A stretch of DNA of 64,000 nucleotides from Apostichopus japonicus (lineage: Eukaryota; Echinodermata; Holothuroidea; Aspidochirotida; Stichopodidae). The position numbers and the translations under genes are program-made. The DNA lies in the NCBI RefSeq assembly GCF_037975245.1, contig NC_092563.1, positions 29,287,960 through 29,351,959 of the forward strand, read 5' to 3'. Below the pieces are notes generated by a model that was not told where the DNA came from, did not search any database, and saw nothing but the letters and a program-made list of their open reading frames with translations. Position 1 is the stretch's first letter. Every line of letters begins with the position of its first letter. Below are positions 1 through 64,000 of this stretch, piece by piece.

Positions 1-196
1 ATGGCCCTGTAGGTGTGTAAAGAATCAGGTGTTTGATCTGACCCTGTAGGTGTGTGTAAAGAATCAGGTGTTTGATCTGACCCTGTAGGTGTGTAAAGAA
101 TCAAGTGTTTAATATGGCCCTGTAGGTGTGTAAAGAGTCAGGTGTTTGATCTGACCCTGTAGGTGTGTGTAAAGAATCAGGTGTTTGATATGGCCT
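1..196. repeat. 38-bp tandem repeat, about 5 copies, runs off the left edge
   Basis: Repeats of about 37-39 bases share CCCTGTAGGTGTG, AAAGAATCAGGTG and a variable ATCTGA or ATATGG junction. Copies alternate between GTGTG and GTGTGTG variants, so there is a two-unit pattern. Confidence 0.92.
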
Positions 197-1669
197 TGTG
201 GGTTGCATTATGCCTCTCTAGGAACCAGGTTAACCTGCAAATTTAATGTGGATATTAGGAAACAGTTAATAAACCTTATGATAATAACATTTAATTCTCC
301 TTCTCAAAGAAATGATGAAAACATTAGATGGTCTATACAGTGTCTTTTGGACCTGCAAAAGAGGTCTTAAATTGTTATCTCTACCCTCTCCCTTGCAAGG
401 GATACAATCAGCAAACCTAATTAAGCCCCCAACACATTCAACAAAGCAGTGTTAAACAAAAAATGGTTAGAGATGTGTGTAGTGTAATAAGTGCAACACA
501 ACAAGAGCTGAGCCTACTTGCCAAATGGGAGTAATTAAGTTTCTGCCATTCTAGACATTGCAATAGCATGCTAAACATATCTTTGTAATATGCAACATAT
601 CATGCACTTCTCCCAGTCACAAGTCCCCACCTGTCACTCCCAAACACTTTGATGGAAAAGGCTGGTTATGTTACAGGAAAAAAAAAACATTTTTCAGAAC
701 TTTTAACATACAACAAATCTATCAGACAATGACCTCTGTACAAACAACGTGTAAATGAGTTGTCTTGTTTATTATTACATTAAAATGTGAGTTATCAAAG
801 GCAGAAAGAAACTGGAAGATTTAAGTTTCTGGTCTCTTGACATTTTCATATGGGATACACACCACAGCATCATTCATTTGGATAATTCGCGCCACTAATA
901 TCCGGGCAAGGCTATCAAGAGATAAATCTTACTACCTGTTATCTCATTTTTTTATTCAAGTTTTGATAAGAACCCCAAATTATGACATGGAAAATCAATA
1001 TTTTGATGAAACACAAAACTTTCAAACGTTTAGGTGTAAGTTACGTCATTTCAAGTAATCAAGCAATCAATATTTCAAGATCAAAGTTCGAACATTGCCA
1101 ACATTGCGCACAAATTTGCAAATTTGAGAAAGAAAAAAAGAAACTTACATTTTGAAACTTATGGGACAAGAAGTGAGAGTTTTGTTACAAGAAGTTGACA
1201 TTTTTAGGAACAAGTCCTTATCAGTAAAAAGCCCTTATTTCGAGAACGAAGAGGAGAATTAGAGACAAAATAGTCGAAATTGTAGATAAACAGTAAAAAT
1301 TCGATATAAAGGTATCAACAGTTCGATGTACACCTCGCAATTTCGACTTTTCTAATCGCCAAAAAAAGAAAAAAGAAACAAAAAGATATTACAATCCGTC
1401 CTGTCGGCGTTCCACAGATGAAGAGAATACCCCAACTTTGAAGTAAGTCTAGCACGCAACATTCGAGAATGGAAGTGTTTTTATATTTGGCCCTATTTGA
1501 CCAACGTTTCTGCAGTAATTCGTATTAATAATTGTGAATTCAAACTCGATTGTTTACAATATTGCAAACAAACTTTTAAACACCGGCTTGAAACTTCTCC
1601 AACTTTCAAAGTTTATGCATCCCCTATACATTAATCGTACATCCCAATCAAACTCGCCTTACTTTATTG
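197..1669. other. upstream non-coding region
   Basis: AT-rich DNA with poly-A tracts. No exon with splice sites and no recognisable motif was found. The short open frames here look random. Confidence 0.6.
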
Positions 1670-2148
1670 GAGATGACGTCATGTTTCCAAGGTGAGAGTA
1701 CGCAAATATGTCTCCACTCTCTGTAACCTGTTGTCTCTGCTATATTCCAACGCAATGTACTTTGTTATATTGTTATGCCAAACCCTACAATGTGTTCGTA
1801 ACGTAGCCAATCCCATGTTATACAAACTCTAGTCCAGTTTCATTGTGATAGGGTCTGACCGAAACAGGACTTTACCTCCCGGAAACGACCAACCACTGTC
1901 TTTAGAGGGAAAAGTATAAAGAATGGTCTAAACAGAATTATTGCTGAAGACAATTGATACAAAATGTCTTAGCTCGGGGTGTAGACAAATAATATTATTG
2001 ATATCGTGAAGGAAGTTTGAAATTGAGGTTTTTCCTAGGCTTTAGCCGCTCGCTGGGCTAGGTTGCCATAGGAGTCAGACAAGACGGAAATTTACGTTAG
2101 TGACAACTCAAACATTCCAGTCCTGTGTAGCAGACAGATAATCGAAAG
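1670..2148 (+). promoter_or_regulatory. putative kinesin promoter and 5' UTR
   Basis: Upstream of the start codon there is a perfect palindromic CRE, TGACGTCA (1674-1681), a CCAAT box (1807-1811) and TATAAA (1915-1920), in promoter-like order. A GTTGCC half X-box lies at about 2062-2067. The transcription start is not defined; if the TATA is used it would lie near 1945. Confidence 0.4.
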
Positions 2149-2165
2149 ATGTCGGGTGGAGAATC
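2149..2165 (+). CDS. KIF28: kinesin exon 1 (start codon)
   Basis: The ATG at 2149 opens MSGGE plus two bases of a Ser codon, followed by the donor gtaagt. It joins in phase to exon 2, giving [15 protein letters not shown], the first beta strand of a kinesin motor. Only 17 coding bases lie in this exon. The start is chosen because kinesin motors begin a few residues before this strand and the phase fits. Confidence 0.8.
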
Positions 2166-5100
2166 GTAAGTAGCCGATTTATTTGGATAATTTAAGAAGT
2201 AAACTACATGAATTCTTCAGAGTAGGTTCTATCCCAAGTTGTAACTTTGGTAACTTCAGTTGCACCTGTAACTATTACCATGGCATTCTATAGAAGCGCT
2301 GCAGGATCGGATCAGAAGGTGGGGGGGGGGGGGGCATTATCTCCCTCTTCATAGTCATACCACACAAAAAATTTAAAGTAGTTATTTACACAACGTTGTG
2401 TGTTGACCTAATTATAGACCTAATTTATAGCCTAAAGATGTCTCAGAATGTACCATTTCATGCCTAAAATGGTATTGTCTTACAATATTGCAAGGACCCA
2501 CAGACTCCCCTATATAGGAGTCAGTTACAACGACCCATGGGCCAAATCAGCTTCTTTTTATAATCCTGTACCAGCTCAAGAGCAGGCTGCATGTTTTAGT
2601 CCCATGTCCCAAGAGCTTTCATGAATGAGGACTGAGCCACAACCCACCATAACGTAACATCACAACCCCTCAGAAAGCTCGAACCTACCTCGAGCTATGG
2701 ATATGGAGGAGCTCTGAAAAACATAAATTTTCTGACATGTGGGAAAATTCCAAAAGATTAATATTTTGTTACCCACATATCATGTTGCACCCCTTCAAAT
2801 AGTTTTGGGGAACATTGTTCAATAGGTTACTCCAACATATTTCAAGTAACAACATTTTGAAATAAACTAAACTTGGCCATTACATACCTGTATAATTTAT
2901 ATTGTTTAATTGGATAAAACATACTGTACATGTGGTAGAGTCTATATCATCTTGTACTAACTGTAATGTTAGGATTATTACATCACATTAAACTAAACAT
3001 ACTATGTTAATATTCATATCACCTTCACGACTCTCTTTTATATTCTTTCCATGTTTAGCGATGTGTGGTTTTTCAAAGTGACATGATGCGGAGACTATTC
3101 TTGCCATATTCTTATTTATAGCACTGATAAGCAGTGCACATAATCTTGTAATTTGAAGTTTGGAACAATGTATGGTAATCTATCATTATAAAATGTATGC
3201 ATCCTTTTGTACTGTAAAAGAGATAGGCCTGTGCTGTAACCTTCTTTATAATTTTTCCACAGTGTGAAGGTAGCTGTCAGGGTTCGCCCTTTCAATGGAA
3301 GGTAATATTTATTTCCGTTCAGCCTTATTAATGATGGCTTTAATTGTTTAATGAAGTCATGTGCAGTATCGTTATTATTGTGAATATATTCATTGTGAAT
3401 GTAAATAATGTGAATATATTGTGAATGTAATTGTGAATGCAAATATAATGTGAATATATTGTGAATATATGATAATCATGAATAATTGCATCAACACAAA
3501 TATCTGTAGTAGGAACAATATGATTTTCTTCACTCCATGTGACCTGGAACCAGCCATGAATAATATCCTAAAATAAAATTGTATTAAATCACACCTGACC
3601 TTATAATTACTGACTTGGTTGTTTGTAAGGCATAAAGTACATTTGTGAAAAGTATGAAATAGGTCTTTCAGCTATTGTAGTACATCCCAACAAACTACAA
3701 AAATTAGATCCAGTCCTTCATGACTTTCTGAACTGACCATGCAATTATTGATATAATATCTCAGGAGACATTTTCAGGCCACATGACCAGACACAAAATC
3801 CTTGTCTTTGTTCTGTTGGTGACAGTTTTTGTTGAGTCCAGTATATTGTTCAATCTTTCTAACAAGACAAAACTACTCTACTGCATATTGCTATGCCTAT
3901 CATGATATAAGGCTAATTCCTTGTGATTGCTCAAACCCTTCATTATCAGTGGTTACCAGGAAGTGTGTGAGTCACATGATATATACTGAAAGATACATCA
4001 GTCAAACTAAAGAAGGGCATTGTGTTTGGAAGTCAAGAACTTTGTAAAGAAGGAAATTCAATCCATTTGTGTTATGATCAGTAATTCTGGATAACCCAGT
4101 AAAGTTCATAAGGGTCATTGTTTTGTGGTCAGTGGGTCAGTGTAATTGTTCTTGAAATAGAATAAACAATGATGACCTTTATTCAGGTTTAATGATTTAC
4201 ACTTTTGGATTATCATAGAAGTAGTCATTGTCAGTTAGTTCATTAATAAACACTATTTAAACACAAGTACAATGTGAAATGTCACCAGGGGTGACAGCTG
4301 AGCAGGGATTTGGACCAAAGTGATGACTTGAATTTGATGAAATAGAATAGAGTGGATATTAGTAATTAGTGCTGTCTGAAAGATCAATGGAAGTAAAAGT
4401 CCGAGCGGCTTACACAAAATTAAGTTGGCATATCAGATGTTTGAATCCTACTTTTGCCTTGCTTTTCCTTCCATTTTGCCCTTCTTTCCTATATCAGTTT
4501 CCTTCCTGCATAATGTTTAATGCCTTCTGCAAGGGTATGCTGGACATCCTGTAACAGATTAAATTGATTGAGCTGCTACTGTAGGAGCAGAGGAATGCAA
4601 GTGATAAATTAATGCAGATCTCTTCAAGTTGATGGAACCAATATTGTGAATATGTTGAGACTCCAAAAAGTAATAAAAGAGCTAGTTAAGATGAGAGGCC
4701 AAAGGTCATGGCCTTTTAGATGTACATACTCTGTAACACATGTAAAACATGATCACTACCATGTATGAGGTCAGCTGTAATGCTCCCAAATTTTAGCCAG
4801 CTAATATTCCTACTGCAAATTTTCCCAGAACCTTGCAGTACTTCCTCTTGACGGTTTCTATGCCACTTTATAGTGAACAGTCATTGAGGCTGATCAAATT
4901 ATAGTATTAAATATTAATCAGCAAAAATCTGCCCAAAAAAAGGTTAAAAAAAAAATATGAAAAGGGGGGGGGGGGGGAAAAAGTGACAGGGAGATGAGAA
5001 AGATAGAAAAGGAAAATACACTGCCTGGAACTATAATAATCATAGGTTACAATTTTGTATATATCTAGCATATTTCTGATCAATATTGGTAAAATTCAGT

Positions 5101-8100
5101 AAGTGTTAGGTAAGTAATTAATACATATATATCAAAAGGATATAAATCAACCCTGAATTTTGCTTCCCATAACTTAAATTCCTGGCACTATGCACAATGA
5201 ATGATTCATGCAACTTTTTGATCAAACATGACACTGTGTTTTCCTTTTACCAGAGAAAAGGAGAGAGGTGCAAAATGTATTATTGAAATGGAAGGACCGC
5301 AAACAAGGATACATAATCCAGAAACGCCAAGTAAGTATTGCTTTAATTAACCTTTCATAATTTGAATAAATTGTAAGTTTATAATTAGTGGAGGACCCAT
5401 GGTACATTAACCACCTTGTCTCTTCTTAAGTTGATATCTTCAATTGTGAAAATATTTATGATTATAATTTCAAATTTAAATGAAGAACTGCTTGCATGAA
5501 GTCAGTAAAAGGTTTTAAAATAAAGATTTGCTTCTTATGGTGCCAAATAACTTTTGGTATTTGTACAGGTGTTGTAGCAAAATCAATTAGTATATATACT
5601 TAAAGGTCTTCTGTGTTGGTCTCAAAGTTGTTAGAAAGTAAATTTATGACAAATGGTCACTTTTTGTGAAATATCAACTAGCATGTTTGTATCACCTACT
5701 GTATAGACTGTGTTCCATCACAGAATCATTACATTGTTAAGTTTAGCTCTCAGACTGCAATTTCTGAGAATAATTTGTAGGGTCATGGCATCCAGGAAAT
5801 TACACAGGAAATTTTGGGGACTGTGTAAAACTGGTCATCTTTCAGTCTAGGAATCTGATTGGTTGAGTCACAGCACATGTCAGAAAACATGTGCTGCATA
5901 ACTTGTGTTCATAAATTGTGCTTCATAACATGTGTTCCATAAATGAGCCAACTCTAATAAAAAATTAAAAAATTGAAGGAAATTTTAAAATATTAAAGGA
6001 ATTTATTAAAGGAATTAATATTTTTTAATATAAAAAAGTTTCTCTTGTCCTTTCCAAACTGTCTTATAGTCTTATACCCAGTTTGTCCTCCAGTCTGATG
6101 TTACAATGTGTATAAAAGAGATTTTCAACAAATGATGCATTTTTGAAATTATTGGTAAAATCAATTTTCAGTGTACCCATGAATACTTCTTTGACTCCGG
6201 GATATCTTAACGAGATGAATCAAGTAATCAAAACTTTAACAATGGTTGTGAAAACGTCATCACTGCCCCGACACAATAGTTTTTTTCACGAATGCTTTCC
6301 TTGACGCTGTTACCATGTAATGTTTAACAAAAAGCTAGGTCAGTTGCAGGGAAACAACTAGTCAAGTGTGTACAAAGGTGTCACTAGTGTAAATATCACC
6401 CATCCATCATTGGTCCTCTCCTTGGGTATGATCTGTCAGACAAAAGTCCACAAACCAGAGATAAAGGTCCCTTTATAGCGATCTTGGTCGAAACTAAAAC
6501 AATCAAACAGTGGTCAATGGTTACCAAACCTTGTCAAAAATGCTGTCTTGACTTTGTAAGGGTTTTTGATATTCAAAATTATTAAAAAGAGTTATTCTTT
6601 ATTTTCATTGTTGACCTATCTCAAAGTGATAAAAATAGAAGATTTTAGTTTACATTACTTTGACCATTTTATTTATTTATTTTTTTTTAATAGAGAAGGA
6701 AAAACTGAGTTGAAATATGATGAATAATGACAAATTAAAACCTACATGAATATTCAAACAGGTTTATAAATAAATATTAGGATTGTCAAGTCCACATTGT
6801 GACATTACATCTGAGACTTTTTACCTAACAATTTTCATAGAAATTCATAAAAAATATAGAAAGTGATATAATGTGGTTTGCTTAGAAGTTTTTGATCAAA
6901 CTAACGTGTTTCATCTTTCTCCTTTTTCACAATTGTCCAGAGGATGACCCTAAAACAGTAAGTGCATAATTTACAGTTTTACATTCATTGTAATAAACAC
7001 TCATTAATGGACAGATTTAATTGTTAAGAACTTCAATTGTTTAGACACCTTTTATGTATATAGATATGTATATTTATATTGCTTGTATTTTGGGGGGGGG
7101 CAGGGGAAGAAGGGAGGGGGTACATGAGTGTTTTCACGATTGTTTGACATCATTGTGACTGATAATGGCCGTTGAACAATTATCAGGAAATATATTGAAT
7201 CTTGCTTACATGCCAGAGATTGCACCCAGTCAGTGCACTTTAATCCTACATCAGGGAGAAAACATTTTGTTTGATATTTGAACTATATATTTATAATAAG
7301 TAAAAATTTCTTTAAAAAAACAAACAAAAGAAAAACACAATAGGGTAACCTGTTGAGGGTTGGGACTGGTCTGTGTGAGGAATTTATCTTTTGTAATTGT
7401 TTAAGGTTTTGTAAATATGTTGGGACGGACATGTGGTACTTTAACTTTAGAATGTGAGAGGAAGTGAGGGAATGGTCTCACTAAGGGATGTGTTTTGATA
7501 AATCCTTCCATTATTCCATATATATATACCACTAGCACCCATGTGTGAGGCCTGTGTTGATAATTGTTATAGCTACACATATATAGCTTAAAGTTAACCA
7601 TTTGGAACCACTAATATACGTTTCTTTTATTCTGAAATGTTATCATCGAGCAGCTTGTCAGACATATTGTAATTACAAACACAGTACTTACCAGTATTAT
7701 ACTGAGCGGTGGTACTCAAGCTGTGTCAGGCTGTTACATACGTCTGCTAGCTTCCAACTATTGTAAGGATATTATAATGTCCGTACTTTAAGTTACTGCA
7801 TAAAGCCAATGTTGTTTCATAGTCGATCAATGTTAATTCTGCTTTTTCTTTTCCTTCTACTTTTACATTGTAGTTTGCCTTTGACTTTTCATATTGGTAA
7901 GTTTTTCCAAATTTTGAAAATTCATTGTATTTTGTAAGAAATACATTTTGATGCATAATTTCTGGAGGAGATAAGGAATTATAACAGCAACGAAATGTAC
8001 AAAATGTAATATTAACAGTTGAAATTAAGGAATATTATGATACAATACTTTCAAGAACAATGAATAACAGGAATATGTTAAAAAAAATTCAATTCCTCAG

Positions 8101-11100
8101 TGCTATACAACAACAGTGCCTTGATAATATTCTTCTGCCCATTTCTAATGATATATATAAGATTAAAATAAAATAAAATAAAACTACAGGTTAACAAACT
8201 GCTTATCCACTAAAGAGCCTGTGTAAGAGATTGTGTAAAACTTACTTTTACACATATATAATATTGCCAAAGGCCTGATTCTAAAATTAAGATAACTGAC
8301 GAAGGAAGGCCATGTAAGTAATTTGCTCTCTTGCATTATTTTACACATGTTTGTATGCTCAGTTTTTTATTCCAACCATTTTACTCTTAAGCATGATTTT
8401 GCATCTGGTCACAATCAAGTTAACAAACTCAGCTGAATATTAGGTTCATTTTTCGTCTAGTTTGCTAACAGTAATTAACTTTAAAGTCCTCAAGGAATTC
8501 CTTGCCCTTGATATCCCTCAAACTATGAACTATTTCTGTAGGAGCCATAGTCCAACTTTGGTTGTAATCGAGTAACTGATTCTATATCATGCAACTAGAC
8601 AGATGGATTTTACCTCCTAGAAATATTAAGGTGGGTTTCCTATGATGCATTGTCATAAAGTTCACTTCTTTGGCTAAAGGTCACTCAGACCAGCTTTAAG
8701 CAAATTTGATCTAGAGGTTGGCATGACGACATAAAACAAATGCTGGATGTCTGTAGATTTAGACCACTTGAAAAGATCAGTCCACAGTTTGATGTCATGG
8801 CAGCTCATGGTTGACTGTTTGGTGAAATAAGACTCTTATTGTCTTCCTTATGATAATTGTGTAAAGTTTAATTAAAATTCAGTTAAACTATATTAATCTG
8901 AACAAGATAAATATATGTTAGTGACAGTTTTCATTGTTTCAAGGAATTTAAATCTTGTGTGATGACAAAGTCATTTGGTTTTGAACCTGCGTGGGTATAC
9001 CTCTCAAAATTGCAAGAATGCTATTATAGTATTATGGCATTGGTAATTTCCTCTTGTATTGCACTGGTCAGTGTAGTAGATCCATTTATCTGTAATGAAC
9101 AATGCCTACAATCAATGTACTGTTTATGCCATAGGAATGCTTACAGAGTAAATCTTCATTGGGATACTGTATAACTAACTGACAGCAAAATCAATGATCA
9201 TTTGCACAGGGGGATTAACTTTTGAATGGATGTTTTAAGACCTTGTGATGGAGCACAATATACAGTTAGCTATGGTTACCTAGCAAAGCAAACTCTCAAT
9301 TCCAGGCTTTTGTAAAGCCCAGTGCTTATGTGGTTACTAATGCTACTAATGCTCATGCTACAATTTGTTATAATATATTGTATAATACTAGTAGTAGATT
9401 CAAAAGTTTATACCAGAACCCTGCAGCCTTAATTGCTTAGTACTGTATCTGAGATAAGAAAAAAATGTTCATATTTGCTTCTACAAAGATTTTAACCAAA
9501 ATAGAAGTCCCAAAGAAAGTATTAATTCATTTCCTCTTGAAAGGTAATCTCAATGAAATATCTAAAGTAACATAAAATAAAATAAAATAAAAATAAAACA
9601 AAACTGTTTGGTAGTTTCTGTTACTTGTCATTCAGCCTCTGAAGAAGATCCTGCTAGGATCGAAATGTCAGCCAACTTTACTTTAACACATAATATCTAA
9701 AATGTGAAGTGTTAATTGATCTATAATTCATTAATTCATGAGAATAGGACCTTCTCATAACAAATTCTTCCAGGTAGAGAACACTGTAACTTTATTTTAA
9801 CCTTTATAATTTGGTGGTATTTAAGTCAAGAAAGAATTGTTAACATCTTTACAACTTGAAAAGAGTAATATTATTAACATAACCTGTGTAACCTCAGAGC
9901 ATGGAATTCACCAGTTTTGCTAAGCCATTCCATTATTTACTCAGCGGCTATTTTTGTGCGGTCGTGAAGCTAGGAGACATTTTAATTGATATCTTGTCAA
10001 TATCATTTGTGTACATTCGCTGATGTTATCAGAACCCAGTGGAATGACTTTCCTAAAAGATGGCTTCCTGTTGCCTAGCAACGTGAAGCATCAGGACTGT
10101 TTATTGGAGTGTTATTCTGCTCGATAAGGTAACTAGAGAATTTTGTTTTCGTTTCAAAGTTCATGATCGGAACGACACATACATTTAAACCCTTCCACAT
10201 ACAAGTTAACCCCTTCCACATACAATTAAACATCCTACATACAGGCTCGTCAATTAAAATATTTTTCATTCATGCGGTCGTTGGGAACTAGGGAACTTGT
10301 TTCTTGTCAATTTCTGCCGTTGCTTAGTTACCTAAAGGTTTTAAATGTGCAACAGGATTAGGGCTTGCTTGATTGTTGTAAATTAAGGGTCATTAATGGA
10401 TTAATTGAATGTTCAAGCTTCTCATAATCGTTAATAGCTTACATCAGTTAGATACTCCAGTCAATAGGATGGTCAGCATTAACAGTGGATAAGACCAAAC
10501 GTGATATCAGTTATATCACTTTATCACAACATAATTAGAAACTAACCTTACAGATAATAAAATGAATTGTTTGGTTTACATATACTTCATCCCAACATGA
10601 GTTGTCAGTTATATGAAATCTCTCTCTCAGAGAATCACTACCTTCAAAATGATCTACATTGAGCTTGAAAAGTTATGATTAATAAATTCCATTTTTTATG
10701 ATTCAATCAAAATGTTCTATGGAACTAATATCTTGTTACAAATAAAAATAGCAAAGACATTCCCATCAAACCTGTTCGAGGAACATTGCTACCACCAGGT
10801 ACTTCATGGCAAAATGGATGCATTTTTAGCCGTTACAGATTAGATGTTAAACAGATCAGTAGAAATGGTATTTTTCGTACTAATTTCACTCTCCTCCTTC
10901 GATCTTGCAATTTTAATGAAAATAAAAAAAAAATGGACAGAATCCTAAGATACTATATGTTGGACTTTCAACCACAAGACTTAAACAGCGGAAACCATTC
11001 ATCAAAATGATTACAGTTTGACTGTTTGATTGAAATTCTTCCGTATCCAAAGATATTACAGAACTAGATGTTGACCATTTTATGTGTCTATCAGTTTGAT

Positions 11101-14100
11101 TGCTTGCTTCTGAGTGAGAGAAATATTTTATTTCAAAACATGCCTTGAATGTAAATACTTACGAGGCATTGTTCCAGACCTCTGGAACTCTTCAAGAAGG
11201 ATTATATTGAAAAGAAAACTCCAAAATAGAAACGAGAATTATAGTTAAATATGACTATATCATGTGAACATTGAATTGTACCAGGTTGTTTGCTTAATTA
11301 TCAGTAACAGTTTAAAAGTTGAAAGTATCAAAAAGATGAAAATAATATTCAAAGAAAGGTAAACACTGAAAACTTTGATGGAGAGTTATTGTGAGTTTTT
11401 ACTTATTTGTAGAGTAGGAGGAGTCAGCCTATAGTGTTTTCTGATTGGCTAATTCAAGAAGAATGTTAACATGTAATTGAGGAAGTTATATACAAGACTT
11501 TTCAATGACAAGAAAATTCATGATTGAACTGTTACTTAATGTGTTATTCAAAGTAATACTTTTAAGTGCAAAACTTGAATTTAGGAATTCCCCTTTGTTG
11601 TTCTTAGTTAATAATATTATATGCACACTCAAAGTTAGAACTTTTTCGAATGAGGTTGTAAACTGTCTTATATAGTGTCCAATCTGAGGGCAGTTATGGG
11701 AATGATGCAATACTGACCTAAAGTAGGAATGAGTGATAAATTATGCCACATGTTATAACTGTTCAGTATAATTAGGACAGTGTTTGTTAACCTTTTCCAC
11801 TCTTTCCAACCCGTAACAAATGAAAAATCCATCAAACAGCAACAAACCACATCAGGCATAATTTTAAACGTTTTCAAAGAAGATTTTAAATGTTACTCAA
11901 ATTTGTGGGACACTATTTTTTGTACAGACTTAAATGATGAATAAACTTGTTATGATATAAGTAGCTAACATGCAATAAGCACAACGATCTCTTAGTTAGG
12001 TTACCGAGGTAAATCTAGATACAAGAGTTTGTAAAAGGCTTTTTATGTATAAAATATGTTAACCCTAGGTGTATTCTGATGTAAAAGTACACATGACGTC
12101 CCTATGCAGCCCAGTGCAAGAAATTTATACACAGTTTAAAATCTTGACATTGTTGGTCCATTGCAGGGATGTGTTAAGTATTGCAGAAAACTTTTAAGAG
12201 CATCCATCTTTGGCAGTAAAATTTTTTTGACATTTAATTATGAATATTTGTTATAGATTTGTTTTAATCCCTGCATGTTCATCATATATTGCAAACTTTG
12301 GCCTGGTTTTAACTAAATGAACCGTTCATGAATTTTTTACCAACCGTTGCTGTTTTTTTCCCCATCTCGATTCATAATTTTGTGTTTTGTGTATAGGTCA
12401 CATGATGCCTTCACTGAAGATGATGATGGTATATTAAATGCAGTGCCCGGTAGTAACTATGCATCCCAAAAAATGGTCTTTGATGATCTTGGGCAGGGTG
12501 TCCTGGATAATGCTTTTCAAGGTTTGTATATTACAATACAATTCTCTGTGTTTGGATGCATAGCAGCAATGTTGATTCTCGTCAGCAGTCTGGAAAACCA
12601 TGTTTCTAGAAAGTTATCATATTAAGTCAACAAGACCCACAGGAGATATGATGATGCATCCCTATGATTCTCAGCAAGTTTGGTGATGGTCAAAGAAAAT
12701 GTTTTTGCGGAAACACATACAGTAAGTAGCCAAGTATCGGTAATTGTAGACTTATTTGGTCACTGATAGTTAGTCATAAGTTGTCAGCTATTTGCCTTAC
12801 TCGGTTGAATAGTTCTCTATGTAAATTTTACTTTTATTGTCTTATTACATTGTTTGTTTGGGATAGTTAGTTTCAGATGATGTGTTATTTGTTTTGGTAA
12901 AACAATCTTACTTTCCTTTCTCTCTTTCCCCCTCACACAAGGTAACCCCTCACATGGTAACCCCTCACACACCGTAACACCTCACATATATTGTAACCCT
13001 CACACACGGTAACCCCTCGCACAAGATAACCCCTCACACATAGTAACCCCTCACACATGGTAACCCCTCACACACGGTAACCCCTCACACACGGTAACCC
13101 CTCACACACGGTAACCCCTCACACACGATAACCCCTCACACACGATAACCCCTCACACACGGTAACCCCTCACACAAGATAACCCCTCACACATGGTAAC
13201 CCCTCACACATGGTAACCCCTCACACACGATAACCCCTCACACACGATAACCCCTCACACACGGTAACCCCTCACACAATGTAACCCCTCACACACGGTA
13301 ACCTCTCACACACGGTAACCCCTCACACAAGATAACCCCTCACACATAGTAACCCCTCACACACGGTAACCCCTCACACACGATAACCCCTCACACACGA
13401 TAACCCCTCACACACGGTAACCCCTCACACAAGATAACCCCTCACACAATGTAACCCCTCACACACGGTAACCCCTCACACACGGTAACCCCTCACACAC
13501 GATAACCCCTCACACACGATAACCCCTCACACACGGTAACCCCTCACACAAGATAACCCCTCACACACGGTAACCTCTCACACACGGTAACCCCTCACAC
13601 AAGATAACCCCTCACACATAGTAACCCCTCACACACGGTAACCCCCTCACACAAGATAACCCCTCACACACGATAACCCCTCACACATGATAACCCCTCA
13701 CACACGGTAACCCCTCACACAATGTAACCCCTCACACACGGTAACCTCTCACACACGGTAACCCCTCACACAAGATAACCCCTCACACATAGTAACCCCT
13801 CACACATAGTAACCCTATGAGTTGTATTATTTAATTATAATGATATTCTTCTTCATCTGTTGTTAGGTTTCAATTGTTCACTGTTTGCCTATGGTCAGAC
13901 TGGTGCTGGAAAGTCATACTCCATGGTGGGGTATGGTAAAAACAAGTAAGACCTGTCAATCTTATATCTCATTAACATCTCATTAACATCTCATTAAGAT
14001 ACTCCAGACAGTAACCTCTAAGGTGGTCACCTATCTGTCTCTTCATAACAGTTGCATTCTTTCTACTATTCCAAAAATCTGGAACCCAATAAATGAGTAA

Positions 14101-17100
14101 TTTTAGTTTGTTTTCCTCTCACTCGTCTCCCATCCACCGTTGCTCTTTTCCCATATTCCTAGTTAACCAATTGGAGACTGGAGATGTACTGTGCCCTCTC
14201 TTACCCACTTCCGGGCCATGGCTCCCTTTCTTTCAGAATCCAGCATTCTTAAAACCCAAATACAGAAACTTCTGTTCATAAATATCTTCCATTGGACTAC
14301 CTTTGGTTACATTCAGCAAGTAGGCTTTAACATCTTGTATGTTGACATTTGGGTTACCTGACAATAACATTCTTGTTCCTTTTGTTCTCACAGAGGTATT
14401 GTTCCCATCACATGCGATGTATTGTTCCAGACAATGGAAAAAGGAGATGGAAGCACTGTAAGTATCAAAATTATTTTGAATCTGTTTGAAATATATGATA
14501 TTGAAAAATGATATGATATCGAAAAAAAAGATATTGAAAAATATGTTTCAAACAGACCTATGTAAGGACAATGTCCGTCTAGTTAGACATTTGCACCTCT
14601 CCTTTCCATAAAAATCAATATCTGCCCTTTATTTTAGCCCCCCCCCCCCATAATAGAAATACATCGCAAACCACTCTTTTCAGTATGATTACACAGGTTG
14701 TTATTTTTTGTAAATATTTTTTTTCATCTTATTCTTTGACAGAAATATGAAGTCAGCTTTTCAATGTTAGAAATTTACAACGAACAAGTGCGTGATTTGC
14801 TACAAAAGAATAACCCAAAGGGCGGGTTACCGGTGCGACAGAACCCCAAGCTTGGTCTGTTCTACTGTCAAGGGTTAAAAAACGTCCCGGTGGGAAGCTA
14901 CAAGGAAATTGAAGGCAAGATTGATGAAGGTGAGTAGTTTCCAGCTGATGAGCTTGATCAACATTTGACATTAAATTCTAGACTCTAGAGCAAGTTTCTT
15001 AGAATTTTTGTTCGAGGAAAATGTAGACTTCAGCTCTGCCTCACATTGGAACATTTTATTATTTAAAAATGCAAATATGTTTCAAACCACCTTTGAATAA
15101 AACCATTGCATAATTTTTCCATTGTGTGTGTGTTAGATATTCGTAATTATGAATTGCCTAAAAGTCAATTATTAATACAGGAACTGGTAGAATGTTACAA
15201 ATTGAGATAAACCAGTCTTCTTTAAGCATAGTTACTGATCTGTTTCAAGCTATGATAAAGACTTCTTGAAGTACAAGGTAGTGTTTGGAGTAACATGGAG
15301 ATTCTTGTACTTGCCTGCGATAATACCAGAATCTCTGTTCATTAGTACTTTCATCCTCATCCCGTGTCCAGGTACCGCAAACAGAACAGTGGCTGCAACA
15401 CAGATGAACGCAACCAGCAGTCGAGCACATACAGTAGTCACCATCATCTTCAACCAGATCAAGAAGAATGAAGTCGGTCAAGAAACGAAAAAGACTAGTG
15501 TGATTAACCTTGTGGATTTAGCTGGTAAGTATCATATAGAGCAGGGGTTCCCTAACTGGGGTGCATGAACCCCCAGGGGGTGCGTGAGTCCATTCCAGGG
15601 GGTTCGTGAGACCTTTCTGAAAGTCAAAACTAGAGTACTTTTTGTTGAACTAAATCTGATATATCATATAATTTAGTAATGTATGAAAGTCGTACCTATT
15701 GAGAAACAGGAGCATCCATCTCATCGTGTGTGATGAGTGATCAATGCGTGGTACAATTCGTGATCTGATCTTGAATTTTCCAAATATTTGTTCATCTCTT
15801 GTTTTTTTTTTCATTACAATATGAACTTCATCTTTTACGATGCACTGTTATGTGTATTGTAGTATAATAATGACTCAGATAGTGTCTCAAAAGATTGAGG
15901 GGTTCGTGGACAACTCTGACATCCACAGGGGGTTTGTGGGGGGATAAAGTTAGGGAAACCCTGATATAGAGGTATCAGCTATTTATTCCTTTTGGTTTAG
16001 TGATGTAACCATATAACCTACTGTTGTGGGATACCACCATTTTGTGGGATGATCTGTTGCTAACTATGTTTTAATTTCTAATCTGTTTCTATGAAATCAT
16101 CTCGTCTTAGCTGATTTGAATGCTTCGGTCACCCCATTATGTTTTTATTCCTAAATCCCCTTTTCATCAACATCTATAAGTCAAAACGTTTTAACTTAAC
16201 GTTTTAACAGTATTCTCAAAATATAAGCAGTGGTACACCTAAATTTTATTGCTACTTTAATTCTTTCCTGTAACAGGTAGCGAAAGGGCAGACAGCACAG
16301 GTGCTACTGGAGATCGTCTGAAAGAGGGCGCTAATATCAACAAGTCTCTCTCATCCTTGGGCAACGTTATTTCTGTAAGTACACGACGGTAACCTTCCTT
16401 CTGTGAGCAGTGTTCATTTAGTTGTTTTAGTAATTAGTCCTGTGTAGGTAACTTAGCTACCTCTAGAGCTCCACATCACCGATACTACTTTAGAGTTACT
16501 CCGCGTGGCCAAGATAAGAATCGACCACATGTACAGTTTTAGGTCTTTTATGGTTAATGCAGTCATACATGTGTGTGTTCTAGGTAGAAAGGTTGCATGG
16601 CCCACAAACTCATATAAATCACATATTTGTAGTTAAATTAATTAAGAAAGAAGAAAGCAAAAGAATGTAATAGTGTTCCTCTGCATAATTAAAGGTCGGA
16701 ATAATCACTCGTAAGTTATGATAATTATTCTATGTCATTAAAAGAAGGAAACAACAAAAAATAAATTGATCGACTTTTGTCCCTTTTGAAAGCAGTTATT
16801 TTCACCCTGCTGTATACATGCATGACATAGTTGTTTTTATACAACACCTAATTGTATTCTGGTCATTTGATTGGTCAATTGCTCGTTGATTGCATGCAAA
16901 ATCCGCTCTATTCCACTCTATGAAATAGAACCCATGGGTTATACCTTTTTGATAGCACTATTTTCAATGGTAAGAGAGCAGAGAAACCTGTCTGTTCAAA
17001 ACAATCTGTTGCATGAGTGCATTTTACCCATCTTAATTTAATATGTTGTATAAAACAAATAATGAATGGTTTATATTCCTGCAATAGTGAAAATATTTCA

Positions 17101-20100
17101 TTCGTTGAAAGATGTAATTTGTTCCATTCAACTTGGCTGTGCCTCGTTGAATGGAACATTCCATCTTTCAACTCGTGAAATATTTGCACTATTGCACGAA
17201 TATAAACCATTCATTATTTGTATATTAATACCCTTTTGACTCCTCCAGGCTTTAGCAGACTTGTCAATGGGAAAAAAGAAAGTATTGGTACCTTACAGAG
17301 ACTCAGTCTTGACCAAGCTTCTACAGAATGCCCTCGGAGGTAACAGGTACGTGGATTGGGTTTCACCATCGCTGGAAAGATGTCTTTTATTGGTTCTAGC
17401 CATTACAGTGCCAATTTTGGAAGAAAAAAGTGTTGTTTAATTTCATAGGCAACTCTCTTTTTCTTACTTCTTGTACATGCTGTTAAAGTGACTGTTAGTA
17501 AACTTTGTATATTTTTCTCCATAAGATCTGACAAACTGTTAAGGGTCATGAGAAAATGGACAGAAAGTGACCGAGAGAGCTTTTGTATTTGATTGATTCC
17601 TTTCAACTGTAAAGCATCCATATATATAAGAATATAACTAAATTATTCTACCCAATTCTTAGTGAGGTGCGTGGGAGTTTGAGTTAAATATATTTCCATT
17701 TGGTTATTCTACTTTAAAGGTAGACGTGAAGCAATTGTGTAGTTATTCAACTGTAGAAGCCATGGTAGTTAGCCATGTCAATGACAACAATACCCAATTA
17801 ATATCACCAGGTCCAATGTCTTCTTTGCAAAGTAAATTTTGTATCTCCATTTGCTGTGAAAGCATTGGGTTAAAAGTGTCGATGATGACTTTTCCAAACT
17901 TCAGAAAGTCTTTTAGGCTTTTAATCATTATAATAGTTAATACAACATAAGTCACACTATGTCCTTGCTTAGTATCTTTACATGTAATGTAATGAAGTGC
18001 TGAGCACAGGCTTTAACCTGACACTTAATAATTTCTTTATTGTAATGATATAACATTGACAGAAATGTCAACATTGTGTAGTAGTTACTTTTTATCTTTT
18101 CTCTCTTTCCCGCATCGCAACAAACCAGTAAGACGATCATGATCGCAGCCCTGTCTCCTGCGGACATCAACTACGACGAGACCCTAGGCACGCTGCGATA
18201 CGCAGACAGGGCCAAGAAGATCAAGAACAAAGCAGTGGTCAACGAGAATCCTGTCGAGAAGCTGATTCGTGAACTCAGAGAAGAGAATGAGAGACTGAAG
18301 AATGCCCTGACCGGGGAAGCCCTCCCCACCCCAGAGGCATCATCAGGCATGACTGCAGCTGGTAAATATATTAGAGCCATCATATTGTATAGATGCTCTT
18401 GGAAACAAAGGAACCAGTGCCACTTTCAAATACAAGGCTATACTTTATTGGTTTTCACGCATAGCTTATTAGCAGCATAGTACAATTTTTTTTTTTTTTG
18501 GGGGGGGGGGAACCACAACATTGCAGTTATCAATTTGAAAGGGGGTTTGGGACTTTTCATAGATCAAAATAATTGGTAGAGTGAAACTTTTACAAAGGTG
18601 AGGGGAAATAATTGGATGGGAGGGGGAGAGAAAAATGCTAGGGTCAGAGGGAGGATGGCCAAACAAATGTGACTTTATATCCCCAATTACCCATTCTTGA
18701 CCCCATTGACCTATTCTCGACCCCATTTGCCTGTTCTCGACCCCATTTGCCTATGCTTGACCCATTTGCCTATTCTTGACCGCATTATCTATTCTTGCCC
18801 TCATACCCAAATGATAACAAGACTGATGTATGGTTGCAAATGCAAGGAATTAAGGGGCGAGATTGACAAATAAGTCATTCACAGAAAACTGCTGCTGAAA
18901 CCAATGACTGGGATACAAGGGTCAAGTGTGAGCACTGTTTATAAAACCTGTCATAAATTACTACATCTGTGTGCTACATACTTCCTTTAGTAATATTTAT
19001 TATCTTTCCACTAACAGAATTGGAAAAAATGAAGAAAGATATGGAAGAGGAGATCCGAGCCCAGTTAATGGCAAACCAAGAGGCTATGAGTGATATGGAT
19101 TGGGACTCCAAAGTAAGCAAGAAGGGGATCAGATATTGATATCTGGGCCATGTCATTGTCTAATCAAACCAGGGGAGGAATTTCAAAGTAATTCCTCTTC
19201 TAGCAGTATTTTAAACTTGCTAGAGTAATCTAGAGGAAATACAGCTTATAGGGTCTTTGGTCCTGGATTCCCACCAGAACTCTCTCCTTTGGTGGGCCTC
19301 CCCCCCCCTACCCCCTCTCTCTGTGAATGCTCCTCCATGTGTGGAAATAATTGAGCATGGTAATGAAAGAGCATCCAGGAAGGTAGAAGCTTTAGCAAAC
19401 AAATGCGAAAAATCTTGACAGCAGCCAGTTAACAGAGTCAGCTCTGTAAATATTCTTATCCAATACTTGTGTGTTTCTGTTATTGTTAACATCAATTCAA
19501 CAAATCTCACTGCTTACTCTACCACTGCTTACTGCTTTCTCTATCTGGGCCAAACAAACACAGACTGATGAATTGAAATGTCCTTTATCATGGGAAGACT
19601 TCTGCAAGGAAGGCAGTCCTTGTGGATCTCAGACAGACAGATCACTGCTTAAAATTAAAGTATCATCTGGATTAATGTTGCTACAAATAATTCAAATTTA
19701 TACACATAATGTTATATATAAAATTTAAATTTGTAAATTTAAATTTTTTTAAAAATAAAAATCAAATTAAAATAATTGTTTTTTAAATTTAAAATTAAAA
19801 TTAAAATATTTTGTAATGACATGAACAGCTGATTTGATTAATTATGATTGTTTTCAGCTGCAACAAACCAGATCGGAGGAGCAGGAGACCACAGGTAAGA
19901 AAGAAGTCCAAGAATCAAGAAAGAGTAAAGAACCTCACTTTGCGAATCTTAACGAGGACAACATGCTGAGTGGCGTCGTTATTCACTTCCTGGGAGCCAG
20001 TGAAACCACCATCGGTAGGAAAGATGCAGACCCAGCTCCGTCAATAACCTTGAGCGGTCTAAGGTAAAATCAGTTTAAGAATGATTATAACTTAATTTAT

Positions 20101-23100
20101 TCAAAAATTTGCATTCTTTTGTTCTCTGATCGATGAAGTTAATAAATTGATAAATACATCATGGTTTATGATTATGAACTAAAGAACACAAGATAAGCTA
20201 CTAGGCGGCTTCAGAAAAAGAGGGTTTTTTAATTAGTTTGAAGTTTTGCTTCTGTAGTTTACAAATGTTCCGTTTCTCAATTATTGCTACAAATTACAGT
20301 AAGTTTTAAATGGAGAGTAATGTGGTTGCAGTTTTGGTATTTCCTAGGTAGCCAATGTTGGCCTTTAAGTTAAAAAATTATGATCATATGCAGGAATTGT
20401 TATTTTTCATTTATTTAGTATAAGCAATGATAGATCTTCTGGGTACTTTTTTAACTTTATTGGGTGACCCTCTAGGAAAAATTGAAATGCTATGTACTTT
20501 TATGTATATATACTTTTTAATGCTCTGTCTTGTAAATATTTCTTGAAATTAAAATTTATGTTTGTTTTCAGTATCCAAAAGCAACATGCTAAAGTAACCA
20601 ATGAAAGTGGAGACATTCAGCTGATGCCAGCAAGCCCAGGGGCTAAGATTAAAGTGAATGGTGTGCCCCTCACAGGACCTCATGCCCTTCAACATTTGGA
20701 CAGGGTGGTGTTTGGTAAGTAAAATGGACATTTTACTTACGATGCATGTGACTTCTTTACACACACAATAAACTTTTGAAGGCAAGTAGCTTATGGTTTT
20801 GAGTGAGCAGCAAATTAGTTTTGTTTCTTAATAATGCTTTGTGTCAGTTGTGATAGCATAGTTAAAACATTTAGTTTGTATTGTATACCTCATGTTATAT
20901 GCATGTTATGGGGAGCTGCCAACTGAGTACTATTTTTCCATATTTTGTATGCAAAATCATGATGAATATGGGTGTACAGCTCCCCCCCCTAAAAAAAAAA
21001 TAATATTAACAATAAATATAAAAAAATAAGGGTTTTTAAAAAACAGAGTAATAAGAATAATATATGGTTTTAAAATTTTAAAATACTGGAAAGTGTTTCC
21101 AGAGGATGGCAGTTTGGACTATTATGTGAGTTGTGCCTGTGTGTTTCCTGACCTATGACCTGATCTGACCTATGACATTCACAATTCCATTGGTATCATG
21201 AAACAGCTGATAGTTTGAAAGATGATGATCAGAATTTAAGCATACATGGTATTTACCTCTTTCCTTCCTCCTACTCCCCACTACCCCTCCCAGACCTCCC
21301 TAACCTCCCTCTAACTATATCCAGTTTTAGAGATGGATGAATTTCACTTTTCTTAAAGATAAAACTTAGAGCTTAAATCTCTTCAAACATGTATTGGTTC
21401 TCTCTTGGCAGGCTCCAATCATATGTACGTCTTCAAGAATCCTAGCAACCCAACTGTCCCAGAGGGCATTCCGAAGAACATAGACTGGGAGTTTGCACAG
21501 AAGGAGCTTGCATCTGCAAAAGGGTTCACCTCATGGGGTGGAGCAGGACTTACAAAAGGTAAGAAAGGGGGGCACACTTGTAGCTGGTTAGGTATTATCA
21601 CAGGGTAGGTTTTACCATGTTGCCCACAAGTGCAATTTGAAATTTAATTTATTTGGAAAATTCAAATTATATTAGTTTGTTTTGTTTTAACTTGGAAGCT
21701 AAAAAGTCCCCCCCCTAACAATCTTCTATGCTTCAAGATCAGTAATATACATGATCTCATAGAAATTTCAGTTTACTCTGAACTAAAGTTTGCAATCTTT
21801 CTCTTCTCAGAGCAACAGTTAGCCCAGGATCAGATCCTGGAGCTGTTGCCGATGGTGAATGAGGTCAACGGTGTCAGTGAGGAATTGAACAAGCACAAGA
21901 ACTTTGAGATTGTTCTCATCAGTGGTGCTGCACAGGAGGGCAACAACAAAGAAACCAAGTAAGAATAGAGAGTTCTTCTTAGACCAAAGAGAGAACAGCA
22001 GTTTTGAAGCGCGAGACCATAATATTCTCTCCTTTGTTTCAGAGTTAAATTTTTTTACACATTAGTCTCTAGTTTTTAATTAATACTGAGTGTGATTTAA
22101 CTTGTTTCTCAAAGGAATATTCTACAGATGTGAAGAAAATTGTAAAGCTACGACAAGTTTCCTAATGTGTGTGTGTGTGGGTGGGGGGAGGGAGGGGGTT
22201 GGGTCCATAGGTAAGGGTGTGTGTATAGGACAGGTGTATGTTTAATTTTGGGAACATTCTTGAGTTTTATTGCAGTTGACCATATTTGGAACATATTTTG
22301 GGCCATTTCTGATTGTCTTTATAAACTGATTAGGTCACTCCCTGTAAGTCAATTAATGGTGGTATTTTCTTGCTTGCTATCTCAGAGTTACTGTAAAGAT
22401 GAAGAATCTTCTGAATGGGAACACATGGCTGTGGGACAGAGGTAAATTCATCAACAGGAGATACGTTGTACAGGTAAGTATCTTGTTACAGTCTTACTTC
22501 TAACATCAATTACTAAAGAAAAATTAGCTTCTCATTTGCAGTTTGATTTGTACACTTTCAAGATAAACATTAAGAAAATTATGAATTAATAAGCAGGGAT
22601 GTACAAAAGGTGGTATTACAAAAGGCAATCTGAGGCACCAAGTTTACCCCAAGAAATATTTCTGAAATAATGAAAATGTCCTGATTCTGTTAGTAAGAAA
22701 CACTGAGAAAAGATGTATTTATGTGATTTATGGTTTGTGATGATGTCTTATTTGAACTATTAATATTAAAGTTACAAATCTCACTAAACTAACCTTGCTG
22801 AGAATATCACTTTGCTTTATGTGGTGTGAATTTGATATCTAGACAAAAAATTGATGATTAACTCAAAACCCGATTGAAGAAGACATTAATGAGATGTAAC
22901 CATAAGGAATTGTAGAAGGATGGACTTTTCATGTAGGGATGCTATTTGATGCAAATTAATATGAATATCATAAATGAGTTTCATACAAGTACCTAAACAT
23001 TAATGGAAGGGAGAGGACAGTAGATGTGTTGTTTAAGAAATGCTTTGTTCCTGAATGATCTATCTTTGTACATAATCATGGAGTGTTTTTGTTCAATGTA

Positions 23101-26100
23101 CCATTTGACGTTCAAATACCGAATAAAAGAAGATGGGGGCTGGGGGGGTGGGATGGGGTGGGATGGGGTGGGGAGGGGTGGGGAGGGGGAATGAAAAAAA
23201 GAGATGAAACTATGATAGCTGATGATCTTGTATTAAATCTTGGAAATAAGAAAGACAAGAAAAAACAAATTGTATCTGTATCATGAATAAGTGAGATGAA
23301 GTATAAACAATTATATTGAGATTCAGACAGGTTTCTAAGCAATCCCAGTGTCATGTGACCATGTGGATCTGTAGAATACAATAGAATTGTAGCCCACGAA
23401 ACAAAGAATTGTTCTGTTTCAAAAATTAGGAATTGGATCCTTCAATATTCTGTATCATGTTCCTTATTTGTTTTGTCAAACTGATTCATTGTTTATCTTA
23501 GTAGGAATGGATAAATCTTTTTGGTTGTCATTTTCACTTTTGTAGTAGGGTACTTATTCAACTTCATGAATGGCATAAATATATAAGTTACTGTTACAGG
23601 AGTATACTGTTAACGTTTCCAATATCAGAAAGTTCTCTCTCTCACACCAAATAGACAGATAGTATCACAAAGAAATGTAAAACTATTTTGATTATTTTAC
23701 GATATTTTTTTGTTACCATATTTTTGTATATCGTTTCTTTTGACAAGGATCTCTACCAACGTTTCCTAGATGGAGATGAGGATGTTATGAAGCTACCCAA
23801 GGAGGAAGATCCCTTCTGGGAGCCAGCAGAGGATACCATGATTGGTACCGCTAATGTCTTCCTCCAGAGCTTGGGATTTGCTCTCGACTTTGATGATAAG
23901 ATAACTATTACAGACTTTAAGGTGAGTCTGTCATTCCCCTCCCCCCACCCCCCCTCCCCAACCCTGTCTTTCTATCTTGGTTATGGTAATCAGGGCATTG
24001 TTTGTAAAAAGATTTGGTTTTCGATCAAATATCCATGAAAGTTCAAAGGGTTTTAGTAAAATGCAAAGGTAACATAAGATGGAGAAGGTATATGAATATG
24101 AGATATATTATCCCTTCATGTATGAAAATTAAGTAAAATATGTGAAATCAGTCATGCATGTAAATAACTCTAAAGGCAATTTAATGGACTGTGTGGTGTT
24201 AGCCTATGGTTAACATACAACCACGTGCATCTAAAATTTGAAGACGATACAGTGACAAAAGTTTGACTGTAAAATATTTGAAGAGTCAATAAATGTAAAT
24301 GGTTTTGGTCAGAAACCGCGATATATGTATAACAGCAATGGTTAACAAACTTAAATCTATAGCAGGTCAGCAATATTTATTCATCACAAATCAATTCATA
24401 TAAACTACAATAGGTAACAGAGAAAGGACAGATTCTTATTCTGTTGAAGCTACTTGCAGAATAGTAAATATAAGATGAGGGCCAAACAGGTTAAAGTTGT
24501 ATTTCATTCTTTTCCAACCTGGACAGGGCAACGAGGAGGGTCATCTTTACGTTAACATTACACCATGCACCCAGCAGGGCAAACCCCTTGCTGATGAAGA
24601 CAGCTTTGTTGAGGACCCCTCAGAACTGCTGGGAAAACCTTTCCATTTCAAGGTAAATAAACACAGCACTCTAAGTGGCACTGGATAATAACATTGTAAA
24701 ACTAAATGATATCGCCTTTCAAGGAACCAATTGACTGACAGCCAAACCTCAGAATATAATGTTGTTTTTAATAGATTGCTGTCAAATTAAAACACAGATT
24801 CTTTCAAATTCAATATACAGCGGTAGAATTGATTGTAAATGTTTATTTTGAAGTGACCATTTGAATAATCGATTGATTGTTTTTCCATACATGTCATCTA
24901 TATTTCTTTTGACAGACACTTATTATTTGATAAATGGCTCTACTTGTGGTTAGGCGACATGTGTAATATTAATGCCACTTTTGTGAAGAACTTGATGCTG
25001 AATGCTAATATTGGTAAATTGATCAATGGTAATATTGGTAAATTGATCATTTTCAGGTGACCATCAGAAGTGGAGAGATCCACAAGTCAAGATACTCTAA
25101 AGGGACGTCGGTGAAGTACAAGTTTATGGATGATGCTGAATATGTACAGACTGAGACATTCAAGGAGACCCTCTCTCCCGCCTACAATCACAACAGGGTG
25201 GTATCCATACCCACCATAACCCAGGAACACCTCGATCACTTTGAACAACAAAGTATTACCTTCCTGGTCTATGGACTACAGGTGGATACTGAACCTGATC
25301 CAAGAGTGTCAAAGCTGACAACAAGGGTAATACTTGATACCTTCTAATGGGTATTAAATCAGGGGTTGGGGTGTTAGATTAGGTGGGGACCCTGATCCCA
25401 GAGTGTCAAAGCTAACAACAAGGGTAATACTTGTTACCTTGTAATGGTTATTAAATCAGGGGTTGGGTTGTTGGATTAGGTGGGGACCCTGATCCCAGAG
25501 TTTCAAAGCTGACAACAAGGGTAATACTTGTTATCTTGTAATGGTTATTAAAACAGGGGTTGGGTTGTTAGATTAGGTGGGGACCCTGATCCCAGGGTGT
25601 CAAAGCTGACAACAAGGGTAATACTTGTAACCTTGTAATGGTTATTAAATGAGGGGTTGGGGTGTTGGATTAGGTACGGGTGGTGGGGTGGAATGGAATG
25701 ATGGGTGGGAGGGAGGATGGGTGGAATAAGGCACCATAGCCAATGGGCTCCTAGAGAGCTAGTATAGCAATACCTATGAGGTCTTCACAATACAGATGGA
25801 CATTGGTCAGGTGTAGTTGCAAGCTTAAACTAAGGGTAGGATTTGGTGGTTCCATGCTGTTTAAGAGAATTAAAGAGGGGAGGGGGGGGGGGGTAGTTAG
25901 GTGGGTGTGAGGGTGTAACATAGTCATTCATCTCATGGAGAGTTTATAGTCCTATTGTGGTGTGTATGGGGTGTGTATAGGGTACAACTGGTTCCTGAAC
26001 CTGCCCTCAGAGTAACAAAGGTGAAGCACTATAAACAATTGTTCGTTGACAATCAGAAAATGAAGAGGGAATAGTGATAAAACTGCTGTGATATAGTAAG

Positions 26101-29100
26101 ACTGCCACCTTTGATGCATTACGAGATGCTGTGTCTTTTCTTCTTACAGGAACTGAGACAAATGGAGAACATGAATGCTGGAGTAGATAAAAGTCTGGCC
26201 CGTCACGGCTCTGTTAGTTTCAACAAGTCTGATAACGCAGATGAACACACTCAACTGAAGGGAGAACTGGTCCTCTTGAAGAGGAAATATGAGAGACTGG
26301 AGAAGAAAGAGAGACGGCTTCAGGTATCATCTCAACATTTACCCCTCCCCCCTCCCTCTCTCCCCCTTTATCCTTCCCTCTTGAATGGGAGTGTTCTACT
26401 TTTTTAGGCCATGAGGCTTCTTAGAACACTTCTTTACACAACTATGGATGCTGTATATTTAACGTAATCAATTATATATGTTACATCTTGTACATCCTTG
26501 TGGAAAAAAAAGTAACTGACCCCTCCTCATCATGAACCCTCCTTTACCCATGGAAAGAAATGATTGTTCTCAAATGTCAATATTTTACCATCTCTTCAAT
26601 CTCATGTCATGACTGTAAATTTGGGCCCTTTTACCCTATTAGAATAAAATAAGATGTAGTGAAAATGCTAATTAATTAATCAAGTAATTATTTCATTCAT
26701 TAATGTTGTTAATTAACTTAACTGTGGTCCTTGATCCACCAGTTTGTTTTATAATCCATGTAATATTTTGTATTTTTTTTTTATACCAGTTTTTCTGTCC
26801 GTCACATGTCTATTATTTCTACTTTGTCAGAAAGTTGTGTATTTTCAGTAGAATTAGGGGTTAAATAAAATTGGTATTAATTAATATGTAATTGATATTG
26901 TGTTAATCTTATTAATCCTAGTTTCTTTATCTACGCATTCAGGATCTATGCAAAGAGTGGGAAGATAAACCCGCCGACCAGCAGGATTACGAAGCGTTCC
27001 ATCGAGCCGTTTCTGCGGTGGCGCACAGCACTGGTACTAGACTGAAGACTCGTGTGCAGATGCTTAACAAGGTAACCATGGAAACAAAAGATCAATATCC
27101 ACGTCTGCTTCTCTTGGAGTTTTATTTACTCTGCGTTAATCTGTTGGTGGATATAAGGAGTGCTGTGTGTGTTCTTTTTTCTTGTTTGGTATTACTGAAT
27201 TCTCTTTTCATGAATTAATGAAATCGAAACATATTTCTTTTTCAATTCCTGAATATCCTAAATATGAAAAAAGGACAAATGTGATATTGATAGGAGTTGT
27301 GTAGAATACTTCATATTTATAGAAACTAATGATTTTTAAATTAATTTACACATATTTAACATTTTATTTATATTTATATTTTACTAAATAATAAACTGCT
27401 TGCTACTTGTTACTTGTTTTATTGCACAGATAAACACATAACATAGATCTTTTAATTAATAACAAGAAAACAGCTATCATGATAAGAAAGGCTTTCATAT
27501 GTTCAGAAATGTTCTTAATCTGTTTTGGATGGCATCATGATGGATATTTTACTTACATTCTAGCTGCATTTATATTTTATAGACCTTCCCCCATTCTCCC
27601 GTCCATCCTGAATGTAGTCTTATAATTATTGTGTTAGACATGCAGATACAGAGGGCAAAGGGATGTATAATGTGAGGATAGGGATTGAGGGGTGGGTGGG
27701 GCAGGGAGGGGGTGGGGCAGAGAGGGGGTGTAGATTTCATCAAGTAAATTTATCATGGACTAAATTATGATTTCTCTCATCATAGTTTGGCAGTAATATC
27801 CCATGATTGCTCTCTTGTGGTCCAAGTAGTGTCTTTGCAATTATCAATTATGTTTTTCTGAATAATATTTTCCTATAATCACTGCACTCCTTCCCTTCAT
27901 TGATAATGTCACAGGATTTCTCTTTGAAGGTAGAGTTTCCTAATAGCCCAGTATATGGTCATATTTGGAAGCTTTCTTCCTCAAACTGTACTCCTAAAAT
28001 CGAAAGTGATATTTCTTTCTGCAAATTGAAGAATTTTATGGCACACTCTGTTGTCATAAAAAAAAATTGGTTTACAGACTTGATAAAGTTGTGTACTTGA
28101 TTAGTGTAAATGTGTGATTGGGTAGGTATTTATTTTGTATGATTGTGTGTATGTTATAGTTTATTTTGTATGATTTTGTGTATGTGTGTATGTTTATTGT
28201 GTATTTTGTATGATTTTGTGTATGTGTGTATGTTTATTGTGTATTTTGTATGATTGTGTGTATGTGTGTATGCTTAGTGTGTATTTTGTATGATGGTATG
28301 TATGTGTGTGTACCATATACTCACTCATCCCTCTAATCTACTAACACCATTCAACTCTAACTTCAGAGATTTAGCAAGAGATCTCAAGCATCGCCATTCC
28401 CTTACTAACCTGAATATTGTGGTGTTTGTTTGTTCTTGTGTGAGTGTATAACAGATAATTCCTCTAAAACAATAAACTAACTAATTAAAGAGTAATCTAC
28501 TATTGCTTCTCTCACAGATTTAGGTAGCTCATCTACCCCCTGAAGTATTTGATAGGTTGTCCCTCAAACAATTCTTACTAACACAACTGGTCGATGGGGT
28601 TAGGGTGGTATGGGAGGAATGGGTTTGGGAGGTGGGTGGGTGGGTTGTTGGAAGATCTACCTCTGACATAAATGAAACTGAAATGTCCAAAACTATAAAA
28701 TATAAACTTATCCAACCAATTCCCAAATTATAGCCACCATAAAATGTATAGGAAATAGTAATGAAAATTGTGAAACTACTAATTTAGTGAAGTGTTTGTT
28801 TTTTATCTGTGTACATTCCATCATATCTTGTACTTGGGGACAAATCGTCCCATTATTTAGTATAATTGGGTGTTTCAAACAAAAGTTTCCAATTAAACAC
28901 AAAACAAACTCAAAACTGCAAACCGCAAAAAAGAAAGAAAGAGATTGTTCTTGCTTACTTCCTTTGGATCTGTAATACTGGACATAAACACAAAGTTTTT
29001 CCAAGTCAGTCGTCTCAACAAAATGTTTAAATTATTAATTTTTGTCATGACCATTCCTGGGTTAATTCACATTTTGGATGGAGCTACGGAAAACCGGCCA

Positions 29101-32100
29101 AAAAAGAGGGTGAATTTGTGACTTAGTTGAGTAGTTTTAGTAGCTTTTTAACATCACTCAAAGAGATGCTAACAATCCTCATTTTAGAAAAAGTCATATT
29201 CATCTAAACTTGATGATTAAAAATGAACTTGATGGAAACTCTTGATTCATATATAACAATTTCTTTGTTTTTCTTATTTTCAAGATCTATTTTCTTAATG
29301 CCTTTAATTTTTAGGTTTTACTCGGTCATAGACTTGCTAAAGAGAGACAAACTAATGGCAATGCTGACGTAAGACCTGATGAACTATTCACGTGTCTTTG
29401 TAGTTGTTTGTACTTTGTTTCTCACATAACCAAAATATATGAAAGGAGTTTTTCTTCATGTTTGCTGCATCTTGTCTTGAATTTATGAAAGGTTGCTTCC
29501 AAGGGTTCGGCAATTATGCTTCTTTTAGAAGCAGGAATGTATATATATATATATATATATATCTATATATATATATTTATATACATATTGATATATGTAA
29601 ACAAGTATATCAACTCTTGTGAGAAAAGTAATGTCGAGAAAACCTTTAAAAACGTGACTGAAGAAAAACTCTTTTCCTTACAGTGTATATTCTTACTCGT
29701 AGCATCTATCATAACTATTAATATTTTCAGTTATACTTCACATATTTGAGGTTGAAGACCAGTTAGAGATTCTTTACAGTATCAAATTTTTTCCTCTGTT
29801 TGGAATTTAAAAAATGGATTGGAGATCTTGTTGTGTCGTTTGCATGGCATTTCCATCCAAGGGTGTTACACGTGGTCTGTAATTCACTGATCTTCCAGGG
29901 GTGTTACACGTGGTCTGTAATTCACTGGTCTTCCAATAGGGGGGTGTTACACGTGGTCTGTAATTTACTGGTCTTTCCTGGGGGGGTGTTACACCTGGTC
30001 TGTAATCCACTGGTCTTCTTCCTCTCGTTTGTACTCTTTCACCCATCTTTACATAACTATTTCTCTTACGTAGGAAGAGGACTCAGTAAGTGTGTACAGC
30101 TTTGAGTTAGACGAAGAGAGTCGTAGAAATGCTTACGAAAGCAACGGAGTAGCGGGTAGTAATAAGCAGGCCACCAATGGCCACGCTTCTCAGGATCCCA
30201 AGGCTTCTGATTCTAAACAAGCTAATGGTACCTCAAATGGCAACCACCATGAGCATACCAATGGTATCTCATCCAAGTCCGAGGAGACTAATGGTACCAA
30301 TGGCAAATCGGATGATGTAAGGATGCCCACAACTCCCAGCTAGAAGCTGCTTTGCACCTTAGCATGGCTGTCATCCCATGGTTCACACCCATTATTACTA
30401 ACCTCAACCCCTCTGTATAACCTTTGGTGGTTCCATCAGTCAAGGTTATCACCCCCCCCCCTTCATTACCCACCTTGTCACATAATGTCTGTTCCATCGC
30501 CCGCATGTCTCCTTGCAAGCGTCAAAATTTTCCTATATTCTGTTTTTTTTGTTTACCCGTGCTATGGTTTACTGCAGAGTTGTCAATTTGTTTCTATGTT
30601 CAGGAATTAGCATTTAGTGTTTCTAGCTGTTTCTACTATCTTTAAATAGTATTTCTATCCTTAAATGAGCTTTGAATAAATTAATTTGGTAATGGTCATT
30701 GATTCTGCTCCCAAGAATATCATTAATGACACAGCAAATAATATTTCAAAGATAAAAATGAGAACTGTCGACTTGTTGCCAATTGTCTGAACATATCTTG
30801 GTATGTGTGATAAGGGTACTATCTTAGAATCTGACAGATATATGTTATACCTGGTTCGAGAGAGTTCAAAAGATGGTTTTTGCTCAAATTACATCTGCTC
30901 CAACTTGAAGATTATGTCGTACCTTGGTACAGATGTGACTATTTTAAGAGTCTTGACTCTGGTCACAAAGAAAGGGCTAGTAGACTCGGTTAGGCTAGTC
31001 ACTTTTAACATATTAAAATCTCTGCTAATTAAAGCTTGCTATGAGTGGAACTGAAAAAGTGGCACATTTTTTTCAGAATTAAAAATGTTTGTGTTTTTGC
31101 TTGGTTTATGTTTTTGTTTCAAGCTAAATCAATGTTTTGCTCAGCATTGTTCTTCATTCATTGGTTCATTCATTGATTTACTCCTTCAGTCACTCATTCC
31201 TACATACATTCATTGCACTGGTCCATATCCATTCCTGCGGTTGTCAGGGCTGCATATCTCTAATATTGTTGGTTTGTGCTCATCCATCCAGTCTGTGCAC
31301 GTTCTTGGATCCACCATTGTCAGTGGTGATGGTTCTTACAATTAAAGAATCTTTTATTTTTCAGTTTACATCAATTGATAAATTCATACCCTAACATCTG
31401 ACCATCAGGGATGTGTTTGTGGATGTGTGTGCCCTTGCTTGCCACCCTAACATCTGACCATCAGGGATGTGTTTGTGGTTGTGTGTGCCCTTGCTAGCAT
31501 TGATAGGATACCTTCACTGTGAGCTGCGACAAGTCTGAATCATTGGTCTCTTGAGTTTGAATCATTGAGGCAGTTTTTGTTTCTTTCTTATAATATCTTC
31601 TCTCAGGGAGCACAAAAAATAACTTTGATCAAGAATCAATACGGCTACGATAGAACTACTAGGATGCGTGTCAATATACGTACTTGTACCTGTCCAACCC
31701 TCATGAAGTACAGACAACTTTATTTATATTTTCCTGCAGATGAATCAAGGTCACAGAATGGTCAAAGGTCACAGTTCTAGTAGAATGTGTGTAGTCATGT
31801 AACACATGTCATCCTTATAACAAGGTATCAGTTGAGAAAGGTGTGATATTTTAACCAGTTATCATCATCAATGACAAATAAATCGATGTGTGTTAAAAGC
31901 CTAGGTCATCTTCTGTTGTTCTTCCTTTTAATCTCTTAATCTCTTTGTCTGATGACCTAAGCATGCAGGTCAAGAACTTGACAAAGGACTGCTGTCCAAC
32001 CATCCTTTTGTTCCTACATTTTGGTCTTCCTCCTATATTTCCTACTTTCCCCAAAACTACCTCCTTCTTTTTGGCCATTGATTTGCTTTGTAACATGTGC

Positions 32101-35100
32101 GAACTACTGAGCACCACATAAGAGATATAAACACGTTCTCAGTAATACTCATTATTTGGATTTCAAACATTCAATTATCCATTATGAGCAGGAATTAATG
32201 ACTTTGTTACATGTTGTCTGTGTCAGCTACTCCTTTTTCCCTACGTTTCACTTTTCTCTTCACACTTTCTGTCTTACTTATTCTAAATTTTCAATCCTAC
32301 ATTGGTCTTACTCTGGCATCACAAGGATTTGTTGGACAGGCCTGCAAGGATGATGGATTAAAGCTTTGTGGTTTTACTTGATTGTTTGTTGGTCGATATT
32401 GATGTCTGAACTGTGATTATTACCTTTCCATGAGTAATCACCATGACAACGGTCTCATAACATCATTTTAACTCATAAACGTCTTGAATATTAACCTCTG
32501 TCAGATATACAGCGAAATATAAAGCAAATCAGCATGTCATGTATAAAATGCTTTTAATCAACGTTATTTATTAAGTTATGAATATGCTATGACAAGCTCT
32601 TGCTCCATTTCACTATGTTGAAACCATTATTGGGTAGCCTTCCCTACCCTTGTATTTGCCTGCTCCTTGGCTATCAGTATGTGAACTGTCTATGAAATAC
32701 TGACAAGTCTTAGTGGTACCATGATAAACACAAGAGATTGTAGATTGTTAGTTGAGATTATATTTCTTTACCAGTTTGAGGGATTCCAAACAATTTCTAA
32801 TAATAAAGTAACTATTTGGCAAACCAAATGCAAACTGTCCAACCTTTTGAAGACTTTTGCTTCCTCAGTTCAAAGTTAAATGGTTGATAGTTATTATTAC
32901 TCAGATAATAAATTCTAATAACAGCAACAAATGATAAAGCAGCACCTTTTCTGTTTCATCAATTTGTTATATAGTTTGTCCACACTGCTGTAATACGTGT
33001 AAAATTTAAAGCTTATCAGAACAATGATTGATAAGGTGCTGAAACCCCACAGCCACAATTTTAGTTCATAACTGCTTCAAAGTAGCTGTGAAATTGTTTG
33101 TTAGTTTTTGACAAAATTGAAGAGCTAAACAAACCTAACAAAAAAAAATATAAAAAAATAAACTTTTAAGCAGTAGTTAAAAGGTGTTTATCACCAAGAA
33201 ATGCACAACATTTTAGACAACAAAAATCCCCTTTTTTTAATTGTTTTTTTTTTTCATTTACCTTGTGTTAAATAAACTTGATTTCCAGCCAGTTTGACAG
33301 ATAGGCCTTTTAGTACTATTAGGACACAATTTTTAATATAATGTGATTTGAGGTATTGCTTCCTGTTTGTGTCTCACATGACAAGGGAATGTATGACTGT
33401 GTTGGATCTATGTTCCTCAGGTGGAAGGAGTAGGGAGAGGGTAAGGTATGGGGTGAACTAGGTATGACTTTAGTCCTAACAGCTATTACCGCTTCTGTAG
33501 AATAATTCTGTATAATTATTTGCCAACAAATTTGTTGCCTTGGTGTCATACTTGTGCTAAGTGTGTGATATTAACCGCCATAACCATCAATCTATACTAC
33601 ATTAATTATTAAACGCCTCATCTGATGTAATTACTATATTCCTCTATTATTCTCTATTTATCTTATTATTACAATAATCTACTACTATATCCCAGTCTCA
33701 TCTGCCTGCTTCCCCTTCCTCGCCTCTAACCGACCTTTGACCTCTTCAAAACATCTCGCTGGGAGTTTGGCATCTTCTGCATGTTCAGAATAAGAAGCTT
33801 TATTGATTTGGCCATGTCCATATCTGAGGTCATTTAATTTTTCATACTTACCTTTGATAAAACTTCTTTGAAAGATAACAAAACAATAGGTCTAATCACT
33901 CAAAAATTACAAACATTTGGCTCATCAGTACTCTCATCTTACTGAAAAAAAATTAGAAGTCACAGTTTTTATCAAACAAAGACATGACCAGTGATCAGTA
34001 ATAATATATTTTGTCGTCTGAAAGTAGCAATTAGTGGAAAAGGGATAGGAAAGGTTTGAAACAATTAAGTACCATATTTATTATTGACTGTACGACTTGC
34101 TGATTTATCCTCTCTTAATTCTGTAATCCATTCCTGTTTATTACTAATATTTCTCTTGACTTCTATGCATATATGCCTCTTCTTCCTTATTTCAATAATC
34201 TTGTGCAGCATGTTCTTCGCCAAAAATTTCAAAAGAAATGAAGCCAAGCAATGTAACCATCTTAGTAAGAAAGGAAAGTTTCTTTGCAAGAACTGTACAT
34301 CATTGCTTCACAGCCCCCAAATGAAATAAATACCATAAGCAAATAAAAAAATGCTTTTATTAAAATTCTTTTTGTAGTTGTAGCTGTATATATCACAATT
34401 ATGTAAAAATATAGAGATTAACTTGAAGATGATCTGCCTTCTGTTTTACTTTAAAGATAAAAAGAAATGGTTTAGAGAGTACTTTTCTTGCTCTCTCACC
34501 ATTCAAATAAGAAAGCCTCAGGCATTTCTAAAAGGCTATAATACTTGTGCATTTTATGTCTCAACTGAAAGGTTATTTAGGCAGAACGTTCATGATAATT
34601 CAGAACCAAAGATACAATGTCATGGCAGGTTTTTATGCCGAATAATTGGTTTCATGGACCTGATGTTTGTTCCATCTTTGAATAACGGTTAATAGGGCAG
34701 CTGCTTGCCACAAACTGATGCCAGAGTTTGACACAGTGAACTTAAAACTGGACTAACATCTAGTACAATCAATGTTAATATTGGTGATATTGTCTTAGCA
34801 TAGATAGTAACCAATAGGTATTATTGATCTTGTGAGTGACCAGTGTAGACATCAATTTAGTTATAATCTACACTGTCATGAGCAAACCTTCCAATCAAAT
34901 AACGTCTTGTCATTATTACGATTCCTCATAGCTTGTCATACGTATGACAAACTGGTCAGTGGGAATGAATTCTTGATTTTGTTTGCATCTTACGGTAGCT
35001 ATAGTTAAATTAAATTTGGAGTTTCTTTCATCACTTTCAAATTTAATAAGCACCTTTGCTAAAACTCACTGACTTCTGATTAGTTAGTGACCTACTTTTT

Positions 35101-37447
35101 TGGTGTGTTCTTGCATTTTAAAATCAGGCATTTTCAGCGATGCTTTAGACCTACTAATAGTAACATACTAACTGAATATTCATATAGCAATAGGAGAGTT
35201 TGAAATTTGATAGTGCCGGTAAAAATTTGCTGTGGATCTAACAAGTATATTAAAGTCACCTATAGTGACTTCTTGTGATGTATTAATGTTTGTTTGTATG
35301 TAGTAATGTACTGATGTTTTAGTACATTGTATTAAATAATGTACATAATTGTTATTCATCATAGTTAATAATAATAATTCATATATAGTTAGGAAAATAG
35401 ATATATCTTCATAGTTCATCTTGAGCAAAATGAAATGAAACATGAGATCATTACTGGAAAACAAATGAGAAAAGACTTCAGCCAAGGTAGATAAAAAGTT
35501 AGAAGAGCATTTTAAAGTTAAGGGAAAGAGGGAGGGGGAAGGGGGGAGCGGGAAAGGGGGAGCGGGAAAGGGGGAGGGGGTGGACAGGAATAATGAATAC
35601 AGAAGACCTGTGATCCTGCTAGTTTGTGCTCTTGTTGTTTTCGCACTAGATTAATCGTTTAATTTTGAAAACTTAGTAAGATTGAAATTTGTTAGAAATT
35701 GGGGTCTGGTAATATTGAATTCTGCAGATGAATCAATCAATATTAATGTAATGCATACATATGCTAGAAGCCTAGAATGACCAGTCACCTACGATCAAAC
35801 TTTGTCATCACTCACACTCAGACTGTACTTTCACCACAGACACATTTCTTTGAAAGTCTAATAAAAGCTTGGAAGAATTATTGGCTGCAAGAAAAGGAAA
35901 TTTTGAAAACCAATTAAGAATTTTAAAGCAAATTTGGAGTGGCAATGGAGATGGACTTATAACAAATGAGAAGAAAAGTTTGTATCGATAAATATCAAAA
36001 TATATAAACACTTGTATGAGCCTTCGTATATTCACTCTTTACAATATGTTTTATTCATGTGCAGAACCATAATCATATTTTTGTTTTAACATTAATATAA
36101 AAATATCTAATCATATTCCTGTTTCATTGTATTCTGCACATTTACATATCCCAATACCATGATCATGTTATCCCTCCCATTGTTGATGACAGATTTGATC
36201 ATATTTACAAAACATTCATTCTCATCTTCATTTTAATCTCATTTTCACTTATATATTTGTATTGAAGACTTTTATAATTGTTTGAGTTCTCATTTATCGA
36301 TTATGTAATGTAATTCCCTATCACTACTATTATAATCAACACACACCATCATTAGTATAATCACATTTGAGGGACTGGTTTGGAAAGTCATTGTATCATC
36401 ATAAAAATGTAAAAACCTACAAATTATAACTGTTACTTTTATGACAATGTTCTTGAAAGAGAAAAGAAATTTTTGGCTGGAATTGGATAAGAAACTTGAT
36501 GGTAGTAAATAAATCTAAAAAACTCCAATAGTATATACTTCTTGGCTTGGCATGATTTGAATTGTTGACATTTAGCATTTTAACTTAGACTAATTATTTA
36601 TAGATTGCAAGAAAAAAAAAATTACCTCATACATTGCAATGTAAACATTGCACTAGGTTTAACCACAGGTATAGAATCTGGTCTGAAGAAAAAAAAAATG
36701 AATGTTTGCTTTTAAAACTGACAAAAAACACCATTGAAACAATTGAAACATATCAAGTACAGGCCATGATATCTCTAAATTTAATATAATATTTACAAAA
36801 AATATGAAACACATGTCTTGCCCTCTTTGACTTACTTTGACTTAATATTTGTTTCACTCGGCATTACAAAAACAAAGAAAGACAAAAGAAAGGAAAATAA
36901 TTTACATGACAATAGAATAATGGATTGATAAAAATATTGAATTGTTCTCCTATTGTGTTAAAAAATAACCCAGCCATTCTCTCCCAGGACCAGTCAGCAT
37001 TTGATAATAGGGTAATAAATTAGTGTTTACAATATGTATAAGCACCTTGAGATTTCTTGCATGTCTAAAAATAGAACAAAATACTTCATACCTTAGCGAT
37101 ATTGTATGGCAACATGCATAGCATGTTGTTAGCTATATTAGATAATTTTATTTGCAAGACAGCAAACTGGACATGTCTAAAAATAGAACAAAATGCTTCA
37201 AACATTAGCGATATTGTATGGCAATATGCATAGCATTTTGTTAGCTATATTAGATAATTTTATTCGCAAGATAGCAAACTGGACATTTTTTGGCCTTTTT
37301 GTCTCAAGACTTTTCTTTTTACTTCTCTCATAGATTGTTCTTCAGCCGGGCTCAAAGGGAGACGAAAACGGCAACGGAAAAGTGGTCCATGAAAACAAGG
37401 ACGGGAAGAAAGTGGAAGGAGGGAGTAAGGCTTGTATTGTACAGTAA
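2149..37447 (+). CDS. KIF28: Kinesin-3 family motor protein, KIF28/KLP-6-like (27 coding exons, spliced)
   Basis: Microtubule plus-end motor that hydrolyses ATP; family members carry membrane cargo, and the C. elegans relative KLP-6 works in cilia (known of the family). Exons assembled by hand: 2149-2165, 3263-3301, 5254-5330, 6941-6957, 7874-7896, 12397-12521, 13867-13945, 14394-14457, 14743-14929, 15372-15524, 16277-16374, 17249-17346, 18129-18361, 19018-19112, 19858-20063, 20572-20714, 21412-21558, 21811-21958, 22386-22473, 23748-23921, 24527-24652, 25057-25326, 26150-26323, 26943-27071, 29315-29368, 30074-30316, 37334-37447. All are bounded by AG/GT with matching phases, giving 1106 residues; a shorter form of 1077 ends at 30343. 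Visible: motor about 5-360 with P-loop GQTGAGKS (109-116), switch I NATSSRAH (222-229), switch II DLAGSE (258-263); FHA about 461-562; EDPFWEP (699-705) in a KIF1B-type region; C2-like/DUF3694-type region about 738-869; charged helix 870-970; N/G-rich tail. Wording such as [13 protein letters not shown] and LSGLSIQKQHA favours KIF28 over KIF1/13/16. Kinesin-3 is near certain; the subfamily is a strong inference. Confidence 0.88.
3263..3301 (+). CDS. KIF28: kinesin exon 2 (motor beta 1)
   Basis: Encodes [13 protein letters not shown], the nucleotide-proximal beta 1 and RxRP motif of kinesins. Acceptor ccacag, donor gtaata; ends in phase 2. Confidence 0.92.
5254..5330 (+). CDS. KIF28: kinesin exon 3
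   Basis: Encodes the motor segment with [14 protein letters not shown] and a tract ending HNPETP. Acceptor ttaccag, donor gtaagt; ends in phase 1. Confidence 0.88.
6941..6957 (+). CDS. KIF28: kinesin exon 4 (17-nt microexon)
   Basis: Only 17 bases, reading KDDPKT across the junctions. Acceptor gtccag and donor gtaagt are strong, and it is needed to restore phase between exons 3 and 5. Confidence 0.82.
7874..7896 (+). CDS. KIF28: kinesin exon 5 (23-nt microexon)
   Basis: Encodes FAFDFSYW, the equivalent of the kinesin-3 FxFDxSYW strand that must precede SHDAF in exon 6. Acceptor cattgtag, donor gtaagt. Found by searching the 5.4-kb gap for the missing motif; phase agrees on both sides. Confidence 0.87.
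9639..9670 (+). other. retroelement-tail-like hairpin motif
   Basis: CTGAAGAA, then the stem-loop GATCCTGCTAGGATC (9647-9661), then GAAATGTC. Motifs of the form CTGAAGAAG-stem-GAAACGTC are common at the ends of invertebrate retroelements and resemble a hammerhead core. An A-rich AAAATAAAAT run precedes it. Confidence 0.35.
10070..10082. promoter_or_regulatory. perfect X-box (RFX-type) motif
   Basis: GTTGCCTAGCAAC fits the RFX X-box consensus GTNRCC-N0-3-RGYAAC with one spacer base. It lies in kinesin intron 5. Confidence 0.45.
12397..12521 (+). CDS. KIF28: kinesin exon 6
   Basis: Encodes [11 protein letters not shown] through [22 protein letters not shown]. The [14 protein letters not shown] part is the helix before the P-loop. 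The acidic loop [13 protein letters not shown] is kinesin-3-like. Donor gtttgt is weak by comparison with its neighbours. Confidence 0.93.
12930..13814. repeat. 17-bp minisatellite, about 51 copies (kinesin intron 6)
   Basis: Unit TAACCCCTCACACACGG, with recurring junction variants (ACGG, ACGA, AAGA, ATAG, ATGG, AATG). A CCTCTC variant recurs at about 13298, 13569 and 13740 inside a longer repeated block, showing higher-order duplication. Ends 52 bp before exon 7. Confidence 0.97.
13867..13945 (+). CDS. KIF28: kinesin exon 7 (P-loop)
   Basis: Encodes [19 protein letters not shown] and then KNK. This is the Walker A loop that binds ATP phosphates (residues 109-116). The acceptor lies about 50 bp after the end of a large 17-bp minisatellite. 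Confidence 0.97.
14394..14457 (+). CDS. KIF28: kinesin exon 8
   Basis: Encodes [21 protein letters not shown], the helix after the P-loop. Acceptor ctcacag, donor gtaagt; ends in phase 0. Confidence 0.94.
14743..14929 (+). CDS. KIF28: kinesin exon 9
   Basis: Encodes [20 protein letters not shown], the canonical kinesin SxxEIYNExxxDLL signature, then [20 protein letters not shown], the strand region before switch I. Donor gtgagt; ends in phase 1. Confidence 0.97.
15372..15524 (+). CDS. KIF28: kinesin exon 10 (switch I)
   Basis: Encodes [20 protein letters not shown] (switch I, residues 222-229), then TVVTIIFNQ and NLVDLAG, the start of switch II. The second Ser of the usual SSRSH is Ala here. 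Open reading frames on the other strand across this exon are shadows. Confidence 0.97.
15534..15971. mobile_element. non-autonomous hAT-type DNA transposon with perfect 8-bp target duplication
   Basis: The element (15542-15963, 422 bp) has terminal inverted repeats: left CAGGGGTTCCCTAACT, right end complementary CAGGGTTTCCCTAACT (15 of 16). It is flanked by ATATAGAG at 15534-15541 and 15964-15971. Eight-base duplications and CAGGG ends fit the hAT superfamily. No transposase frame is present. Lies in kinesin intron 10, nine bases after the exon 10 donor begins. Confidence 0.9.
16277..16374 (+). CDS. KIF28: kinesin exon 11 (switch II)
   Basis: Completes DLAGSER and continues [19 protein letters not shown], the relay helix of the motor. 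Acceptor taacag, donor gtaagt; ends in phase 0. Confidence 0.97.
17055..17221. repeat. fold-back (inverted repeat) element before exon 12
   Basis: Arms 17055-17132 and 17146-17221 are about 90% complementary (for example AATGAATGGTTTATATTC with GAATATAAACCATTCATT) with a 13-base loop. Ends only 27 bases before the exon 12 acceptor. Resembles a fold-back MITE. Confidence 0.88.
17249..17346 (+). CDS. KIF28: kinesin exon 12 (microtubule-binding helix region)
   Basis: Encodes [20 protein letters not shown] and [13 protein letters not shown], the loop 12/helix 5 microtubule contact (VPYRDSxLTxLL). The insert GKKKV is a short basic loop; kinesin-3 motors often carry Lys-rich loops nearby. A 167-bp fold-back ends 28 bp before the acceptor. 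Confidence 0.97.
18129..18361 (+). CDS. KIF28: kinesin exon 13 (end of motor and neck)
   Basis: Encodes [40 protein letters not shown], then [20 protein letters not shown], the neck helix that follows the kinesin-3 motor. Ends in a Pro/Ser-rich linker. Base composition is clearly more GC-rich than the introns. Confidence 0.97.
18690..18800. repeat. 21-bp tandem repeat, about 5 copies
   Basis: Diverged copies of TATTCTTGACCCCATTTGCC in kinesin intron 13. Confidence 0.8.
19018..19112 (+). CDS. KIF28: kinesin exon 14 (coiled-coil linker)
   Basis: Encodes [20 protein letters not shown] followed by [12 protein letters not shown], a short charged helix between motor and FHA domain, typical of kinesin-3. 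Acceptor ctaacag, donor gtaagc. Confidence 0.9.
19729..19812. repeat. AT-rich low-complexity tract
   Basis: AAATTTAAAATT-type sequence just upstream of exon 15; contains no C or G for long runs. Confidence 0.7.
19858..20063 (+). CDS. KIF28: kinesin exon 15 (FHA domain, first half)
   Basis: Begins with a charged linker and enters the FHA fold at [20 protein letters not shown], the kinesin-3 PHLxNLNEDP equivalent, then TTIGRKDAD and SITLSGL. FHA domains bind phosphothreonine peptides; in kinesin-3 this one packs near the neck and regulates dimerisation (known of the family). Confidence 0.93.
20572..20714 (+). CDS. KIF28: kinesin exon 16 (FHA domain, second half)
   Basis: Encodes [20 protein letters not shown], then [11 protein letters not shown] and [12 protein letters not shown], matching the FHA signature (S-x-x-H, V-N-G, L-x-x-G-D/x-R-V-x-F-G). 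Confidence 0.94.
21412..21558 (+). CDS. KIF28: kinesin exon 17
   Basis: Encodes [13 protein letters not shown], the last FHA strand, then a segment with [15 protein letters not shown], the DWexAQxE linker typical of kinesin-3 after the FHA domain. Confidence 0.93.
21811..21958 (+). CDS. KIF28: kinesin exon 18
   Basis: Encodes [20 protein letters not shown] and [15 protein letters not shown], the helix and strand that open the KIF1B-type region. Acceptor ttctcag, donor gtaaga; ends in phase 2. Confidence 0.9.
22386..22473 (+). CDS. KIF28: kinesin exon 19
   Basis: Encodes [20 protein letters not shown] and [10 protein letters not shown], beta-rich KIF1B-type region. Acceptor tatctcag, donor gtaagt; ends in phase 0. 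Confidence 0.9.
23131..23190 (+). repeat. G-rich tract with quadruplex potential (intron 19)
   Basis: Many runs of three to seven G separated by one or two bases (GGGATGGGGTGGGATGGGG type) on the coding strand. It would be present in the pre-mRNA. Confidence 0.7.
23748..23921 (+). CDS. KIF28: kinesin exon 20 (EDPFWEP motif)
   Basis: Encodes [32 protein letters not shown] and [13 protein letters not shown]. The DPFWEP-IGTA-LQSL string is a kinesin-3 hallmark in the KIF1B domain. The acceptor is an AAG rather than CAG/TAG (tgacaag), so a small shift of the start is possible, but phase 0 and homology support 23748. Confidence 0.92.
24527..24652 (+). CDS. KIF28: kinesin exon 21
   Basis: Encodes [20 protein letters not shown], then [14 protein letters not shown]. 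This begins the C2-like/DUF3694-type beta domain seen in KIF1/KIF13/KIF28 relatives (G-x-L-x-V-x-I-x-P-C). Phase 0 at both ends. Confidence 0.92.
25057..25326 (+). CDS. KIF28: kinesin exon 22 (C2-like domain; ends in a tandem repeat)
   Basis: Encodes [20 protein letters not shown], then [19 protein letters not shown] and [17 protein letters not shown], the C2-like/DUF3694-type region. Its last 39 bases and the donor gtaata form the first copy of a 97-bp tandem repeat whose other three copies lie in the intron. Confidence 0.93.
25288..25675 (+). repeat. 97-bp tandem repeat (4 copies) spanning the exon 22 donor
   Basis: Copies start at 25288, 25385, 25482 and 25579. Copy 1 contains the last 39 coding bases of exon 22 and its donor; copies 2-4 repeat CCTGATCC, TCAAAGCT, ACAACAAGG|GTAATACTTG in the intron. 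Spacing is exactly 97 in each step. Confidence 0.95.
25860..25915 (+). repeat. G-rich tract (intron 22)
   Basis: A run of about 13 G following GAGGGGAG, then GGTGGGTGTGAGGG. Quadruplex-capable on the transcribed RNA. Confidence 0.5.
26150..26323 (+). CDS. KIF28: kinesin exon 23 (charged helix)
   Basis: Encodes [13 protein letters not shown], then [20 protein letters not shown] and RLQ, a strongly charged coiled-coil-like helix with leucine spacing. Acceptor cttacag; phase 0. Confidence 0.88.
26943..27071 (+). CDS. KIF28: kinesin exon 24
   Basis: Encodes [20 protein letters not shown] and [12 protein letters not shown], then [11 protein letters not shown], a helical tail segment. Acceptor cattcag, donor gtaacc; phase 0 on both sides. 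Confidence 0.88.
28123..28312. repeat. 40-bp tandem repeat, about 4.5 copies (intron 24)
   Basis: ATTTTGTATGATTNTGTGTA starts at 28163, 28203, 28243 and 28283 at exact 40-base steps, with a shorter first copy at about 28132. Confidence 0.88.
29315..29368 (+). CDS. KIF28: kinesin exon 25 (54-nt cassette)
   Basis: Encodes [18 protein letters not shown]. Acceptor tttttag with a good pyrimidine tract, donor gtaaga. At 54 bases and phase 0 on both sides it could be skipped without breaking the frame. Confidence 0.75.
29536..29582. repeat. (TA)n microsatellite
   Basis: Long TATATA run with two interruptions in kinesin intron 25. Confidence 0.9.
29861..30018 (+). repeat. about 40-bp tandem repeat, 4 copies, just before exon 26
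   Basis: GGGTGTTACACGTGGTCTGT followed by AATTCACTGGTCTTCC, four copies with variable G runs between them. Ends about 55 bases before the exon 26 acceptor. Confidence 0.92.
30074..30316 (+). CDS. KIF28: kinesin exon 26 (N/G-rich tail; alternative end at 30343)
   Basis: Encodes [19 protein letters not shown], then a low-complexity tail with repeated Asn-Gly pairs ([18 protein letters not shown]). After GAT GAT at 30316 comes a good donor, gtaagg. If spliced, the frame continues in phase 0 into 37334; if read through, nine more codons (VRMPTTPS, stop) end the protein at 30343. Confidence 0.82.
30317..30343 (+). CDS. KIF28: read-through end of exon 26 (short isoform C-terminus)
   Basis: Retention of the exon 26 donor adds VRMPTTPS and a TAG. 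An AATAAA at 30675-30680 would serve this form as a composite terminal exon. Which end is used, or whether both are, cannot be read from DNA alone. Confidence 0.5.
   Translation, partial: VRMPTTPS
30675..30680 (+). terminator. poly(A) signal AATAAA for the short kinesin isoform
   Basis: A canonical AATAAA about 330 bases after the read-through stop at 30343. Consistent with intronic polyadenylation. Confidence 0.45.
31388..31499. repeat. 56-bp tandem duplication
   Basis: Two copies beginning ACCCTAACATCTGACCATCA at 31388 and 31444, nearly identical. Confidence 0.92.
35522..35583 (+). repeat. purine-only G-rich tract
   Basis: About 60 bases of almost pure A/G with repeated GGGAAAGGGGGAGC. 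Could form quadruplex or triplex DNA. Confidence 0.65.
37061..37284. repeat. 112-bp tandem duplication just before exon 27
   Basis: Copies 37061-37172 and 37173-37284, each beginning ATGTCTAAAAATAGAACAAA and ending GCAAACTGGAC, about 93% identical. Ends 49 bases upstream of the alternative last exon. Confidence 0.95.
37334..37447 (+). CDS. KIF28: kinesin exon 27, alternative last exon ending in a CaaX-like box
   Basis: Acceptor ctctcatag, then an open phase-0 frame of 37 codons and TAA. It contains [20 protein letters not shown] and ends SKACIVQ. It continues the Asn-Gly and Lys-rich composition of exon 26 and is markedly more GC-rich than its AT-rich surroundings. The final C-I-V-Q fits a protein prenylation motif with Gln last, which would favour farnesyl transfer. 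A 112-bp tandem duplication ends 49 bp before the exon. It lies 7 kb from exon 26, so the linkage is inferred from phase and composition. Confidence 0.66.
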   Translation: MVLQPGSKGDENGNGKVVHENKDGKKVEGGSKACIVQ

Positions 37448-38489
37448 TATTAATGATTATTATGTAAAATATATTAATATTGCACTCCTCTTTGTATCAG
37501 TGTCCACATCATTCATTTTCTTTCTCTAATATTTGAGTTATGGTTGCTTTGATATTTAGTCGTAAAAGACAGGTATAGATCGATAAAGTGCATTTTCATA
37601 CTATTTACCTATCTTATTCTTATTATTCTTTACTTATGTTGAATTTATGAAAATACAGCTAATACAAGATACTGTTTGATGTAAAAAAAAAATCATAGCT
37701 TTGTGAGAAAATATTAGTCTTTCAATAGGTGGTCTGATATTGAATGCACCATGAAATCATGAAAGGTTTTCAAGGACATAGAAATATTATAATAGTGGGA
37801 TATTAAAGGATACACAATTACTTGCAAAGCATGCATTAATATGTGGCAAAAGATGGCGGGAATTTAATGTCATTTCAATCATGACCATAGTATGAATTGC
37901 AAATGGTAATTTCATTTAGTTTTCTTAAAGTGACAAAGAGGAATCTGTAAGAAGTAGTAGAATGGCATAAGTTTTATCATCAAGTAAATAATCAATGAAT
38001 GAACATTTCTAAAATAATATGTTGTAAAATTTAATTTGACAATATTATTACCTTATTTCAAAAAAACGTTTTATCCTACACAGAGAGGACTTGCATAATA
38101 CTAGAGCATTCCATAAACAGAAAGAGAGAGAGAGATGTATATAGCTTAAGTATTTGTCACAGTCATGTCATACCTTGAAAATATTATTTTACGTGTATTC
38201 ACTATGATTATTACTTTAATTGTTAAAGAAAATGGTGAAAGGTCTTTCATTTGATGTAGGCAGAAACTTTAACCCCACAAACTAATGGAGTAATCCGTGG
38301 CATTAAATTCCTTAAATGCTTCCCCCTATTCCCTTCCCTGACATCACTTCCCTTACTTAAAAAACAAAACAACGAAACCCATAATTAAAATTTCTCTGGG
38401 TTTGATGGAGAGGTGATGAGGACTGGATTTGATAGGTTGGGTCATGGTCTGTTTAATTCCTTTCAGATTTAGGACCCCCCCCCCCTAGA

Positions 38490-38495
38490 AATAAA
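38490..38495 (+). terminator. possible poly(A) signal for the long kinesin isoform
   Basis: AATAAA about 1 kb after the stop at 37447, with a G/T-rich stretch downstream. AATAAA is frequent in AT-rich DNA, so this is weak. Confidence 0.2.
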
Positions 38496-40262
38496 GGCAG
38501 TCCCGGGGTCTGTGACTTTCTTGTTCATAAAGCAAACCGGAGGGACAAGAAACGCATTCTCTTAGATCTTAAATTCTCCATTGATCTTGTAGGACAACCA
38601 ATCAACTTTGCCATTTGAAATAATTTTGAAAGAGAAATCTATATTGTCAAGGACTCAGTAGATGTTTCCTGGTGATAGTAAGACTGCTATAACTTCAAAA
38701 GCAACCAATTATGCTTGTTTTACTGGAGCTCTGGGCTTTTTAGAGTAACTCAATGGCAAGAAGCACTGTTTACATTCTGATTGTTCTGTATGTTTCTACA
38801 CATGAACATTTTTAAACCATTTGTCTATTGGGTATATAATTGATTGAAAAAGGAGGGGGAGGCTTATGAGGTAATTTTTGAGAGGGGGGTGGGTTATTAT
38901 TGACCATTTACTTCTAGTATTACATCAAGAACACCTTCCAAAATAATGTTGTTTCCTAATGTATTGTTTCTTAGAATGAAACAAAATTATATGAAAAGAC
39001 TGAATAATTAAAAAAAAAAAATAGTGTTTAGATATTGATGATAAATCAAAAAAGTATAAACACTCATAGGAAGGGGTGGGAAATTTTGGCTGAAAATTTA
39101 GTATTTGGTACAACAATTTGAGAATAACATTCCTTATGCTGGGGTCAAATCTGGTAGGAACCAAACACAATTTTAGTTGTATCGAATTAGCAATGAAACG
39201 TTAAGAATCCATTTATATATATACTTTACGATTAATATTGGTTGAAGAATTTGCTTCAGTTTGGATGGCACAAAAGAACATTTGTTATTACAATATCTTT
39301 TTTTTTTTAAAAGTGACTCATTACTTATATTCAATTATGTTTAAGAAGATTACAATGTTACTGTTTAATTAAATGCCTTTTATTATGAACTCTTCATGAA
39401 TGGTAGAAGAATCAAGATTTGTCACTCTGTAGAATTACAAAGTATTCCAGTTTTATTTAATGTCACTTTTCTATGCAAGGGTCCTGCAGACCAATTGACC
39501 ACATCCTATCAGTTTCATACTTCAAGATATTCTTGAAGTCCATGGACAGTTTAATCCGACCATGTTTTCGCAGCCTTATCTTTGACTGCCATGAGCCTTC
39601 ATACCATGACATGTCATTAAGTGCTAATTATTTCCTTCCTGTACGGTCAATCAATAAATTTTGATATTTTCCAGAGACAGGAAACTGTAAACCTACGTAA
39701 CAGATACTTTGGATGTAGATACCCATATCAGAAATTGTCTCAGGAGGTATAAATATCTCTTAGGTCATTTTATAATAAAAATATAAATAATTATATCAAA
39801 TAACTGAAGAAGATGTAAGTAGCAGGCTCAAAGAAATTTAGCTGACACCCATTTGGTTCCAGATTATCTGAAGATTGCACATGAACTATTGGTAATTTCT
39901 TCATATTACACTTTTCTCCTGTATGTTTTAATCTTTCATTTAAGTTTAGTCATAAACATGAATATTCATAGTCAGATCACTTTTTTTCCAGCTGATATTC
40001 AGTTCCTTAAACTTCCATAAATAAGAAAATAATAAAAAGTAATAGGCTTTCAGAGCCAATACATTAATCATGTGTCGTGATTGAATATTCCGTCCAGAGT
40101 ATGAATACAATTCAATGTTTCAAATTATCATTTTGTGTCATTTATTTCATTATTTAAGGTGAAATTTATCTTAAACATATACATTAAGATTGCCAAATTA
40201 AAATTCTGCAGGATTCACCACATTCTCTGACATAAAACCAACCACCTACGTAGGTGTTGACG

Positions 40263-40622
40263 GCCTACGACTGGGCAACCTATGGGCCGGGGGCCACATG
40301 CGGCCCGGCAGTGATTGTTTGCGGCCCTTGAGAAAAAAATCAATATACTTTACATCTTCACAATAAACAAGCTAGTTGCTTAGAATTGACCGGCACTAAT
40401 GATGCTGTCAGGTAGGCCTATTATCCCCATTAATTATCAACTGGACTGTTTTGACATTGTTTTTGCGAATGCAGATTAGTATACACACCTATTGCTTGAA
40501 AGTCCTCGCAATCAAAGATTTGAAATCAACAGCAGGTGGTTGGTTAGGTGCGGCCCAGTCAATTTTTCACTCTTTATATCTGGCCCATTCATTTGAAAAG
40601 GTTGCCCACCCCTGGTCTACGG
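40263..40622. mobile_element. hAT-like non-autonomous element
   Basis: Left end CTGGGCAACCTATGGGCCGG and right end complementary to CAGGGGTGGGCAACCTTTTC, with internal CGGCCC motifs near both ends (TGCGGCCCGG, GCGGCCCAGT). Possible 8-base flanks GCCTACGA and GTCTACGG agree at 6 of 8 positions. The GGGCAAC/CGGCCC ends are typical of hAT elements. About 344 bp and no transposase frame. Confidence 0.72.
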
Positions 40623-41389
40623 AAACTCCGATATCTTTGTTCATAACTTCCAACCTGATGAATAAAATGTTTGTTTGTTCCCTAACCATCACATATATAA
40701 TTGTTTACACTGATGGTCCACAAACAATGGGAGGGGGGATGGGGAGGGGTAGAAATATTTTCAATGGGTTGCAGGATTTTTCCAGATGTCCAGAGGGAGT
40801 TTTACTTTTACAATTTTTCAAAATAATTAAAATGGCAATCATATAAATTAACAAATTAATATTCCATAAAAAAGTACAAAGACAATGTGAATCAAGTATG
40901 AAAATCCTTCCAGAATGTTTTTATTCTCCACATTTGATTCATATAAAGCAGCAAATTGATATATAGATATCTACACTACATTTTACTGCATAGGTCATAG
41001 CAACCATTGTGTACAACCACAAATGATTGAGAAAAAAAAAAAATAAATAATAATAGACTGAATCCATTCCACCTATTGAACGTGACCAGATGAGAATGAC
41101 AACCACACAGGTACACTTTATGACAATATTGGTTACCCTTCTTTCCCATATTAAAACCAAGCTTGTCACATCTAGACCATTTAACAATAAATGGTCACAT
41201 CATAATTAGGCTTCTGTTTCTTAATGAGATATGTTTTCTTAAGCTGTAGAGGATAACTTCTTAAAGGGCAAAGGAACAGATTTACAGAAAAACACTGAAA
41301 TTGCTATTTTCTGCCAAATCGGTAAAAAAAGAAGAAAAAAGTTGTGTGTGTATCAGACTAGTAAAGTCTAGGTTAGCACCCCCCCGTGT

Positions 41390-41448
41390 TGAAGATTTTA
41401 AATTTATAATCTGTTTTGGTTGATGAAGATTTTAAATTTATAATCTGA
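41390..41448. repeat. 33-bp direct duplication
   Basis: GAAGATTTTAAATTTATAAT followed by CTG occurs twice, 33 bases apart. Confidence 0.85.
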
Positions 41449-44400
41449 TAATGGGATTATTAGTTGGAATACAAGTGCCCCAATATCTTAATTTGTTGAC
41501 AATTATAACAACCATGGATACAAATAAGACAAAATAAAAATGCTTAATTAGTCAACAATTCATAGTACTCAATTCAATTTGAATTTTGTCTTTCAAAAAA
41601 AGAAAAAAAGATCATACATCATAAAATTGAAATTTTATTCAAATTTTCAAGAAAAGAAACAAACAAACAAACGATATTTCTCCATAATTTTGGACTTGGC
41701 TGCTCTTTGCGATTGGCTGGCAGTTTAACCAAACCTAGATTAAACTTAGACAAGCCTTCAAGATGTTTTCAACAAGTGAAGCTAAAAACGAACGAATGAT
41801 AAAGTTTGATTTGCCATTTTCGAACATTACAATCTCTCATAATAGTACATAAAATATGGGTAAAAAGCAAACGGGAAATCGATCGTTAAAATGATTTGAC
41901 TTTTGAAATCATTATTTGAAGTGAAAATGAACTCGTCAAGCTAATGTTATGACAATTCTCGTAGGGAATAATAAGGAAAAAAATTAAACTCTGTCAACCC
42001 AACAACCTGCTTATTTAGATGCTATTTCTTGTTAGAGATGAGATGGCCAAACCCAAGACTAGGAAATGAATGGGTTGAGATGATATTATGCAGGTTGGAA
42101 CACCCAATGAATACTGCAACGAACCATTACATAATTATGCATAGATGCATATTCATTGGCTGCTCCATAATTTCACAGGTTATACACCAAAGTTGAGTAC
42201 TTTCAAGGAAATTCCGATTCGCAAATTTACATCGAATCTTTGAAGTTGATAACCAACTTACATTAATACGAGTGCAGGCTTATTGGTCTAAGCCTTTACT
42301 TAACTTTCTTTCCATTTCCTGAAAACCTTAAATGTTTATTCGATGGTTGAGCATGGCACTACCAGATTGTTAACAAATGTAACTAATCGAATCTCCAAAA
42401 TACCAGCATTTCGATACTGGAGACAATTTTAGGCGAGTCATGACAGATATGTAGGAAAGATAATTAATTATCAGAGAACACAAAACGGTTTTTACCGACA
42501 AACGGGAGGCTCAAGGCATCTTTCCAACCTGTTCTTTAGAGTAATCCTTAGTAATAAAAAATTTTTGAAAATAATATGAGGCTACTTGATTTAAAGTTTT
42601 TTATTTAAGACATTTCAAGTCTAGGAATACATCTATACTTTACCTACTTTTCATCGACGGTTATATTTCTCTGTCAAATACTGTATGTTTGTGCCTTTAT
42701 GTCATAAAATATTTTTGATAACAAAACTCTTAAAATCAATTTAGACCATAGTGCTTTTAATAGTAAATATATGATTGTGATATTTCCACCTCTTTGCCCA
42801 AAGAATACGTACACAAACAGGAAGGTATGAACTACTATTCTTGCAAATAAAATAGCCACAAACTCTCTCCGATATAATCGTTAAAATCATGTCCTTAATT
42901 TAAGGTAATATTTAATAAGTTTTTTTATTTAGTTTCCTCTTCAATTCTGATAAGGATCTTTGGGGAAAGCCCTTTCTGACAAAACCGACCTCCGAATTAG
43001 ATAGAGGAGAAGGCTCTGCAAGTTATTTTATCACTATAGTTAATAATGATATAGTAATATGAATAACCAGCTAGTCAACAGGTTTGGTGATTTCTTGTGT
43101 GAAAATGGATAGTTAAGATATTATATCTTTTTAGGTTCAAGAGGAATGTTGGTGACATTTTTATTTGATTCGTTCATGCTGTTATCAAGATATTTTGACA
43201 TGAAGTTTGGTCAATGTCCAATCTATGACCGTACACCTGCTTGCTTCAAGTTAGCTCGTGGTGCACACTGTGACTCAATCTACCAGCAATATTGGGGAAA
43301 TGGTGAACAGTTGCACCAAGATAAAACTTGGCCATTTTTTATGTTTCTCCCAACTATATTATAAGAATTCTTATCCTGAACTGAGTTGTGAGACATTTCC
43401 ACCAGCTTCCCACATTTAGGCTTTTACAAAGACAGAATTATTTTGTTGAAGTGAGAATGTGGGATACCGCCCTCGTTATCCCAATTACGAAGCAATGAAA
43501 TGATTATTCATGAGTTACTCGACAGCAGCTTAAACCGAGAGAAATGACACAGGTTTCAAAGTTTGTCTTATCCCACATTTTCATGGAATTAGTTAAACAA
43601 TGCACAGGAGAGTATCTCCACTATTGCTTTGCTTCGGCCTATCCATAGCTTCTCGGGAACCTCACAGATTAAGAAACGAAATATAATTTCAAACAGCTAC
43701 CATTGGTCCAAAATGATATAATTACATTTGCCAGGTTTTTCTTTGCAACATGATTTTCAGTAATGACTTTTCATTTTGGCTACCTTACTTTCACAATTTC
43801 ACAAAAGAATCAATTAGCTAATTTTCACAACTGGACCTGAAATATTTGACCTTGAATGGTTTGCTATTGATACAAATCAGAAAGAAAAAGTTTTGAGGAA
43901 ATAACATTAACTTCACAGAAGGAAATCTTTTTTCTTTTGATAAATCTGACATGGAAATTGATCACCCAAACTACTCGAGTGTTTGTGGTCTAGTATATGC
44001 TTGGAAACCAACTAACAGTCACACTATCTTGATATCCTATTACACACTGCTCAAATTAAGCTGTTTGTTACGTTTCTAATAACTGAAACAATTATAAAAG
44101 TGACCTAAAAATATGCATGGCAGATAATAGCAGAAGCACAAACTGTAAAATGACCTCTTAAATTATTCACTGTAATCTCTAAATTTGATACACAACAAAC
44201 GATAATGACAATGGACATTTTGCAAAGACTTAATTGTGTGGTTAACAGAGGCACAAGTTCTACATAATGGTTAAATACAAGAGTTGCGACCAACTTTTGA
44301 AAAAAACAAACACAAATCCAGCTGAATGAACACACAAAAACTAACCTGTGCCTGATACATTGGATTTGATGTGTGGTTGGTTTGTGCAGTAACCACATTA

Positions 44401-44716
44401 TAATAGTGTATATTTTTGACCAGTTAAAGGTTCTTGTATCTAGGACACTAAACTCACATCAAGACTTAAAAATAAATGTCTGAAACAAACTGACCAGAGA
44501 ACCTCCTCATGAAATCACTGCTCCATCACCCGAGTTATATCAACAGACTGTAAACTAGTAGACAACATTTTCTTCAATAGCATCATAAATTATTCCATAA
44601 CATAAATTTGCAACTGATTGCATATGGTAGACTTATTTCACTACCACAACACACACACACAGAAAATCTCACTTCACAAGTTGGCGGTTATACAGAGACC
44701 TCCCGACCCTTGTACC

Positions 44717-44742
44717 AAAAAAAAAAAAAAAAAAAAAAAAAA
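44717..44742. repeat. 26-base A run near the E2F4/5 stop
   Basis: Unbroken A tract on the plus strand, so a T tract in the E2F4/5 3' UTR. Confidence 0.9.
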
Positions 44743-44808
44743 TTCTAACAAACTTCCATCATCGTCATTGTACAAACTGTCCTAAGTACTGAATTAATTA
44801 AAAGGTAA

Positions 44809-44924
44809 CTATGACATCAGAAGTGGAATATCAAAAACGTCTGTAACACCCTCGCTCTCTTCCAGATTGTAGTGGTAGTCATGATCCGTTGGCGGGGGCG
44901 ACAGGCTCAAAAATGGGGCATAAT
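44809..44924 (-). CDS. E2F4: E2F4/5 terminal exon: pocket-protein-binding motif and stop
   Basis: Encodes [20 protein letters not shown], then [17 protein letters not shown] and TAG at 44811-44809. DYxYNLxESEGVxDxFD is the retinoblastoma-family pocket-binding helix of E2F4. Acceptor tttttcag. A 26-base A run (T in the transcript) lies 67 bases downstream. Confidence 0.96.
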
Positions 44925-47900
44925 CTGAAAAAAATACAAAGAATTGTCGTAATGTGTAACATTATATTAAGCAGAGAGTTTAGGTTTTATTCTTACCATT
45001 TTGAGTTTCCAGCTAATGTCTTCCAGAAAAGATAAACAAACAATAAATTCATTGGGAATGCTAACAGCACTTTAGCTAGATTGTAAGCACTTGAAATGGC
45101 ACGTGGGATTTGAAAATTCAGTAGAATTACTTCTCAAAGAAATCCCTTTGAGATCGAACGAACAAAAAGTTTTGAATATACCCAGTCTTACAAGGAAGAT
45201 GACCAATCTGAGATGAGGTTTAACTTTGGGATTCAAACCTTGAGATTCAAACCTTGGGATTCAAACCATAAATTTCCATTTAAACTTTTACTTTTACTCA
45301 CAAAGTAGACTGGTTAAAGGTAAATATTTCAAGGTACATGATAAAGGACAGATATTTCAAGCCAATTGTCCAATAGGAGTTGAAAGGCAATGGACAGTGA
45401 TGGATTCTGGAATAAAGGGCTAATGAGGCAAACAACTTTCTAAAGTCAGGTGGGGAGTAGGGTATAAGCTAAGTTAATGTTATGAGGAAGTCTAGTGTCC
45501 ACTTAAACTAGTGAACTACATTGCTACTGTATATAAATATCCAATAGCATCCAATAAATTCATCAAATAAACCTCAAAATGATGGTTATGTGCACCAATT
45601 AGGACATCAAATTATCAAAACATTATTGAGGGACAAAATTTGTTCCTATTTTGAAGTCTTAGGAAGGGAAGAATAGCATAAGGGAAAGAGCAATCGCAGG
45701 GGAATGAAAGGAATGGGGAATGGGGATTATCAATGAAGGCTAGTGATGGAAATGGCTCAAAACTTTGCTCGCGAGTACATGTTTGTTAATCTCTGTTGGC
45801 TTCCCCCCCCTGCACCCCTGTACCGATGCATTCAACCTATAACCCTCCTTGGCCTATACTACTGGTATACATAAGCTCCCGAGTACCTGTTTGCTAATAA
45901 CTGTAGGTCCCCTGCGCACCTGTGCATTATGCATTCAACGATATAACCTTCCTAGGCCTAGGTATGCATAGGCCAACTGCTACTATGTATAGGCTATGCA
46001 GACCTTCAGTTATGTATATAGCATGACTGTAAACAGCTGTTCATTTAACCTGTGAACTGAGTTTTATAACCTTCCAACTGTGTGCATCTCTAGAGCCTTT
46101 CAAGCCTAACAGTGCAAAACCCAATTGAATGAATTACTTGTGAATAATGAATATGTGCTTTGCTTGATTGAAGAATTCCTGTAAGCATTAGTTGGGGTAT
46201 GTTTGGCATCAAATTGCCATAATTAAGCAATGGCAGATAATTTTACTGTATATTTTGCTAGTGCTCTGGGAGGAAGTCCTGGCTATTTATAGATTAGTCA
46301 GACATTCAATCAACCCTTATTGTTTAATAGTGATGTCTGTTATTGTGTTAGTAAGGACAGATCACATTATCACATGTTGCTTGATTAGTTTCAACTATGG
46401 AAAGATTCTGTTCAAACTTTTGTGGGGATACATTCCACTAATTTGTCACAGGCTGCACAGAGTACAAAGGTCAAGTTTTGTTGCATTAAAAGTGTGCAAG
46501 CACTCAATGCAGAGGGATTGCTTATGGCTACACAGTATAGTGTGCACATCTAACAATAAACATACACAGTTGATCAGGAATAGTACCATATTTTCACCAA
46601 ATTTAACGCATCAAGAGATGAGGGAAGATATCCCCAAATGATGAAATTACAGAAGAGTACAAATGAATTTATTCCTCCCTTCCATTGCTTCAAAGGAAAA
46701 AAAAAAATCAGAATGCAAAGATGCATTGTGGTTTCGATGATGTAATATGAGCAGTTTTCTTCATGAATCTGACTTAATGTATAGTGAGGGTGTACAACAT
46801 ACTCAATCTTAGTAAAGCAGTGTGATGTGCCAAACAATAAATTTAGAATGACACAGGCTGTCCTGAAATCACCATTGACCTCAACAACAGGTTTCTTGTA
46901 CTAAATATGATAGATACATCAACATACTAAATATGACATCTGTCCTTGTTGAAATATTGTGTAAAACGTGGTTTTCACAATTTGACACCAGGTGAACTCG
47001 AATGACCATTGACCTCTGCCCACATTAGGCTACTTGTACTCAACATGGTACAAAATTACCAAGTATGCAATTTGTCCAAGCTTCTCTTGCCATATTATGT
47101 TTAGGAAGGTGCGTTAGTGTAGAGAGACAAGTAAGAGGGGAGTGAATTTGACCCCTAGTGACCCAAAATGACCTTTGACCCCCACCAAAACCTATAGGCT
47201 TCGTTCTGAATGTGTACCAAATATGAAATTAGTCCGTCCTTCTCTTCTTCAGATATCGTGTTTACAAGATGGGTGTTACAAACGCACAAACACATTCACC
47301 ATCATCAAAGGTTACAATTTTTTTTTGGTTATCGAAACCCAAAAGGCAAAAACTGTATGGAGGACGATGCTGGTGATTTGTTACATATTTCTGGCTTGGA
47401 CCGGGAATTAATTTTCTCAGTCAGTCCTCCAGGTTCCGGGTTCCCATCCCTAATGGGGGCAAACTTGAAAGTACTGTAGCTACAGTCATCTTCTATTATA
47501 TACACCCTTGATTACTTTACGACTTGATTGATTAGTGTGTGAAGATAGATAAACAAGTAAACAAGAAAACGACACAACTCCAACATGAACAGTACGGATC
47601 TTTCTTTAGTCAATTAGGCATTGCTGATTCGTCTGGGTAGGATTAGTAAAATTAAATTGGGTTTCATGTGTGCTGTGAAACAACTATGATGAAACCGATA
47701 CAAAACCTAGGTAACATCTCTTCTTTTAATACGAACATTACAGGAATGAGCAGAAATCAGGGATTTCTTCAGCTTCAACACCACGCCAACCCAACACCAC
47801 CAACGACAGTATCAAACAGGACACACATTCTTAATTCCCATTCACGGCTACACTTTTTGTGAACTAAACGAAAACTTAAAGAATTTTTAAGTTGAGAACA

Positions 47901-50900
47901 TTGCAGTGTGTTGCCATAGTGTTACTATGTGCTGACGATTTTTAATGGGCCATCCATCGGATAATCAAAGGAACCGTTAGGTTAAGTTTTTCACTAAAAA
48001 GTTCTCTGAGATGAAATGGAAGATCTTAATGAGGTTTTCATTACATCTTTAAAATAGTTCAGTACTGCAGATAACTTAACTAGGAGAAGAGGTAAATAAC
48101 AATAAAACAGCACATCCTGAACAACATTAGGGTTCGTCATTGTAAAATAAAATAACAATTTTGAGGATTAGTTGAGTAACTTGACAAATGTTGTTAAGTG
48201 CTGTCACAAATGTGAAAAGGTTATCACAGACCGTGGGATACCAGTAGGCTGGCATACCGTACACAGAACGACTGGCACTTCAGAAAGTACAGAACTAACA
48301 GTTACTGTACTGCACATGTGGGAATCAATGGTAAAACATCCAGACACAAAATAAATGAATTGTGAGTTCCACGGAAATTGCTAACACTGAGTGCAACATT
48401 TAATTCACGTATTCAGGTAATAACCACGGTAACCACCCACTGTCAATTGTGGACCTACTACCCATGCAGAAATCTATCTGAACCTACCCAAAGAATGACA
48501 CATCAAGTATACACATGTACATGTTGCATGTATTGTCAACAATTCTGATTTCATAGCTTAAACTGTTATAGTTCTTTATAATTCTCTCATTAACTATAAA
48601 ACTGACAGTTCCATGTGTACAAGACTGTTACTGTTTTGTTTAAAAACTTGATAAACAAAACAAAGTTCAAAATCCTCAATATTGCTAGGCAAATGTTACA
48701 AGCAATATACAAAATTCTTGATTTATCTTAAGACAGTATGAAAGTCACTCTTTGCAAGAAAGTGTCTGTCTGCCCGAAAGAAAGAGGTTGTGAAACTATC
48801 AAAAGTGACATAAAAAAAAATATTAAAGATAATAAATAATAATAATGAAGGGAAGAAACATGGCCGACCTGAATAGGTGAATATTTTAAGACTAGCAGCA
48901 ACCCATCGACAGACTCACCTCTGAGGATGTGGTCAATTGAGATGGGGCCCACTGGTATATGACCACCAGTCTATGAGGAAAGAGCAGTCAATAATCGTAG
49001 AAACCATACACTGTAATACATCAAACAAGGGGCACAGCATACCATGTACGTAGCCCTCTCCTGAGTTCTTAAAGTTTCATTTTTCTACTACTTGGTTACA
49101 GCATAACATTCAACTATACATCTCTGCATTTGTGTAGTAAGTTGGTTAGTCTGTATTGTGTGTTACTAAGCTTTGCCAGACGAAGTATTAATGCCCTCTC
49201 ATCTTTGTAAAGGTATCCAATTCCTTCATTCGCCTACGCTGCAACCCCGCCTTTTATATTGAAGTTATTGAAGAGCTCAATTTCTATAAATGTTGCAGGC
49301 ACTGTGTGATAGACACACCCTGCATATCCGAGGCAGGGGGGGGGAGCAGATGTCAGCAGGTCGGTTCCCATTTAAATCTCTTTTGTGAAGAAAAGTACTA
49401 ATGCTGCTTATTATTGTTACAGCTGAAACAAGTGATGAGGATGTGCCAGGCCTCGGTGGGGGAGAGTGCAACACAAAGAAGGCATCTAACTGACTTTTGG
49501 AACTGCTAATTTCTTTATTCATTTAATAGGATTTTTTTCTTTTTTAGAGTTATCCTGCAAACAAGAGGCGGTTCTCTCTGTCCATGTTAGCCATGCAGGG
49601 GAGGAGTGAAAGCTTGGATCGGATGAAATAAATAATTGTACTTACCACTTAATTCAAACAAGTCATCAACGAATGGAGTGGTATATGAATCATCCAGCAA
49701 CATCTCTCTATGCAAATCACTTAGACTTTCAGCTGAAACAGGAAAATGAATATTCATAGGAGCAATTGATCTTGTTACCATGGCATTGATTTACACACAG
49801 TGTTGTCACAACATGGAATTCAAATGTCTGGAACATGACCTGTTACTGTATTAAGTGTACAACAGGAAGACAGAACTTATAACCACTCTGTTTTGTTAAC
49901 AGTTGATGCAGACTGTATAATTTTAAACCTGAACTATGCAGTTGAATTTATTTTGGCAGTGCTGCTCACTTATCAGGAGAAAGTCACAGACATAGCTTAG
50001 GCTCGGGCTGCCTACCTGTACCAACAATGTTACAAACCTCCTTTACTATTTCAGCCAGTTTTCGGCAAAGATCTGTCCGTGGGGAGCACAAGTTATTAAA
50101 TATGTGACAAATAAACTCCTTTTTTTTTTTTATTTCACTCGAATGTGAAACCGTATTTGAAGTATCTAACTGTTTTGACCCCTTGGCTTTTAAATGAAAC
50201 TGAAAAACTGAACACAGAGTAAACGCAGAGCCTTCCACTGTCTGGCTTACCTGGACTTTTCTCTACAACTTCCGGTGATTCTACTTTGATCTCAACAATT
50301 GTAGGCTTTTCCTCGGCTACTGGTTCTTCTTTAATTTGTACGGTAGCTAACGGTACGCCACGCTGTCGTGAACTGCGAAGGTTGTGCCCTGATGGATGGC
50401 TAGGGGTTACGTCTGCTGCTGGGACCAATCTACTAGCTAGAGAGGTACTTGCTGTGAATAAAAAAAATACACTTTTAGAAATCCAGATATGTCAGTAGAA
50501 ATAGAAAATATTTTGTGTGTTCGTTAGGAACCGAAAAGGGGGAAAATATAGACATAAAAGAAAGAGTCCACTTCCTGTCTGGTCAATAACATCAAAGAAA
50601 AGTAGCTGATTGTCTTCAGTCATAAATTTGACAAAACCTACAAAAGCAGCTTACATTTACTAAACTGAGACAAGATCCTTTATGAACTTAAATGAAATGT
50701 GACTAGAGTAAAGAAAAACACAATCATTTTGTTTTCTCCTTTTGATATTTCTTCCTTAACTTCTTCTTTATTGAATTGATATTTGAATTTTTGAAAAGCC
50801 AAGCTAATGAACTGCCAGTTTATGGTATTTGAAATATTTAATAATCATATGGTAGTAACCTGAAATATAGATCTGCTTTAAGCCATCCCTATGGTTCAAC

Positions 50901-53900
50901 TGCATGAGGGTTTCAGTCAAACTTAACCACACAAGGCAAGCAGAAATCACATAATATGATACACTAATACTGCCAGCAAAAATGATTTTTTTTTCTAATC
51001 AGTTGCAGTATGATCGGAGGCATTATTTCTGTACAGAGAGTTCTGTTACCAAGGTCCGATGTTATTGTTGGTAGGTTTTTGTTACACTGTGATATGTTCC
51101 ACGGTTAATTCATTCAATGGGGGAATTGTCCTGTAGCACCAAATACAGGCATCCACCAATTCAGGTTATGAAACTTCTTAACAGAAGATGAGAGAAACAA
51201 CCCTCTCTGGGGTGGAAACATTGCATGCAAGTGTTTCATTCTTGACCAGCAATTGTAGGATATTGGTACAATTAATTGAAAGTTGCAGCCTCGCTGCTTG
51301 CATTAATTATAAATAACTTCACAGATGAAATAAAAAGTTACACACTACCGTAATTCTATGTGGTGTACACACAACATTACATTTAACTACCCTAGATGCA
51401 TGCAGCATAACATTAGCTTTATAATAAATCCATGTAAATTATGCTGTTGTACTTTATGCTCAATGCATAAGAAACAGGTACAGTACTGTACCCAGTCTGT
51501 GTGTTGTACACACAACATAACATTTAACTACCCTAGATGCATGCAGCATAAAATTAGCTTTACAGTACATCCATGTAATTATGCTGTTGTACTTTATGCT
51601 CAATGCATAAGAAACAGGTACAGTACTGTACCCAGTCTGTGTGTTGTACACACAACATAACATTTAACTACCCTAGATGCATGCAGCATAAAATTAGCTT
51701 TACAGTACATCCATGTAATTATGCTGTTGTACTCTTGTTCAATGCATAATACTCTACCCAGTCTACTTTGCTTGTAAGAACTAAGAAGGTGTAACTATTG
51801 CCTAGCAACAACTAATTATCATTGTTATTGCACCCTTCATTGTGCTTCATAACATTCATGAATATGAAATGATACGCTGACCACTGTACTTAATCCGGAA
51901 TTGTTAATCCGGTTGAAAGAGGATTAGCAGTCTCTGATTAAATAAACTTGTACTTTCAGCATTTCCTCTAAAACAGAGCCTGGTAATAATGTTCAATTAG
52001 TTACAACACTACCAATTAGTATCTGAGGCAATTACTGTACTGCTGGAACTGCTGACATTGCAACTTGTATTGTTTATGGAAATAGATGTGACACCTGAGT
52101 CATTTAAAACTCATTTTGATAAAATCCTCAACTTTATCAACTTTACATAGCACTTTGTCAATTGAAAGTTATGCCTTCTAAGTCATTAAAACCATCTTTG
52201 CCTACTTCCTGACCCCATACTGTTTATTTCCTGCCTTGGTTTTGGGGTAAAAAGCTACAACTCATTGCCCCCATACATTTCCTGCCCTGGAAATGGTGGG
52301 AAGAAAGTTCAGTTTGCTTTCAATCAGCAACCACACTGAATCTGTTCTCCAGATATGACAAAATTACTACGTTTACATGCATAGACTACACAGAGAACAA
52401 AGATATATATCTAAAAGAGTAATTTTAAATTCTACCAGCTAATTAGAAGCACTGAAGGAAACATGATATTACAAGTCAATGTCAATATTGTTGTAATACA
52501 GTATCATTGAAATTTAATTCTATCCACCACCCACACACTCAATATCTCAAGTTCTTGAACAGCGGACCCACCTGGCTATGTACAGAATACTGGTCACTAG
52601 CCACTGAAGCAAAAAATTCAGAACTGCACTGATATAGTGTCTACATTGGCTTACTGGTATAATACATGTATGGCTTGTATAACTATAAATAAAGGATGGC
52701 AATGTTGGCTTGGGGTTCACCACAAATTCTTACAATGGACTCAAGCCCACAAGTGGCTTGCCAATGTTTGGTTACGTTTAGTTACTCAGTGTATCATAGT
52801 TATCAGTGAACACTATATACATTTGAGAACAGAACAGAAAGTATGCACAAGTGACTTAGGGTGTGAAAAGGATAGGTGCAAAGATAAACCCTTTAGCAAC
52901 ATCAAGCCCGGGACTACTGTACATGAACATCATTGGATCTGGTTGATAATACATATTATTGCAGAACTATAAACGTTCCCAAGCATCAAAGTTGCCATCA
53001 ATGTTTCACAAGACAAAATGGGCGGCCAGTTCATTGATGTGTACAATGTATAGCATATATTAAGTCTTATCAATGTCACAAAATGTCCACACAAAAAAAA
53101 AGGCGTAGTGAGCTGTTTGTGACGATATCTGATTTCCCAATTTGACCTCCGGGAGGCAATTCAGCAGAAAAGATGTTGTAATAGACCTTTTTACAGCTGG
53201 CAGCAGAATGTAATTTAGAAGAAAGATAAATTAATAACCCAGCCCCTTCCAAACCCCTGGATCCCCTGCCTGTTTACCTATCCCATCATAAGCATCTCCT
53301 CTCCCTTTATCCCATACCTTTCCATAAAGTCAGTCCCCTCTTTCAATGAACTGAGGGATTTTACGAGACATGAAAAAACATTAAAACATGGCACTCTTTG
53401 TCTCACGGCATTGCCCTTCCTTTCTGCATTTGAAATCTGATGCTATATATGTGAACTTTGGTAGGCTATCTTCCACTTAACACTGCCAGTAGCATACTAT
53501 ATACTGTAATTACAAGCGCAGCGGTTCGTACGTAAAGTCTTGGCACTCCAGACCTGCCTGTATTCTTGCTTTCACTCAATATTCCCTTTATTGCTGCTCA
53601 CAGCTCAGTATAGCAAATTGAAACTCACATACGCCTAGATACCATAAATGTTTACGTAAAACTCACAAGGAAATTGAGGAATCACATATATTCATGTATA
53701 CATGTAGGTCAAAGGTTAGAATTTATGAGAGTTTGGTTGAATGTTACTGACAACTTGCAGTGCTGATAGTCGTAATCGATTAATTGCCAGTAGTCGCGAT
53801 TACACTTTGGAAGTTTGAGTAATCGCCCTCAAAACCTAAGTTGCGATTACTCTGCTACAAGCTAGCACTACACATAATCTGCTTTTGAAAAATAGCCTAG

Positions 53901-56900
53901 CTATCAAAAACAAGGCTAAAGCAGTTTCTCAGCAAATATCGCTAAAAGTATACAGGTTCTCACAATGCTACACTAGCACTGTGCTGTGTTAAAAATTGGC
54001 AAGTATCTGCTCCAGTTAGATTCATGCATTTGCTTGTCAGTAATACGCTTGTTGCAACATTCAGTCCTAGCAATGTTTAATCATTGCACATATAATCGCA
54101 ATTTCGTAACTAATCATTCTTTTACGATTGCCAAGTATTTGTCATTCCTTCAGACATGTTTACAATTACTTCATTAGTGGCCGGGTTCGTATTTATCGGA
54201 TGTCTGATAGAGTGTGTCGATTGCGGTGGAGTTTCATTTCAATGTGCAAAATTGCATACTGATCATGACACCGCTACAAGGTGTTACAACCATTGTTTGC
54301 TTTCATTAGTGCTTGTAGCTGTAGTAGCCTCGTAGTTTCATTCTCAAGTTTTTGATTTACTATATGGATGATTTTAAGAAACGTTGATTTAAACTTGTCC
54401 ACAGTTTTTGTTTGATAAGATGTTTTAACATGATTTAGACACCACGCATTAAGATACGAAAGAACAAATAAAGACAGTGCACCATGGAAAAAGATTTGTT
54501 TTGACTATTTCTGAAATGTAAAAATGACAGAGATGAGGTCATATCTGTAACCGAGTAATCACTAGAAGAGATATGCGATTAACCAACTACAAAAGATAGA
54601 GTCGACTATCAGCACTAACAACTAGAGAAACAAATTTATACAGATGAGAGCCAATAATGACATTAATTGATTTCATTATGTAAGCTCTCACACACACAGC
54701 ACGATCCTGAATTTTCTTTTATTCAAAATAGTTACAGCAGGTTTTTATAAATCATATTGAGCCAACAATACTTCTACGGTCAATATCGACAATGTTTCTT
54801 CAAACCACAGAATGCTCATGAATAACTAAAAGCCAAAATTCATAATTTCTATTGGAGGGAGACCAATGCTTAAAGATCCCCCCCCCCCCCACACACACAT
54901 TTTGCAATTTGACCTGACCAAAGGCCCCAGTAGCTACTGTATGTAATATGTTAGTTCACATCTTGGAGCTACTGACCACCACAGATGGCAGAGCTAGCAG
55001 GTAGACTAAAGCAAAACTCCATGGTTACAGGATGGCAGCAGCAAATACCATACCACACAGCTCAGTGATATTGACAAAAGTACAGAGTTTGATTCAAAAC
55101 ATCAAAATTTAGTGAGAGTATCATCAAGGATGTAACAGAACTATACTCTATGAGCATGCCCAGAAGACTTACCTCCACTGTTTGCTGCAACGGCAGATAA
55201 AACTTGGGGGTCCTGAGGGGGTACAGGGACTACCACAGGTGGACTTGAGGCATCATCTTTATTCACTAATATTACATAAATAGCTCCGTTGTGGGACTTC
55301 AAATGAATCTGATATCGTTTTGATTTGTCAGGACCCTGGAATGAAATAAATGAATTCATGAAAGCGATGCAGATAATTTAGATGAATTTGTACCAAAGCA
55401 GTAAAACATGGTATCTTGAGGAGTATATCTGAAATGGTCACCTTTAAGCGATGACAATTATTATGACATATCTACCCGAAATTACTAAAAATTAAAGTTT
55501 TCCCTCTTTTTTCTCCGGGTTTCGCTACTATGAAAATCTACAGTAGCAGACTGTGTAACAAGATTCTGTGTTAGGTTTTGCCAAATAGAATCAAATAAGA
55601 CGAACACAGGCTTCAACGGGAACAGAAACTAACGACAGAATTTTTACATTCTACAGTAGAAAAAAAGAATAACGCGCATCATTGTCCAATCCTTAGACTA
55701 TTTTCAACCAATTATACTATTTTAGCAGACAAAGACGACCATGAACACACAAGTTAGACAACAGGACCCATAACTCTTGCAGAGTCACAACAACAGAGTA
55801 AAGGACTCCGAAAAGGAAGCCTGGTCTGACTGCTAATATTTAGTAAATACCAACATACTGTACAGTATGTATTCACAACCAAGATACTGTATGTATTCAC
55901 AACCATGATACTGTATGTATTCACAACCACTATAAGTGTATTCACAACCACCATACTGTACTGTACATGTATTCACAACCACCATACTGTACTGTATGTA
56001 TTCACAACCACCATACTGTACTGTACATGTATTCACAACCACCATACTGTACTGTATGTATTCACAACCACCATACTGTACTGTACATGTATTCACAACC
56101 ACCATACTGTACTGTATGTATTCACAACCACCATACTGTACTGTATGTATTCACAACCACCATACTGTACTGTATGTATTCACAACCACCATACTGTACT
56201 GTATGTATTCACAACCACCATACTGTACTGTATGTATTCACAACCACCATACTGTACTGTATGTATTCACAACAACCATACTGTACTGTATGTATTCACA
56301 ACCACCATACTGTACTGTAGGTATTCACAACCACCATACTGTACTGTATGTATTCACAACCACCATACTGTACTGTATGTATTCACAACCACCATACTGT
56401 ACTGTATGTATTCACAACCACCATACTGTACTGTAGGTATTCACAACCACCATACTGTACTGTAGGTATTCACAACCACCATACTGTACTGTAGGTATTC
56501 ACAACCACCATACTGTACTGTATGTATTCACAACCACCATACTGTACTGTATGTATTCACAACCACCATACTGTACTGTATGTATTCACAACCACCATAC
56601 TGTATGTATTCACAACCACCATACTGTACGTATTCACAACCACCATACTGTACTGTATGTATTCACAACCACCATACTGAATACATGTATTCACAACCAC
56701 CATACTGAATACATGTATTCACAACCACCATACTGTATACATGTATTCACAACTAGTGTTCAAACGATAATCGGAATCGGGCCGATTATTGCATAATCGG
56801 AACATAATCAGCATCGGTAAAAATTATGTGGAATACCAGTTATATATGTCATACCGATTATTCAAAAACATATGGAAGGTGAAAATATCATTATTCAAAA

Positions 56901-59900
56901 CATATGGAAGGTGAAAATATAGCTGATGTTCTCTAGGTTTGTTCTTTTACTACGAAACATTAAAATAAAGACACCCTCTGTACGTCTTTCACGATGTAAT
57001 TTCATCAAATTAGGCTGCCAGGGTCGCCGATTTTGCTTACCTCGTGGTAGCAGGTTAGTGACTTTATATTTCTCGGCACAGTATTAAGCATGGTAACAAT
57101 ACCAATTCCGCGAATTAACAAATGTGCTGGATAAGTCCTACTGTATGTTGGTTAGCTTAGTATAGGTTATGTTTAGGCATTGAATGCTCCGTAGTGCAGT
57201 ATTTGATGCAGTATTTGATGCACTAATTTGTAATTTGATGTTTCTTTTTCTCACAATTTGCAAAAGGCCATGCTTCCCTGCACATCACCTCCCTTTTACC
57301 GTGGACCCTCTTATCTCCATTATTTTCAACGTTTCGATGTTTGCCGCAATGCCCTTAAAAAATGATATTAATCTCGGCAGAAATGCCTCAAATCCATAGC
57401 CGTCGCATTAGGCCTAACACTTTGTTACATTGTAAACAGATCTCGGAATACAATCTACAATTTTGCTCAAATCAATTAGGCACAAGTATATAAATATGCA
57501 AAGTTTTCATGTGAAAACCTAACGTTATAGGTGGTATTTTCATGTGCCAAATATCAAAACTTTTTATCCAATTCAATATTTGTCAGAAGGTTAACATAAT
57601 TTAAAACATAATTTAAAACATAATTTAAAAACAGACATGCCATGTAAATGCAGCAATTCTTGTATTGGAAATCCCCATATCTGTACACGCATATAGTTAA
57701 CCGACTGTAAATTGAGAGTGAGGGAAATTATCTTGGGAATGCCCAGAACCGGTATAATTGGAGCTCTATGAAACCAATGCAAATTTATATGACATTGGCT
57801 TCATGGTTATCTTGAATATCATAAAGGAAATGGTATATCATTTCAAAACAATAGTCCCCGCTACACTTACTCAGTAAGTACATCACTATTCTAAGAAATC
57901 CTATGAAGTTGTTATTTTTGTCCTAATAGATGGCTTGTAGCTTAATTTTTTTTATATTTTCCATTTCTTTGGGATACTGTAGAATCTAAAGGCTTCTGTA
58001 ATAGGAAGGTTGTACCGTAGTAGGATGTTTAATTGCTGAGACATCAGACCTCAAAAATCAAGAAAATGCTAAAAATGCCACGGTGGCAATGAGTGTGGTC
58101 ATTATGGGAGGGGGTCCAGCAACAGCCATCTGTGATTTGACACGGAATGGCCCTGAATGAAAAATATTGAAGCTCTCAACATGACCAAGTGATTGGTTTT
58201 GTTTCATTGTCAAGATTGCCAAAAATATTCTATTTTGAATATATCACAAGAAAAACAATGAGTTTGTAAAAAATTTCATATCCTAATTGCATTATGACAA
58301 CACAGATTTATTGTGTCATTTACAGTACCACCAGGCACACCCTTTTCAACTAGTATCTCCCAAACACAGCAAGATTTTTCTCGGCTGTTTATTCTATCAG
58401 ATACATATATTATTTTCTGTCCCATTAAACTGATAAAATGTTTACAGTCAACACATACTGTGGGGAAAAAAACTTATATAATATAGCGATTTACACACAA
58501 GTACAATCAACGAAGAAATCACATTTTTTTCTGTGCATCAAGATCTATAGAGAACAAGGAAATATTCAGAATACACCTTAAAAATCCGATTACAGAATAA
58601 ATAATGTAAATGGAAAGACAGGGATAATTGACTTCCTCCGTTTGTTTTTCTCGTTGAAATCAGATCCGAACATCAACTAATTAGTGACTGGCCTCCCAGT
58701 TCCCACTTCCTCATCATAACCGTGACAAATTGTCTTTGGAAACTTTGCAAAGTTAAAGAGAATCAGACAGTAAACCCTCAGGTACGTTCACACTCATTGT
58801 ACTTTATTCTGGTCAAAACGACAGAGAACTAGATAGTATTGTAAATATGTTTCATTGTTCAAGGGTGAGTCTGGCTTTGAAATGTCTGGCTAGACTTAAA
58901 CAACATCTGATAATTAATGTACTGTATTCACATGAGAGCCTAGACTTAAACAACATCTGATAGTCAATGTATTGTGTTCACGTGAGAGTCTAGACTTAAA
59001 CAACATCTGATAGATAGTCGATGAACTGGGTTCACATGAGAGTCTCACAGTGAGTGTTTGATCTGCACACCCTCTGGGCATCATGGCAGGCCATATTTGA
59101 TAGTTTTCACCTAAATTCAGTTGGGCCCCTGAAGAGCAGACTAACGAGAGAACTGTTGCAAAGTGACATCCCTTGGCCCTAAAGCTATTTATAGACTAAA
59201 TTAAATAATTATGCTGTATTGGTGACCAATCTGTGTCTACTGTCTATGCAAATGTCGAAGAGAAAAATTCAAAAGTCTGAGCAATTCTATGACGTTTAGG
59301 CCCCCACTGAGAGTGTCAATGAAATTTCTTGTTACCTTGAAAGGCTTGCTTTAGAGCAGAAGTTTTAATCAGGAGGCTCAGGAGCCCTATGGACCAAATC
59401 CAACCCGAGACATATTTCAATCCAATAATGAACAAACTTGACCCACAAATTTGGCACTTATCAGGTAGACAGGCCTCTCATAGGGACCCTAGCAACCAGC
59501 CTTCCCTCCTTACTGCTTGATCCAGATATAATGTGAGATTTTGGTTCTCGTTGGCTATTTGCTTCAACTAATGTTTCTATCTGGTCTTGTCAAAAATAAA
59601 TTGAGAAGCCTTGCAATAGAGGCTTGTAAAAACTGTATCATATTTTATTAGTTAACAAAGAAATGTTGGTAACATACTAGCTTCTATAATGCTGCAAGGA
59701 ACAAAGTTTTACCATACAGATAGCCCACACATTACATATGAGAACATTGAATGTAGTTAAGTTTTCCTTTAGGGAAGTGTTACAAGACAGGGTTGTGTGA
59801 TTTTTAAATGAAAATGCAACCAGTCGCTTTACCTTACAAAACCATGTACAGACAATAGACTTTTTCATTCCAAAGAAAAGTACAACCAAAAAAAAAAAAA

Positions 59901-62900
59901 AAATCAACTCACAGCCTCCACATAGTACTAGTTAAACTACTTCAGACCAATAAGGAAACAACATTGCCACACAAGAACGAGCTATTTTTATCCTGTCGAG
60001 AGTGAAGTAACCCTAAAACTAAATTGAAGGCTAGCAATTAACTCAACTTTCATCATCACGAGAGTGGTTTTCCACGAAATATCGGGTGTAAGTTTAAATC
60101 GAGGACTCAACAATTACAGGGGTTTGTTGCACTGAATGCTAACGAGAGTAATGAGTCTTATCTCTGTTAAACCTTCCAGGGTTCTCTGCATGTTTACAGA
60201 CCTCATTAAACTGATCTATTCTTGACATTCATTAACATAATACTTTGCACTACCATCCTCCTATGTAAAGCAAAAATAAATTCAATGCATAATTATGTAT
60301 TGACGGAAGGAAATAACATATTTTATATGCATATCAAATAGAAAACAATCATTGCACCCACTCGGGTGGTTCATCTGTATTTAACAATACATTGTTTTTT
60401 TGCTAGGGAGAAGAGATATTATTTTTTTTTCGTTTGGTTAACTAATTTTTTGCAATCCAATCCTTCTCATAAACAACTTCTCTTCCTCCTTGTAGTCATC
60501 ACAAAAGAGTTGTGCAGTCTGGTTTGTGTTGATTTTGTTACACATATTACTCAACAGATAGAGTGCAATAAGCCATTTATATTTGGCACTAGTAGCTTTC
60601 TGTATGAGACTGACATGGAACAGGCAATATGAGCTGAGATATTAAAGAAATATTTCAAAAAAAAAATCCAGACAGCATTATATTGTAAGAAAAGGCCATG
60701 ACAACGTTGGGTTACATCACCCCATTGACGGTTAAGCTCATATGCATCACCATAGCAACTTTCTGAATATACCGACAGTATTGCACAATTCTTTGAAGAG
60801 AAGGTAGTTTTGGGAGGAAATGTTTTCAAACAAAACATGTGGGAAGTTAACTGTGAATCCCACATAAACATCAACTGTGAGGGATTTTGTAATTTTAAGT
60901 TCTTGCAGTTTATTTGCAGTCTTGAAACACCTCAGCAATATTCCCCAAATTTGATTGCAAAAACCTCAACTGGGAGTTTTATGAAAAGATAGTGTTGACC
61001 AAGTTCTGATTTTGGAAAAACTCGGCTGAAGGGACTTTCTGATCCAGTAGAATACATAGAGAAGTGATGTCATGTCAAGGTGTGACATCACAGGCAGTGT
61101 TATAGTTATAGTCACAGGCATTTTGACATAAATTTGTGCTTTACCAATAAAGTGAATCTTATAAACATGTTGTAACTAACTTGAAGTAGGGTGATGATTT
61201 AATTCTTTTTAAGACTCAAGAATGGATGTACGTCTTCTGTAAGAAGTATTTTTCAGGTAATACTGGATGTTTTGGTTCGATGTTTGGGGTCAGTTAGGGT
61301 TGATCATGTCAACGTTCATGAAGTTAGACATAGACGGCCTACAGTGCATTTAAGATATATAGAACAGGCTTTCTATTTTGTTGTGAAACATTCTTTGACT
61401 GTGAACATCATCAATTTACAGTTATTGAGAGGTTACATCAAAATGAGTTTTGTGAAATAGAAATAGACAGGATCTGTTCTTTTCCTCAATCCTTCATATT
61501 TCTTCAAAAAATAACAATCCTTAGGTATGTCACTTTTGTCTGGCTTTGAGTTAAATAAATGAGAAATAATGATCTCAAATTATGCCAAAATTAAGCATTC
61601 AAACTACCACCAAAAAACCACCATAGTGATTCTTACAAAACTGTCCCTCTTCACAAACTTTGTTTGTGTTTATACAGAAATCACACGATTAACTTCCAAT
61701 GACAACATAATGGAGAATACCACACCCATTCGATGTTCTATTCCAGTTTTAATAGCTTGAAATCCCTCTTCGACTCTTCATTCAGGGATAACAAATTCCT
61801 AGAAAGCTTTTGCAATCCACCCACAGATTCCATGTCCAGATTTCTTTTTTTCATTATCGACACTGAAAACTGAAAGGTGACCTTGATTTGAAAATTGACA
61901 ATGACAACTCCCACATGCAGTTTTACACACATTGCAGAACACGGATCTCAATCTTCGCTTTCACTTTCTACTATTTTGGTAGAAACCGAGTGACGGGAAC
62001 AACTCTGCAATAAATGACTGTTCTTGTTTGCTGTTCTTGTAATCCATTCATTTCCCCTACGGTTAAAAGCCTTGCACAACCAAGCCATTTATAGATTAGA
62101 GCAAAACCTTGATGCAGTCAGAAAAGGATGCTTATAGGAGTTTCATAGCTTCACTTTTCATATTTCCTCATCTTAGGACTCCTGTTATATGACTCATTCA
62201 TTCTCTCTCAAACTATCTCTTTCCCTTAGTTTTCTCCAGTACGGCAGTATGCTACTTTTGATTGACGCATAAATCGCCCAACTATTGCCTAAAGCAGATG
62301 AACCATCGGTGTCAATTATTATTAAAGGGTGTGAAGACTCGCGCACAAAGAAACGTCTCATGCCGGAAATCTGACCTAGTTTCGAATGAGTTGTAACAGA
62401 AGTGTTAGACACCACCATCCATCCCAGAAAATATGCACACACACAGCTTGCTACCGTCGGTAATTAGACACTAGTGTACAGTCAATACATACAGCTGCGG
62501 TCAATACCCACAACAAAGTGTACATAGCAGCGTGGACATCTCAGGTCTACATAAAAGATAACAAGGTATCACGTTTCATTACTGTCTGCATTTTGTAGCG
62601 ACAAGAAGAAAACGTCATTTGCAGGCAACGGAGAGTTAACTTTTTCAGAGCGCGGCCCGCGGTGGGGCGAGTCTTCAATGCCTTTAAACAGATCAACTGG
62701 CCTGGCAGGTGAAGAAATAAGCGATCAACAGAAGATCATTCTTCAAACATCATGTGAACTTTAAAAAAATGTCATAACAATTATTTATCAATTGAAAATA
62801 TCAACAAATCATTGCTGATGAGGAGTGATAATACGAATTCGTCAGTAGCTTAAAAAGAATGAGAGGGTGACCCAAAACTGCGACCCCAAACGGGAAATGA

Positions 62901-63473
62901 TTCTTCATGACTCGCAATACATTCAGACAACATTAATATTATTTAAACAGGCTTACGAGTCTGACCCAAGGAACGAGAGACCTACCCCTCAAGTAATTCT
63001 GAATTGAATGTCTAGGAAAAAATGTAACGGGAAGTTTAAAGAAATCACCCAACCCACTCAATATTTTGATGTTTGGATCTCACATTTTTGAAAAGTTTTT
63101 ACAAATTTATGTGAAATGTTATGTCTGAAAACATCCTTCTTTGACCTGAAGGGATTGTTTGTGATGGAATTCACACTGTTATGTATGCATCAGTATTTAT
63201 AGAGATACCCTACGATGTCGTAGACGTAACTGCCCACACAACTTTGCTTCACATGTTACTTTCATTTTGCTTTCTTCTGCTCCTCCCTTCACCTGACATT
63301 TTAGCATGGAGCCCATGGATTCCATTTTACCTTGAAGGAAACTAGACAGCATTACTGCTTAATACTTACCACTTCTGGCACTGGTACTTCTAGTTGAGTT
63401 CCCGATGGGGCTTTTATGGCTAGTAGTGTGTCTCCTTTAAAGCACTTACACAAATCTTCGTGAGTGACATACG
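44809..63473 (-). CDS. E2F4: E2F4/5-type transcription factor, 3' part (5 exons; 5' end outside window)
   Basis: E2F4/5 proteins pair with DP and recruit p107/p130 pocket proteins to repress cell-cycle genes; in animals they also drive multiciliogenesis programmes (known of the family). Exons in transcript order on the minus strand: 63473-63370, 55335-55173, 50451-50251, 49732-49646, 44924-44809, all with AG/GT borders and matching phases. Together they give about 223 residues: [12 protein letters not shown] and [20 protein letters not shown] (end of dimerisation and start of marked box), [20 protein letters not shown] (marked box), a linker with two IKxE motifs, an acidic [14 protein letters not shown] segment, and the C-terminal [20 protein letters not shown] with GVTDVFD, the pocket-binding motif. 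The wording is closer to vertebrate E2F4 than E2F5; invertebrates usually have one E2F4/5. The winged-helix DNA-binding exons lie beyond 64000. Confidence 0.93.
44925..49645 (-). other. E2F4/5 last intron
   Basis: Contains a 15-bp triplet (GATTCAAACCTTGGG type, 45225-45267), a dispersed repeat array (46850-47310) and AT-rich DNA. A 149-codon open frame at 46192-46641 has no recognisable relative. Confidence 0.6.
46850..47310 (+). repeat. three diverged copies of a dispersed repeat
   Basis: Anchors GACCATTGACCTC or GACCTTTGACCCC at about 46870, 47003 and 47171, each followed by a TAGGCTACTTGTACT-like block, an ACCAAGTATGAAATT-like block and an ATATTGTGTTTA-like block. Copies are 133-170 bp apart and diverged, so the array is old. 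Confidence 0.65.
49646..49732 (-). CDS. E2F4: E2F4/5 exon: acidic segment
   Basis: Encodes [16 protein letters not shown] and [13 protein letters not shown], an acidic-hydrophobic transactivation-like segment. Acceptor gtttcag, donor gtaagt; phase 1 at both ends, 87 bases. Confidence 0.9.
50251..50451 (-). CDS. E2F4: E2F4/5 exon: linker with two SUMO-type motifs
   Basis: Encodes [17 protein letters not shown], a basic NLRSSRQRG stretch, then [13 protein letters not shown] and [15 protein letters not shown]. Acceptor attcacag, donor gtaagc; enters and leaves in phase 1. IKEE and IKVE both fit the hydrophobic-K-x-E SUMO consensus. Confidence 0.9.
51365..51770. repeat. 140-bp tandem triplication (E2F4/5 intron)
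   Basis: Copies begin GTACACACAACAT at about 51365, 51506 and 51646 and share TAGATGCATGCAGCATAA and ATGCTGTTGTACT. Copies 2 and 3 are nearly identical; copy 1 and the end of copy 3 are more diverged. Confidence 0.94.
53750..54625. mobile_element. 860-bp non-autonomous hAT-like transposon
   Basis: Element 53758-54617. Left end CAGTGCTGATAGTCG; right end complementary TAGTGCTGATAGTCG (14 of 15). Flanked by ACAACTTG (53750-53757) and ACAACTAG (54618-54625), a 7-of-8 target duplication. Several GCGATTAC/GTAATCG motifs lie in from both ends, like transposase-binding subterminal repeats. No long coding frame. Confidence 0.85.
55173..55335 (-). CDS. E2F4: E2F4/5 exon: marked box
   Basis: Encodes [40 protein letters not shown], then [14 protein letters not shown]. 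The YQIHLKS-G-I-V-LVNK-SSPPVxVPVPP string is diagnostic for E2F4/5. Acceptor attccag, donor gtaagt; ends in phase 1. Confidence 0.97.
55851..56752. repeat. 29-bp satellite array, about 30 copies (E2F4/5 intron)
   Basis: Unit is ATTCACAACCACCAT followed by ACTGTACTGTATGT. Early copies carry GTACATGT variants alternating with GTATGT, giving a 60-bp two-unit pattern at the left; copies at the right end are shorter or carry GAATACAT variants. Open frames up to 186 codons across it are artefacts of the repeat. Confidence 0.97.
56753..56835. mobile_element. possible end of a hAT-like element
   Basis: TAGTGTTCAAACGATAATCG followed by ATCGGGCCGATTATTG, an ATAATCGG/CCGATTAT inverted pair, directly abutting the satellite. 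No matching right end was found. Confidence 0.35.
56859..56920. repeat. 31-bp tandem duplication
   Basis: TATTCAAAACATATGGAAGG followed by TGAAAATAT, twice, with one-base differences. Confidence 0.85.
58891..59044. repeat. 50-bp tandem repeat, 3 copies
   Basis: TAGACTTAAACAACATCTGA begins at 58891, 58941 and 58991; each copy ends near TTCACATGAGAGTC. The third copy has a 4-base GATA expansion. Confidence 0.93.
63370..63473 (-). CDS. E2F4: E2F4/5 exon: end of dimerisation, start of marked box
   Basis: Encodes [20 protein letters not shown], then [15 protein letters not shown], matching the E2F4/5 THEDI-C-F-GDTLLAI-APSGT-LEVP block. Minus-strand acceptor acattag, donor gtaagt. Enters in phase 1, so another exon exists upstream. 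Confidence 0.96.
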
Positions 63474-64000
63474 CTAATGTAGAAAAGCATCAAGTTAAAG
63501 AATATAATCTTTTGTTTCTGACTTTCGCAAGTGGCTTACCGGTAGGTCTACTTCATAAGTGTGACAGAAACATTTCAAAGTCGGCTAGAGTTGATTAACT
63601 GTCAAGTTTTCAGTGACCACAATTACAGTATATAAAATCTACGGGCACAAATGACGGCATTGCGCAATAATCACTTCAAAAGGAGTGGAAACAGATTAGG
63701 AATTTACTGTTATTTGATATCGCATCATATTAAAGCAATTCAATATCCAAACAGGGGATAACAACAAACTTATCCATCAGTCTGGAATTTCCATATTTTA
63801 GCCACTTAAAAAATATATATATATAATATATGTGCTCAAAAAAACCTACTTGGTAAGTTCTACTTTGGCATTTTCCTGAATGACAACACATATCGGTTTA
63901 TTCTACAGGCTTATGAAAGCATCTCAATAAAATCTAACAAGTAAGCAGTACAGTACTATGGGGCTGAAGCCTGATACACAAATCATGCCAGTTCTTCGAC
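63474..64000 (-). other. E2F4/5 intron to window edge
   Basis: No exon for the upstream dimerisation helix is recognisable on the minus strand here; contains a short (TA)n run near 63815. The remaining 5' exons must lie beyond 64000. Confidence 0.6.

Follow-up and report, generated by a model that had tools for sequence, protein, structure and literature searches.

Candidate CaaX-box ends in a KIF28/KLP-6-type kinesin-3 gene of Apostichopus japonicus and in its paralogs

Introduction

The locus described here raises, in a defined form, the question of how kinesins of the KIF28 type grip their cargo, namely whether such a motor could be tethered to membranes through a lipid on a CaaX box, the pattern C-{DENQ}-[LIVM]-x at the extreme C-terminus of a protein. 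The window, i.e. the whole stretch of 64,000 nucleotides of sea cucumber DNA that was analysed, had been described in a first-pass annotation as carrying a kinesin-3 gene whose last exon may add a C-terminal Cys box.

Within the subfamily, KLP-6 localises to cilia according to PMC4519175, and a mitochondrial role has been reported for mammalian KIF28/KLP6 (PMC8077471). In A. japonicus itself, the Kif28p gene BSL78_16398 is given among the differentially expressed genes of triploid animals (PMC8027599). The present analysis deals with the gene model, its possible 3' ends, its relatives in the same genome and the route by which a lipidated tail may act.

Results and discussion

Gene model and subfamily

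The window gene is a KIF28/KLP-6-type kinesin-3 of 26 exons on the plus strand (2149-30316). The hand-built model gives a stop-free core of 1069 residues, and all of its 25 introns are bounded by GT..AG.

Exons 1-5, plus strand: 2149-2165, 3263-3301, 5254-5330, 6941-6957, 7874-7896
Exons 6-10, plus strand: 12397-12521, 13867-13945, 14394-14457, 14743-14929, 15372-15524
Exons 11-15, plus strand: 16277-16374, 17249-17346, 18129-18361, 19018-19112, 19858-20063
Exons 16-20, plus strand: 20572-20714, 21412-21558, 21811-21958, 22386-22473, 23748-23921
Exons 21-25, plus strand: 24527-24652, 25057-25326, 26150-26323, 26943-27071, 29315-29368
Exon 26, plus strand: 30074-30316, Asn-Gly-rich hydrophilic tail, TAG acceptor, ending GAT/gtaagg, phase 0 on both sides

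Exon 26 has a codon score of 0.47, which none of 98 controls reached. Two tandem repeats lie within the body of the gene. The intron directly ahead of motor exon 7 carries 52 tandem copies of a 17-bp unit, CCCCTCACACACGGTAA, at 12929-13815, and a 97-bp unit repeated 3.9 times (25294-25675) overlaps the end of exon 22; because this repeat covers the exon end, the exon 22 donor region (after 25326) occurs several times over with almost the same sequence.

Matches above the Pfam cut-off were obtained for Kinesin (1.6e-102), Microtub_bd, FHA and KIF1B, together with a Kinesin_assoc match below the cut-off, and a MATH-like region was named through the alignment with KLP-6. The top match among solved structures is C. 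elegans KLP-6 (PDB 7wrg; E 3.3e-221, residues 2-883), followed by KIF1A (3.3e-123, residues 3-406) and KIF13B (1.7e-107), both of whose chains comprise the motor and neck alone. When the comparison was confined to the motor, KLP-6 still came first (3.3e-140 as compared to 1.4e-123). The closest family is thus not kinesin-7 (CENP-E), as evident from the top matches KLP-6, KIF1A and KIF13B. These sequence comparisons support membership of the window gene in the KIF28/KLP-6 subfamily of kinesin-3, and the first-pass assignment to the KIF28 type is borne out by the E-values of KLP-6 and KIF1A over the full protein.

Possible 3' ends of the window gene

Three ends can follow exon 26 in frame, and poly(A)-like signals lie downstream of each of them.

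Read-through end of exon 26, plus strand: 30317-30343, VRMPTTPS and then a stop, without a CaaX box
Candidate last exon 27a, plus strand: 31740-31802, ending SSSRMCVVM, CVVM codons 31788-31799, phase 0 from 30316
Last exon 27b, plus strand: 37334-37447, following tctctcatag, ending SKACIVQ, CIVQ codons 37433-37444, stop 37445-37447

The first-pass annotation had proposed the splice from 30316 to 37334 and the resulting SKACIVQ end. On translation the coordinates proved exact, and the phase 0 join of donor 30317 to acceptor 37334 stays in frame, adding 37 residues to give a protein of 1106 residues; at the level of the reading frame, the CIVQ extension of the kinesin is confirmed. Provided that 30316 joins 37334, CIVQ fits C-{DENQ}-[LIVM]-x directly before the stop.

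Acceptor 37334 scores 11.1 by the wider PWM (52nd of its 67 training acceptors) and 6.1 by the smaller PWM, where the gene's own 25 acceptors range from 1.7 to 13.3. Among the 42 acceptors scoring at least 6 between 30.4 and 45 kb, it is the joint top of the 19 that open a frame of at least 12 codons. The codon score of 27b is 0.483 per codon, whereas the mean is -0.304 for 698 equal-length open stretches taken from introns and from downstream DNA, of which not one is as high (0/698). Exon 27b is also the only one above 0.1 among 32 phase-0 candidates of at least 20 codons between 30.4 and 63 kb. As a coding-like segment it scores 22.8, the eighth highest of all plus-strand segments of the window and the top one among the plus-strand segments listed beyond 37 kb. 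Its peptide has a single match in the genome, namely itself, and an ATTAAA (37802) and an AATAAA (38490) lie downstream. A second frame of 27b scores 0.16 per codon, and the segment score of a G/A-rich repeat (35469-35618) is 17.2 as against 22.8 for 27b; purine-rich DNA is thereby seen to inflate the codon measure. Two 112-bp direct repeats, 94% alike, occupy 37060-37283 and end 50 bp ahead of 27b.

Candidate exon 27a is nearer to exon 26 than 27b and had been overlooked in the first-pass annotation. Its acceptor scores 9.6 (39th of 67) and an AATAAA follows at 31877; in codon score the exon is neutral, with a value that 448 of 1922 controls attain.

The donor shared by both exons is weak. 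By the smaller PWM, built from 25 of this gene's sites, donor 30317 scores 2.8, less than any of the gene's other 25 donors (5.6-13.0); by the wider PWM, trained on 67 introns of which some may be spurious, it scores 5.2, the seventh lowest of 67. An alternative donor within exon 26, at 30085, was tried and set aside, being no stronger than 30317. The read-through form would have 1077 residues; its additional codons score -0.44, a value taken over 8 codons only and too short to inform, and an AATAAA is located at 30675-30680, 332 nt past its stop. From these several possible 3' ends we infer that the window gene may use alternative 3' exons.

Elsewhere in the window, a minus-strand coding-like segment at 50234-50452 (score 22.9) carries the motifs IKEEP and IKVESPE and may represent an exon belonging to the next gene; a Pfam search of this segment returned no match. 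Another coding-like segment lies on the plus strand at 62597-62737 (score 21.4). At 55849-56753, 32 tandem copies of a 29-bp unit leave open stretches of up to 211 codons in more than one frame; these are no evidence of a gene.

Paralogs with candidate CaaX ends

When the KIF28-specific region was used as a query against the 671.58 Mb assembly (35 contigs), two further genes were found, here C18 (pieces 43-52% identical) and C4 (31-37%). The best solved-structure match of C18 is KLP-6 (1.8e-246, with KIF1A at 4.7e-113), and that of C4 is again KLP-6 (5.5e-214), the sole match at 1e-110. Pfam Kinesin and KIF1B are found in both proteins and FHA passes in C4; no Pfam FHA was reported for the C18 protein. 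Identities are 50-56% among the three KIF28-type proteins and 47-50% with KLP-6, the C4 protein being compared without its first 78 positions. A five-row tree that includes KLP-6 and KIF1A does not resolve its four KIF28-type rows, and therefore the age of the box is not readable from the tree.

Beyond about 12 kb of each genomic piece, the 3' splice sites of the paralogs were checked by hand, and these replace spliced-alignment ends with forced micro-exons.

C4 end exons, reversed piece g4: 11846-11983, 12761-12841, 13332-13488 and 14244, in phase, reading NQHTC, then DHQPSQSSSVCVLM and a stop
C18 competing last exons E_a and E_b, reverse strand: about C18:960416-960893, some 200 nt apart, following ARLEKKL

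In the C4 gene, a strong donor (8.2) and a final acceptor of 11.4, the best of 27 listed over the next 6.5 kb, permit an end in SSSVCVLM. The 13-codon last exon has a neutral codon score, and an additional exon is possible near 13079-13144 with the phase preserved. In C18, E_a has an acceptor of 11.8 and ends in DILNE without a box, with an AATAAA 78 nt past the stop; it is similar to the C4 tail, a likeness equalled by 2 of 1000 shuffles. E_b, starting at 13297 of the reversed piece g18 in phase 0 with an acceptor of 6.5, ends in KNGKKTTSKACSLS and a stop, so that C18 can terminate in the farnesyl-type CaaX box end GKKTTSKACSLS. The exon ahead of both has an acceptor below 5. An earlier start of E_b at 13243 was discarded in favour of 13297 as its acceptor scored only 1.25; from 13243 none of 101 controls has as high a codon score, and from 13297 the score is 0.38. 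Besides itself, the E_b peptide has one genome match, at E 4.6. Upstream of the box, E_b does not significantly resemble either of the other two tails (966 and 842 of 1000 shuffles did as well), and aligning 27b and E_b as DNA yielded no likeness (180 of 1000 shuffles as good).

Candidate CaaX ends across the three loci

The frequency of such ends was assessed by scanning the three KIF28-type loci (124 kb, both strands, three phases) for frames of at least 13 codons behind acceptors scoring at least 6. The scan gave 1127 frames. The pattern C-{DENQ}-[LIVM]-x closes nine of them, five with M, S, Q or A as the last residue; among these five farnesyl-type frames, two have one stop in common. When each stop was counted once, the farnesyl-type box C-{DENQ}-[LIVM]-[MSQA] was present in 4 of 35 in-phase ends, i.e. 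those lying no more than 8 kb downstream of one of the three genes, as compared to none of 884 others (Fisher p 1.8e-6). With acceptors of at least 4, the figures are 4/62 and 2/1655 (p 2.2e-5). These p-values are descriptive and no blind test, because all four CaaX ends were known before the contrast was run.

The ends of 27b and C18 have K-x-GKK...SKAC in common, a likeness equalled by 13 of 5000 full shuffles and by 56 of 5000 with the box kept. For 27a and C4, 30 of 5000 full shuffles are as good; these two agree mainly in the box, since 931 of 5000 shuffles are as good when it is kept. The last residue is Q in 27b, M in 27a, M in C4 and S in C18. Ser stands at -3 in all four ends, and the residue at -1 is non-polar throughout (Ala in 27b, Met in 27a, Val in C4, Ala in C18).

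By their sequence, then, all three KIF28-type genes are able to end in a CaaX box. The first-pass proposal of a box in the window gene holds as a sequence feature, and this reading is strengthened because the two paralogs can likewise end in farnesyl-type boxes.

Comparison with KLP-6 and other CaaX proteins

C. elegans KLP-6 and mammalian KIF28 belong to the same subfamily as the window protein by sequence (residues 2-883); the end of KLP-6 differs in being without Cys. In the tagged KLP-6 chain, residues 887-928, which reach the native length of 928 given in PMC10945585, include neither a Cys nor a CaaX box. In this sole other-species tail compared, the Cys box that the earlier annotation proposed to look for in orthologs is absent; the box was therefore lost in the KLP-6 line or gained elsewhere, and the KLP-6 tail counts against its conservation across the whole family. 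Two tail-only queries of solved structures did not retrieve KLP-6, and when genome contigs were scanned with the KIF28-specific region, none of the 45 pattern matches proved to be a relative.

Kinesins with a CaaX box are already known. CENP-E ends in the CaaX box CKTQ, which is farnesylated and on which its role in the fibrous corona depends (PMC10630089); it is a kinesin-7 with a kinetochore role, and no relationship of its tail to the present ones was found as far as tested. Kinesin-CaaX of Trypanosoma brucei is farnesylated (CVIM) and localises diffusely without the box (PMC3206815), but has been reported from kinetoplastids only and is not a KIF28-type kinesin-3. Among the matches listed in the open-licence literature, as far as these sources go, there is no prenylated kinesin-3, which does not prove absence. 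A precedent for choice among lipid tails is CDC42, whose alternative last exons yield C-termini with different lipids (PMC6411841); CDC42 is a small GTPase and not a motor, and its case is established by RNA and protein data, whereas the present one is drawn from sequence.

Possible prenylation and ciliary sorting

A Gln at position X favours farnesyl by the usual rule, as stated in PMC12609287, and by that rule the residues Q, M, M and S of the four ends are predicted to favour farnesyl. Exons matching prenyltransferase families occur in the genome, at three loci for the beta family and at two for the alpha repeat, an assignment to the level of farnesyltransferase together with its sister enzymes. 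ICMT matched at one locus and GMP_PDE_delta at two, the latter again at the family level, PDE6D and UNC119 being taken together.

In PMC5512577, high-affinity cargo of PDE6delta has Ser at -3 and Ile or Met at -1, while low-affinity cargo has Lys at -3. All four ends (4/4) have the Ser at -3; the small Ala at -1 lies outside the cases compared from PMC5512577. INPP5E and GRK1, which are sorted by PDE6delta/ARL3, have Ser at -3 as here, and Ile and Met at -1 as against Ala, Met, Val and Ala in the present ends (PMC5512577). To this extent the four ends resemble the high-affinity PDE6delta pattern of ciliary farnesyl cargo. In worms, the prenylated RAB-28 uses the PDE6delta ortholog in cilia, as described in PMC7043889.

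From these features we infer the joining of the exons in RNA, prenylation, and a membrane or ciliary role of the tail. The motor, with its motor, FHA, KIF1B/MBS and MATH-like regions, would continue into a flexible hydrophilic tail ending in a CaaX box. Protein farnesyltransferase would lipidate the Cys of the box, and the tail end would then be trimmed and methylated. The farnesyl group may serve as a membrane anchor for cargo coupling, taking the part that PH or PX domains play in other kinesin-3s. With less confidence, the PDE6delta/ARL3 carrier may recognise the farnesylated tail and sort it to cilia, the site of action of the nematode relative KLP-6; this step is suggested by the Ser at -3 and the non-polar residue at -1 that the four ends have in common. 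Since there are two candidate CaaX last exons and a box-free read-through end, the 3' exon used (CVVM at 31740, CIVQ at 37334, or read-through) could decide which lipid tail, if any, the protein receives.

Alternative explanations

We put the probability at about 0.68 that the window gene encodes a KIF28/KLP-6-type kinesin-3 with a CaaX tail and a farnesyl membrane anchor, with possible ciliary sorting and 3'-exon choice. There may be no splicing choice at all, one CaaX exon, most likely 27b, being the constitutive 3' end, the read-through a mere intron and 31740 unused. This is a real if lesser possibility, as only the exon at 37334 exceeds a codon score of 0.1 among the 32 phase-0 candidates (at least 20 codons, 30.4-63 kb), the read-through codons lack a coding-like score and paralog C4 showed one CaaX end; the weak donor 30317, the poly(A)-like signals past each of the three ends and the two candidate last exons of C18 speak against it. 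That the CaaX exons are real and their boxes not prenylated, or that the Cys end serves another purpose, e.g. as a C-terminal binding motif, appears unlikely. A box by itself is no proof of modification and KLP-6 manages without one; however, the four ends, though their boxes differ, all retain Cys at -4, have an aliphatic residue at -2 and finish in a farnesyl-type X, and for this reason selection on prenylation fits better than selection on one peptide sequence.

Chance resemblance, with a protein that ends in VRMPTTPS and an acceptor 37334 never joined to the kinesin, is improbable in view of the coding score, acceptor, phase and uniqueness of 27b and of the CaaX ends of both paralogs, even though the donor is weak, an AATAAA lies 332 nt past the read-through stop, the intron is 7 kb long and purine-rich DNA can raise codon scores. 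Going beyond the preferred reading of a farnesyl-anchored motor, KIF28/KLP-6 motors might be lipid-anchored by descent, their alternative last exons picking a Ser-rich farnesyl tail (SSSxC-V-x-M) or a polybasic tail (GKK...SKAC), with the proteins being ciliary cargo of PDE6delta/ARL3 and the route lost in nematodes; this wider proposal is speculative and, as a whole, doubtful.

Conclusions

Three genes with four different boxes make a stronger hypothesis than any single four-residue motif. The farnesyl anchor, if real, would be a concrete mechanism of cargo coupling for a kinesin-3 without PH or PX domains, and, if PDE6delta recognises the tail, it would hint at how the motor reaches the ciliary membrane.
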